Below are positions 1 to 64,000 of a DNA stretch of 64,000 nucleotides, piece after piece. The DNA lies in the NCBI GenBank assembly GCA_021234155.1, contig JAJEKV010000033.1:10796163-10860162 (forward strand), given 5' to 3'. The DNA comes from Isoetes taiwanensis. Its lineage: Eukaryota; Streptophyta; Lycopodiopsida; Isoetales; Isoetaceae. The position numbers were made by a program, and so were the translations under genes. Each line of letters begins with the position of its first letter. Position 1 is the stretch's first letter. The notes under the pieces were generated by a model. The model was not told the DNA's origin. It made no database searches and was given only the letters and a program-made list of their open reading frames with translations.

Positions 1-440
1 GTTATAACAACTCCCACTTTTTAATGTCTTCTCACTAGCATGTTTGACCAATAGGCAATATTTGATGATCAAAACATAAGGCAAAGCTATAAGGAATTAT
101 ACTGCGTAGAAATCCCTCTCTATCGCATAAATTCTATTTTTTAAAAGCGGTTGTGGAGCTATAGGCAGTTGTTGATCATTGCAATATTATAGAACTTCGT
201 TCCATATTAGGGATGGCCATGTCCAATTGAGAAGTTATGTTAGTAAATTGACGTTAGAAGCATAGATGCTAACCACCATTATAGATGTTATTGTCTTATT
301 GGCCAACTTGTACAACCCTTTTGGCAATTGGAATGGTATGCACAATGAAGGAAAAATAACAATGGAAAAATAGATTGTAGTAGAAAGTCCAAATTATTGT
401 ACACAAAGATAAGGCAAGTTCAAGCTCAGCTCAATCTTTT

Positions 441-1620
441 TTTAGAACAAAGGCGCAATACACAATGCACAGACAGGAATAAAACCCTAGTGGATAGGCT
501 GACCCAACTAGGCATAAACACCCGTCTATGCATAAGAAGAACACTATAAATACGTCTGCCAAATTATCACTTTTTTATCATCAGCTAGTGATGAGCAACG
601 ACAAGCTTTAGTGATCTTCTGCTGAGCACAACGAAGAAGCTGCTGATCAGAGATGTGTGCATCTTGGAAAATACACAAATGTCGCCTCTGCCAGATAGAC
701 CACGAAATCCAACTAGAAGCAAGATGAAATGTCCGCTTATGCAAGTTACACCAAATAGGGGGATAAAGTGCAAGTAGGATCTCCTGGCTAGTAAGAGACA
801 CACTGAAAAGAGTGAACAACCACGCCCAAGCAAGCCGTAGACGATCGCACAAGAAGAAGCAGTGTTCAATAGTTTCAACACGTTGGCCACAAAGAAAGCA
901 ACGATCTGAAACTCTAGTGTTCATCTTGTGAACTAAGACATTCACTCGAACACATCTATGGAGAATTTGCCATCGCAGTGCTGGCGCTTTAGGGTAGAGC
1001 AATTTATCCCATGTCCACATCCAAACACTTTTCCACTGTGGTTGAGGAACCTGAAGATGCCAGTGCTGGGATGGGGGGAGAGGCTCACAATCTAAAAGCA
1101 GCCTGTACGTGGAAGAAACAAATTTTTCTGGCTTAACACGTGCATCACATATCCAAATACGCACATCAGCCCGTGGTTGCTGCACAATGATGGCAAAAAA
1201 CCAGCCACCCCAGCCCAGATTTGCCGATCCCATCTGTATAACAGAAATCTCATCTGAAAAGCCTCCCATGACAAAAGATGACCAGAATCATACCAAGCTG
1301 CAAACATTAAAATCCTAGCTAGCCGCCAACGCCGTTGGGTCTTTGGATGTGCAAGTGCACATAAAGGCTGCTGATCATGCATACCTTGCAAGGGAAACCA
1401 CCAGTATGACATTGACAATGAAGCACAGTCTTGGGGATTAACATGGAATAAAAATCTAACCGCATCCCAGGAAACAAGCAGACCTTTAAGGAATGGGGAA
1501 GCTTGGATATGGATGCAGAGGATACAACAAGGCCCATGGGAGACCCTTGATAGTTGTCTTGTGAAAGGGGAGACACTGCAGAAGTGATTGCCTCACCAAC
1601 CTTAAGCCAGGAGAGTCAAC
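441..1620 (-). mobile_element. 5'-truncated LINE (non-LTR retrotransposon) with target-site duplication
   Basis: The same 16 bases, CTCAGCTCAATCTTTT, lie at 425-440 and 1621-1636 and bracket the copy. On the minus strand the 3' end faces position 441, where the plus strand shows a short T run, as expected of a LINE tail. Inside is the C-terminal part of a LINE ORF2 only, so the copy is strongly 5'-truncated (about 1.2 kb of a usual 5-7 kb). The target region already held a small AGCTCAATCTTTTGTTATGA tandem repeat, which slightly weakens the TSD call. Confidence 0.8.
544..1576 (-). pseudogene. LINE ORF2 C-terminal fragment with reverse-transcriptase zinc-binding domain
   Basis: The longest open stretch (1269-544, about 240 codons) contains the zinc-binding module found at the C terminus of plant LINE ORF2 proteins: a CFLC pair followed by EHCFFLC, that is C-x2-C, then H and C. 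Tryptophan-rich sequence after it (WISWSIWQRR) also fits that family. Upstream coding continues to about 1576 in other frames, so at least two frameshifts are present. No endonuclease or polymerase motif remains. In a complete element this region helps the ORF2 protein bind RNA during target-primed reverse transcription. As read it is a dead fragment. Confidence 0.75.
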
Positions 1621-1636
1621 CTCAGCTCAATCTTTT

Positions 1637-3040
1637 GTTATGATAACATTTTTAAGATCTGCATTAGCTCAATCTTTTGTTATGATAGCATTTTAGATCA
1701 GCATTTGCTTGCTCTAGAACAACATGTTGTCAATTGAAAAGCAAGAAACATGCTTGGCTGGGCATAAGAAACATAGTAAGGTGATTGCAGAGCTTAAGTT
1801 GCCTATGAAATATTCATATGTGTGCCATTTTATTTTATGGTGCAAAACTATCTTTTGGATTGTTGAGACAATACTCAATCTAGAACTTTAGACATAAACC
1901 ATGTCTTACAAAAAATTTATACGTGAAAATTACAATACAGAATCTATGCAATACTTTTTTGTATACTCATTGAAGACACACATTCTCTGTCACCACGGCC
2001 TATAAGTCAATGGAAGTGAAGACACACACTCTCTGCCACAGGCTATAAGTCCATGAAAGTGAATCTTCATCGACAACAATCTGTGACATATTAATATCTT
2101 GGGCAACTTCCTCAAATTTCAGCCATATAATGCAATATGTTAATGCAATATATCCATGCAAAATAAGACTACATGCAGCTTTTCAATGACAAACTTGGAA
2201 AGTTATGCAACATGTAATAAGATGAAGATGGAGAAAAAAAAAGGAAAAATGAAGTTTGGAACTGCCAATTCTTTCTAGTCTACAAAGGTTATAATATTTG
2301 GTGATCCAAAAACTACTACAAAATTATCATGGGTAAACAAACCATTATGGATTGAAAATGTGCATGCAAGAAATGTAGTATAGGGGCTTGACTGGAAAAA
2401 AATCCAAGAACTCATACAAATAGAGTGTTAGCTCCATCTTCCTTACTTTACAACATGTATAAGCACCTATTCAAAGTTCCAATGCAAGTGGACGAACATA
2501 ACTTCATTTCTTCGAAAGATAAATGATTACCTTTCCTATATCGCCTTTCTACCTCTAAATTCCTCTATCACAGTTCATGCATGTACTTTAGTCCTGAGAT
2601 AAAAACTTTGTTGCATGCGCCATTCAATGCATATTGTAGGTTCATCTGCCACTGTTGGAGAAAGCCCTGCTATTAAAGATCCTTTTGCAAAGGAAACTCA
2701 TCAGCCCACTGAAAAACCTTTTTGTAGAGCATTGGTAGTCCATTAGTTAATCATGCCATCAACAAGAAATAGAAAATAGGACCCCGAATTCATAATGCCT
2801 CAGATGGAGGCTATTTTTGACATGGCCAATATCCATTTTATGAGATTGAATTATCCCTTGTAACTGGAATAAGAGGAACAATTGCAATGGATGTAAAAAG
2901 AGAAGCATAAAAAGATAGCTTCAACATTATAGCTAGATGTATCTTTTCCATGTTCATGTTTCTTGCTTTGGATTATGGCTTATACCTTCATGTGAGGCAG
3001 TTTCTATGGAAAACGAGAAAGTGGATATATAAAGACAACG
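1637..3040. other. Non-coding stretch with short tandem duplications
   Basis: I see no gene. There is a duplicated block containing AGCTCAATCTTTTGTTATGA at about 1627-1690, and a ~55-bp imperfect duplication with ACACTCTCTG and GGCTATAAGTC cores at about 1975-2060. The rest is AT-rich sequence without recognised structure. Confidence 0.4.
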
Positions 3041-3041
3041 A

Positions 3042-3700
3042 GACGATTTTTTGACAATGCCATTCCAAAACAATGCCATGAGATACACATTAGAGATGCG
3101 AATCTCTATGATTAGTTGCCACTTACATAGATGTCAGAGATCAGACGGTCTCACAGAGGAATATGTAGCACAATCACATGGGGTTTCAGGAGGATTTAAT
3201 ATAGATGTAAAAATGACAATTCCTGAAACCATAGACCATATATATCCCTAAAACAATTGAATGGGTTGTTATAAAAAAAAACATAGATTCAAGATAGAAA
3301 ATAATCACATTAGCTCACTGGATATATTGGTTAAAGTAGTCTTATTAGGATATTGAGTTATTTTGATAGAGGTTTGAGGCCCCGTATTTCATATTTCTAA
3401 GACCTTAGGCAAAGCCGTATAGAGGTTCGATATTCCCTCAAGTTCTTAGGCAAACTCGTATTTCATATTTCAAAATCATAGGCGCCTCCAATCATAAATG
3501 ATCATAAGCAAAATGAGAGGTGCTCAGAGGTCCCAACATATGGTCTGGGCTGTAGATGATGAGGCAATTTTTTGACAATTTCATTCAAATCTATGCCATG
3601 AGATACAGCTCAAAGATGCAAATCTCTATGGTCTGTTGCTAGTTACATAAATGACATAAATGTCAGAGACCACAGGGTCTCACAAAGCAATGAAGATGAC
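3042..3700 (+). repeat. Duplicated block enclosing a SINE-like unit
   Basis: Positions 3042-3160 and 3555-3700 are imperfect copies of each other; both contain a GATTTTTTGACAAT-like start, GCCATGAGATACA and a TCTCTATG core. Between them, 3175-3540 carries in plus orientation the same sequence found on the minus strand at 28032-29288: a GGTTTCAGGAGGATTT segment, then an A-box-like TTAGCTCACTGG near 3312, a decayed B box near 3368, and a GAGAGGTG tail near 3515. It is an old, diverged copy of that family. Confidence 0.6.
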
Positions 3701-6133
3701 GATTCTAGCAACTACAAAGTGGAAAATGCATCTTCTATGACCTGAATTTTGCAACTCTCTTCCAATCCCATTTTTGAAAGTTTCTATGCTTCATTAATCT
3801 CCAACTTCCGCAGCTGCCATGATTTTGAAAGTTTCTACTACCACATACCTTGGCGTTAAAGACCAGACATTGCAATGTGCAAATCTGCTCGCCAAGCTTC
3901 TGCACAATAAATATGGGATTTGAATGGAAATGATCATTACTAAACTGGCTTTTCAATGAATAAGAGAACTTTAGGAGAGAATGATTTACCAAGGAGAATC
4001 TGTTTTATATATATTAAAAAGCTTGGCCGGGCTGAATAGAGGAATGGCTTCTAGGTTCAAATATGATAGATCATCAATGAGCTTCATCCATGTGTGAAGG
4101 TTTATCAAGCAACTTCCAATGGTCTGCAATGTCTAGTGGTCTGAAGCTGAAACATTGAAATAGTAAAAAATATGTAAATCGGCCTTAGATTATTTGGATT
4201 TGGACAAACCTTTAAGGATTTGGTATTGAATCATGCTTCCAGCTCTAGGAATAGCCCAAAAACGCATTTCTTCAGATTCTTTGGATTTTTCATTTACACA
4301 GTGGTATGCAGTGTTACCTGGAAAAAAAAAAAGACAAAGCAAATTAGAGGAGCTGGCCTCCATAGCCAAAGAAAGATCAGTCTAAAGTCCTTGGAGTCTT
4401 TTGAGGGCAATCTCGGCATCATCATTTGCTATAAGAATTTCTAGGTTTGAGCTTCCAGCTATCTCATGTTTAGCATTAGATGCTACGTTGCCACCATGCG
4501 TTTCTACCAAAAGGGCCATGCTGGGCGGCAAAGCTCTTCTAGGGTTTGCAAACCATAGCCAGGCTACAACAAATGGATTAATCTACATAACAACCCTATG
4601 CACAACATCCCAAATCCTTCAAATAAAACCTGACCTTGAGACCAAATCTGACCTTATTAATGAAAGAATTAGGCTTCACACTTAAATCTTTCAGATGAAA
4701 CCCAAATCCAATCCTGTTGATGAAAGAAAATCTCCAAGACTTTCGTCATAGCCGCCTTATGAGGAATCAAGAAGCCAGTTACAGCTACAATCAGGAAGGG
4801 TCATTTTTCTTGCCATCTCCCAAAACTCGGAATGCACTAAAAAATTACATGCACACAGCTAGGATCCCGACTTGGAGTTGGGTATGGATTGTAGAGTTTA
4901 TGGAGTAGCACAGATCTCTCTAGCAGAGGTTCGTTGCTAGATGGGATATCTCTACGTTCAGAGAGCTTGGTTCGTGGCTGATAACAGGGCGTAAATACAC
5001 TAAAACTAATCTAACCCATCGACCTAGGTCTAGGATGAATCTAAGCCGTACGATTTAGGGCTGGATACAATATAGCATAACATTATAATATATATAGGAT
5101 AGAAAAAATACCTTATATCTGGCTTTAAATAGCTCATTTTGCGCTGACAACTATTTCCTTTCTATCTGAACATATATAAGTATTAATGGGACGATTCTTC
5201 AGGATATTCTTCGTCATCGAGGCATTCATCTCGTATGTCCATATAGTTAGAAGCAAATTTGTGTCGTTCATTTTAGGGCAGGTCATCGACATAGCCAAAT
5301 GTGGTGGGATCCTCGCGGAGTCTATCAGCAACAGATGGCGTTCAAATGTGGTTGGATTTGTGAACATAATCACTGAGCAGCGGCAGATGGCAGAATCATA
5401 GGCGGCAGTGGCAAACATAGTGGAAACCAAGCGCCAATTCTGTGTTGCCACTTCCGAGACGGGGCAGTCTCTTGAAGAATAAAAATTCTGGCATGGCGAT
5501 TCTGGCAGTCCATTCTTAATGGCTTCGGCTTTTCCTAATCCTGCCGTGGCCGGCTGTTTGACCCGCCTCCGTTTTGCAAGGTAAGGTTTTGTTGGTGTTT
5601 TTTTTTTTGTCAAGCTCTGAACTTTAACATGGCCATGCATATTGAGATTCTGCTCTTTTAAGAACACCAGACCTTGGTAGCTCCTGATGCTGTTCTGAGA
5701 ATCTGCGCTCCTGCTCTTAGATCCAGCATCTGGCAACTTGATTAGCATTAGTGAATCTTAGCTTTGAGCAAACAATATCGCTGGCAACAGGAGAATGAAG
5801 CGCTAAAGATTGAGCGAAAAATGAAGACTGGCATTCGCCATATCCTGCTGCCAAATCCTGCTTTTATGGCAGAAGCTTCTGATAATATGTAGACGCCTTA
5901 TAGTAGATCCATTGCAGCTGGACAAAGGAAAACCACACAAGCCCACTGATATGTGAAACTAAACAAAATGACAAACTCTTATCTGAGAGGGTTGAATCCT
6001 ACTGTAGAACTGAACAATCCCTTTGCAGGTCCAATTTCCTTCGCAGACCCAATTTTGGGCCACCGCAGGAATCCGGATAGATTGGTTAAATTAGTATATG
6101 GCGTTCTCAGATGGTTTTGTCTGATTTCCTGGC
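3701..6133. other. Mostly non-coding DNA; one unassigned minus-strand ORF
   Basis: The only long open frame is 5748-5134 on the minus strand (204 codons). I recognise no domain in it. Another minus frame of the same stretch ends in an acidic tail (near 5190-5290) that looks more protein-like, so this may be a remnant of a broken exon. Several short plus-strand frames between 4220 and 4910 show no family motif. I do not call a gene here. Confidence 0.3.
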
Positions 6134-6134
6134 G

Positions 6135-6601
6135 GGCGTGGGATAGTCTTACCACGGATTGGGGATCCCTGAGGTGTGATCCCGGAGGGGCGGGATCCCG
6201 AGGGCGTGATCCGGAGGGCGTGTGATCCCGGGGACAGATCCCATCGCTAATCTTGCAAGCAGCTTAAAAGGTGATCGCCAGCTTTAGGGCCATTTTTTGG
6301 CCGGATTTTTGCTTGTTGATAGCAGCGGCACTGCCCTCTCTTCCTCCTTGGCATCAAACTGTAGCTCTTCTCAAGCCCATTCCGACTAACCTCGCACAAA
6401 CCCCAGCCGATTCCGTGGAGGATCGGCCAAGAAAAAAGCATAAGAAAACTTGGCTGATTTTCGCTATAAGGATTTTTTTTTTTCGCAGTTACTGCGCAGT
6501 AAGGGGATCCCGCCCTCCGGGATCACACGCCCTCTGGGGATCCCGTCCTCCGGGATCACACCTCCGGGATCCCCCAATCCAGGGTAAGACTATCCTACGC
6601 C
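6135..6601. mobile_element. Foldback/MITE-like element with ~100-bp terminal inverted repeats
   Basis: The left arm (about 6135-6240) begins GGCGTGGGATAGTCTTACC and the right arm (about 6497-6601), read on the other strand, begins GGCGTAGGATAGTCTTACC. Both continue with GATTGGGG and several GATCCCGGAGG-type units, giving GC-rich arms of about 100 bp around a ~255-bp unrelated spacer. No transposase is encoded. I could not find a convincing TSD, so the superfamily is open. Confidence 0.7.
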
Positions 6602-8155
6602 TTTGCTGCTGGGTCTAGCTATGACGGCGCCATGGCTGGGCCTGGAAGCTATTGTAACTCTGAGGGATACTGGGTGATGGTATCTCCTTTTTGAGGTTCC
6701 CGTTGATTTTTTCAACCTATTTATTTTGAACCTATCTAGAGGGCCACTCCGGCCTTCAAATTCTTAAATCTTCGCCCCTTTCTGCTCCCATTGAACTGGA
6801 TTACCGCCAGCGAATGCCATCGCCAACCTTGCCATGGCTCGCCATCGCCGACCTTGCCATCAGTGCCGCCCTTCGTCCCCTATTTCAAGCAAAAAATGGA
6901 ATTCAAGCTTCTTTCTTCATGGCTTTTCAATGTGCAAAAATTATGCTCAAAGCTGATCAATTGAATGGGTACCATATCTTTCATAGCTTCAATTTAGAGA
7001 TCAAGTCACTATGGAGAAGTTTTGAGAGCATCGGTCGCTATTTGCTACTTATTACAGATATCCAAGACTCAGCCTATGGATTTCTCAACTTTTGTTGCTA
7101 AAATGAATTAGATTTATGACAGTGTGGTGGGGGTACTACTCCAATGTTTTATTTATTAACATGATACATCATTAAGACCTTGGCATATTTGTGCCATATT
7201 GCATTGTTCTATCTTGAGCTAGGTAAAGCTATAAATTTGGAATTAATTTTTTTCATGGCATTATATCTTGACTTATGTTGCGAGGCAACCTATGCGTCTT
7301 TTGCAACAAACTCTCTGACTCGTGACAGCATCACTGAGGCCACCAATAATTAGCATAGAAAACATTAATCATGCCAACAACAGCTTAACATAGCAAACAT
7401 TAATTTAAATGTGTCTAATTAACTTCAATACCTTCTTTTACAATGTGGGTTTGTGGCTTACATTAGAACAAAGTTCAAATATCCACACACGTCAAACCAA
7501 GAAGTGAGCCGGTTGGGAAGAGAAATGTTCGCGGCGGCCAAGGCCGCCGCGATAAATTTCTTGTAGAGTTAAAGATTCTTATTTTCTTAGAGGCAAAAAG
7601 TGGAAATTGATTATTAATATTTGTTTTTTGTGGACGTTAAAATCAAATCAATTCATTGCTATAGCGCGTGCACACGGAGGGAGGGAGGGAGAGTTTTTAT
7701 GGACTCACCATCATTATTATGGAATTAGCATGCTATAGCCAACTCCCATTTGATATATATGGGGTTGGAACAAGAGAATAGTAGCCACAGTTTTAACAAG
7801 CTTATGTTCCACGTAAAGTCTATGAAAATGTGCCAGAATACATGTATATAAGAGATTCTCTAGAGTACAACCTCCTGCCAATTCAGTTTCCTACATATGA
7901 TAGCAACCACAAAGATGACACCACAACTTGGCCATGGTGGGGACAAATGTCATGGCTCATTATCACACAGCTCGTGGAATATAGACTTGTAGATTTGTAG
8001 CATGGAAGATGTTGGGAGACAACCTTATCTTTGATGACAATGATGAGAATAGGAACTTGATGTGTGGAGCATGTAAAAAATCCCTTTTCTTTTTGTCCAG
8101 TTCTCCATTTCATATGAGCGCCACAGAATTAAGAGTTGTTCAGAGGTTGCTTTCG
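6602..8155. other. Non-coding stretch with a GC-rich perfect hairpin
   Basis: At 7530-7551 a 10-bp perfect inverted repeat (CGCGGCGGCC then GGCCGCCGCG) with a 2-base AA spacer sits inside AT-rich DNA; the flanks are also partly symmetric. A GGGA microsatellite is at 7676-7692. Short open frames (6814-7101, 8113-7883) show no recognisable domain. Confidence 0.45.
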
Positions 8156-8206
8156 GGCCAAAGATTATATCACTAGGTAAGCCCAAGGATTATATCACTA
8201 GGTATG
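8156..8206. repeat. Short tandem duplication (~26 bp)
   Basis: A unit with the core GATTATATCACTAGGTA occurs twice head to tail. A second, unrelated ~26-bp tandem duplication with the core GCTTGACATTCTGAACCGGA lies at about 8609-8662. Confidence 0.7.
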
Positions 8207-8280
8207 GCCATATGGCAACAAAGGAAAGTACGGCCTTGGACACGGGGTAAAAGTTTCCACTTGAATACAGAGAGCAGTGG

Positions 8281-8452
8281 AGTGGAGTCTAAGTATGGTA
8301 AAGACTGCCCCTATAAGACTAGTGACTGAGGATGGAGTCAGGTAACTAGTGGAGTCTAAGTATGGTAAAGACTGCCCCTATAAGACTAGTGACTGAGGAT
8401 GGAGTCAGGTAACTGTCGAGTAAAAGTATGGTAAAGACCGCACTAGAGTTAG
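8281..8452. repeat. Tandem repeat, 67-bp period, about 2.6 copies
   Basis: Units start at 8281, 8348 and 8415. The first two are nearly identical (AGTATGGTAAAGACTGCC core) and the third is partial and diverged. It lies about 250 bp upstream of the likely 5' exon of the next gene. Confidence 0.85.
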
Positions 8453-8776
8453 TAAAATCTATACTTCACCATTGCAATGTCATAAAAGAGGGAAAAAAAA
8501 AAAGAGAAGATAAAAAAAGGGAGAAGACCAAAGGATAAGAATGTGAAGTTGGAAATGTCCAGAGGATAAAGGCAAATAGGAGCCTATTCTGGTGGGAAAT
8601 TTCCATCATGTAAGCTTGACATTCTGAACCGGAATGTGAGCTTGACATTCTGAACCGGAACCGTGGCAACATGTATGTGCCTTTCATTATGCCTGGCTAT
8701 GGTGCCTCGTATTAAAGCTGCTGTAGCGTAGAAGGAGGAAAATCGTCAAATTCTTCCTCGTCGCCGCTCTATACAG

Positions 8777-9257
8777 GTTTTAATCTCTTTTTCCTTGCGT
8801 TTAGGCTTCAAATCTTGCCCTATTTCCCCTGTTTTGCAGTTTTTGGGTGAAGTATTGTAATGATCCTCTTTTAGATGCATGCTTTTAGGGGAATTCATCA
8901 GAGAATATATGGCAGAACCGCATCTTGAGTGTATAGTTTGAAGATTTTAGACGGAAAAAAGGGAATGTGTCTTTGTGACGGTCTACATTCGTCATGTTTG
9001 TTTGATTTTCTTGACTGATCAGCAAGATTTTAGGAAAAAGAATTGACTTTGCAGCTTCTGATGGTCTAATATCGTTGTATTTGCTTGATTGCTCATAAAA
9101 GCTTTGGTAAGTTTAAATTTTTGGGAAAAGGTATCATATGAGCGGTCAGTTCACAATTTGCGTTGTTTCGGCGAAAGCTATCTGTAAATTGCTTCGATAC
9201 TTTGAAAAGGAGGAGAAAATTTCCTAAATTGTGATATTCTTGTCCTCTTTTTTACAG
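8777..9257 (+). other. Probable 5'-UTR intron of the membrane-protein gene
   Basis: A donor of the form CTATACAG|GTTTTAAT is at 8776/8777 and a strong acceptor, TCCTCTTTTTTACAG, ends at 9257, 13 bases before the ATG at 9271. The upstream segment ending at 8776 would be a short untranslated leader exon. This is inferred from splice consensus only. Confidence 0.5.
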
Positions 9258-9270
9258 ATAAATACATTCT

Positions 9271-9802
9271 ATGGATGGCTCCAAAGCAATGGTTGAATCC
9301 GTTATGGAGTCGATGATGAAAAGGATAAAGAATAACAGGGCCATAATTGCCGTGCTGATGTGCACATTAGTGTACTTTTTAAGCTTCTATGCTACAGATT
9401 TTAGGACATCAGAGCTCCAGCATCCCCAATTTCATCTAGATTTACGAGGAAGGCATACAATTCATTTCAACCACGGGGCTGACAGAGGAAAGGTGCCTTT
9501 GGCCACCAGCTCTTCTTTTGAGACCCCACGGATCAAGACAAGAAAGCTGCAGGTTTGAATTTTTTTTTTGCTTCTTTGAACGGCCTAACCTTAATCTAAT
9601 CACAAATTTCTAAATTTTGCTGCAGGTTTAATTTTTTTTTTTGCTTCTTTGAATGGTCTAAACTCTAATCTAATCACAAATTTCTAAATTTTCTAGTTTG
9701 AATTATATACACGCTAATTCCAGTTTCTGTGAACTACTCATTCATTTCCCCTTTCTTTTCCTGCAGAATGCAAGGATTTCTGCCATTGATCCAGCTGAAT
9801 AA
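9271..9802 (+). CDS. Small single-pass membrane protein, two coding exons (9271-9552, 9767-9802)
   Basis: Exon 1 runs from the ATG at 9271 to CAG at 9552, followed by a GT donor. A polypyrimidine tract and CTGCAG acceptor end at 9766. Exon 2 (9767-9802) stays in frame, adds 11 residues ending in an acidic DPAE, and stops at TAA, giving about 105 aa. The N terminus is basic and amphipathic. Residues 24-41 (AIIAVLMCTLVYFLSFYA) form one hydrophobic membrane segment, preceded by KRIKNNR and followed by a polar tail, which suggests a type II orientation or signal anchor. I do not recognise the family and assign no function. The ATG is the first in frame after a likely 5'-UTR intron. The 5' splice site of the coding intron is duplicated. 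This is the only apparently intact host gene in the window. The 3' UTR probably extends toward the AATAATAAAAAA-rich sequence near 10150. Confidence 0.65.
9547..9692 (+). repeat. Tandem duplication of the 5' splice site inside the coding intron
   Basis: The block beginning CTGCAGGTTT at 9547 is repeated at 9620 (73-bp period). Both copies carry the exon end CTGCAG plus the GT donor, a T run, GCTTCTTTGAA and a CTAATCACAAATTTCTAAATTTT end. Use of the second donor would retain an immediate stop (GTT TGA) and end the protein at 95 aa. Confidence 0.8.
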
Positions 9803-10159
9803 TTCATTTCTGGGTTGTTTTCATCAATTCAGCATGTGGGTATATCTTATGTACATAAGAAAGTAAAAACCAGGCATTAATTTATTTTCGTACCCCTGCA
9901 GATATATATTCAAAGTTACCTTTCTCTATTTTGGCTCATGTCCACTTGTGCATAGATTGCTATGAGAATGTGCTTGTCTTTATTTGCCCAATGTACTTAC
10001 CACAAGAATATGGATTGATTTCCATTTATTAGTGCTTTATCATTTCATCTATTATTGTTAGTATCTTATTTGTGAGATCGTAGAAATCATGCTTCACTAT
10101 ATTTTTACTTAAGTTGACTTATAACCTTACTCTTTCTTTTAGTCTTTTTCAATAATAAA

Positions 10160-12254
10160 AAATTAGGCTTGCATTAAAAATGAGGAAGAATAGCACATGG
10201 AGGAAAGAATGAAACAAAGGAAAAAAAAGCAAAATTTGGAGAGGAAGGAATATAAAAAGTCAAGTTGCTCAAAGAAATGTGAGATGAAGAAAGTCAATAA
10301 GGCAACGTGTCATTTTAGGTAAAACCTAATCCCATGTCAAAATAAGTTCGAACACCAGATTTGTATGTAACACATATTTAAAATGGGAGTTGCTTCGAAA
10401 AGAATGCTTTTAAAAGGAACGATTGATTGGGAGGCCTGCCCTATCAGCTCTTGGAAGAGATGGGGAGATGGTCACCACATTAGCAACATGCCTTTTCATG
10501 CACTAGACCCAAATCAGCCATGCAGGATCGCACGGAGTAGCACTTGGTAGATTCGGCGGCCCTAGTTGGGTTGGGTTTGCAATGCAATCTAACAAGATCA
10601 TTAGTAAATTTTTATTTATACCGAATGGAATACAATTCAAGTAAATTCAATTCTATATCCATCTCATCAAATTTGACACAAATAAATATAAATAACACTT
10701 CAAAGAGTTCCATTTTTAATGACAACACTATCCCCAAACTATCAATGTTATGGACACCTTGCCACACATAAATGCCAAGCAAACTGATAATTCTTATTCT
10801 TAGATATACATTAGGTTAGCTGAATTGTAGAGCTAATGAATAAAAAAAACCTATAGCATACCATGGTTTTCTCTTGCCAAAACCCCCTGGGATTTTCCTG
10901 CCATAGTCTTGCTATAATTTAAGTTTGTATTCAACTTGCTAAAGGAAAGAAAGTGCTGTTGGGGGAACCGGCAGGGGTGTGTGACTTTCGCATAAGTACA
11001 TAGTGCATGCAGTATACAAGGTTTCATAAGGACTTTGGACCATGGAACGATTGATATGCTTGAACAGGAGCTTTGTTCTAGATGAACACATCAAGGCACC
11101 TATAGTTGCATAACATTTCCATTTTAAAAATAATTTGAATAGAGAATGAACAATGCTAAATTACATCACAACTCATCAACCACTCATATCATCATTAACC
11201 AATGTTTATCATCAACAATTAAATCACATATCATTAAGGGAATCCATTCATACAAATGTGAAATTCGATACAACTTGCCACATTGGAAGCATGGCTTTTA
11301 TACTGGCAATTAATCATTGATGAACCAGATGTGCTAATGACGACCTTCTGATGTCTGCTGAAATAGGACTTTTAACAACATACTTCTGATCATTGTCAGC
11401 CGTGACTTGTAAAATTTACTGACTGACTAGGATGGTGGCATGTATCTGCTACTCCTTTTAGTTCCTTGGAGAAAAGTGATCCAATACCTCATACGACAAC
11501 CCTCGAAACTTTCTTGTAGAGGCATTGCCCAATCACTTCTATTTGTAATAAATGTGTATCCTTATTGAGTTTGAATATTGGGCCAAGTGTCTGACTTGAA
11601 CTTTTGTTCGGGGCGCATGGTGGTAGTTTCTAACAAGGTTTCCCTTAGGAGTTGTTATTTCTGCTATTCTTAAAGCATTCATGGGAATGTGATGACTTGC
11701 AAATACCCTTAAACAAGGTGCTGCGCACGGAGGGTTGCCCTCCATGGCCAGAGGGTGAAGTGTCTTAAGTCATAGTTCAAAGTCACGTTTTTAACAATCA
11801 ATTCAAATTGCTACTTCTAGACAATAGAATACTTGATACCATGACTTGCACATTAGAAAAAGCAAGCAGTAGCAGGAAGGTCACCAGACCAAAAGAAATA
11901 TGTTTTTCACTGCAATACCTGATACAGTCTTGTCAGCAGATGAACTCATTACTTAACCTATAGTAGATTTTAGCTGAAAATCGCATGCAATTGGATTAAA
12001 ACCAGAAAGGAGAAACACGTACACTTGTGTGCACAATTTTAAAACATTTATCAAAGGAATCCTCAAACTGATCTTCTTACCTACAAAACTATTTCTCTCA
12101 ATTCTCTCCCTCAAATTAAGATGCAAAGACAAGTGCTGGCATTCTACATTTAACAATAAAATAATCAAAGACATTAGAGACAAAAGAGATCATAAAAATT
12201 TCAACTCAAGAACTATGGCTGACAATCTCTATACACTCGACATGCAAGAGACCA
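10160..12254. other. Non-coding AT-rich stretch
   Basis: No gene, RNA or clear repeat was recognised. Open frames at 10544-10771, 11745-11539 and 12183-11953 are short and lack family motifs. Confidence 0.4.
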
Positions 12255-12262
12255 TGTATGCC

Positions 12263-12935
12263 CAGGGATAGGTTCTGTATGTACAAAATTCAAATTCCTG
12301 ACGTATAAAGTCAAAAAATATGTATTTTTAATAAAATACGTATTTAACGTATCAAAAGGTCGCCGGCTGGAAAAAAAAAAATTTCACGTACGCGAAACCT
12401 TCAAATTCGCGTATGCGAAAGTTTTTCCGCGTACGTGAACCAGTAAAAATCGCGTATACAGAATTTTTTTTTTTTCGGGGCGTTTCCGTACGCGAAACAG
12501 AAGGTTTCGCGTACGCGGTTTTCAAATTTCAAATTCGTACCCGCTTTATACAGTTTCGCGTACGCGGTTTATAGTATTTCGCGTACGCAAAATTCAAATT
12601 TCAAATTCGTACGCGGGAATTTTTTTTTTTCGGCGTACGCGAAACCTTCTGTTTTGCGTACGCGAAAAAACTTTCGCGTATCGCGTACGCAAAACAGAAG
12701 GTTTTGCGTACGCGGGAAAAAAAATTTTGCGTTCGCGTACACGAAACCTTCTGTTTCGCGTACGCGAAAAAACTTTTGCGTACGCGACTTAGATGTTTTC
12801 GCGTACGCGAAAATCTTCCGACGCCAGAATTTGTTTTTTGCCGTATTTTATACGTTTTATACGGCAAATATGTGTCGTATCATACAATTCATATGTATTT
12901 CATATAAAACGTACAGCGTATTGAACCTATCCCTG
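12263..12935. mobile_element. Non-autonomous hAT-type transposon, 673 bp, with 8-bp TSD
   Basis: The 8-bp sequence TGTATGCC lies directly outside both ends (12255-12262 and 12936-12943). The termini are inverted repeats, CAGGGATAGGTTC on the left and the same on the opposite strand on the right. An 8-bp TSD with termini starting CAGGG is the signature of the hAT superfamily. The AT-rich subterminal regions (TATGTATTT, ATACGTATTT) also mirror each other loosely. No transposase is encoded, so mobility would need a trans-acting hAT transposase. The centre is a GC-rich palindrome array described separately. Confidence 0.9.
12388..12811. repeat. Array of CGTACG-centred palindromic motifs inside the hAT element
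   Basis: The 6-bp palindrome CGTACG occurs about 14 times in ~420 bp, usually as TTTCGCGTACGCGAAA or a one-sided variant, with a few more degenerate copies (GCGTATGCG, GCGTTCGCG). Several are joined by ACCTTCTGTTT or its complement, so the array contains nested hairpins. The surrounding DNA is AT-rich and such density is not expected by chance. Subterminal motif arrays often bind hAT transposases, but this one fills the interior. Confidence 0.85.
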
Positions 12936-12943
12936 TGTATGCC

Positions 12944-13720
12944 ACTATCCATAGTAAGACCTCAACAATGATGGTCATGGGAAAGATGATTAACTAATTG
13001 CAATTGTTTGTGTCACAACTGTTTGTACCCCATTCAACTGTTTGTTGCTTGTTGATAACTGGCATGCCTAATATTTTTGTGAAAAAATGATCTATTTCCT
13101 CAATCAAATTCTTTGGGGTGGTTGTGTAAATAATCTTGGACAAAACATCTACCAAGAAAGTAGAAGGCTATGCCTGCATAAGATGTTCACACTAATTGTT
13201 ATGTTTTACCATTTAAAAGACATGACCACCTTAAAGTTTACTATGCTTGGAAAGATAATCTAGAGTGAGAAAAATTTGGATGGCTAGTATTTGGGTCTTT
13301 ATTGTCCTAAGAAATAGCCAAGCATTCAAAAATATTAGTAAAATAACTGTGAAACCTTTAACTAAGAAAATTAAAAACTTAACAATTTACAAACTTTAAC
13401 CAGTCCTAGAGCTTTACATTTAAGAGATATGACCACCTTAAAGTTTACTTGATGCAGCAAGGTTGTTCTAGCAATTTAAAATACAACATGCACCAATGTA
13501 TATATTCCAACTACTTATACATAGAAAGGTATTATTGGATATCCACTAACTACATAGAAAGGTTATTGCACTTCATAACAACATTGGCGAAATGAACATT
13601 AGATTCTAGCCAAATCTTTTATTACATTGTTATAATAGTCAAGCAGCATATCATGATGGTATGAAGCTGATTGAATGAAGTCACAAGTGTGTAGTGTATG
13701 ATTCTATTTATCATCTCACG
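12944..13720. other. Non-coding stretch
   Basis: Only a dispersed duplication was seen: ATGACCACCTTAAAGTTTAC occurs near 13221 and again near 13429. Confidence 0.4.
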
Positions 13721-14871
13721 AAGTGCTGATTCCACGATCCTTACGGCCTCTTCTTCAGAATAATCATGAAGGTCTTTTGAAGCAGAAGATTCTTTGTGCA
13801 ACCCATTCTAATAGCTAAGTCTTTTCAGCCTTAGGGGATAGTGCATTATCCACATTTTTTCTGCCACTAATTGTCTCTATTTCAAGCCTCCATATTTTCT
13901 GTCCTTGCTGTATCTGTGAATTTTAGCAGAACTTTGTTCCAGCCAAAATTCGTTCTAGAAAGATGTTCTGACTTCCAACTTCCACAGACGGCTTCTACCT
14001 GCAAAAACTATGGGTGGATTACAAGAGTTGTATATAAAGTAGCCAGAGCTCAGGCTCTAATTGCGCTCTCTGCCACAATTCTGGGCTACTGTAGCTTAGT
14101 TGCTCATGGAGCTTGGTCCTTGTTGTAGCTTAGTTGCTTGTGGAGCTTATTATAATGCCATTATGATAAAGAAGACATGAAAGTGAAAAGAAGATAGGTT
14201 AAGGGCATACGAAGGCAGGGCATATATTCTTTCTCAAATTATTATGTGCAAGCAAGGCATAAATCTGAAGCGCGTTTACATTTTATGGGGAAGTGGTTGT
14301 GTCCAGAGAAGTGCTGATATCACGATCCTTACGACCTCTTCTTCAGAATAATCATGAAGGTCTTTTGAAGCAGGAGATTCTTTGTGCAGCCCATTCTAAT
14401 AGGTAAGTCTTCTCAGCCTTAAGGGATAGTGCATTATCCACATTCTTTCTGCCACTAATTGTCTCTATTTCAAGCCTCCATATTTTCTGTCCTTGCTGTA
14501 TCTGTGAACTTTAGCAGAACTTTGTTCCAGCCAAAATTCGTTCTAGAAAGATGTTCTGACTTCCGACTTCCACAAACGGCTTCTACCTACAAAAGCCATG
14601 GGTGCATTACAAGAGTTGTATAAAGTAGCGAGCTCGGGGCTCTAATTATGCTCTCGCCACGCTTAAGGGCTCTTTGTAGCTTAGTTGCTCACGGAGCTTG
14701 GTCCTTGTTGTAGCTTAGTTGCTTGTGGAGCTTATTATAATGCCATTATGATAAAGAAGACATGAAAGTGAAAAGAAGATAGGTTAAGGGCATACGAAGG
14801 CAGGGCATATATTCTTTCTCAAATTATTATGTGCAGGCAAGGCATAAATCTGAAGCGCGTTTACATTTTAG
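13721..14871. repeat. Tandem segmental duplication, 588-bp period
   Basis: Copy 1 (about 13721-14284) and copy 2 (about 14309-14871) both start AAGTGCTGAT and end GCGCGTTTACATTTTA, with substitutions and small indels between them. A ~25-bp junction (TGGGGAAGTGG...) separates them. A plus-strand frame in copy 1 (13871-14128) is not conserved in copy 2, so it is not supported as coding. Confidence 0.85.
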
Positions 14872-15483
14872 CTCAGTGTATTGCCAACCATATCTTTCCT
14901 TTATCAAACACATCATTACACTCCCACTCCTTTCCTCACTTCTGTCTTACTTTTTGCTACATATTTCTTCCTTGCATACATTCTCCGTGGCGGTCACCTG
15001 GTAAAAAACTGGACGTCTCATTTCTTGAAGCCGGTTTCTTTCTTGTGCTCAAGGTCACTCTGTGGAGATCGGCAATGGCTCTAACAACCTAACAACAATA
15101 TATTGCTCTTTTTCCAGTAGGAGTAGAGGCCTGAGGTGTTGTACATATTTTGGAAATTGTCTCAATTTCTCTGATGAAAAGCACTTTTTGAGCTTCTATA
15201 GTTGATCACAAATTTCGTTGAAGCTAAAACGTTTTTGCTCTTCTAGTTGTAAGCAACCATAAATAAGCATATACAGAATTTTAGGGTTGCCTTCAGGTAA
15301 AAGAGGCATTTGGCCAGTTCCTGCATAACTCTGCCAGGTGACCTTCCTGTAAGGATTTATATGCAGACAATACCAAAGCTAGTAAGATACTGAAACCAGT
15401 TGGACGATGTTTGGATGCATATTTAAACATTCTTAACACTAACGGAGGTTTCTTGAGGGTTGTTTGCAAATTTCTTCTCAGAA
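14872..15483. other. Non-coding stretch with a 28-bp segment shared with 30139-30166
   Basis: At 14989-15016 a segment with the core GGCGGTCACCT and AAAAAACTGGACGT matches the reverse complement of 30139-30166 at 27 of 28 positions. Otherwise nothing was recognised. Open frames at 14829-15092 and 15511-15293 lack motifs. Confidence 0.4.
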
Positions 15484-15488
15484 AAGGT

Positions 15489-17936
15489 TGTTGCCCCTTT
15501 TTGGGCAACATGGACCATCATGATACCTAGAGTTTCAAGATTGGAAGATACTTGTCAAAGTTTGGAAGACTTGTGGTTTCTTTTGAGGTTTCATCTTAAG
15601 TTACTTTCTCATCACTCATATGGTAAGAGTTAGTGCTATTTTGATCCTGCTAGAGTTTGGAAGAAATTGGTTCAAGTTTGGAAGACCCTTGGGATCTTGG
15701 TTGTATAGCCTAATTCTTTCCTTTGAGGAAGTTTTCTAGTTACATTCTTATTTCTTGAAGACCAGGCAAAGAATATTGCAAGCTATACAAGGAGTCATTA
15801 CCATGTTGCTCATATTCACTCATATGAAACTAAATGGAGTTGCACCCATGATTTGGAAGTCACACATATGAAGATGCACTTAGAAGTGGAATTGCTCTTA
15901 TTTTGGCCTTGAAGATTGGAAGACCTTTTTAGAAGTTTGGAAGACCCTAGGGCCTTGAGCAAAGTTATGTTCATCATAAGGTATGATTTGAGCTTTTGAG
16001 ATATGATCATGTGCTACAGGGGTTCCAGCCTTCATCCATTTCATCCATCCTACATCCACCTTCCTTTCATTTTTTTATATACCTCATTTTCACCCTGTCA
16101 TGCCTTCTTTCATTACCTCACTACCTATATTTTATTGGCCTCACCTCCACTTGTGAATTGCTCTCAAGAGATCATGAAAAACCTCAAGAGCAAAGAAGCT
16201 TGAATTTTACCTTCATTCTATCACCCTAAATCCTACCATAGCCTTTTTTTCCTATTTTTCCACCCTTTTCCTATGATTTTTTCACCATTTCCAAGGTTGA
16301 AAATTCATTGACCATGGTCAAAATGGCCAAAATTTCAAGTATCTCAATTTGACCTGAAAACACTCTAGATTTGAAGCTTGGCAAAAAATAGCTAGGTTGG
16401 CCTTTTCAAAATTCAAAAAAGACATGGGAAACCCCTCAAATATCATTTCTTGGGATGCGTGCCAAAAAAATAAAAAACCTATTCTAGCCTATCTACCCTA
16501 TCTAATTTTGCATAGTTCCAGGTCACCCCCCCCATTTTTCCACGTGGCAGCAGGGCGTGGGGGCCAGACACGGGCTGGGTGTCCCCTCTGCGTGGCACGC
16601 AAATTTAATAGCTGCTCTGCATTATTCCTTATATACCTTAGCCGCCAGACTCGTTTGTGCCTGTGGGATATATCGCCCTTGAGAATTTTTGATAAACCCT
16701 AAGAAATAGAGGAACCTGCTAAATCCGGCCAATTCGGTGCCTAAACCTGATTGAATCCCGCCAATTTCCACCAAATTAGTTCCTAAACCTTTTCCAAAAC
16801 CCCGAACCCTTTGTGGCACTTGATTGATAGAAACTTGCTCGATTAGGGCCGGAAATCATTGAACCGAAATGGGTTTTGGGAAGGACAGTTTTAATGCTGG
16901 GAATACGATCATTTTTTTACCCCCTCGAGATATACCTCATGATCCGGGCGATTTCTATATTCCTGATATTCTCTTGATCTGTTCTACCTCAAATTACGCT
17001 AATCCCTTTCGAGATTGAAGATTGATCATTTTGATTGAAGACCGACTCTGTTGTGACTTATTTGACATCAAAACTCCTACTGCTACTCAAATTATCTTAT
17101 TATTTTCTCTTTCTGATAATTTTTGGGTTTTCAGAAGTTGACAATGCCTTGGGATCTGTTCTCAAGCATTATCCTGGGTATTACTTGCCGAGAAATTCTA
17201 AACTCCATGATATCTTATGATTTGAATGCATATTCATTGCACTGGACAAATAGTGTTTCCATCTTCTTTTGTTTCAAGTTGTTCTCACTTTGTCTAAACT
17301 AATAGAAACCAGATATTTAAAGTAGAATCCAAATTAATAGTCGTGTCCCATTCTTTAAAAGGTTTGAGTATTGCTTATATGTAAAGAAAACAAAGAAAAA
17401 ATAGTTTTTTCCATAACTGTCATAAACTGTGACAGAAATCGAGACTTTGGCCCATCTCAGTAAATATCATAGTGTTTGCTTGTCAAGAAAACCTTATGCA
17501 CATGATCTAGAGTTTATTTTGAAGCTGTTTATACAAATTCCAACTCAAGATTTATCACCAAACTATATTTGCAAATTTTGGCTCTCTGTTTTGGCATTGA
17601 CCAATTTTTGACCGAACTTTGACATTGATTTTCTTGGTCTTCCCCTATCCAAATCGAGAATGGACTTTCACCAAGGTTCCCTCTACTTGTCTATAACTCA
17701 TACCAAAACCAAAACTCAAAAATCTTAAAGGGTGTGACTGCAAGATTGATTTTTGCTCGACAGCTTTTTTTCGCTTCGTGGGGATTGTAGTGATTTTGAC
17801 AAAACCAAAGATTTGAAATTGAGTTCTTTTGCTTTATATGATTAAGGATTGATCACCCTAAGTGATCTGGAGGTCCCACCAGGTTTGTTTACACTTCCTT
17901 TGAGGTTAGGCTAAAATTCCAGGTTTTAGGCTAACA
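15489..17936 (+). repeat. 5' LTR of the Tat-like element
   Basis: This 2448-bp LTR pairs with 25079-27527. It opens with a hairpin-capable TGTTGCCC...GGGCAACA inverted repeat. Near its 3' end (about 17870) it contains GGAGGTCCCACC, an imperfect echo of the primer-binding site just downstream; in the 3' LTR this stretch reads GGAGGTCCTGACC. Open frames inside it are not conserved between the two LTRs and are not genes. Confidence 0.92.
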
Positions 17937-17939
17937 TTT

Positions 17940-17957
17940 TGGAGGTCCCACCGAGAT
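17940..17957 (+). promoter_or_regulatory. Primer-binding site for tRNA-Gln
   Basis: TGGAGGTCCCACCGAGAT begins three bases after the LTR end and is complementary to the 3' end of plant tRNA-Gln (…CTCGGTGGGACCT plus CCA). The match rests on my knowledge of that tRNA sequence. Confidence 0.8.
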
Positions 17958-18038
17958 TTTTACACAGAAATTGAGCTCAATGGCACCAAGGAAGATTTGA
18001 GTCTGCTTTGAACCACCGAGGAGACAAATCAACCAGAT

Positions 18039-19260
18039 TTGGTAGGAGTAAGCATGAGAGTGGCTACCAGATCTACCACTAATGCTACAAATACTCCCAA
18101 CTTGCCTATTCCTCCACCAAATCCTCTCTATCGGTCTACAAATATTACAAATATTTCCTCTCAGCCCTCTTCTTCACAAATTCATAAACTTTTTGAACCA
18201 GATCAACACCTCAATCTGTTCCTCCATCAGCACCTTATCATTTTGAGTTGACTATACCTGTTTCCCCCTTGCTATGATTCTTCCATGAATGCCAACCATT
18301 TTCTAAAAACTTTGAAGACTATTATGAAGAACATGGGAGAAAGAAGGGTTCCGTTTTGCGTAATTCATCAAATGCATGAAGGGTGATGAGGCCAGATCTT
18401 GGCTCGATTTTGAGCTGTCTATAGGTACCAAAGGGGATGAATTGGAACACAAGTTTCTATCAAGGTTTGGTAAGGCTACTTCACCCCAGGATCTTGTCTT
18501 TGAACTCAACTCATTTTCCATTAGACTGGTGAGAGTGTAAAGCGGTATGTGGAGAGATTTAATTCTTATTTGCTAGTGTGTAACAGAATCGGGTTACTCA
18601 TCCAACATTGCACCTAGTTGCTTCCTTTATCGAGGGTTTGATGTCTAGACCTAGGATCTATAGGAAGTTATTAAAATTACAAAAATTTGGTGAGTTGGAT
18701 TCTATCCATAAAACATTTGTAAAGGCTGTAGATCTGGCAGAACTATTAAGCTATCTTCCTGATGAAGAGATCAGAGATCCATTTTATCCTCCTCATCATG
18801 GAACTGAACATGATTTACATTTTGCTAATGCTGCTCCTGTTTATGCAGTACAAAAAGAGAAGAAGAAGTCCAAGGCTGAAGAATTGGATCCTCATGTTTC
18901 AGAGATGAAATCTGAGATCAGTAAAGTGTCTGAGGCACTTTTGGAAGTTACCAAACAACTTCTTGAATTAAAAAGCGAGAAAGATGCCCCCTCCTCCTAA
19001 TGCACAAAAACGTGGTAAACCTTACCATAGAGCTGAAAAGGTTGTTTTGCAAGGCAATGTCCTAAGTGTCATAGAAGAGGTCACTTTGGTAGAGAATGTC
19101 TGTTTTGCTTTTTGCAAGGAAATAGGTCATGAGGAGAAGTATTGCAGTGTTAAGGCTTATTTTGAAAAACAAGATAAAGGTAAACAAATGTCAAATATAA
19201 GTTTTATTGAGACTTGTGCAGGAGAACAGGAAGAGCAAGATGTTATGGTTGCGCATTAAC
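18039..19260 (+). pseudogene. gag of the Tat-like element, frameshifted
   Basis: Coding is spread over three frames. A proline- and serine-rich N-terminal part (18039-18251) is followed by capsid-like sequence with ESVKRYVERFNSYLL near 18525-18570, then an open segment 18608-19000 ending in a lysine-rich coiled-coil-like tail. A zinc knuckle, CPKCHRRGHFGREC (C-x2-C-x4-H-x4-C), is encoded near 19060, and a second one (FCKEIGHEEKYC) follows in a shifted frame. Gag would form the virus-like particle and bind genomic RNA through the knuckles. At least three frameshifts make this copy non-functional as read. Confidence 0.75.
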
Positions 19261-19589
19261 GCGTGCGAGCTCATCCAAATGCATCTACGAGTTACGTTCC
19301 ACCTCATAAGGTAACATTTCAATCAGATCCTCGAATATAGCTCCTCCTCCCGCTCAAAGGTATAAAATGTAAAGATTCCGAGTTGGATGAATTTGAATTA
19401 CTTATGAAAAATTCTAAGGTTTCTTTGGGATTTATTAACTTCTGGCGAGAATTGCACCATCATATCATACAGGAAAAGTTGATCAAAAGCACTCCGGATA
19501 TTGAAGAGGTTGCTGCTGAAACCACGCAACAATATTTACGTGGGTTTTGCCCGAAGCAAACCGAAGATCCGTGTGCTTTTACTTGTAGT

Positions 19590-19880
19590 GCTACTATAGG
19601 AACTTCCCATCTAGACAAAGTTTTGCTTTGGATGGAGGTTCTTCTCTTAATGTTATGCCTTATCATGTTATGAAGGCACTTTGGATCTCAAGGTAGAAGA
19701 TAATACTTCCATTGTTCTAAAATCTTTTCAAATGCTAAAGTTGTGCCTAAGGGAATAGTAAGAAATGTATCCGTGAATCTGAGGGGAATCATTGTGTGGC
19801 CACATTTGTGGTTGTTGATTTTGAAAATGTTAATCAAGCTAATATCTATGATCTATTATTAGGAAGGAGATGGATGAAAA
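19590..19880 (+). pseudogene. Retropepsin-like aspartic protease of the Tat-like element
   Basis: The active-site region reads LDGGSSLNVMPYHVM with the aspartate codon at 19631. Many plant non-chromovirus gypsy proteases have D-x-G-S-S-x-N-x-x-P in this position. A later segment, ANIYDLLLGRRWM (near 19840-19880), matches the conserved flap-distal DLLLGRxWL motif. The frame shifts between the two parts. The protease would cut the Gag-Pol polyprotein inside the particle. Confidence 0.7.
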
Positions 19881-20099
19881 TAGTGGATGCCAGACACTGT
19901 ATGGTGCGAAGGCACTTGCACCATTTCAATGGAGCAACTTTCTCAAACCGGCAAACAAAACCCATCCATCTGCTAACATTAGGTTCATAGATGTGGACAT
20001 ACTACAGGAAGAAGATTTGGGTGTTTACAATTTAGGCCCGGATGCTAGTATACATGAAGAGGTTGTCAACTTTGCTTACATGCATGTTGAATCTCCCCG

Positions 20100-20500
20100 A
20101 TCAAAGGCAAAAAGCCTATCTCTGGGTTTGATGGAGGTATGTCAAAAAAAACTGGGGATTGCTTCTTCTGCTGCTATTTTGAAGGATCACGATTTTAAGT
20201 TGATGACTAAGATAGGAGAATTCACCCTAATATTTCTTCTAATGCAGCAGAATACAAAGCCCTCATTGCAGGTTTACAAGAAGCAAGGTGTATGAGTATT
20301 TCTCATATTGTTATTTATGGAGACTCACAACTTGTTTGTAGACAAATCTTGGGAGAATATCGAACTAAACATCAAGACATGGAGGATCTGAGTGCTCAAG
20401 CCGGAGAATTATTAACTTTTTTGATCATTGGGAGATTTTACATATTCCTAGATCTAAGAATTTTGAAGTCGACTCATTGTGCAGAAAAACCCTTATGGAG
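20100..20500 (+). pseudogene. RNase H domain located between protease and reverse transcriptase
   Basis: Four acidic residues of an RNase H fold can be read in order: FDGG (D codon 20130), AAEYKAL (E codon 20250), YGDSQLVCRQ (D codon 20322) and NFEVDSLC (D codon 20471). The intervening GLQEA and the K-rich linker after GEYRTK fit the additional 'archaeal-type' RNase H (aRH) known from Tat elements. In Ogre and Retand this domain lies after the ordinary RNase H, so its place before RT here is notable. Two or three frameshifts interrupt it. It would degrade RNA in RNA-DNA hybrids during reverse transcription. Confidence 0.7.
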
Positions 20501-20659
20501 TATTTGTCTGAAGGAGCTATTCAAGAGGATGTCTTAGATGAAGAGGAGCTTTCCCAATTCCATCCCATCTTAACTATCAACCTAGCACAAGAGGAATCAC
20601 TTAAAGAGCTTGAAGTGCATAAAGGAGGTATATCTAGGACCCCCGCAAATGGGAGACTT

Positions 20660-21560
20660 ATATAATGAAGGTGATCAAGGTAAAATGGTTGAGTTATTTG
20701 AGGATTGGGTGGATGTTTTTGCTTGGGAGTATTCAGAACTGAAAGGGGTTGATAAAAAATTTGTGAGTTTGAAATTAAGGTTCGAGAAGATGCCAAACCT
20801 GTTATCGCGAAGTTGAGAAGAATTAATTCTTCACTTTTAGATCTTATCAAGCGAGAATTATTCAAAATGCGTGGAATCGGGATTGATAGTTGACATTGTG
20901 AACCCCTCTTGGGTTTCTTGTATTGTTCGAGTTCTAAAAAGAATGGTTCTTTAAGAATATGTGTGGATTATAGAGATCTAAATAAAGCTCTTTGTAAAGA
21001 TTGTTACCCTTTGCCTTTTTGGAAGAAATCCTTTATCGATTGGGTGGTAAGTCTATGTACTCATTTTTGGATGGTTTCTCCGGTTTTAATCGATTAGCAT
21101 CAAAAAGGAAGATCGATCAAAGACATCCTTCATTACTCCATGGGGAACTTATGCAATGAAAAGGATGCCTTTTGGCTTAATGAATGCCCCCCACATTTAG
21201 AGAGCCATGGATACCGTCTTTGCAAACATGACTCCGAGCAATTCGAGTTTATCCGGATGATTTATGCTTAGGTAATTGATACAAGTGATCATATTTCGAG
21301 CTAACAAGAATATTCACATTGTGCGCACAAACCGGAGTTAATCTAAACCCAAAGAAGTGCATCTTTTTGGCATCCAAAGGCCAGCTCTTAGGCCATGAGG
21401 TTTTTACGCTAAAGGCCTTCAAGTAGTCAAGAGAAGATCATAGCTTTAAAAAGCTTCAAACACCCGGACAATTAAAGAAGTCAAGGGATTTATGGGAATG
21501 ACCTCTTTCTTAAGAGTGTATGTGCCTAATTTCTCTCACCTTATTAGTCCTATCTCTAAG
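20660..21560 (+). pseudogene. Reverse transcriptase of the Tat-like element
   Basis: An N-terminal DVFAWEYSELKGVD motif (near 20710-20760) is followed by SLRICVDYRDLNKA (RT block with the first catalytic Asp region), MYSFLDGFSGFN-like sequence, a KRMPFGLMNAP motif near 21160-21190, and a YPDD box (VYPDDLCLG, GATGAT at 21256-21261). The reading frame changes repeatedly; for example one base is missing in the expected ATFQRAM segment near 21193. Motif order and identity are clear, activity is not. Confidence 0.8.
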
Positions 21561-22071
21561 TTGACTAGAGTAGGCCAAGTTAGTAAAAGAGAAAGTAAAT
21601 ATAGGCCCGTTGTTTGACCGATGAGTGTGAAAAAAGCTTTTTGCAGATCATAGAGGCTATTTGTCATTCTACACTTTTAAAAACTCCGGACCTTTCATTA
21701 CCATTTAAAGTTTACATAACTATCACTAAAAAGGCTCTTTGGAGTTGCCATTTTGCGAGATAGACACCCTATTGCTTTTGCAAGCAAACAATGGTCTCAA
21801 ACCGAAGAGAAGTATGCTAAGATAGAAAGGAGTCTTTGCTGCTCTCATCTTTTTGATCGAGAGACGGGGTCATCTTTTACAAAAATCCCAAGCCACTATC
21901 TACATGCAGCTAGAACCCCATGCCTTTTTTTTTATGGTAAGAAATTAGAAAAACCTAAGCTTCATAGGTGGGCTTGTAGGCTTCAATCTTATGATTTAAA
22001 GGTAAAGGTTATTCATGTATTGAACAATCCGAAGTTTATACACTTTCTTTGCCTACTTTGAACATGAGGAG
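21561..22071 (+). pseudogene. RNase H (RT-linked) of the Tat-like element
   Basis: Downstream of RT, HPIAFASKQWSQTEEKYAKIE (21760-21825) is the hallmark segment of gypsy RT-linked RNase H. LHRWACRLQSYDLKVKVIHV (21960-22020) matches its C-terminal W-x-L-x-L-Q-x-Y-D-F region. Frameshifts split the first acidic motif from the rest. Two RNase H domains are therefore encoded in one element. Confidence 0.7.
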
Positions 22072-23172
22072 GTGGTACAAGAAGAAGAAATGACTAACCT
22101 TGTTGTAAATGAGCGGGGCGTGTCAACTATGCCGACTCAAGGTTGGCAACAACCTATCAGGAGATTCCTTCAGTATCAAGAGATACCTTCTGAATTTTCA
22201 AAAAGCCAAGCTTACAAGTTTAAGTTAAAATGTTTGACTTACTCATTGGTTGGTGACATCTTGTGCAAGGTAAATAGGGATGGTGTACTCTTAAGATGTG
22301 TTGATGAAGATGAAGCTGCCCTGGTACTTGCTGAAAATCATAAAGGTGTTTGTGGTGGTCATTTTGCAGCAGATACAACTGCCAAAAAAATATTAAGGTC
22401 TGGTTATTTCTGGCCTCATTTATTTAGAGATTGCTATGATGTCATAAAAACTTGCCACCAATGCCAGATTTTTGGTAAGAAAATTTTGCATCCTGCCCCT
22501 CTTACTGGAATTGTGTCCCCAGGCCCATTTCAAGTTTGGGGGCTAGATTATGTTGGCCCTATAAATCCCTCATCTTCTGCTCAGCATGAATACATTGTTG
22601 TGGCTACAGATTTATTTACCAAATGGTCAGAAGCAGCACCCTTGAGAAAAGCAAATGCATATACTACTGCTAGGTTTTTGCATGAAAACATTTGTTCTAG
22701 ATTTGGGATCCCTTTCAAAATTTTGACTGATAGAGGCTCTACTTTTATTAATGAGGTTATTCAAATTCTTGTCTCAAGCCTCAAGATCAGACATGTGAAA
22801 AGCTCAGCCTATTACCCTCAAGGAAATGGTCAAGCTGAGTCCACTAACAAAGTGCTTAAGGGTATTTTACAGAAAACAGTTTGCCAAAACCAAAAAGATT
22901 GGCATTTGAAATTATATGATGCTCTTTGGGCTCATAGAATCACTGCTAAAACTGCCACTAATGCTTCTCCCTTCAGTTTGGTTTATGGTGTTGAAGCAGT
23001 TATTCCTGTTGAGTTGGAGATCCCCTCTTTGAGGATGGCACTCAAGTTGGATTTGGAGTTTACTGAGGCATTACAACACAGGTATGAGGTTTTACTAAAG
23101 TTGGATGAGGATAGATTTGGTGCAGAAAACTTCAATCTACTTAAGAAGGCTAGGAGTCAAAGCAACTTTTAA
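22072..23172 (+). CDS. Integrase of the Tat-like element (open for 366 codons)
   Basis: This is the best-preserved frame of the element. It has an H2C2 zinc-binding module (HKGVCGGHF ... CHQCQ) at residues ~90-130, then the catalytic core with the D-D-35-E triad: GLDYVGP (codon 22546), LTDRGSTF (codon 22729) and GQAESTNK (codon 22837). The two latter residues are 35 apart, as in the family. The first Met is not necessarily the natural start, since integrase is normally released from Gag-Pol. The C-terminal domain continues past the stop in other frames to about 23420. No chromodomain was seen, which fits a non-chromovirus lineage. It would insert the cDNA into the genome. Confidence 0.85.
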   Translation: MVQEEEMTNLVVNERGVSTMPTQGWQQPIRRFLQYQEIPSEFSKSQAYKFKLKCLTYSLVGDILCKVNRDGVLLRCVDEDEAALVLAENHKGVCGGHFAADTTAKKILRSGYFWPHLFRDCYDVIKTCHQCQIFGKKILHPAPLTGIVSPGPFQVWGLDYVGPINPSSSAQHEYIVVATDLFTKWSEAAPLRKANAYTTARFLHENICSRFGIPFKILTDRGSTFINEVIQILVSSLKIRHVKSSAYYPQGNGQAESTNKVLKGILQKTVCQNQKDWHLKLYDALWAHRITAKTATNASPFSLVYGVEAVIPVELEIPSLRMALKLDLEFTEALQHRYEVLLKLDEDRFGAENFNLLKKARSQSNF

Positions 23173-23609
23173 AGCAGCTCACAAGCTCGGGATAAATTTG
23201 CTCCATTGGAACTTCGTGCTCAAATGGGATCTTTGCAAATGAAGGTAAGTTGTCTAAATTTGAAAATCCTTGGGAAGGCCCTTACCAGATTGTAAGAGAA
23301 GCTGGCTGTTCATCTTATTGGCTTAAGGATCTCAAAACAGGTTTGGAATTACCCAATCCTACAAATATTCAAAGATTTGAAAAGATATTGGCCTCAACAT
23401 GCATGTTTAGGCCTTTTTGTTCTATATGAACATCTATTTTAACTTAAAATAGGTTAATTCTTGTTGGAAGTTGGAGATTTAAAATTCTTTTGATTGATTT
23501 TGTTTATTTCCTTGAGGCTTAAGTCAGAGATTTTGGTTGGTTGGAATTGCTAAATTGTTTCCGATTAGTTGTACTCAAGTTTCTTTATACTTGTGCCATC
23601 AAGACCATT

Positions 23610-24600
23610 TTTCCTTTGAGGTGAACTAATTGTGTGTTCTGTTTGAAGCGTAAATATTTTTTCAAGATCGGACATTTTCAAAAAAGCAAGAGAAAATTCT
23701 ATTCATCAAAAAGGTACACAAGTTACAAAAAGAGAGGATCCTCTCATAGAAAACCAATGCTATCGGCATTTCACGAAGGGATAGTAGGAATCTTGTCCGA
23801 AGGAGATCCATCTGCAAAGATCTAAGAGATCATTATATCCGGTAAAAAATTGTCCATGGTACCAAACACATAATGATCTTCACTCCGAGAGATTCTCTTT
23901 CAGAGTTTGAAATGCATCTCTTTTATCATGAGAAGCATCAAGTAACCATAGCTATCTGCTAGCATCCCGTGGGAGTAGTATAACCGCCTATACCGCCAAA
24001 TTGAGCATCCATCGACTCATGATGATGCTTACACAAAAGTAGTGCATATGTAGCATCCGAATGCATTCCCTTGTAAAAATTCGCCCACAGAGCCTTTGTG
24101 TTCTATACCGCGGCAAAGGTCGCTAGTTTCTCTTGATAAGTCTTTTGCCCAAGGAAACACTCCATGGCAAGGTGATCATGGTTCATGTCTTTTTTGTAGA
24201 GTTCCTTTTCGGAGTCAGGGTAGTTTTGGTCAACATTTTTGCCTTCCCATATACACTGCCTCAGAAATGCATGTGCACTGAGTAAATTTCCACGAGGAAG
24301 AGGTTCTTCATTAATTAAAACATTGTCCCATTCTGCATCTGTATGCATTTCTTGCACAGGTCTGATTACACCATAAGGAATAGGTACTCCTGTAGCTGGA
24401 TCAAGCTCAGGAAGCACTCCTAAATTGCTCGGATCAGCTGTTACATTGTCCCAGATAGGTGTATGGTAAGAAAAAGGAGCCATGATGGCAAAGGGAGGTC
24501 GAGTTTTCGAAAGCACGGCGGAGGAGGAGCAAATTAGGGTTCGAGCTCGATGGTTTGAATTTTTTGGTGTGAAGGTTTGAATTTTTAGTTTGAAATACAT
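23610..24600 (-). pseudogene. Antisense ORF between integrase and 3' LTR
   Basis: A 165-codon frame runs from 24600 to 24103 against the direction of gag-pol; an internal Met at 24483 (MAPFSYHTPIW...) is an alternative start. After the TAG at 24103 the same frame continues protein-like (KALWANFYKG, HHHESMDAQFGG) to about 23960, and a neighbouring frame then carries ADSYGYLMLL and SRSEDHYVFGTM. A longer protein of perhaps 250-300 aa has thus been broken by one stop and a frameshift. Tat elements are known to carry antisense ORFs at this place, for example gene 23 of maize Grande. Whether this is a homologue of gene 23 cannot be decided here, and its function is unknown. Confidence 0.65.
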
Positions 24601-25078
24601 TCAATGGTTGTATGAGCCAAATTTCTTGAATAGTAGAAGTTTAGTTAAATAGGGTAGAGATTTGCTATGCTTTAACAATTTTGAGTGTTGTCATTTCAGG
24701 TCCATTTGCTCATTACTCTTATTTGTCTTAAGTTGGCCTCTTTCCATCTAGCCCTTGCTTCCATATGAAATTTTCAGAGTGCTAATCCTACATTGTTACT
24801 CATCCCTTTATTTGGCACTCATGCTAATTTGATTATCATTGTCATATGCAGGTTCATCCACTTCTTCTCCATATTCACCTGTCTTGAGTTGTCCTACCCT
24901 CCATTTGATCTTATTTTTCTTATCACTCTCTCCATTACCTTATACTCGCCTCATATTTCCCACCACCTGCGAAAGTAATTCTATTCCCTCCACCACTTGT
25001 TGATATTTTGAAGACCTTCAGGTTAGCATTTCTTTCCTTTGAGGTGGGGACCAGCCTCATTCTTTCCTTTTGAGGAGA

Positions 25079-27527
25079 TGTTGCCCTTTTTGGGCAACAT
25101 GGACCATCATGATACCTAGAGTTTCAAGATTGGAAGATACTTGTCAAAGTTTGGAAGACTTGTGGTTTCTTTTGAGGTTTCATCTTAAGTTACTTTCTCA
25201 TCACTCATATGGTAAGAGTTAGTGCTATTTTGATCCTGCTAGAGTTTGGAAGAAATTGGTTCAAGTTTGGAAGACCCTTGGGATCTTGGTTGTATAGCCT
25301 AATTCTTTCCTTTGAGGAAGTTTTCTAGTTACATTCTTATTTCTTGAAGACCAGGCAAAGAATATTGCAAGCTATACAAGGAGTCATTACCATGTTGCTC
25401 ATATTCACTCATATGAAACTAAATGGAGTTGCACCCATGATTTGGAAGTCACACATATGAAGATGCACTTAGAAGTGGAATTGCTCTTATTTTGGCCTTG
25501 AAGATTGGAAGACCTTTTTAGAAGTTTGGAAGACCCTAGGGCCTTGAGCAAAGTTATGTTCATCATAAGGTATGATTTGAGCTTTTGAGATATGATCATG
25601 TGCTTCTCTGGGGTTCCAGCCTTCATCCATTTCATCCATCCTACATCCACCTTCCTTTCATTTTTTATATACCTCATTTTCACCCTGTCATGCCTTCTTT
25701 CATTACCTCACTACCTATATTTTATTGGCCTCACCTCCACTTGTGAATTGCTCTCAAGATATCATGAAAAACCTCAAGAGCAAAGAAGCTTGAATTTTAC
25801 CTTCATTCTATCACCCTAAATCCTACCATAGCCTTTTTTTTCCTATTTTTCCACCCTTTTCCTATGATTTTTCACCATTTCCAAGGTTGAAAATTCATTG
25901 ACCATGGTCAAAATGGCCAAAATTTCAAGTATCTCAATTTGACCTGAAAACACTCTAGATTTGAAGCTTGGCAAAAATAGCTAGGTTGGCCTTTTCAAAA
26001 TTCAAAAAGACATGGGAAACCCTCAAATATCATTTCTTGGGATGCGTGCCAAAAAATAAAAAACCTATTCTAGCCTATCTACCCTATCTAATTTTGCATA
26101 GTTCCGGTCACCCCCATTTTTCCACGTGGCGGCAGGGGGGGGCGGACACGGGCCGGGGGTGTCCCCTCTGCATGGCACGCATAAATTTAATAGCCGCTCG
26201 CATTATTCCTTATATACCTTAGCCGCCCGGACTTCGTTTGTGCCCTTTGGGATATATATCGCCCTTGAGAATTTTTTTGATAAACCCTAAGAAATAGAGG
26301 AACCTCGCTAAATCCGGCCAATTGCGTGCCTAAACCTGATTGAATCCCCGCCAATTTCCGCCGAAATTAGTTCCTAAACCTTTTCCTAAAACCCCTGGAA
26401 CCCTTTGTGGCACTTGATTGATAGAAACTTGCTCGATTAGGCCGGAAATCATTGAACCGAAATTTGGTTTTGGGAAGGACAGTTTTAATCTGGGAATACA
26501 GGATCATTTTTTACCCCCTCGGAGATATACCTCTGTGATGCGGGCGATTTCTATATTCCCCGATATTCTCTTGATCTGTTCTACCTCAAATTACGCTAAT
26601 CACCTTTCGAGATTGAAGATTGACCTATTTTGATTGAAGACCGACTCTGTTGTGACTTATTTGACATCAAAACTCCTCTTTGCTACTCAAATTATCTTAT
26701 TATTTTCTCTTTTCGATAATTTTGGGTTTTCGAGAAGTTGACAATGCCTTGGGATCTGTTCTCAAGCATTATCCTCGGTATTACTTCGAGAATTCTAAAC
26801 TCCTGTGATATCTTATGATTTGAATGCATATTCATTGCTGGACAAATAGTGTTTCCATCTTCTTTTGTTTCAAGTTGTTCTGCCTGTCTAAACTAATAGA
26901 AACCAGATATTTAAAGTAGAATCCAAATTAATAGTCGTGTCCCATTCTTTAAAAAGGTTTGAGTATTGCTTATATGTAAAGAAAACAAAGAAAAAAAATA
27001 GTTTTTCCATAACTGCCATAAATCGTGACGTAAATCGAGACTTTGGCCCATCTCAAGAAATATCATAGTGTTTGCTTGTCAAGAAAACCTTATGCACATG
27101 ATCTAGAGTTTATTTTGAAGTTGTTTATACAAATTCCAACTCAAGATTTATCACCAAACTATATTTGCAAATTTTGCTCTCTGTTTTGGCATTGACCAAT
27201 TTTGATCAACTTTGACATTGATTTTCTTGGTCTTCCCCTATCCAAATCGAGACAGACTTTCACCAGTAGTTCCCTCTACTTGTCTATAACTCATACCAAA
27301 AACCAAAACTCAAAAATCTTAAAGGGTGTGACTGCAAGATTGATTTTTGCTCTGACAGTTTTTTCTGCTTCAGGGACTGTAGTGATTTTGACAAAACCAG
27401 CATTTGAAATTGAGTTCTTTTGCTTTATATGATTAAGGATTGATCACCCTAAGTGATCTGGAGGTCCTGACCAGTTTGTTTACACTTCCTTTGAGGTTAG
27501 GCTAAAATTCCAGGTTTTAGGCTAACA
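25079..27527 (+). repeat. 3' LTR of the Tat-like element
   Basis: This 2449-bp copy pairs with the 5' LTR. Purine-rich sequence (GAGGTGGGGA near 25041 and TTGAGGAGA directly upstream) is the likely polypurine tract. Differences from the 5' LTR cluster in GC-rich spots (for example around 26100-26240) and include many one- to three-base indels. Confidence 0.92.
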
Positions 27528-27532
27528 AAGGT

Positions 27533-27893
27533 AAGCTTAAATCCATTGTTTTATCTGATTCCATTCTGTCAGTATCTTTAAGTATATAGATCTATATTTC
27601 TTACTTGCTATTAATGCAGAGCTAAGGTGAGCAGATAAAAATTCTGTGGACCATTTTTTAATAAATGGTCATCTTGACCCTACAGTTGATCTGTATATGG
27701 ATGTTGTGCATGGCATTGATCTTCGTTTTCCTCAATCAAGGGTAACTCGAAGGTAACTGATGATGTATGTGTTATGGCATTAAAACTAGAATATGAAAAT
27801 GCAGCTGTGATTAAGACGGTGGTAACAGAATCTTGGAAGATGCATTTTATTGATGCATGTGATTGCTGGAATGGTATGCACTATTTTTTTTAG
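27533..27893 (+). other. Possible upstream genic sequence of the CTP synthase locus
   Basis: Short protein-like segments occur between splice-like signals (for example a stretch near 27770-27870 encoding KLEYENAAVIKTVV), but I cannot align them to CTP synthase or another family. Confidence 0.3.
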
Positions 27894-29700
27894 CAAGAAT
27901 CATTTGTTGATGAAAGACATAGACATCGTTATGAGGTATCTTCAATTGTGCTTTATTTCAGCATTTTGTTAGTTTCGAAAATCGAGTGATTTGTTGAAAG
28001 TGGTTACTTGTGGTTACTTGTGGTTACTCAGTTATTTTGCTACATATTCTAAACGAAGTGCACCCTGGACTACCACAATCGTCGGATCTGTCAATCCTAC
28101 GGCCCAGACTGTATGTTGGAGCCTCTGGACACCTCTCGTTTCGATTATGCTCAATTATGATTGGGGACGCCTATGATTTTAAGATGTCGAATACGAGTTT
28201 GCCTAAGGTTTTGATGGTATATCGTGCCTCTATACGGTTTCATTTAAGCTTTTAGAATATGAAATACGGGGATTCGAACCTCTACTTAAATAACTCAATG
28301 TCCTAATAAGACTACTTTAACCAATCTAACTAGTGAGCTAATGTGACTATTTTTTATCTTAAATCTATGTTTTTTTTTTATAATAACCCATTGAATTGTT
28401 TTAGGGATAGATATACCTCTATACGGTTTCATTTAAGCTTTTAGAATATGAAATACGGGGATTCGAACCTCTACTAAAATAACTCAATGTCCTAATAAAA
28501 CTACTTTAACCAATCTAACTAGTGAGCTAATGTGACTATTTTTTATCTTAAATCTATGTTTTTTTTTTATAATAACCCATTGAATTGTTTTTGGGGATAT
28601 GGTCTATGGTTTCAAGAATTATATCTATATCAAATCCCCCTGGAACCCCCTGTTATTTTGCTACATATTCTAAACGAGGTGCACCCCTGGACTACCACAC
28701 TGCGTCGGATCTCATCAATCCTACCCCCGACCGTATGTTGGAGCCTCTGGACACCTCTCGTTTGATTATGCTCAATTATGATTGGGGGCCTATGATTTTA
28801 AGATGTCGAATACGAGTTTGCCTAAGGTTTTGATGGTATATCGTGCCTCTATACGGTTTCATTTAAGCTTTTAGAATATGAAATACGGGGATTCGAACCT
28901 CTACTAAAATAACTCAATGTCCTAATAAGACTACTTTAACCAATCTAACTAGTGAGCTAATGTGACTATTTTTTATCTTAAATCTATGTTTTTTTTTTAT
29001 AATAACCCATTGAATTGTTTTAGGGATAGATATACCTCTATACGGTTTCATTTAAGCTTTTAGAATATGAAATACGGGGATTCGAACCTCTACTAAAATA
29101 ACTCAATGTCCTAATAAGACTACTTTAACCAATCTAACTAGTGAGCTAATGTGACTATTTTTTATCTTAAATCTATGTTTTTTTTTTATAATAACCCATT
29201 GAATTGTTTTAGGGATATGGTCTATGGTTTCAAGAATTATATCTATATCAAATCCCCCTGGAACCCCCTGTTATTTTGCTACATATTCACATAGTTTGTT
29301 CTGGCTCCTGACACTTAAAATGAATTTGTGGAAGGTGAATCCAAAAATGGTACGCCAACTGGAGAATGCAGGGCTTCAATTTATTGGTTGGGATAAATCT
29401 GGAGAGAGAATGGAGGTGATACCTCAGATTGAATCTGATTGTATAAATAATTGCTAGCCCCATTCTGATATTATGTGCATTTCACAGATTGTGGAACTAC
29501 CAGAACATCTATATTACGTTGGTGTCAATTTCATCCAGAGTTCAAATGAAGACTTGGACGTCCTTCTGCAGTCTTTTTGGGTGATTAACCTTTACCGTTA
29601 TTATTTGGTCCTTCACTACATAATCTTGTTATTATGTTCAGGTCTTCTTTTGGCAACTTCTCTCGCCATTGCTATAATCTGTAGGTATTTTGCCAGATCG
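27894..29700 (+). pseudogene. CTP synthase, C-terminal exons, damaged
   Basis: Four exons of the glutamine-amidotransferase end of CTP synthase can be followed. Exon a (27894-27935) encodes SFVDERHRHRYE, holding the catalytic His region. Exon b (29335-29415, 27 codons) encodes VNPKMVRQLENAG ... GERME. Exon c (29488-29580) encodes IVELPEHLYYVGVNF and then, in a shifted frame, HPEFK and GRPSAVFLG. Exon d starts at 29642 (LLLATSLAIA). Introns have GT/AG ends and consistent phase. Exon c lacks one base before HPEFK and has TGA where a Ser codon is expected, so this copy would be inactive unless these are sequence errors. CTP synthase makes CTP from UTP using glutamine in the cytosol. The earlier synthetase domain was not found. 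A 1.4-kb intron holds the SINE array. Confidence 0.8.
28032..29288 (-). repeat. Tandem array of tRNA-related SINE-like units in the CTP synthase intron
   Basis: A ~620-bp unit starting TTATTTTGCTACATATTC occurs at 28032 and 28653, and its start recurs at 29271. Each unit holds two ~189-bp subunits. On the minus strand every subunit has an A-box-like TTAGCTCACTAGTTAG (for example 28341-28326) and a perfect B box GGTTCGAATCC (28280-28270, 28469-28459, 28899-28889, 29088-29078), spaced like an internal RNA polymerase III promoter. The head segment encodes no protein. This fits a tRNA-derived SINE that has been tandemly amplified. A diverged plus-strand copy lies at 3175-3540. Confidence 0.8.
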
Positions 29701-30138
29701 AGCTGCGAAGATGTACGCATCACAATATTTCTTATTACGACCAGAGTTTGCTACTATTTTGCAGTTTGTAAGAGGCTCAGATTCCTTTGGTTGGCAAGTT
29801 GTAGTCCAGTTGTGTTCTCTTGTTTGTATATATGGCAGGATGACAAAAGAGCTTCCATGCCTTTTGGCCATAGCTTAACACTAGATCATCAATGCTGGTT
29901 ATATCACTTGGAATATTTTCTCCCTCTCTTAATTGTGCCCCCAGGAAAAGGTTAAGCATTTCCCGAAATTTCTTAGAGCAACAGGCGGAACTAAAGCATT
30001 CACGGCTGGTCGCTGTCAACCGGTATTGCCAAAGCTGCAAGAAATATCAAGAAGGGAAATCCGGGAGAGATTGTACAGCTTGATCCACGAGTCGAACACC
30101 TGCGCAACACCTGCGCAGGGTTTTACCTCCCAGCAGAT
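29701..30138 (+). other. Unassigned sequence downstream of the CTP synthase exons
   Basis: Overlapping open frames on both strands (29690-29955, 29933-30157 plus; 30040-29638 minus) are protein-like in places, for example KVKHFPKFLRATGGTKAF after a CCCCCAG acceptor-like site at 29943, but no family was recognised. It may be 3' UTR or a neighbouring gene remnant. Confidence 0.3.
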
Positions 30139-30155
30139 ACGTCCAGTTTTTTACT

Positions 30156-30369
30156 AGGTGACCGCCAGTTTACAGGGAATAGGAGGTTTGGAGCAGTCAC
30201 CAGCATATCCTAGGGATATTCTAGCATATACCTAGGATATGCCCATAAGCCCACATAAACACAGGTGACCGCCAGTTTACAGGGAATAGGAGGTTTGGAG
30301 CAGTCATCAGCATATCCTAGGGATATTCTAGCATATACCTAGGATATGCCCATAAGCCCACATAAACAA
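30156..30369. repeat. Tandem repeat, 107-bp period, two copies with internal hairpin
   Basis: Both copies (starting 30156 and 30263) begin AGGTGACCGCC and contain CATATCCTAGG ... CCTAGGATATG, an 11-bp inverted repeat with a ~16-base spacer. The copies differ at about one position. Confidence 0.9.
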
Positions 30370-31229
30370 GGGTTTGCCCCCTAGGGGCAACCCAAAAAAT
30401 CATATCAGAGGAGGCGGCCTTGTATCTTGCGATATCTGTTTATCTAAAATGGTCTTTGTATAGGACGAATTTGATTGATATTTCAGAGTGACTACATAGC
30501 TTTTATTCTTCGTTACCTTCATGGCATTGACGAGTGTCTAGCAGTATGTTTGGATATGCACTCTACGACCTTTATAAAGCAGATGTGTTTTGGCTGCCTA
30601 TTGAGGTGGTAAACTTGTCTAATATATAGGCCCAATTAGAGTCTGTCTTCAACTCTCTAATTCTAAATGTATAACATGACATCAAACTTTTTAAATTTCA
30701 TTTTTCCAGCTAGAAAAAATTGATCAAGCTTTTTTACTTTTCTTATTTAACGTCTTTGGTATTTTGTTGGCGCTCCAATACCGTCAATCTAAAGTCTTTA
30801 ACTGTTTATGTGGAGGTCGAAGGAGGAAACTTAATGAAGCATTGTTGCTTGTTGAGTTGAAGAATGGGTAGATGTATCAGTAGAAACAGACTAGGGAGAA
30901 AATTGAGTATTCTAATTTAAAGTGGAAGAAGATATCCGATGAGATGCAATAGCATGACTATAATGATAGGGATGGAGAAAGTTGCAGAACCAAGTGGTAA
31001 AACACAGGAAATCAGAAAAGGAAGTAATGGAAGCTCCCATACTTGTATCATGTCAAATTGATGCCATGGACTCATTTCAGTTGTCAAGGCTGAACATGTA
31101 TCCATCTCATCTTGTTGATACAAGTGTGAATAAGCCATTGCATATTGTACAAATAATTGAGCACCATCCACAAACCAACAAATACTAATAGAATTGAGGG
31201 GGGTTTGATACGCTCTTATATTAACGCTT
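30370..31229. other. Non-coding stretch
   Basis: A quasi-palindrome, TTGCCCCCTAGGGGCAA, is at 30374-30390. Short frames at 30982-31188 (+) and 31171-30917 (-) have no family motif. Confidence 0.4.
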
Positions 31230-31351
31230 TAGAATTTTGAAATGCAAATGTAGTTGTAGCGCGCAACAAAGAATGAAATTTATTTCTTGAAATGCGTTAC
31301 AAAATTTGACCTTTGTAACACGTTACAATGGAGCTTGAAATGCATTACAAT
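31230..31351. repeat. Cluster of GAAATGCGTTACA motifs (left flank of the array)
   Basis: Variants of TTGAAATGCGTTACAA occur four to five times here, on both strands. A matching cluster, including GAAACGCGTTTCAA, lies at 48507-48615 on the far side of the array that follows. Confidence 0.6.
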
Positions 31352-32812
31352 TAAACCCACTAAACAACACAATATACAATATATGTACACAATATATAAT
31401 ATGCTCACGATGTACAATATGATGTGTCTTTGAAAGTGTAACCATTATAGTCGGGATTAAAAAACCTCGCCCTTTCGGGTTTTCGAGGAAAAACCCTAAC
31501 CATAATAGAAATACTAAACAAAGATCCTTAGCTGAACACAATTGAGCAACACAAAGAATGAGTCAATCATCATGCTTGAAAAAGCTGATAGTCATGATTC
31601 TCTGATCCTTGAATACACCAATACTTGATTCTCCTACACCAGGCTGAGAGAGCAGGAACAAGACTTGATCCTCCTACAACACAACTGATAGAGCAAGACT
31701 GCAACCACAAATCACGAGGCCATACCAGAAGCTTACGAACTACCAACCTGCACACGAAATGAGACTATTACATCAACCACATAGCCTAGCATAGAGCTCA
31801 CAATCTGCAACCCTCCACTGACCCGAGAGCTACAATCTCCAGCCTACTAAACTACGCACGAGGGCCTTTCACAACTAATAACCTAGGCACGAGGGCCTCC
31901 AATCTCACAACCAACCACTGGCACGAGGGCCACAAACACACAAACCTCCACTGGCACAAGGGCCACCATACACAAACCACAAGATCATAACCAATACTTG
32001 GCAAAGAGACATGAAGGCCTTTTATAATTAAGCATATTAATGCGGGCGGTAGGTGGGAAGATCAAGGTTTGCAGCAAACAGATGAACAGGAAGACACAGA
32101 TGTGCTGATGAAGCAGAAGAATGGAAAAGGGTTATATGGAGGGAGGAAACCTAACTAACTAGAAATCATGAAGAAACATCATAAGCTCATGAATCGTCAA
32201 TATACATATGTACTACAAGAATGGGGATATTATAACAATCACATTGTAAAAAAGGCCACAACCACACAATCAAATGCTTGGCACGACGCCCATGAACTCT
32301 CTGTCTCAAGGGCCATAATCTCACCACCACCATACTAACAGGCAGACCACAATGTAACACACCAACCACTGGCACGAGGGCCACCAGACAAACCATCCAT
32401 ATGCACGAGGGCCACAAATCGCAACCAAAATCCAAAGCAATGGATGTATTAGTATGAAAGCTATAAAACATGAGGATCTTATGTCAATGTTTAGAAGTGG
32501 CACAAGAGCCCCTCTAATAAAGCTAAGAACTTACAAAATCTGACATAACCAGAAGGTAAAGTGAGGGGCGGGTGGGTGGGAAGGTAGCTTGAAGAAAGAA
32601 CTGACAAGTGGAGAAACACAGAGATGAGCTGATGAAGATGAAAAGGAAGAAATGGAGTATATATGCAAGAAAAACCTAACTACCAAGGGAGTCTAACTAA
32701 CTAAAGGTAGCAATGGTTTCAAGAATTACATTTATCTTCTTATCGTGATACGAAGATAAATTCAATTCTCAAAACCAGCAAACAAAAGTGAAACACTAAA
32801 AGAAAGCCCCAT
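31352..32812. repeat. Array unit X1 (~1.45 kb), uninterrupted copy
   Basis: The unit begins CCACTAAACAACACAATATAC and ends near GAATTACATTTAT. It includes a TTATAGTCGGGATTAAAAAA segment, a minisatellite with the core GGCACGAGGGCC (about 31850-31990 and 32360-32410), and a CGACAAGTGGAGAAACA-type 3' part. It matches 36455-37408 plus 48203-48515 along its length. Open frames inside are low-complexity and not conserved. The type of element is unknown. Confidence 0.8.
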
Positions 32813-35800
32813 CTGGGTGTCTCCACTAAACAACACGATATACAATATGCTGAAAAACAGAGGCAGCAAATATGTGATCCTGAAATAAAGGGCAGTAAGG
32901 TGTGCGAGGGGTCTCATATCAATAGGCCCCAAACTCAAGGAGCAAGAATAATTGTTCATAAGAAGACACTATTGTTTGGAAAAGAAAAACGCATCATTTC
33001 TGGCTAATTAGAATGCCCATGACCATCTGCTTTGGGAATTTAACATGAGAAATTCTATCAAAACATCTACAATAGCCACTATACTCGGTAACATATCAAC
33101 ACAATATCGGTTAGGCTTTTATGCGGCAAAGACCAAACAAGCAATAACACCTCAACATCTCATCAAGCCCGATGGTATCATAGGTACAAAGTCTCCTCCA
33201 ATTCAAATGACTCATCGTCACCATCCACGACATTCCAAAAGGATCCCAAAATATTTAAACAGAAAACGCCTACAAATAGCAAGAGAAGTTCATCCATTCA
33301 ACATCGCAAATTCCAAGGCAAATGCGAGGAAGGGGTAATGTGGAGTAAATACTGAGAAGGAAAAACTTGGGGACATAAATATTTATTGAAGAATGCTTAT
33401 TACATCCACAAAATGCCCAGGTCCTAGGTCCTGTACAGATAGCAAGATAGTTAATGTATGGGTATATAAATCACGGGCAAGAGTAATTTCGTCGAAACAA
33501 AGCAAGGGTATCCAAAAGGGTATCAATATAGAACAGTTGTGAAAAACATTTGTAAACAATACTGAAATGACCAAAGGATGCAAGAGACTCCACCTGGCAG
33601 AAGCAAACTCTGCTCAAATATGGTAATTTATCCGACTTCAAGATTTTGTAGATTTGTGAAAGGAATCAAGCAAGGGAAACAAAGGATAAACTCACCTGGG
33701 GTGTAATTCCTATGACCATCTTGCATCATCAATCTATTCTCAAACAAATCTCCATTACATCAACATGTTCAATACACAGTATTGTATGTATCTATTAGAA
33801 AAGGAAGAGGCACCTGTGAATTACGGTAAGAAGGCCTAGTTAGTTCTAATATAGGGCTCTACTGTTTGACAAAATCTTGCACGCTATCCAAATAATATAC
33901 TTAAAATAGGTTGATACAAATGAAAATGCTAAGCATAGGGTGAAGAATGCAATTATTGGCACATATGCAATATGGTAGAATCTCCTGCTATCTATCCTCT
34001 AAATACCAAAGGTCCCGTCAACGGTTCCATCTCCTCCTCAAAGAGAAGTCCATAGCCATGTCATCATAAAAGGAATTATCAATATTAGGAGGCCTTCCAA
34101 AATTACAGATTATTTTATAGGCCTTCCAAAATATATAATGTACAGAAAACATTACCAACTTAACAAGTGTAATCCCCACCTTATAGCAAGATATGCTAGC
34201 AAATAACCAAAGAAGAGATATGTCTTAAGAAGATATGGTCGAGGCAAAGTTATGTTAAGAAAATGCAACTATCAAAGTAATCGTAATCACAACACTTATT
34301 ACGCTGGAAAGAAAAGGGGCAAGTAAGAATGCTTATATGGAATGGTCATCAAATCTCTATACCAGTACTTCAGATAAAAGTTTATGCTTGACAGACCACA
34401 GATTTGATTCACCATCATTCTTGAAACAACTCAGCCAATTCAGCCAATGATCGGCTCTTAACTTGATGCACCACAAACTCCAAGCATGTCCATACCAATG
34501 ACTAATGACTGGCTCCCAACTCGAGAATCAAAACTTGGACAAGGTATGAACACAAATAATGCAATGTAACGAGACACCCTAGGCAGAAAGACTTGATCCA
34601 GATGGACTTGACCAGATGAAAATTTGAGAACACACAGCAGTAACCTTGAGGTAATAGAATCTTCAAACTGTTGAATACTCTGGTGCAACTGAAGCGGACC
34701 AAGGACCCTGCTTGCCTCTTCCAAACTATTGCACTTGGCATGCAATCAATGAGAGTATTCTAAAATATAGTTCCAAAAATTGGTCTCCACTACCAAAGAC
34801 CTATTAATAAAAGCATCTGTCATTTGTGAAGGCACATAAAGTGCTCATGTCATGTATGTGCTGAAATCATCTGAATCCATAACACTTCATCTCTATCCAA
34901 CAACTTGTCAAAGGCCCTCTCTGCATCCTCTAAGCTTGCACACTTGGAACATCTATCAAAGTTTATTCCCAAGGACAATGTTGACCTGGTCTGACATTAT
35001 GCCCAACTGCACGCAGAGTGACCTTCGTGAGAGTAACCTTCCCGCTGTTGTGCATATCTGCGTATCCTGAGATCCCTGCATTCCGTAAGATTAAGCCTGG
35101 ATGTGATATTCAATGAAAGACATAGCGAGCACCAGCTAGACAATCGCAGTTGAAAATGCATGCCAATTAAAGCAATGGTGACAACAACATCCAATTCAAT
35201 ATATCCTAAAGATTCACTCATGAATCTAAGGTGCAAAGGATCCTGCAAGCTTTCAAGATGCTTAGAAACAAGAATTTATCTGAGTCGCTATAAAGTTGCA
35301 TACTGTTATCGAATAAAAGAGCCAACTTCCCTTTTAAACTCACAAAGAACCGGGTTGATCTTAAAATTGATACACATCATTCCTGGAAAGTTATCCTGCA
35401 CTTATCCGCATGGATATGCATATACTTCTATTGCAGGTTTCCAGCCTTTAGTATTCTAGCAGCATACATGGGAATAGAACAACATGCCATGTTTGATGAG
35501 GTTATAGATATGCCTCCTCTGATTATGCAGCCAACAAATCTGCAAACAAAATAACCCTGTGGAATCTGCTTAAATGGCAACTGGCGACAAAGGCCATGTG
35601 GATTTGATCATATTGCAGGCATCCAACACAACGTCAAACAAAATAACCCTTTGGAATTGTCTCAGATGGCAAATGTTCAACAAAGAAACCCTGCGGATTG
35701 GAACAGAGAGCGAACAACTGGAAAAGGGTGAAGAAAGATAGCGAGCTTCTTATGTTCGATTTGCTTCACCGCCAGAATTAGCCAGAAAAAAACCCAACAG

Positions 35801-36454
35801 AAACACATGGCCGAAACCTCCAGACCAGAAACCTCCAGACCAACAAGCAGGGCCGAAAAACATATTGCCATCTCTAGATCTTTGATTGCAATTCGGCCAA
35901 CCAAAACAACATATCCGTCGTGCACCTGTAAGCTGACAAATGGGTCTGGCCGAAACGACACCCATACATAAATCACTCAGAAAAGCAGATGGTCGCAGGG
36001 AAAACAGAAGCCACAAGAAAAAATGCAATAGCCAGAATGAGAAGCCGATTTTGGATGGCCCAAAATACAACAAGCAACCCTAAATACCAGATGGCGAACT
36101 GCAAGAAGCCGCCTAAATTGAAGCAGAACCTTGGTGATTCCGAACTTGGAGATGGCCAAGGCAACAAACTATAAAGGAGGGTTCCGTGAAATGGACGATA
36201 TTTTTTTTTTTTTGGATGCACGAATTTTAAAGGTAAGTACAAAGCAAAGCAGAACGAAGAAAAATGTATGTCGACCAAAAGAAGGTAGCTTGAAGAATGG
36301 AATAGAATAGAATAGAATAGATTTTTTAACCTCCACGGAGACCAATAGGTCATGGGACCCATACAATGGAAGAAAGAACCGACAAGTGGAGAAACATAGA
36401 GATGAGCTGATGAAGATGAAAAAAACAACACAACATACAATGCTTTCCATCTGG
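32813..36454. repeat. Array unit X2, expanded by ~3.4 kb of unrelated sequence
   Basis: The unit start (CTGGGTGTCTCCACTAAACAACAC) is present at 32808-32840 and the unit end (GAAGGTAGCTTGAAG ... GAGATGAGCTGATGAAGATGA) at 36283-36420. The middle, about 32860-36280, differs from X1 and contains no gene I recognise. It holds a GAATA microsatellite at 36298-36322 and a triplicated AACAAAATAACCCTNTGGA motif near 35545-35700. Minus-strand frames at 36731-35973 span repeat sequence and are not supported as genes. Confidence 0.6.
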
Positions 36455-37408
36455 GTGTCTCCACTAAAACAACACAATATACAATATGATATGATGTGTC
36501 TTTTAAAGCGTAACCATTATAGTCGGGATTAAAAAACCTCGCCCTTTTGGGTTTTCGAGGAAAAACCCTAACCATAATAAAAAACACTAAACAAAGATCG
36601 TTAACTGAACACAATTGAGCATGACAACGCTTAAATGAGTCGATAATCATGTTTGAAAAACTGATAGAGCAAGACTGCAACCACAAATCACGAAGCCATA
36701 CCAGAAGCTTACGAACTATCAACCTGCACAAGAAATGAGAGTATTACAACAACCACATAGCCTAGCACGGAGCTCACAATCCGCAACCCTCCACTGACCC
36801 AAGAGCTACAATCTCACAACCAACTAAACTAGGCACGAGGGCCTTTCACAACTAATAACCTAGGCACGAGGGCCTCCAATCTCACAACCAACCACTGGCA
36901 CGAGGGCCACAAACACACAAACCTCCACTGACACAAGGGCCACCATACACAAACCATCTATACGCAAAAAGGTCACAAAATCATAACCAATACTTGGCAC
37001 AAGAGACGTGAAGGCCGTACATAATTAAGCATATTAAAATGGGCGATAGGTGGGAAGATCAAGGTTTGGGGCAAACAGATAAACAGGAAGACACAGATGT
37101 GCTGATGAAGCAGAAGAATGGAAAAGGGTTATATGGAGGGAGGAAACCTAACTAACTAGAAATCATGAAGAAAATACATATGTACTACAAGATGGGGATA
37201 TTATAACAATCACATTGTAAAAAAGGCCACAACCACACAATCAAATGCTTGGCACGACGCCCATGAACTCTCTGTCTCAAGGGCCATAATCTCACAACCA
37301 CCATACTAGCAGGCGGACCACCATCTAACACACCAACCACTGGCACGAGGACCACCATACAAACCATCCATATGCAAGAGGGCCACAAAATCGCAATCAA
37401 AACCCAAC
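36455..37408. repeat. Array unit X3, left part (split by the DNA transposon)
   Basis: This copy aligns with X1 from its start to about 32425, including TTATAGTCGGGATTAAAAAA and the GGCACGAGGGCC minisatellite (36830-36960, 37335-37390). It is cut at 37408 by the terminal inverted repeat of the transposon and resumes at 48203. Confidence 0.8.
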
Positions 37409-37439
37409 AACCATCATTCATTTAAATTGGATTTATGTC
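37409..37439 (+). repeat. Left terminal inverted repeat of the DNA transposon
   Basis: A 31-bp sequence starting AACCATCATTC, identical to the reverse complement of 48172-48202. Confidence 0.9.
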
Positions 37440-37585
37440 AGGATTTTGGACCATTTTGGCACTGCAACTTTTTCCCAGGTTAGTAAATTTACATCAAGAA
37501 TGTGACTTTTTTTATAACAGCACAACATGATTGCATTAAAAATTAAAAATATTTCACATATGCATGTCGAGTTACATATTGTCAA

Positions 37586-40497
37586 TTACTTCTCAGAAGT
37601 GACCCCTAGAGATATCATAGCTTTCTTCCTCACTTCCACAGGTATTATAACCCTAGCAGTCTTGCCTGGGATGACCTTTGGGGTCCATGAAAACAAAATA
37701 GTATCTAACTCAACCCAATCATCCCCTTCAATAGGGTTTCTCTTCCATCTCTTTGTCCAACAGTCTCTATACCTTTCTTCCTCTCCCATTTGCATTTAAC
37801 CGGTGCCTTTGGACACCACCACTCCACACGAACTTTGTTCACATTGCGGTCACCTACTTCTTTGCAAACCTCTGAGATGGTGTAACCCATCCACACAGGG
37901 TATATCTCTTTGCGCTCTGGTACTATAAGTGCAAATTGATGGCAAAGCAAGTCATCTTTGGGATCATAATCCTCCAGCCCGAGATATTTAGGCCTTCCTT
38001 TCCTAGGACCAACATAGTGTTTTTCAGCAGCTGGAGGAGCCATGGACTTGCGAATACTACTAACCACATCATCAGCTTCCTCAGGTGTTATCAAGTCTCT
38101 CCACCTAGTCTTTGGTAGCCATCCATCTTTGAGTTCATCATAGGATGTGTCTACTTGTCCCAATAATCCATGTACCTGTGTCCAATAATCTATCAATGCA
38201 AGGTTGGTATCATCGGGGTTATTTTTCCAATACTTGATGTATTCAGAAATGCCGTCCAATGTGCTTTGCAATGAATCCACCTCTGGAAAAGGCTTAAGAG
38301 CTTTTGGTTGACCCCTTGGAATCTTAGGTTTACCATTTTCATCTTAAGTGCCATATAGGTACTCCCTCATCCGCCTCCATTTATCATCCGAAGGTCTCAT
38401 CTTCCATTGCATGATTGGCTTATTTCCCATGACCCGAAAAGTGTCTTGAAGAGGTCTAGATTGACCTTCCATATCAAGAGCATAACCTTCGATAAAATTC
38501 TTCCAATCGGCACCTCTTGTATGATCAACCCTATAGGAGAAGGTGAAATGCATTCACTAAGAACTTCCATTAGTCTAGGAAGATTGGTCACGGTTTGAGA
38601 TTTCAATCACAAGACTATACTTCCCAAACAATGCATCCACATCCTCATGAGTATGTCCAGGCATTAAGAACCCTAAATTCACTCTTTCAAAGACACCCAC
38701 AACTGTTAAATAAGATAGGAATGAGAACATATACCTGTTTTTATTCTGTCCAGCACAATTGTCAAGTTGGAGGAGTAACCTTGGTGGTAGATCTCGAGGT
38801 TGGGGACGTGAACTTGAGGCTCCAACATGTTCAGAAGCACCTGACTTCCTAAACCTTGCCTTAGTAAACTTCTCTAAATTATTAGGCTTTCTATCCAACA
38901 ATGCACTTTGAGAGTGGTTGGCTACCACCTCCGGGTTGTGGAGGTCACCGAATAACCACTCTCATAGTTCCTCAAGCACCTCATCACACTTCCAATATGA
39001 AAATCAGGACCATCACTCCACAATTGCAAACTAAAATGGCCATAATAAATTGGCACCGAGCCATGCACTATTGCACCTGTCAGAGAGACTTGCAAAGGAT
39101 TAGCTCTATTGATTTGCTTGGGTATGTAACTATATTGTGGCAAACAAGTCTTCGATTGATCCATCTTGTCATGTATAATACAAACATAGTTATTGGGTTC
39201 CAAACATGATAATGTTCTCCACATCCAATAAGTGGATCTACATGATAGTTGGTCTGTCATGTGATCTTTCATTTGCTCCCTTATCTTAGCCCTTTGGCTT
39301 GGTTACTTGGTCTTATCAAGAATCTCTTTCAACTTAGCACACAAGTTGCACTTTGCAAAGTTGTTCAAGTGTCTATAGTGACATGCTTGAAGTGCTTGCT
39401 CCATAGTCTCATCGGTTGGGTTGAGATATTGCGTGTACACCTAGTTCTCGAAGCAAAGCATTCACTTCCTCCAATATGCTCTTACGGGTACAATGGGATG
39501 GCAATCTCTTCTCGACAACTATTTTTCCTGTTGATCTTTCCTACTTTTATGTGGCATATTCTCAAAGATTGAATTCAACATATTTTTCAAAAACCTCCCT
39601 AGCAGCCAGGATCCTAGAAGTTGGCCTCAACATGCCATTATTTCCATGTAATGCAATTTTACTCCCCTTTGCATGACTTGCTTGCCAATTTTGCCAAGAT
39701 GAAATTGGAATGCCATGAATATGTATCCATGCAACTTTACATATCCATGTCCCTAGCAGTAGGTATTTTTTTTTCTTTGGAAATTTTTCATCTTGAAGTG
39801 CAAGCTCATGAATGGAGTACATGTAAGTCCTCCTCTCATCACAAGTATACTCTTGGAAGGTGGCTCTTGCTTCCACCAATTCATCAATTTCAAACTTCTG
39901 AACACAATTAGCCCAACAACATTCCATTCCCCTTACCTTAGTTAGAGCTTCACGTGAACAATCACTACTTGACTTGGACCTCTTGCTAGGATAATGTTTC
40001 ACCACTGAGTGTGCCCTCTTCTCTGAAAATGTGGTCCTGGCAGCTATTGGAGGTGCATTAAGAAAATCAGTATCATCCACAACCTCTGGCTCTGGTAAAA
40101 GGAATTCTCCTATAAACTCAATGCAGGCTATAGGCCATGGCATGATGCATGGAACCTCCAATTGTTTAATACAAGCAGTGCAATCCTGGTGATTTGATCC
40201 TTTTTCCTTCCATTTTTCCTCTAAACTTGTTATGGCCACACCCACTTTATCCTCTCCTAACCTTTCATCATTGACAGTCTGGATAGGATCAGCTAGTATG
40301 ATAGTTCCTTCACCTACTAGCTCCTTATTGCATTGGTGCTTCGGTTTCACCTTCTTATTCTTCCAATCCAACCTCTTTGTAGGGATAATTTGCTTAGTAG
40401 TCTCGGCCTCAACACCCTTTGGGTGGTCCACAAAGATTGACCTACAAGAACAATGTTTACAATGGGGTAACAATGTGATAAGAACATGTGGTAACAA
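37586..40497 (-). pseudogene. DUF7869-like transposase, several stops and frameshifts
   Basis: The N-terminal frame (40497-39562) has a CCWANC cysteine cluster and a helical part ending REVFEKYVEF. A CNLCAKLK / REQMKDHM segment (about 39390-39260) is a likely zinc site. The catalytic region shows three acidic motifs in order: IHDKMDQSKT (Asp codon about 39170), LQLDNCAGQNKNR (Asp codon 38763) and GHTHEDVDALFG (about 38655-38620). This D-D-D/E-like series, with DN-x-GQNKN and GHTHED, matches proteins annotated as DUF7869 in mosses, lycophytes, ferns and other eukaryotes. The C-terminal part (38553-37586) continues in two more frames. At least three frameshifts and in-frame TGA and TAA codons are seen. 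The role as transposase is inferred from the motifs and from its place between TIRs. Introns could account for some breaks. Confidence 0.75.
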
Positions 40498-40559
40498 TGT
40501 TGAAACATGTTGGGGGATAGGTATTACATTTTTACCCTTTTAGGATCCACACGCTTCAC

Positions 40560-40960
40560 CTATATAAAGTGAAATGTCTTAATATTAGTTCAAAAAAAGG
40601 ACAAAGTAATTTTGAGAACCGATTAAAGGAACTTTAAGAAATACCAAAAACCATTAAATGGACAAATATATGTTTTAAGTGCAGCCAAAAATAGGTTGTA
40701 AGTATAGCTTAGGTGTAGGTAATTATTGCAAAATTAATGGTAACATAGGGTCTATGCTAGTAGTACTAATGAGGTAAGTATAGGTCGTAAATCTAGATGG
40801 GCCAAAGTTGGTTGTAAGTATAAATTTGGGGTCTAGGTAATTATACAAAATTAATGAAAATATAGGTTTTAAGTATAGCTGACATGTGGGTAATTCTATA
40901 GAGAATTAATGATAACCTAGAGTAATTAATTCAATAGAAGTAATGATAGGTAATTCGTAT
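40560..40960. repeat. Degenerate tandem repeats upstream of the transposase gene
   Basis: Imperfect units with TAGGTTGTAAGTATA, TAGGTAATTAT and CAAAATTAATG cores recur at about 40693, 40809 and 40866. They lie just 5' of the transposase start and may be promoter or transposase-binding sequence. Confidence 0.55.
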
Positions 40961-41123
40961 ATGATATAAATCTTGTATGATGTGATGGAATCATAATTAC
41001 AACCCCGCCCTATAAGAAACCTTGCATGCAACTACTCTATATCTTGCATGAAACCCTCCATTCTTTCAACCGCCAATCCTTTCTTCCTTCTAAGCCTTCA
41101 TTGATTTCTAAGCGCCTTCTACC

Positions 41124-41438
41124 ATGGTGAGCCATGCCGCATGGCCTCGTCCCGCTCCATCCATCCGGACTCCGAGAGGCCTCAGAGGCGATAAAAAAAA
41201 ATTGATAAAGAAATCCATTCCCCCCCCCCCGATGCCGTTGTGGCTGCCTTCCCGCACCACCCAGGATAATTCTCGAGGAGTTATTTCTGAGGCAAGCTTC
41301 GGGGAAAAGATTATCGAAAGCACCCGACTGAGCCACGAGTCCCCCATACTCCCCTTGATTCAGGATGAGGAGATGGAGAACGAGATTGAAAAGAAGAAGA
41401 AATGGAGGAAGCGGATGAAGAATGGCGGGAAGAATTAG
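41124..41438 (+). CDS. Unrecognised ORF between the transposase and companion genes
   Basis: A 104-codon plus-strand frame starts with a proline/arginine-rich part and ends in a strongly charged EEMENEIEKKKK tail. A further acidic or GAAGAG-repeat segment follows in other frames to about 41580. No family is recognised. Low-complexity composition makes chance opening plausible, and a minus-strand frame over the same purine-rich stretch is certainly a shadow. Confidence 0.25.
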   Translation: MVSHAAWPRPAPSIRTPRGLRGDKKKLIKKSIPPPPMPLWLPSRTTQDNSRGVISEASFGEKIIESTRLSHESPILPLIQDEEMENEIEKKKKWRKRMKNGGKN

Positions 41439-41727
41439 ACGAAGAAAAAAAAGCAATGATTATAGACGCCCTCTCCTCCTCAAGAGGCGAAGATGTTTGC
41501 CGAAGACATCCCCAATTAAGATGATGGATGAAAGCTTCGAGGAAGAAGAGGAGGAGGAAGAAGAGGAGGAGGTAGAGGGCTGAATTTTTTTTTTTTTTAT
41601 TTAGTTTTTGGTTCGTAAGAGCGGCCGGGCATCTCCAAAAAGGCCTCAAATGAGGATTATGAATGGAGCTAGGCATCTCCTTAAACCGCCTAGAACTTCG
41701 TAATTTTGTAACAATGAGAAATGGGGT

Positions 41728-41995
41728 AACTCTAATAAAAGGCCTTATGTAAAAATTTTCAATGGCAATACAAGGATTTACTGACTGTAATATGTTTCTT
41801 TAGTTTCTACTCTAACTTGAAAGCAAAACTGTAATTTCTGCAGAAGCTGCTTTTTAATTCCGCAACTCTAATAAAAGGCCTTATGTAAAAATTTTCAATG
41901 GCAATACAAGGATTTAATGACCGCAATATGTTTCTTTAGTGTCAACTCTAACTTGAAAAGCATAACCGTAATTTCTTGAAGTCGCTTTTGAATTC
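41728..41995. repeat. Tandem duplication, 136-bp period, two copies
   Basis: Both copies start AACTCTAATAAAAGGCCTTA (41728 and 41864) and run through GGCAATACAAGGATTTA to a TAACTTGAAA segment, with about 10% differences. Confidence 0.85.
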
Positions 41996-42009
41996 GGCTC
42001 TTTCATTCT

Positions 42010-42223
42010 TAATTTTGAGAGAGTGAAGTGAGATCCAGCCCGGTGAAATATGTTTGTGTGCAAAATGTTTAAATTGTCAAAGCGGTCAATACGCTGGCGT
42101 GAATTGCATCTGATAATTAGCTTTATGCGGTTCACGCCAGTATTGGACCCGCACAATGTAAACATTTTGCACACAAACATATTCGGCGCTACCGGCGTGA
42201 TTCCTCAACTCTCTCAAATTTAA
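42010..42223. repeat. Long hairpin with ~95-bp arms
   Basis: The arms 42010-42104 and 42130-42223 are inverted copies around a ~25-base loop. A 23-bp stretch around TTTGTGTGCAAAATGTT is perfect, and GGCGTGAA/TTCACGCC closes the loop side. It could be a small MITE or give a double-stranded RNA if transcribed. Confidence 0.8.
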
Positions 42224-43420
42224 AAATTACGATGCAAAGAAGAAATTACGATCGCTTTTAAAGTACAATACAGGATACACGCATGGCATTTAAATTACAA
42301 GTGAATGGTATTAGCTCATGGCGCGAAATCACTAATTTGTTTTTCTCTCTAACTTACAGATTTATGAATTCGGCGTCTGGCGCGTATTCAACTGAACATA
42401 CGCCTGGCGCGTATTCAACTGAAGTTCCTCCTTGCCAGCATAGGCTACAAGCATAAGCTTATTCAATGAGTAGTGTCGGCTCGAGGGGCTTGAAATGGAG
42501 AATGCTAAGGCGATAATTAGAGTTGTAGACCTCGAAGCCATTTTGGGTAATATCCCAATAGGCGCACCATCTTATTTGCCGAATCTTGTATGCGGTTTAT
42601 CTTTTTTCAACAAAGATTTGAGACTATTGTGCCAAAGATTTGAGACTCTTGAGGAACAACACGGATGAATAACACATAGATGAATAACACACGGATGTAA
42701 TTAAAACAATGTAAAGAATGCGGGTTTTTAAAGAATATCCCATCCATGTAGAGAATACGGTGTTTTTAAATTCACGAATGCTCGGGTCCGGGCCTTATAG
42801 TTTTGCAATATTGTATGAATGGTCCGGCATGCAAGCGTTTTTAATTTCATACATATGACGAATCAGCTTTGCATTTTAGTATGAGCACTCAATCTTCCTC
42901 TATGTCTTCCAAGAAAATGAAACTCACCTTCTTTAAGCGAATTACCATCATGCAACAAAGGTTCCGATGCTTTCACCCATGTGGTTCCATCGGGATGCCT
43001 TCGGTAATGCTTCGTCGTTGAAATGGCAATCGGTTACTAGAATCTTCACATGATCATTTCCAAGAGGAACTCCATGGCGATTGCTTCCGGATCGATGATT
43101 CTATCTTGCAATTTCCCACCCTCCTCTTCAAATTAAATTAAATCGACATGTAGCATTCTTCTCCAACGCCGCTCAATGTCGCAAGATCATGGGATTAATT
43201 TGGAGCTTGGGTTCTGAAGAGTAGATGAACTTACATGAAGGCGACGACATCGCCAGCGCCTTCTTCCCGTTCTTAGAAGTTCTTTCGAGTTCTTCCTGTT
43301 CTTCCAAGTTCTTTCGAGTTCGAATGACAAGAAAGGCTGGCGGCAAGATTAGGTGGTAGTTTCAAATTATCCATTAATTGTACTGCTTTTCTAGCCGAAA
43401 GTGAAATCTAATTATGGGAT
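42224..43420. other. Non-coding interior of the transposon
   Basis: A GGCGCGTATTCAACTGAA unit occurs twice at 42378-42425. A CAAGTTCTTTCGAGTTC-type repeat occurs near 43270-43325. No gene was recognised. Confidence 0.4.
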
Positions 43421-43506
43421 TTGACAATACGACGGTTAGAGAGCCATTTATTTGCTTTCGTGCGATCGCGTCCCCGGCCCATTAGGCCCAATCGTAAGTT
43501 TGCTAA

Positions 43507-43692
43507 CCGTCGTTTAAAAGTCGATCCGCGAAATTTAAATATCCGCTCCCTTCTATCGGACCGTCGATTAAAAGTCGATCCGCGAAATTTTAATAACCGC
43601 TCGCTTCTATCGGACCGTCGATCAAAAGTCGATCCAATGAAACCCGTCGATCGAAAAGTTTCCCCTAACCGCCTTATGGAAATCTATATAAG
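43507..43692 (+). promoter_or_regulatory. Upstream tandem repeats and TATA box of the companion gene
   Basis: A 54-bp unit starting CCGTCG occurs at 43507, 43561 and partly 43615, each with AAAAGTCGATCC. A TATATAA box follows at 43685-43691. About 630 bp downstream a TTTGCAG acceptor-like site (ending 44316) precedes the first ATG, suggesting a spliced leader. This layout looks like a promoter with repeated upstream elements. Confidence 0.55.
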
Positions 43693-44336
43693 TTTTTGAA
43701 TTCTATTTCTTGCTTTTTTATTGTCGACTTGCTCCGGGGACGCTCAAGAACTCCGGGCACTTTCGGGAACTCAAGAACTTCAGGCGCTCAAGATCATCGC
43801 GAAGATGCAGCCCAAAGGTCGTCTTTGCTCCAAACTCGGTAGGGCGCGAGAAGATGCTCAAGGTCGGTAGTGTCATCATTACGTATGTTATTCATTCATT
43901 GTTCATTGCTCTGTATTTCTTTGTATTTCTTGTATTTTGCTCAGTATCTTCGCCTATACTCCCGTCTATTATTTACGTAGCGTGCTGACTTAAATTTCTA
44001 TAGCTGCTCACACTCCTGTCTATCATTTCTTTAGCTGCTCATTTCTGCAGCGACTTGTATTTGCATCTGCATAATAAAAGTCCTTCCTGTGTTAAATTGT
44101 CCTGCTCGTGATTAACTGTTCTATCTATAATTTATAAAGTAGTATGACCGTGTTTAGTTGGCATGCCTTCGAGTGTCTGTTCGGCATGCTGTAATTGGCA
44201 CGCCTTATGAGTGCATGTCTGTAATTGGGGACTGTATGCCATTCTGTACTTTAGCCTGGCCGGAATTGATGACCACCCGAAATCGCGCTAAGCGTGTATT
44301 GCACCCTCGTTTGCAGGGAAGAAGAGACAAAACCGA

Positions 44337-46346
44337 ATGGTAGCTCCTACACCTCCTCCTAAGAAAGCAAGAGGCTCGGAAGATACTCCAAGTGAGCTCC
44401 AGCTCACAGAAGAAGGGAAAGCCCAATGAGGACGCAGTATCCTATGCATTGTCGATGGATGATAGCGGATCCATTATCAGAAAGGGAACCGAGATCCTCC
44501 ATGCCCCGAGGAGAAGATGGATGACAGTGTGGAGTGGTATGTTGATGTAGGCAAAACAAATGGTAAGGTGGATCTTGTGTTACACTCCAGAAAGAAAGAG
44601 ACCGAGCTTATGAAGAAACAAGGTATTCTTATCACTTATGAGGAGCAGGATGACATATGTTGTCAACTCCTAGTGGAGGTTGTGAAGAACCACAAGAAAG
44701 ATCTCGTCGATTACACATGCCGGGCAAAATCGCTTTCAAAGATGGTCTGATGAAGAAGGGCGTGAGTCTTGAGTCATGTTTCAAAATACGGATGGCCTCA
44801 AAATCATCCCTCACTCCGGTTTCTATTAGTGAAGGGGTGTATGCAGCGTGAGGAGAGCTTTATGAGGACCTTCTCCAAGTTACTACCGGAGGAGATGAAG
44901 CATCAAAATGATATCGGGGATGTCACGAAGATTGCTTTGGACTTAGGAAAGGACATCCCCGCCGAACAATTGATGGCATTTTGGCAGAAAATGACTCAAA
45001 AAGAAATTGCAGCCGGAGGCAATGAGTAGGCTAGTCAAGTATGCAACAACTACCCACTTGGCCAATCTTTTACACATCCCATCCATGTTGACCGTCTGGT
45101 GAGATCACATAAGTCAAGTCTTGTTAGCGGGAGGTATGACCCCGAGCATGCAAGAGAAATATTGAGGGCGATGGTGAGGAATCTAGGCCAAGTTCCTATG
45201 CCACCGGCGTGCTTCCTTGGGATAAGAAAAAGGATGCTCCACTCCAAAGGGACAACACTAGAAGAGCTAACAGTGGAGAACCCTAATGTATGCTTCCTTA
45301 TTATTGACTGGACAAAGATTCTATTGAGGCACAACGATCCCTATCCAACCAGGCTAAGCAAACCGGACAAACAATGTATCTCAAGCACATTACAACCCAC
45401 GAGGGAGGTGTCGGTTTCTAAGCCTCCATACCCTACTTGCAGAGGACCCAGCGAGAGATTAGTGCAACATTGAACGAAATGGGGAAGTCTTTCTTTATAA
45501 AAGGTTAGTATATTTGGTGGAATAGAGTCGATATATCCAAAGAAGCATCCCGGGAGTGAAGTAGACGCCACGACCGCTACTCATGGATGACGGCGACGAT
45601 GAAAGGTAATTCACGCTAGGGCGCGATATGCTTATTTATGAAGGATAAAACGCCGCTTTGGCAGTATTGCAGAACACTTTTGCATGGCTAACTCTTTGTT
45701 TTCCATGGTTCGGGCCTCCACCGCTTGTGACAAAATCATTGTCTTGATCTGAATGGTGTCCTGTGTAAAACGTTTCCTAAGAAGCTTATTAACAGGGGAT
45801 GACTTGAGCAAGTCCCTCTAGAATCGAATACTAAGTGGATCTATCCTCGTCCACACTTAGAAGATATGATGAATGAGGCATTGATTGTTTCGAAGCCGCC
45901 ATCCGGTCCTCAATGGAACGCAAAATGTTGATGAAGTACTTAGGGTGTTACCGGGCATGAATCGAGACTTTGTGACGATTTGGGATCAAAGTAAGTGTAT
46001 AAAGTTTCCACATCCAAGAGATCCGGATGGCAAACCGGTCTTCGTGAAACATCTTGGTACTATGATGGATCAGCTTGGCATTCAAAAGAAAGAGGACATC
46101 ATAATAGTAGATGATGCTCTTAAGTGCTTTTATAATCAAGGTCAGGCTCTAAATCCACTAACTTATACTCCACAAGATTACTCAACAGATGAGTTTCTAG
46201 TACTATTCATGTCCATCATGAGTGGCTTGGCTTCTGGTAAAACAGTATCAGATGTTGTCAAAACGCATCCAGAACTAGATCGGACTAAGGAGATGGATCC
46301 CTATCTGGAGAGTTATTTGACAAAGAAAGGACTAGTCCCTCCATGA
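44337..46346 (+). pseudogene. Unrecognised companion gene of the DNA transposon
   Basis: Coding-like sequence continues for about 2 kb on the plus strand, split over three frames. The first ATG (44337) gives MVAPTPPPKKARG, a basic nuclear-signal-like start. Later segments include a charged block with LVEVVKNHKKDLVDYTC (near 44665-44720), LPEEMKHQNDIGDVTKIALDL (near 44880-44940), a part with HPIHVDRLVRS and LGQVPMPPACFLGIRKRM (45075-45235), and an open 153-codon end (45888-46346) with RDPDGKPVFVKHLG and EDIIIVDDALKCFYNQ. I do not recognise the family. The HVDRLVRS...G-x-V-x-M-P-P pattern faintly recalls ParB/Srx-type domains, which is inference only. Several frameshifts break it. Its place inside the TIRs, facing away from the transposase, suggests an element-encoded accessory protein or a captured host gene. 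Confidence 0.5.
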
Positions 46347-46397
46347 TGTAATCTTCATATCAAGTGAATACAATGTAAAAAGTGTTCTGTGTATATT

Positions 46398-47990
46398 TGT
46401 GATGTTCCAGCATAATATACGCCCCAATACGTATATTATACTGCCACGTCATACGTACATGTCACAAGTGATATGTACTTGAGAGTAGGACAACGTTGCA
46501 CCTAGGAGCTAAAGGTTGCACCTAGGGGGCAACCTTGGATGTTGGGTATGTAATTAAACATACACAACAAAAGGTTCCTTGTTCATCCATTTCCAAATGG
46601 CTTAAAGCCATTTGCCCATATGGATGCCCTAACCTAGATAGGGTCTATATAAGGGCTAAAACCCTAGACCTAGCTCTCCTTTCACTTTGCCAATTAGGGT
46701 TTTCTAGAGCTTCCTTTCCTCTTTCGCATTCAGGGCTTTCCTGGGCCAATTCGGCCAAGGTAAGGTTCGAAATCGCATTGCCAGGCTCCGAAAAGTCGGA
46801 TTTGCACAACAGGTTGCTGAGTAGCAGCTGTCTTCGGCAAGATCAGGAGCATGGACGCCTTCCGAGGATCAGGAGCAAGCCAAGGAGCAGGTATCTAGTT
46901 GTTCTGTTGTGCAAAACCGTCTTTAGGCGTGGCAATATGCCGGTTTAGTATGTTAGATCATCTCTGGAAGCCTTGTAGATCCCTAGATCTGAGACTCTAA
47001 TGAATGAACCTAACATTGGATGTTAAGTAGATAGATTGATATGATTCTCTATCTCTGTTCTGTGATATTGCATGTATTCCACTCTGTGATCTCCTTGTTG
47101 TGGGAAGGGGGGTAGAGACCTAAAGGCTGTGTAGAAGATGCTCCTAGCATAGCACCTTAGTTCCCACATAATTGCGGCCCGTGCACAGGAGCCCACCTGG
47201 CTGTGGGTGAAGGGGCAAGGCCGGTTGATAAGGAGGAACTTGTCTCATCGCGGACTGACCCCTCTGGTAGTAAAGCCTATCGGGGGTCTTTGCTGGCTAG
47301 GCTTAATGGCTTGTCACTGCGTGTGGGCAAGGCATGAGCTCGACACTCGTGGGGTGGTGGATATGACCTTCCAGTGAGTTCAAGTCGAATAAGGGCAGTG
47401 GCCCTCTAGCAGCCTGCGATGAGCATGGATACCTCTGGAGGAGAGGCAGCTCTCTTCCTGCCTCATCGGGGTTGGGGAGATGCAACCCAGCAGTAGTAGC
47501 CCCTCCGCTATTCACCCCAAGAGGCTACGCCAAGTCCCAACACTTTTAGCCTACTCTGCAAAGTGTGCACCTGAGGGGCGGATGGAGTGGTCTACCCTAA
47601 GCCATGTTCTATGCCAGCCAAATCCATTGCCATGAATTACATGCGCAATGAACTCGGAGGCCCTAGCCGTCGGGTCATCCCCTTGAGTCCGAGCCACGGT
47701 AGGATCTCTCCTTTGTATTATTGTTATGAAGGTATTGCTGACTCTGTGATGTTGCTATTGTTATGGTGATTGTGTTGTATATTATTGGTTGTGCTCACGT
47801 TTGTTGTTACGCTTCCGCAGATAGGTCGATCCGATGGAAGACGGATGAATGACACATCCACTCTTCCCTTGCTGGCTCTGCCCCCATGGGAGTGGAGTCA
47901 GGTGGATGGCCCCTGTCAGGCAGCTGCCAGGGGGAATGCTCCTCCTTCGAGTACGATGCGGGCATCGTATAAGGAGTAGGGGACGTCACA
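46398..47990 (+). mobile_element. Solo LTR, 1593 bp, with 5-bp TSD
   Basis: The LTR starts TGTGATGTTCC and ends GGGGACGTCACA, so its ends are inverted. The TSD ATATT flanks it at 46393-46397 and 47991-47995. A TATATAAG box is at 46646. No internal gag-pol is present, so it arose by LTR-LTR recombination. Its 3' part matches the LTR fragment at 63691-64000 (opposite strand) in the segments ACGCTTCCGCAG, CCACTCTTCCC and GTAGGGGACGTCACA. It lies 51 bp after the stop of the companion gene. Confidence 0.9.
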
Positions 47991-48171
47991 ATATTGATGT
48001 GTTGTTATCTACAAATGCTATTGAAACACCACATTCTTCTCACTAAAACAAGAAAATGTTAAACCACCCACTACTACAATGCAAAAATTTGCAACAATGC
48101 AAAACAGCATGTCACACAACAAAACACTATATTGAGAAAAGGGTATGCAAAAGTGGCGTGCTTTTGGAACA

Positions 48172-48202
48172 GACATAAATCCAATTTAAATGAATGATGG
48201 TT
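48172..48202 (-). repeat. Right terminal inverted repeat of the DNA transposon
   Basis: This is the perfect inverted copy of 37409-37439. Beyond 48202 the X3 array unit resumes. Confidence 0.9.
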
Positions 48203-48515
48203 CAAAGCAAAGGATGTATTAGTATGAAAGCTATAAAACATGAGGATCTTATGTCAATGTTTAGAAGTGGCACAAGAGCCTCTCTAATAAACTAAGAACT
48301 CACAAAATCTGACATAACGAGAAGTTAAAGTGAGGGGTGGGTGGGTGGGAAGGTAGCTTGAAGAAAGAACCGACAAGTGGAGAAACACAGAGATGAGCTG
48401 ATGAAGATGAAAAAGAAGAAATGGAGTATATATGCGAGAAAAACCTAACTACTAAGGGAGTCTAACTAACTAAAGGTAGCAATGGTTTCGAGAATTACAT
48501 TTATAACAGTACACG
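48203..48515. repeat. Array unit X3, right part
   Basis: It matches 32430-32745 nearly base for base (AAAGCTATAAAACATGAGGA core, GAGATGAGCTGATGAAGATGA). It is followed by a GAAATGCGTTACAA-type motif cluster at 48516-48615. Confidence 0.85.
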
Positions 48516-48615
48516 TTTCAAAATAAACATTTGAAATGGGTTGCAGTCAATCTGAAGTGCGTTACAATTAAAAGCTCTGAAACGCGTTTCAACATAGATA
48601 TTGAAATGCGTTACA

Positions 48616-49354
48616 ACTGACCCTTGTGTTTCAATCAAGAAATTTTTGTGTCTCCGAAAACCAAATAGATTCTTGGTGCCCAGTTGCCGCCTGTGTTCAA
48701 ACGGGCTGGAAGGTAGCAGCATTTCTGTACGCAGCAGTAGGTGCTTGAGGCAAGGCACGATCCAGGCAGCGGCACAGGCAGGAAGATTCCAGGCGATTTC
48801 AGGTTTTGCATTTCCTTTACAAAGAGGCCTCTGACAGCGTTTTTTTTTTTCCTGTGAGTATTTACTCCCTTTAAAATGTCATTGATTTTGTACATGTATA
48901 AGATGATTTTAGGGGCTCTCACTGCCCTACGTCACCCCCCGTGTGAATATGCACCAAAAAAAAAAGGGATTTAAGGTGGAATTTTATTTTTAAGTGGGGA
49001 ATGTCATGGTTTGTGTGGAATGTAATGGTTTGTAGTTTGGTGTGTGTAACGGTTTGCACACGCCAAAGGGGGTTTAAAGGGTTTGTGTTAACTTAAAAAA
49101 AAAAAATTTTGACCGCTTCGGGGCCTTGGGATGTTATGTACATATGTATAGGTGCGTTATTGGTGCTCGTGCCTAAGACAATGTAGTCTTGAAAAGTAGC
49201 AACATTGCAAGTGAGGTGGTTCTAACTCAATTAATGGCTAGAATTCTTTCTATCCATGCACATGTATTAATTTTAGAATACATGAAATATTATAGTACCA
49301 AGCCTGCATATTTGTTCACTCACCTATCTTCCCCAAACTAGTTTGGCATTATTC
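48616..49354. other. Non-coding stretch
   Basis: A GTAATGGTTTGTG-type short repeat occurs near 49010-49060. No gene was recognised. Frames at 48758-48501 and 48601-48834 cross repeat motifs and are not supported. Confidence 0.4.
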
Positions 49355-50948
49355 GAGTTAAGATGGAACTCAAAAGTTTATATTTTTTACATTTTAGAAG
49401 ATATCACTGGAATGTAGGCACATTCAATTTGATTATAGCAGAGAACAAAAAACTAGAGACCATAGGGAAATTGAACCCTCCTAGGGACCAAAGTCTAATT
49501 AACATAAAAGCAGAAAATGGAAAATGATGTAGTTTATGAACGGTTTGCACAAATGCAGAAGTGGCTTATATAACCAACCTGTTCAATCTGTAACATGCAT
49601 AAATGCTCATCATTAAAAGCGCATAAATGCCCGTCATTAAAAGCTATGTAACTCTGTGTATCTCTTTCTCTGTTCTAGCTTTGCATACCTAACACATAAT
49701 GCATCCTGCAGAGAGGAGTTGGAAATGACGATGTCCTGCAAGAATTCATGGCCTATATAATTGTTCAATATCCGAGCTTAAGATATCTCAAAATTAGGAT
49801 CTCTGCACATGTGGATCTTGGTTGGAACTATACATCATGATACAACAGCTCAAAATATCTGCAGCACAGCATACACAGGGAATTGAACCCTCCAAGAGAC
49901 CAGAGTTTAATTAATATAAGTGCAGAAAATGACATGTAGTTTATGAACATATTGCACAAATACAAACGTGGCTTATATAACCAAACATGTTCAATCAATA
50001 ACATGCATAAATGCTCATCATTAAAAGCTGTGTAACTATGTGTATCTCTTTCTCTATTCTAGCTTTGCATACATAACACATAATGCATCTTGCAGTGATG
50101 GAAATTGGAAATGACGGTGTCCTGCAAGAATTCATGGCCTATATCAATTGTTCAATATCCGAGCTTAAGATATCTCAAATTAGGATCTTTGCACATGTGG
50201 ATCTTGGTTGAAACTATACATCATGATACAACAGCTTAAAATATCTGCAGCACATGATACACATAATTACTTACAGAAAGGATCAAGTTTTAAAAGCTTA
50301 AAATGAATGCATATTACAGATGGGCACTTGTTTTTTCGCTTGGACAGTCTTTTTCCATGTTTGTACAATACAACAGACCAATTTCAGGATTACCTTCTTT
50401 CTTCTTGTGGAGCTTCAGGGTCTGCCACAATGCGTTGGCTATCAACCAAGATCCACATGTGCAAAGATCCTAATTTTGAGATATCTTAAGCTCGGATATT
50501 GAACAATTGATATAGGCCATGAATTCTTGCAGGACACCGTCATTTCCAATTTCCATTACTGGAGGATGCGTTATGTGTTATGTATGCAAAACTAGAACAG
50601 AGAAAGAGATACATACAATTACACAGCTTTTAATGATGAGCATTTATGCATGTTACAGATTGAACAGGTTTGGTTATATAAGCCACTTTTGCATTTGTGC
50701 AATCTGTTCATAAACTACATGTCATTTTCTGCACTTATATTAATTAAACTCTGGTCTCACATGTGCAGAGATCCTAATTTTGAGATATCTTAAGCTCGGA
50801 TATTGAACAATTATATAGGCTATGAATTCATGCAGGATATCGTCATTTCCAACTCCTCTCTGCAGGATGCATTATATGTTATGTATGCAAAGGTAGAACA
50901 GAGAAAAAGATACACAGAGTTACACAGCTTTTAATGACGGGTATTTAT

Positions 50949-51522
50949 TGTTGGAAGATATGAATTCTTCCAAGTCATCTGAGACAAGAGAATCTGAATC
51001 ACAATATAAGAGTGCACAGATGCAGATATACTCATATGGGTTACATTAGAGCATCAAATAAACGAGAGCATATTTTAACCTATGGTCTAAGGTTGTAGTT
51101 AATGGTTGAATTGTAAAACCATTGAGTCGAAATATGGGATCGAAGTTGTAAACGGTGGATGGAATATAGGTTTGAAAATGGAAAGATGACGAATAGATAA
51201 GCACCGAAGTGCTATTGCGATGGCGACTGCAAAGCGGCCGGATCTGCACCATTCGGTGAGGTCTGGCCCTATAAATCAACGAGAAAACTAGAGGAACTTG
51301 AGCTGGAGACATATGCGAATGTGTTAAAGGTTGAATGCTTGTGCTTTCGGGGTTCTAGCTTCAGTAATTGAGTTAAGGTTCTAATGAACAGTGCTTTATT
51401 CAATGGGTAAAGATTAATGGTATGATTTCACTATTGAATGCAATTGATATACCATTGCTAGAGTAAGTCTAGTTAGTCTTAGTCACTATTGAATTTGTTA
51501 GTTAACCATTGAATTATCTTCA
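50949..51522 (+). repeat. 5' LTR of the Ty1/copia element
   Basis: It starts TGTTGGAAGATATG and ends ATTATCTTCA. A CCTATAAAT-like sequence (near 51269) may serve as TATA box. The minus-strand 88-codon frame is present in both LTRs only because they are near-identical; it is not a gene. Confidence 0.95.
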
Positions 51523-51544
51523 ATTGGTATCAGAGCTAACAACT

Positions 51545-52830
51545 ATGACTACGAGACTGGGTGCATCTTTATTGAGTGCAGTAGAAGTGTTCAAAGGCAC
51601 AGGGGGCTTCCAGGTATGGAAGGAAAAGATCAAGGAGATCTTGGAAGTGGAGGGCCTTTGGCCCTATGTTGGAGAAGATGCTGGCAGTAATGAAGTCAGT
51701 GGTACAGCTACCACAGTTACCTCTGCAGCAGATGAAGGTTCCAGCTCTGGAGAAGTTGAGGTAACCAGCTCGAACATTAATGCCAAGTTAATTGAGGCTA
51801 AGAGTATTGTTACAGTTAAGTTGAGTCCTAGCATTTTATTGAAAGTGAGGGGAATGAATCCTAGAGCAATCTGGAAATATTTTATAAAAACTTATGAAAA
51901 TAAGACCTCATCCCAGTTAGATGTTCTTGATAGAGAACTCAGAAATCTGAAGTTTCATGAGAAGGATGATATAACAGACTTTTTTCAAAGGTTTGACAAT
52001 TTGATTAGGGGTTGTAATAACTAATGAACACCAAGTAATGTCAATTGCCCGAGCATTCTCTGATTATGACCAGCTATCCACATTAGTCAGAAACATTGCC
52101 AAATCAAGGGAAGATGCAGAATTAATGGTTAAGACAGAATTGGAACAAAAGAAATTATTAGGAGAATATGATGAACAATCTGAGGTCTTGTATGTTGGAA
52201 AAGCAAAGGGCAGGTTTGAGAAAAGTAAAATCGGACCATGTTATCATTGCAATAATTATGGGCACTTAAAATATAACTGCCCTAAGCTAGCAAAGGACAA
52301 TAGGTGCTTTAATTGTGATGGGCTGGGGCATCAAGCAGCAAATTGTTCTAGCCCTAAAGACTTTGCAAAAGGAAGAGGAAGAGGAGAGACAAAGGGAAAT
52401 GGAAGAGGAAGGTTTAATAATAGAGGAAGACGCAGGGGAAGGAATACATCTGCTGTAAATCTAACAAAGGAGGTTAGCAACTCAGAAAAGGAGGAAGTAG
52501 ACGAGAATGAAGAGGTAAGGGAGAAATGTTTTAGTACTTTGACTGTAAATGAGACTAAGAATAATAATGACTTGCTTGTTCTAGATTCTGGAGCTGAGAG
52601 ATGCGTAATCAAACAAGCAAGTCAACTTAAAAACAAGACAAGGAGAAACTCAAGCTACATACAACTTGGAGATGGGAAATTGCAACAAGTAGAAGAAGCT
52701 GGAATGTTGGAGATTTTTGATTTGGCTGAAAAACCTGTAGAACTCAGAGATGTCTTATATGTACCATCAATTATCAAAAATTTAATTTCTGTTAGCCAAT
52801 TGGTTGATCTCAGGGTACAAAGTATGTTTT
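51545..52830 (+). pseudogene. gag and protease of the Ty1/copia element
   Basis: The likely start is the ATG at 51545 (MTTRLGASLL), 8 bases after the primer site. The capsid part contains FQVWKEKIKEILEVEGLWPYV, as in copia Gag, and FFQRFDNLIRGC. A frameshift occurs between 52010 and 52040. Two zinc knuckles follow, CYHCNNYGHLKYNC and CFNCDGLGHQAANC, then a glycine/arginine-rich stretch (GRGRGETKGNGRGR). The aspartic protease begins with LLVLDSGAERCVI, carrying the D-S-G triad. Another frameshift lies near 52810, after which sequence of the pre-integrase region (AREWHERLSHTH) leads to the solo-LTR insertion. Confidence 0.85.
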
Positions 52831-52985
52831 GAAAAGACACATTGTAATATTTTTCTTGGCAATGAACTAAAGTTTTTGGCAAAAAGAGTAGGCAGTTTGT
52901 TTGCACTTGATAAAATCAACGTTGAGGGCAATATTAATTTGGTTACTGCTAGAGAATGGCATGAAAGACTCAGCCATACTCATAT

Positions 52986-53577
52986 TGTTTGGGGTCTGGG
53001 TTCGGGAACTCCTGCAAGAAAGCCCTCTGTGAGGACCCTTGGATCTAACAGGAGAATCCGGGGGACTATGTCACGCGGGATTTGCAAGAAAAGAACAAGA
53101 AGAAAACAGAACAAGAGAGAACAGTGAGAGGAAAATGATAAGCTTCCTTGATATCAATGATGAACATACATGAACTCTCGCAATCGAGAGAAGACTGAAG
53201 AGAGACAAGACTCAAAACTCATCTAAAAACTCATGTGCTAGCTCTACTCATATATATAGTACAATGGCCTTTGGCCCAATATAGACACCCTGACTGATCT
53301 CGGTGCCGACTCCTGGAAGGAGGCCTGATTTGCAGGAATGTTGGCGGTGCCTCTTGAAGTGCCTAGAATCACGCTGACGCTGACGCGGGCGGTGACGGGC
53401 CATCACTTGTCTGAGCGGCGCCTCTTGTTGACGGACGCAGGCTTTGACTGCGTGGTCTGCTGCTTGGTCTTCTGCTGAGCCTTTGATGGCTGACCCATGC
53501 CCGTCTGTGGATCCTTGAGCTTGACCTGGTCCGTCGTATGCATGAATAGTCCTGAACCAGGAGGCACAAGACTAACA
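52986..53577 (-). mobile_element. Ty3/gypsy solo LTR (592 bp) nested in the copia integrase region
   Basis: The TSD CATAT flanks it at 52981-52985 and 53578-53582. Removing the insert and one TSD restores an uninterrupted LSHTHMNN reading of the copia pre-integrase domain. On the minus strand it starts TGTTAGTCTTGTGCC and ends CCAAACA, and it has the same length and overall sequence as the LTR at 58722-59313. It therefore belongs to that gypsy family and inserted after the copia element. Confidence 0.92.
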
Positions 53578-54264
53578 CATATGAACAACATAAATTATAT
53601 GATTAAGAATGGGATGATTGTAGGAGAAGAACAAAAGGATCACTTCCTTTGTGAAGGATGCCTTTTGGGAAAGCATACAAGATTTAGTTTTAAGAGGTCA
53701 ACAAAAAGGGCAAAAGGGATTTTAGAGCTCATACACACTGATTTATGTGGCCCAATTAATGTGACTAGCATGACAGGGAAGAAGTATTTCATAACATTCA
53801 TAGATGATTACTCACGGAAAACTAAATGCTATATTCTAAGGCACAAAGACCAAGCTTTCACAGCATACAAATTGTTTGAGCAAGAAATGGAGAGACAAAC
53901 TGGAAGAAAAATCAAATGTGTGAGATCTGATAGAGGGGGAGAATTTCTCTCAGGGGAATTTAAAAGGCATTGTAAACTTAAAGGGATAAGAAGGCAACTA
54001 ACCTGCAGGTACACACCTCAGCAAAATGGAGTGGCAGAAAGAAAGAACAGGACAATACTAGATGCAGTTCGATCCATGCTAAAACACTCAGGTATGCCAA
54101 ATTTTTTATGGGATGAAGCAGTTAAAACTGCTGTGCTAATCCAAAATAAAGTGCCTTCCTCATCTATCAATGGTAAAACCCCTGATGAGATGTGGAATGG
54201 CAATGTGCCTTCATATGAAATGTTCAAAGTTTATGGATGTATGGGTTTTGCTCATTGTTCCTAA
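53578..54264 (+). pseudogene. Integrase of the Ty1/copia element
   Basis: The GAG-pre-integrase zinc region ends with CEGCLLGKHTRFSF. The catalytic core shows LIHTDLCGP, VRSDRGGEF and NGVAERKNR, giving the D-D-E triad in the expected order. The frame shifts near 54255 within the FKVYGCMGFAH segment, just before the C-terminal domain. The 5' end of the integrase is separated from the rest by the solo LTR. Confidence 0.85.
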
Positions 54265-56353
54265 GGAACTCAGAAAAAAATTAGATGACATGGCTATAAA
54301 ATGCTTCCTAGCAGGCTATGACGAGCAAGCAAAGGCATACAGACTGTTTGATGCGTCTAAAAGGCAAATCATTGTTAGTAGAGATGTGGTATTTGATGAG
54401 AACACGCTCTACAAAGACAGAAATAAGATAATAGATCATAGGGGAATGGATATGACAGATTTAAATGACAATGAAGAGGACACACAGGGTAATGTAACTG
54501 CTGATATAGATAGTGAAACAGAAAATGAGGAGGCATCAGAACAAAGAAATGCAACAAATGATGAAGACATTGAACATAAGGAGAATGTACAAGAGCTAGA
54601 ACAGGTTGGAAAACACACAAGGAAAAGGAAATCTGAAGTGGAAAAGCTCAAAGGGGAACTGAAAATAGATGCAGGTGAATATGGCAGAACCGAGCAGGGA
54701 AAAAGCAAAAGACTAATTAATGAGCCAGTGGATATAAATCAGGTGATGGCAATATTTGAACCAAAGGTTCCATTGAATTATGAGGAGGCTTTGCAAGCTG
54801 AAGAATCAGAATTATGGAAGCAAGCTATGAATGAGGAAATAAATGCTTTTGTTAGAACAAACACATATCAGGTTATGCCAAAACCTGACAACAGAAATAT
54901 TATAGGATGCAAGTGGATATACAAACTTAAAACTGGGGCAAATGGGGAGCAGAAATACAAGGCCAGGCTAGTTGCACAAGGGTTTACACAAAGAAAAGGT
55001 TTGGATTATGATGAGACATTCTCACCTATTGTAAAGTTGACAAGCATAAGGATTTTATTAGCCTATGCAAATGCAAACAGTTTGGAAGTGCATCACATGG
55101 ATGTGAGCACTGCCTTCTTAAATGCTGAAATTGATGAGGAAGTATACATGAAGCAACCACTTGGGTTTGAAGATGAGAAGGAAAATATGGTATGGAAACT
55201 CAACCGAGCTGTTTATGGCCTAAAGCAGTCACCAAGGTTATGGTATAAGTGCATAGACAAATACTTGCAAGAACAAGAATTTACTCAATTTCTGAATGAT
55301 GGAAACATGTACATTTTGAACAGGGGTGATCAATTTTGCATCATCGCACTATATGTGGATGATAATATTATGGTTGCAAGTGACATGGATATCTTAAACC
55401 ATTGCAAACAAATACTCTAGAACAGATACCAAATGGTGGATCTAGGGGAATTAAAAAGGTTTCTTGGGATGGAAGTAAACAGGGACAAAAGAAAGAAAAG
55501 ATTGACAATTACACAGACGTGTAACATTCAAGGGATGCTCAAAAGATTTAACATGGCAGAATGCAATGTATCAAGAACTCCAATATCACAGGGACTCAAA
55601 CTTTCATCAGAAATGAGTCCTAAGACTGAACAAGAAACAGAGCAAATGGCAAATGTTCCTTATAGGGAACTAATTGGGTGTCTCCTATTTGTATCAAATA
55701 GCACAAGGCCAGATATAGCATTTACAGTAAGCTTACTAAGCAGATTCAGCAATAATCCTGGATACCAACATTGGAGTGCAGCTAAAAGGGTATTGAGATA
55801 TCTCAAACATACCATGCATCATGGGCTGACATACTCGAATGATAACTTGACATTAACAGGATATGCAGATGCAGACTGGGGAAGTGATTTAGACACTAGA
55901 AAATCAACTTCAGGGTTTTGCTTGATGCTAGGAGGAGCAACTATTGCCTGGAAGAGCAAGAAACAAACTTGTGTGGCTATGTCAACAGCTGAAGCTGAGT
56001 ACAACTCAGCAACGTTGGCAGCAAAAGAAATAGCATGGACCAGACGCCTTCTAGAAGAACTCAAGGTATGTCAAAGCTTGCCTACAGTATTGTTTTCGGA
56101 CAGTTTAAGTTGCATAGCTATTACCAAAAACCCAGTGCTTCATCAAAGAACCAAGCACATTGAATTACATGTCCATTTTATTAGAGATTTGGTTGCCAAG
56201 AACATTATTACAGTACAGTATATTGGAACAAATGAACAAGTTGCAGATGTGTTGACAAAAGGGTTATCAGAGATCAAGTTCTCAAAATTTAAAAGTGATA
56301 TGGGAGTTATAGATTTTCATCAGGGTAAAAAGGTTAACTTTGAAGATAGCTAA
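54170..56353 (+). pseudogene. RT and RNase H of the Ty1/copia element, one in-frame stop
   Basis: RT starts after an acidic linker: WKQAMNEEINAF, CKWIYKLK, YKARLVAQGFTQ and DYDETFSPIVKL are copia RT motifs, and the active site YVDDNIMVAS is at about 55355. A TAG at 55418-55420 ends the first frame, but the same frame reads on (MVDLGELKRFLGMEV), so a single nonsense change separates the halves. RNase H follows with GYADADWGSD, STAEAEYNS and FSDSLSCIAI, all acidic residues present, and ends at 56353. Reverse transcription would need both parts in one protein. Confidence 0.88.
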
Positions 56354-56555
56354 CAGATGCAAACAGCAACAGCTTCATACTATGGCAACTATATGGAGTT
56401 TGATTATGACTGAAAGGAAAGAGTATTGTGAGATGAAATGAGTTTATTCTATTACAGTTATTTGCAGGTTGTGGAATATATCAGATGTTTGAATCATTCT
56501 GTTACAGTTATATGCAACTTGAATAGTACATCAGATGCTTGAAAGAAAGGGGAAA

Positions 56556-57129
56556 TGTTGGAAGATATGAATTCTTCCAAGTCATCTGAGACAAGAGAAC
56601 CTGAATCACAATATAAGAGTGCACAGATGCAGATATACTCATATGGGTTACATTAGAGCATCAAATAAACAAGAGCATATTTTAACCTATGGTCTAAGGT
56701 TGTAGTTAATGGTTGAATTGTAAAACCATTGAGTCGAAATATGGGATCGAAGTTGTAAACGGTGGAGGGAATATAGGTTTGAAAATGGAAAGATGACGAA
56801 TAGATAAGCACCGAAGTGCTATTGCGATGGCGACTGCAAACCGGCAGGATCTGCACCATTCGGTGAGGTCTGGCCCTATAAATCAACGAGAAAACTAGAG
56901 GAACTTGAGCTGGAGACATATGCGAATGTGTTAAAGGTTGAATGCTTGTGCTTTCGGGGTTCTAGCTTCAGTAATTGAGTTAAGGTTCTAATGAACAGTG
57001 CTTTATTCAATGGGTAAAGATTAATGGTATGATTTCACTATTGAATGCAATTGATATACCATTGCTAGAGTAAGTCTAGTTAGTCTTAGTCACTATTGAA
57101 TTTGTTAGTTAACCATTGAATTATCTTCA
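56556..57129 (+). repeat. 3' LTR of the Ty1/copia element
   Basis: A 574-bp copy of 50949-51522 with five substitutions, all in the first 350 bp. Confidence 0.95.
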
Positions 57130-57420
57130 TTTATGCGCTTTTAATGATGAGCATTTATGCATATTACATATTGAACAGGTTGGTTATATAAGCCACTTCT
57201 GCATTTGTGCAAACCGTTCATAAACTACGTCATTTTCTATTTTCTGCTTTTATGTTAATTAGACTTTGGTCCCTAGAAGGGTTCAATTCCCGTATGGTCT
57301 CTAGTTTTTTGTTCTCCGCTATGATGAAATTGAATGTGTCTACATTCCAGTGATACCTTCTAAAATGTAAAAAATATAAACTTTTGAGTTCCATCTTCCT
57401 TAACTCGAATATATAGCATC

Positions 57421-57944
57421 AGGGGGTTGTTTTTGTATTTTTATACGTTTCTTAACATGGTTTTTATATGATTTCATGACGGTATTTGATAAGACATACT
57501 AATAGGTACATCTAGAGTGCGCATACTATCACAATATTTTTAGTGGAATTTTTTAATGGTTACAACTATGATTTCATCAAATATCCCCAAACAAAGTTAT
57601 TTTAGGGTTCTTTGAGTTTTCAAGGTTTCTGCTTCTACATTTTCTTTTAGGGCTTGGTGAGGCAAGGGCTTGGAGCGAGGTTCTACTTGTGCAGCTGAGT
57701 AGATTGTGAGAAAAAAACCATAGTTCAGCTTCCTTTCCTTTAGTTTTAAAATGCCGCTGCGCCAAATATGGAGATAAACCTATTTCCTTACTTCTCTTGC
57801 TTCACAAAACGCAGGACCCGGTAGCGTCAAGGTAAGCCAAGGTTTTTCTCTTGCTCTTCAAAAGCAGGATCCGGCAGCTTCACTGGTTACAGGGCCGAAC
57901 AAGGGCCCCAGGGAGCATGGCCTTAGGTCATCTACAGATTCTTA
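57421..57944. other. Non-coding stretch
   Basis: A TTTTTCTCTTGCTCTTCAAA segment at 57842-57861 recurs at 58200-58222 and, inverted, at 58445-58467. No gene was recognised. Confidence 0.4.
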
Positions 57945-58711
57945 TCGCCAACAGATTGTGATAGAGTCTGGAGCTCTACAAGAAGAAAGAAGGCAATCGT
58001 AAAATTGATCTGTTATGTTATACAAACAAGAAAAAACACTGTCCAAGTGAAAACAGATGCCCATTTGTAATATGCATTCATTTTAAGCTTCCTTCCTTCC
58101 TTTAAGCTTTTAGAAGTTGATCCTTTCTGTAAGTAATTATGTGTATCATGTGCTGAAGATATTTTAAGTTGTTGTATCATGATGTATAGTTTCAACCAAC
58201 CTTTTTCTCTTGCTCCTCAAAAGCAGATCCAAGCGATTACGAGGCGGGGGGCAAGGGGGCAAGGTCTTAGGTCGCCTCTGATTACGAGGATGGGCTTTTT
58301 TTCCGCTTTGTGGAGCCGGGATCTCCGCAATCCGTTGGCTATTAAAAACTCAAAAGTAGCGAAAAATGCCCATCCTCGGAATCAGTAGGCGACCTAAGGC
58401 CCCGCCCTTACCCCGCCTCATGTCGGTGAAGCTGTTGGATCCTGCTTTTGAGGAGCAAGAGAAAAATGTTGGTTGAAACTATACATCATGATACAACAAC
58501 TTAAAATATCTTCAGCACATGATACACATAATTACTTACAGAAAGGATCAACTTCTAAAAGCTTAAAATGAATGCATATTACAAATGGGCATCTGTTTTC
58601 ACTTGGACAGTGTTTTTCCTTGTTTGTACAACATAACAGATCAATTTCACGATTGCCTTCTTTCTTCTTGTAGAGCTTCAGGCTCTGTCACAATCTGTTG
58701 GCGATAAGAAT
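57945..58711. repeat. Palindrome with ~380-bp arms centred near 58328
   Basis: The left arm starts TTCTTATCGCCAACAGATTG and the right arm ends with its complement. Matching continues inward through AACTATACATCATGATACAAC, CTCTTGCTCCTCAAAAGCAG and the GC-rich CTTAGGTCGCC segments almost to the centre. The outer part also matches the centre (50266-50444) of the larger foldback upstream. Confidence 0.85.
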
Positions 58712-58721
58712 ATGTAAACGA

Positions 58722-59313
58722 TGTTAGTCCTGTGCCTCCTGGTACAGGACTATTCATGCATACGACGGACCAGGTCAAGTCCAAGGATCCACAGATCGGC
58801 GCACGGTCGGTCGTCAAAGGCCCAAATAGAAGACCAAGCAGCAGACCCGCCATCAAAGCACGGGTCCGCTATCAAGAGGCGCCGCTCAGACAAGTGACGG
58901 CCCGTCACCGCCCGCGTCAGCGTCAGCGTGATTCCAGGCACTTCAAGAGGCACCGCCAGCATTCCTGCAAATCAGGCCTCCTTCCAGGAGTCGGCACCGA
59001 GATCAGTCAGAGTGTCTATGTTGGGCCAAAGGCCATTGTACTATATATATGAGTAGAGCTAGCACATGAGTTTTTAGATGAGTTTTGAGTCTTGTCTCAT
59101 TTCAGTCTTCTCTCGGTTGCGAGAGCTCATGTATCATCATCATTGATATCAATGAAGCTTATCATTGTTGTCTCATTGTTCTTTTGTTTTCTTTTCCTTT
59201 TCCTTTGTTCTCTTGCAAATCCCGCGTGACATAGTCCCCCTGATTCTCTGATAGATCAAGGGTCCTCCACGGAGGGCTGTCTTGCGAGGAGTTCCGAATC
59301 CGACCCCCAAACA
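58722..59313 (+). repeat. 5' LTR (592 bp) of the Ty3/gypsy element
   Basis: It starts TGTTAGTCCTGTGCC and ends CCCCCAAACA. It pairs in family and length with the solo LTR at 52986-53577. TATATATGAGTAGAGC near 59043 is a candidate TATA region. Confidence 0.9.
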
Positions 59314-59385
59314 CCGCCGCCCTTTGCGGGTCTGATTCGATTTTTCTTTCTTACATGCGCCATATGCATCGGAAACTTCACAACA

Positions 59386-60548
59386 ATGAAGAACTCCTTT
59401 CCCAGACACATCTGGCTTGGGCGCCATCATCGAAGGAAGCTGTTACGCGACATGTATGGATCTGCTTATGACATTGAGGAGGCCACATTCGGTCTAGGGC
59501 TCGGTCGGCGCCACCCACCCCTCGTGTCTGTCTCGTCCCGGTTCTCGCCTCAAAGCGTGCAAACATTGCTCACGGCCTCAGTCACCTCATCACTATCAGG
59601 AGCCCTATCAGGTCAACCTTCTCAACCTTACTTTCATACCCCAGAACATGCCTACATTCATCCTTCTTCTGGCCATACACCTCTGCCTTCACAACCATCA
59701 TCTCCTCTGGGTAGGACGGGGATATCCACATGTCTCTTTTTGCTCCTCCCCAGGAATTTCCCTTCCCTACATTTCCCACCGCTCTTCCTGTTTACAACCT
59801 TACCGACCTCAAAACCAATGATCAGGCACCTCCAGTACCTCCACCTCAGTTTCCCCTTCATCAGGGTCTTTCAGGCACCATGCCACCTCCAACTCCACCT
59901 CAATAGAATCCCTATCCAGTTCCTGTCCAGCCAAGCACTTTCACCTCTACCTTTCAGACCCTTAAGCTGACTTATCCAACCTTTGGCAACACGAAAGGCA
60001 AACCATTAGACCAAAGTGCTCAGGCCCACATGGAAGAATTTGAGGCTCTGGCTGCCCTAAATGGTCATGCACCTCAACTGAAATTCCATATCTTTTCCAC
60101 CACACTGCGTGGCTCTCCTCACCAATGGCTTATGTCCAACAAAAGCCACTGGAAACAAGATTGGTCAGAAATGAAAACTGCTTTTCTTTCACACTATGGA
60201 ACCACGGATGATGATCAACTTCATCTCAAGCAACTCAATGATCTTCAACAAGAGCCCACAGAGTCCGCCAGGGATTTTGCAGATCGACTTCACATCCTGC
60301 TCAGCAAACTCAAGGAGTACCCGACCCAGAGCCAGATCTTGGTTTGGTTTCTCCAAGGACTTCCTCCAGCTATCCGACTCATGACTGAATACCTGCGCCC
60401 GAAGACTTTGGAGCAGGCTATCGACCTTGTCAATCACTCCGTCAATGTTTCCTCCCGTGGCGTGGCTCTTCAGGAGCTCCCTTTCATTCCACCAGTCATG
60501 GTTCCACGCAATTGTTGTCCAACCTCAACACGCCACTTTCGGCAGTGA
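59386..60548 (+). pseudogene. gag (capsid part) of the Ty3/gypsy element
   Basis: The first ATG (59386) opens a frame that is sensible to about 59715; a frameshift then moves coding to another frame with a proline-rich region (PPVPPPQFPLHQ). A single stop interrupts this near 59905. The capsid domain reads FHIFSTTLRGSPHQWL, FLSHYGTTDDDQLHLKQL and RDFADRLHILLSKL, the Retrotrans_gag pattern. It ends in the hinge before the zinc knuckles. Confidence 0.8.
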
Positions 60549-61800
60549 TCGGATCTGGATCGGTGCCATATCTGCAAATATCAAGGCCACTTGGCAAATG
60601 AGTGCAACTCCACCAATGGCCCGCCTCATTGTAAAAGATGCAACATGTGCAATCATGCCACGGAAGAGTGCACGCGCACTCATCCTACACCATTCCGCAA
60701 CAAACTGGTTTATCAAGTGCAAACAACACCTCAGCAACAATCGCCATATCAGCCGCAACCACTGCAGGCTCAACCCAATCAACTCTATCAGCAACCGGAG
60801 CAACAACGGGGACCCAACACACGCCCCCCTTTTGATCCTTCTAAAGCTCAGTGTTATCACTGTCACGAATGGGGTCATACCACCACGGCATGTCCTCAAC
60901 TTCCACAAGTTCAGGTGCAGCTTCCTGGCACCAATCAGACCACCTCGGTCCGCCTCACGGCTTACCAACTTTGGATTGCCAATGGCAAACAAGGCCCGCG
61001 TCCCGTTCTTCGGAAGCCACCTCGCGCGCCTCAACAATCACGCTATCAACCAGCTCCTGCCAATCAACCTCAGCTGGATCAACAATGTAGGAAGAAATTT
61101 TTCAGACTCTTAATCCTCCAGTCCAGCCGTCAAATTGGGTTGGTTTGGTTTCATGCCAGACCAGGGCGTCACGTCCCTTAACCATTATTCCTAATGGCAC
61201 GCAACCTGCCTTTGCAGTGGACACAATCCCTCATGAAGAGGACAAAAAGGTTCACTTTGCACCTGACTTGGAAAAACTCATGCCTCATGTCATGCCTAAA
61301 GTACGCCAAAGCATTCTGAACCTCATGCAAGCTGCTGAAGGCCGCACGTTGGCTAATGTTCATGCCACCACCAGAGCTCAGCAAAGACAAGATGCATCTT
61401 CCACATCTCAACCTTCACGCTCTCAGACATATCCGAATATTGCTGCCGAGGTTGACCTTCTCAAAGAAGTTGCTGCTTCATTACCACGCACTCCAGCACC
61501 CGTGGATCCAGCAGATCCTTTTTCTCATGTGCCTCTGAAACTCCAAGAGGAGCTGGCCAAAATCAAAATTCCCTTAAGTTTGGCAACAATTTTGAAACTA
61601 TGTCCTGCTCTCAAGGACCAGTTACCACTCCCGACAGTTTTGGTTGGGGCTGTTGCTACCTCTACACCCACGGTCCATGCCACGGTGGGCAATCAACAAG
61701 TCAATCATGTTCAAATTGGCCAGGAGGTAGCGGTCAATCTCATCACGGATAAACTCCGCAAACAAATGGGCATCAAACAACTCTATCGTTGCCCGTGATG
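60549..61800 (+). pseudogene. Nucleocapsid and protease region of the Ty3/gypsy element
   Basis: Three zinc knuckles are encoded: CHICKYQGHLANEC (near 60565), CKRCNMCNHATEEC (near 60635) and CYHCHEWGHTTTAC (near 60855), separated by a glutamine/proline-rich linker. Further down, VNLITDKLRKQMG (near 61735) matches the segment after the protease active site, but the D-S/T-G triad itself is not intact. The frame is open from 60591 to 61181, and again in another frame from 61145 to 61798. Confidence 0.7.
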
Positions 61801-62192
61801 ACATCAAATTGGCTAATGGCCATATCACGAGACCTCAAAGGCGTCACACCTCTTCTTCACATCAACATTGGTGATCTCCCTTCCCCTTAGAATTTGGTGT
61901 TTGGAAGGCGGGTGAAGATCCGGTGATTATGAAATGTTGGTGTGAGACCTTTTCTCCCTTGAGCCAAGAGTATCCATTATTGGGCCCGCGGATCGGTTAG
62001 TCATCACGGATGGTCACCTCAATGCCACTATGGACTTGGAAACCGGTAAGATCATTTCGGCCGACAATGCTGAACCCTCTCTCTCCGGACCGACCGATTC
62101 GAGGGGCGCCCGAGAATATCTATCAAGTTCAGGCTCCACCCTGAGTCCGCCTCTGTCATCCCTACCCCGAATATCTTGATCCTTGGGGAGAA

Positions 62193-63690
62193 ATGACTCT
62201 TGATCGAGGACCAGGTACCGTGGCTGCCTTGCTTGACCCCTACCTGGCTCCTTGCAATTGCATCCAACGTGTTGATCACTTTTCAGATGCCGAACTTCCT
62301 CCTGATCCTGTTGATGTACACGCTGTCATGAAGCAACCTTTGCTTGATGAAAATCAGCAACCTCTTTTTTTCACTACGCAGGGCGCCACTCATCCTGTTA
62401 TGCTTCAACCTCCTGCTCATATTGTCAAAGACACGGAAGTTATCCCACATATTCAGACTCCTGAAGTCGAGATTGTGGACGTGGGCAACAATCAGCCTGT
62501 CCGCATTGCTGCCAATCTTCCGACACCCTATCATCACAGGGCCGTCACACTCTTCAAAAAGTTCAAACACCTTCAGGGGATCAACAAAACCTTGAGGGAA
62601 CTCACCATTCCTACCAAATCCGATGCACGTCCAGTATAGCAACGACAGTACCGGCTCAACCCCAATTACCGTGATCGCGTCAAGGCAGAAATTGACAAAC
62701 TCCTTGCTGCAGGTTTGATCTATGAGGTCAAACATTCTGAATGGGTGAGCCCCATTGTCATTGCACTCAAACACAATGGAAAGATCCGTGTTTGCGTGGA
62801 CTACCGGAAACTCAATCGAGCCCGCGGGCTTGATCATTTTCCACTTCCCTTCACAGACCAGGTTCTGGAAGAGGTCGTTGGACATGAGATGTACTCCTTC
62901 ATGGATGGTTTTTTCGGCTACAATCAGATCTCAATCAAAGAATCTGATCAACTCAAGACAACTTTCACCACCCCGGTAAGTCACTTTTTTTACTACAAGG
63001 TGGTTCCTTTTGGACTATCAAACTCTCCATCAACGTTTCAACGCATAATGCTCTCAGTTTTCATGATTTTATGAAGGAAAATCCCTTCTTGCAAATTTTT
63101 CAAGATGACTTCTCGCCTCTGATTCCATGGCTGACCATTTGGATAAATTGGAACTCGTCTTTCAGAAATGTGATGAGTCCCAGATTAGTCTCAATCCCGA
63201 AATGCACCTTTTATCGTCACCGGGTGTTACGGTTGGGACACGTTGTCGACAAAGCGAGGAATCACCACGGATCCCCGCCAAAATCGGTTGTGTGCTCAAG
63301 GCTCAAGCACCGGCCAATATCAAGGAGACACGCTCTTTCACGGGTAAGGTAAATTATTACTCCACCTTCATTCCCGGACTTGCGGCCATTGCGGATCCCA
63401 TTCATAAACTCACGGGTGATGAATCCACAGGCTTGGAATTCCCAGTGGATCGCTTTCCAACAATTGAAGCTCTTACTTTTCGAGGCCGGTTCTTGTTCCT
63501 CCTCAATGGGACAAGCCCTTTCACGTCCATGTAGATGTCTCGGCGTTAGCTATTGGAGCCGTTCTTTCTCAAGAATATGATGCGCGCTGCGACAAGCCAA
63601 ACCCGATATGCCGCCAGAAAACTCAATCTGGCGGCGCAACTACTCGCCCGCAGGCGTGAAGCCTTGGGTTTAATTTTCTGTGTCCAACGC
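62193..63690 (+). pseudogene. RT and partial RNase H of the Ty3/gypsy element
   Basis: An N-terminal RT segment (62520-62640) leads to SEWVSPIVIALKHNGKIRV, CVDYRKLNRA, MYSFMDGFFGYNQI and VVPFGLSNSPSTFQRI in one frame (62715-63060). A frameshift follows, then the active site IFQDDF (GATGAC 63104-63109), here FQDD rather than the usual YxDD or FLDD. The palm/connection reads FTGKVNYYSTFIPG (63335-63380). RNase H begins VDVSALAIGAVLSQ (about 63525-63570) and continues with ARKLNLAAQLL and REALGLIFCVQR to 63690, where the inserted LTR interrupts it. Confidence 0.85.
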
Positions 63691-64000
63691 TGTGACGTCC
63701 CCTACTTGTATACGGTGCACTCACCGTATATAAACAGGAGTTCATCCCCCATACCAGCTCCATGCCGATACAGGGCCCTCCACATGACACTGCAATCGTG
63801 ACGGGTTCCAGTGGGAAGAGTGAAGGGGTCATTTTACCCCGTCTCCCTCAGGGTCTACCTAGCTGCGGAAGCGTAAACATACATGTCAGTATATAACATA
63901 AGCACACATCCACCTCGAAGGGTGGTCCATCACATCTGCATAAACAAGGTGAGCACAATACATATGGGGAGTTCTACCCAAGGCTCAGACTCAAGGGGAT
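63691..64000 (-). mobile_element. 3' end of an LTR, minus strand, cut by the window end
   Basis: The plus strand shows TGTGACGTCCCCTAC at 63691, the complement of the LTR 3' end seen at 47976-47990. Further matches to that LTR are ACGCTTCCGCAG (complement near 63860) and ATCCCCTTGAGTC (complement at the window end, compare 47678). It is a related subfamily inserted in the gypsy RNase H domain. Whether it is a solo LTR or a full element cannot be seen. Confidence 0.8.

Follow-up and report, generated by a model that had tools for sequence, protein, structure and literature searches.

The transposon insertion and its genes

The window analysed here, a 64-kb stretch of the Isoetes taiwanensis genome, holds a DNA transposon with a DUF7869 gene, a companion gene on the opposite strand and likely a third gene, small and acidic (Table 1). 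The earlier note had described perfect terminal inverted repeats (TIRs) of 31 bp around the element, and indeed the pair is 100% complementary over 31 nt at 37409-37439 and 48172-48202. No third site within three mismatches was found in the window, and 100 shuffled sequences gave 0 matches. The insertion itself, claimed from an empty-site copy nearby, is directly visible: the left flank (36659-37407) aligns to 31683-32435 with 89% identity, the right flank (48203-48504) aligns to 32433-32735 with 96% identity, and both matches abut at the empty site. The ends of the element (37409-48202) are thus fixed by the empty site at 32433-32436. The target site duplication (TSD) of this copy, CAAC/CAAA, was delimited by reference to other copies, in which the TSD is 4 bp long.

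Table 1. Features of the element and of the paralogous empty locus (positions in the window).
Feature	Position	Strand	Remarks
Paralogous insertion locus without element	31683-32735	+	Empty site CAAA at 32433-32436
Left TSD CAAC	37405-37408	.	One base off CAAA; empty-site comparison and 4-bp TSDs of other copies
Left TIR	37409-37439	+	31 bp; TIR pair search
DUF7869 pseudogene (probable transposase)	37586-40450	-	Frameshifts, stops; 5' end approximate; Pfam PF25273
DUF7869 core	38623-39179	-	Motif reading and PF25273 match
Small acidic gene (likely)	41124-41583	+	Decayed here; open in copies C834 (157 aa) and C556 (151 aa)
Companion gene	43805-46346	+	Decayed, start guessed; about 2.2-2.6 kb absent near 45545 relative to the ten other copies
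ParB-like motif region of companion	about 45040-45320	+	Motif resemblance, only a lead
Companion C-terminal NIF/HAD domain	about 45740-46346	+	Weak Pfam match here, under the cut-off
Solo LTR, later insertion	46398-47990	.	1,593 bp; TSD ATATT at 46393-46397 and 47991-47995
Right TIR	48172-48202	-	31 bp; TIR pair search
Right TSD CAAA	48203-48206	.	Empty-site comparison and 4-bp TSDs of other copies

That the element encodes a DUF7869 protein, as proposed earlier, was confirmed by a PF25273 match with an E value of 1.4e-24 in a single open frame (38575-38961) and of 4e-30 on read-through of the decayed gene. On the minus strand, the core reads IIHDKMDQ at the start of a motif at 39138-39179, LLLQLDNCAGQNKN at 38737-38778 and MPGHTHEDVDALFG at 38623-38664, and the stop codon (37586-37588) lies 177 bp from the left end. 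PF25273 carries no transposon name in Pfam. Literature text searches for DUF7869 and PF25273 gave no match, and matches to the motif strings look like chance. A sequence search of PDB chains with the plant core returned nothing useful (one match, E 7.4). Scans of viral contigs gave 2 pattern matches and, in another scan, 24, none of them confirmed, and a further scan gave nothing; two contigs with DNESGQNKN were rejected as chance occurrences of the motif. Phage and plasmid records contained no DUF7869 match.

The second gene on the opposite strand, which the earlier note could not assign, is real. In three other copies its C-terminus is open and matches the FCP1/NIF-type HAD domain (PF03031) above the Pfam cut-off (E 3e-11, 3e-15 and 5e-16); in the window the match is weak (E 9e-4) and under that cut-off. 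Compared with the NLI interacting factor-like phosphatases of this family (FCP1, SCP, UBLCP1), the companion is a longer protein, the rest of which is unrecognised, and where the DxD motif can be read, Asn takes the place of its second Asp. In a pattern search, DLNGVL was read in five of the 11 copies (the window, C35, C435, C556 and C834), the canonical DxDx motif in none, and copy C937, whose companion comes in pieces of 120, 170, 550 and 200 aa, reads RSN. Searched by sequence against PDB chains, the companion C-terminus gave UBLCP1 (E 0.033) and an SCP-like protein (E 0.53), the decayed C-terminus of the window copy nothing. The ParB-like and methylase-like parts are presumed from the resemblance of motifs; they had no match in Pfam and only the EbrA repressor (E 0.14) in PDB. 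An AlphaFold2 model of the 550-aa part from a single sequence was useless (pLDDT 35), and a literature search for NLI interacting factor in transposons with TIRs gave no match.

Codon positions were compared in five tests with uncorrected p values. Informative sites fell on third positions in 48 of 120 cases for the transposase and 54 of 105 for the small acidic ORF. The companion gave 15/35 in the NIF part (p = 0.16), 12/42 in the ParB-like part (p = 0.79) and 61/152 in the 550-aa part (p = 0.047, uncorrected). Changes private to single copies showed no significant bias.

The window copy is dead, since it carries frameshifts, a deletion of 2.2-2.6 kb and an inserted solo LTR; the DUF7869 gene and the companion gene are both pseudogenes here. 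None of the ten other copies matched the solo LTR. The length of 10.8 kb reported earlier is not the natural length, because the solo LTR was inserted and part of the companion gene was deleted; the seven longest of the ten fetched copies measure 11.0-11.8 kb.

An abundant family in the plant and small relatives in bacteria

The family to which this decayed copy belongs is very abundant. A search of the 1.66-Gb host genome with the 31-mer of the TIR gave about 2,680 sites, of which 1332 were forward and 1351 reverse (within three mismatches); the reversed-sequence control gave 0. The comparison of TSD length suggested by the earlier note yielded a fixed 4 bp, exact in nine of the ten other fetched copies and imperfect in one, with duplications such as CTGG, GCAA and ACCT. 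The same ten copies all keep both the DUF7869 gene and the companion gene, two of them in part, which answers the question whether the genes stay together.

A scan of bacterial genomes revealed 11 DUF7869 loci, in Desulfobacterales, Thiomargarita and others. At eight of the ten loci examined the gene lies inside an element of 2.0-3.5 kb with its own TIRs, and the elements of 2.0-2.3 kb hold little beyond the DUF7869 gene between them. AWWT fits 15 of the 16 flanks. No NCBIfam model matches these insertion sequences. Against a general link between DUF7869 genes and TIR pairs, no recognisable TIR pair was found for one plant ORF (L078, the only DUF7869 gene of the host genome checked beyond the copies with the 31-bp TIR).

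The homology of the plant protein to the bacterial proteins spans about half of the bacterial profile. Across the 11 bacterial proteins D445 and D487 are invariant and D366 is nearly so; in the plant protein the first Asp is unaligned and the third lies in a low-confidence stretch. The RNase H-like fold that the earlier note had asked for was supported for a bacterial relative, the predicted structure of which resembles retroviral integrase. This fold is common to retroviral integrase, Mos1 transposase and the predicted bacterial DUF7869 core. DUF7869 differs in that it probably has DDD in place of DDE, and the plant core lacks a PDB sequence match. Taken together, these data indicate that, in plants as in bacteria, DUF7869 does the cutting and joining for such elements.

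Discussion

We consider it likely that this dead element comes from an abundant family of DNA transposons, with Sola as the most probable superfamily and the DUF7869 protein as the transposase. The transposase role is supported by the TIR pair, the 4-bp TSD, the large family, the bacterial homologues inside their own TIRs and the RNase H-like fold predicted for one of these. The proposal that a TIR-bounded element would give the domain a job is supported. The opposite assignment, with the companion as transposase and DUF7869 as passenger, would fit the retention of both genes in the fetched copies, but the smallest bacterial elements and the fold predicted for bacterial DUF7869 make it highly improbable.

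hAT, KDZ and Zisupton elements make 8-bp TSDs and were rejected for the plant element, which makes 4 bp. Academ elements make TSDs of 3-4 bp and carry an XPG nuclease and a helicase; neither was matched in a Pfam scan of part of the broken open frames. The suggestion of a new transposon type was not borne out, as the features fit Sola, described since 2009 (PMC10741241, PMC3627910). As far as the available parts of these sources go, Sola elements have a DDD-type transposase, TIRs and 4-bp TSDs and occur in bacteria, plants and animals; they measure 2-9 kb, some over 15 kb, with TIRs of 11-1124 bp (PMC10741241), a range that takes in the 31 bp seen here. Sola1, Sola2 and Sola3 share the 4-bp TSD with the plant family, bacterial and eukaryotic members occur in Sola as among DUF7869 elements, and the AWWT preference of Sola2 (PMC3627910) matches the flanks of the bacterial elements. 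Because of the conserved Asp residues, the 4-bp TSDs, the bacterial members and their AWWT flanks, the element most likely belongs to Sola. This likeness is one to published descriptions, which in their available parts leave a NIF/HAD companion and a small acidic gene unmentioned. A separate, unnamed superfamily, parallel to Sola and likewise with 4-bp TSDs, would account for the plant TSDs, which lack the AWWT preference, and for the Pfam domain having no transposon name, but is unlikely given that TSD, host range, probable DDD core and bacterial flanks match the Sola description.

For the companion, it is quite possible that a host or foreign gene was captured once and is carried as passive cargo. 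Host genes often carry NIF/HAD domains, the catalytic motif is altered as described above, and the codon-position signal is weak. The Sola2 elements of Dictyostelium/Polysphondylium, in which one TIR pair likewise encloses a Sola transposase and a second, unrelated gene, carry Fanzor1 as the extra gene (PMC3627910), where the plant element has a gene ending in a NIF-type HAD domain. Yet the companion is present in all ten fetched copies, is a long gene rather than a short fragment, and stops some 260 bp short of the right TIR, much as the transposase ends close to the left one.

Under the Sola-type reading, the DUF7869 transposase would bind the 31-bp ends, its three Asp residues would cut there, and the ends would be joined to the target at positions staggered by 4 bp, repair of which would leave the TSD. 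The companion protein travels with the transposase and, we would guess, on balance aids transposition or its control.

What is new here is the companion-bearing variant and the role of DUF7869. A Pfam domain of unknown function becomes a probable transposase core, by which DUF7869 proteins that have passed for products of host genes can be identified as mobile. The plant elements are tied to small bacterial insertion sequences. The 9,902 first-look DUF7869 candidates in this one genome, 150 of them scored, stand against a review which, in its available part, calls Sola not common in flowering plants (PMC10741241). The finding also raises the question of which task a CTD-phosphatase-like protein has within a transposon. 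It is conceivable, if unlikely, that the companion, as a fusion of ParB-like, methylase-like and NIF pseudo-phosphatase parts, and the acidic protein are dedicated transposition factors of a three-gene Sola lineage, which for example bind RNA polymerase II tails and so steer the element to transcribed chromatin. If true, this three-gene arrangement would explain how the element reached a copy number in the thousands in a single lycophyte.

Element Ends and Gene Layout

The transposon is bounded by 31-bp TIRs that are perfectly complementary, as an earlier note had claimed, and no third TIR site was found in the window. The empty-site copy described there was confirmed as well, since a paralogous locus shows the same surroundings without the element. 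Joining of the flanks, together with the TSD length of other copies, sets the TSD at 4 bp: the left copy reads CAAC, whereas the right copy and the empty site both read CAAA.

The DUF7869 gene and its companion lie on opposite strands, and hence the two large genes are divergent and each terminates near a TIR. Frameshifts and stops disrupt the DUF7869 frame, and its read-through matches Pfam PF25273 at 4e-30. Of the five parts put through a codon-position test, the small acidic ORF gave the clearest signal: third positions account for 54 of its 105 informative sites (uncorrected p = 1e-4). It encodes 157 and 151 aa in two other copies, C834 and C556.

Features of the window and of the host locus L078
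Feature	Position	Strand	Remarks
Two 2.45-kb direct repeats	15489-27527		95% identical; integrase-like frame 22024-23172; looks by eye like an almost complete Ty3-type element
Empty-site paralog	31683-32735
TIR pair	37409-37439 / 48172-48202
DUF7869 gene	~40450 to 37586	-	stop codon 177 bp from left end
Small acidic ORF	41124-41583	+	between the two large genes; decayed in window
Long imperfect palindrome	42005-42227		between the divergent genes
Companion gene	~43805 to 46346	+	ends ~260 bp from right end, solo LTR left out of distance
Missing segment	near 45545		~2.2-2.6 kb, present in other copies
Solo LTR	46398-47990		within transposon; 1,593 bp, TGTGATGTTCC..GGGGACGTCACA; TSD ATATT
574-bp repeats	50949-51522 / 56556-57129		99% identical; accompany the frames below; probably LTRs of a young Ty1/copia-like element
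Long gag-pol frames	51506-56353		Ty1/copia-like by eye
Solo LTR-like stretch	63691-63876		70% identical to end of the solo LTR
DUF7869 ORF	L078:3049-6009		987 aa, intact

The last ~200 residues of the companion form a NIF/HAD domain, which UBLCP1 and an SCP-like phosphatase match weakly in the PDB. Here DLNGVL replaces DLDxT, which suggests from the motif that phosphatase activity may be missing; the VDDDAL motif is intact in other copies. The stretches IDGQHS and ISPPGEP/GGYIGREAL are reminiscent of ParB-like and methylase motifs, readings that no tool confirmed. The companion may be a transposition or targeting factor, or cargo.

The Family in the Host Genome

The assembly searched comprises 1,658,258,908 bases in 1,110 contigs; the Isoetes taiwanensis genome paper reports 204 scaffolds and 909 contigs totalling 1658.30 Mb, and "Sola" is absent from its main text (PMC8566536). 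With up to three mismatches the 31-mer has 1,332 forward and 1,351 reverse sites, and its reversed control none. Among the first 100 sites listed, all perfect, 46 make 23 convergent neighbour pairs below 60 kb, a count that misses partners with a mismatch. Eighteen of these measure 9.1-15.8 kb, five 23-34 kb and none is shorter; same-orientation neighbour pairs number three.

Ten of the 18 pairs, spanning 9.1-11.8 kb, were compared. In each of them, stretches of the two large genes align to the window copy, and identity to it over aligned columns is 89.7-94.5%. The reading as a TIR-bounded transposon family is borne out by TSDs of exactly 4 bp in nine copies (AGTA, ATAG, ACCT, TTTA, CTAT, CCAA, GCAA, TAGC, CTGG); the tenth is imperfect (GAAT vs TGAAT). 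Nine copies each cover 96-100% of the DUF7869 core (77% in C60), 96-100% of the NIF region (43% in C35) and 97-99% of the ParB-like part (16% in C236). On whether copies keep both genes, a question raised earlier, all ten retain at least portions of both; neither transposase nor companion has an uninterrupted frame in any (longest frames 403 and 550 aa).

A DUF7869 family search of the genome returned 9,902 first-look candidates; all 150 scored exceeded the cut-off (best 1.7e-52). One locus, L078, carries an intact DUF7869 ORF with a divergent second ORF, and no TIR pair was recognised there. This ORF belongs to another family, and hence further DUF7869 families, perhaps not all TIR-bounded, are present in the host; the ORF may have been domesticated or may be part of a recent element. 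Many AAGTGTATTCCGGAATACACTT palindromes lie upstream of it, and a nearby gene is probably a proteasome alpha subunit gene.

Bacterial Relatives and Superfamily Placement

The peptide pattern DNCxGQNKN, run on 84,980 prokaryote species (one genome each), matched 12 stretches, 11 of which encode DUF7869; L006 was rejected as a chance match. All ten bacterial loci scanned exceeded the Pfam cut-off, and L011 did so in a separate scan. Inverted repeats were checked in ten loci, leaving out L013, which is truncated by a contig end. TIRs flank the gene in eight (L003, L005, L007, L008, L009, L010, L012, L014), those of L005 being just 75% complementary and the frame of L008 shortened; in L004 and L011, both short-framed, none surrounds the gene among the five longest inverted-repeat pairs. 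The proposed link of DUF7869 to TIR pairs is supported by eight of the ten bacterial loci checked, and L078, where no pair was recognised, counts against its generality. In the Thiomargarita contig L009:1-3672 the ends are 75-bp inverted copies abutting the right TIR of the DUF7869 element, either a repeat collapse or a real junction.

The bacterial elements measure 2.0-3.5 kb and begin with GGGG or similar. NCBIfam models did not match their DUF7869 proteins. A profile of these proteins aligned to the plant protein with 81.9 bits in two collinear stretches, about half of the profile, corresponding to the N-terminal Cys region and the two later catalytic motifs. Of the 16 flanking 4-mers, 15 conform to AWWT (P ~1e-18 under base composition, with element tips placed by eye). 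The two flanks of an element carry the same 4-mer in just three of eight cases.

Sola elements are described, in passages of PMC10741241 and a table of PMC9033089, as having a DDD transposase, 4-bp TSDs, TIRs of 11-1124 bp, bacterial and animal members and a moss representative. AWWT target sites are given for Sola2 in PMC3627910, in agreement with our bacterial flanks, which were scored before this comparison but not in full independence of an expected AT-rich Sola2 site. On these published descriptions, we place the plant DUF7869 family in Sola with high, although not full, confidence.
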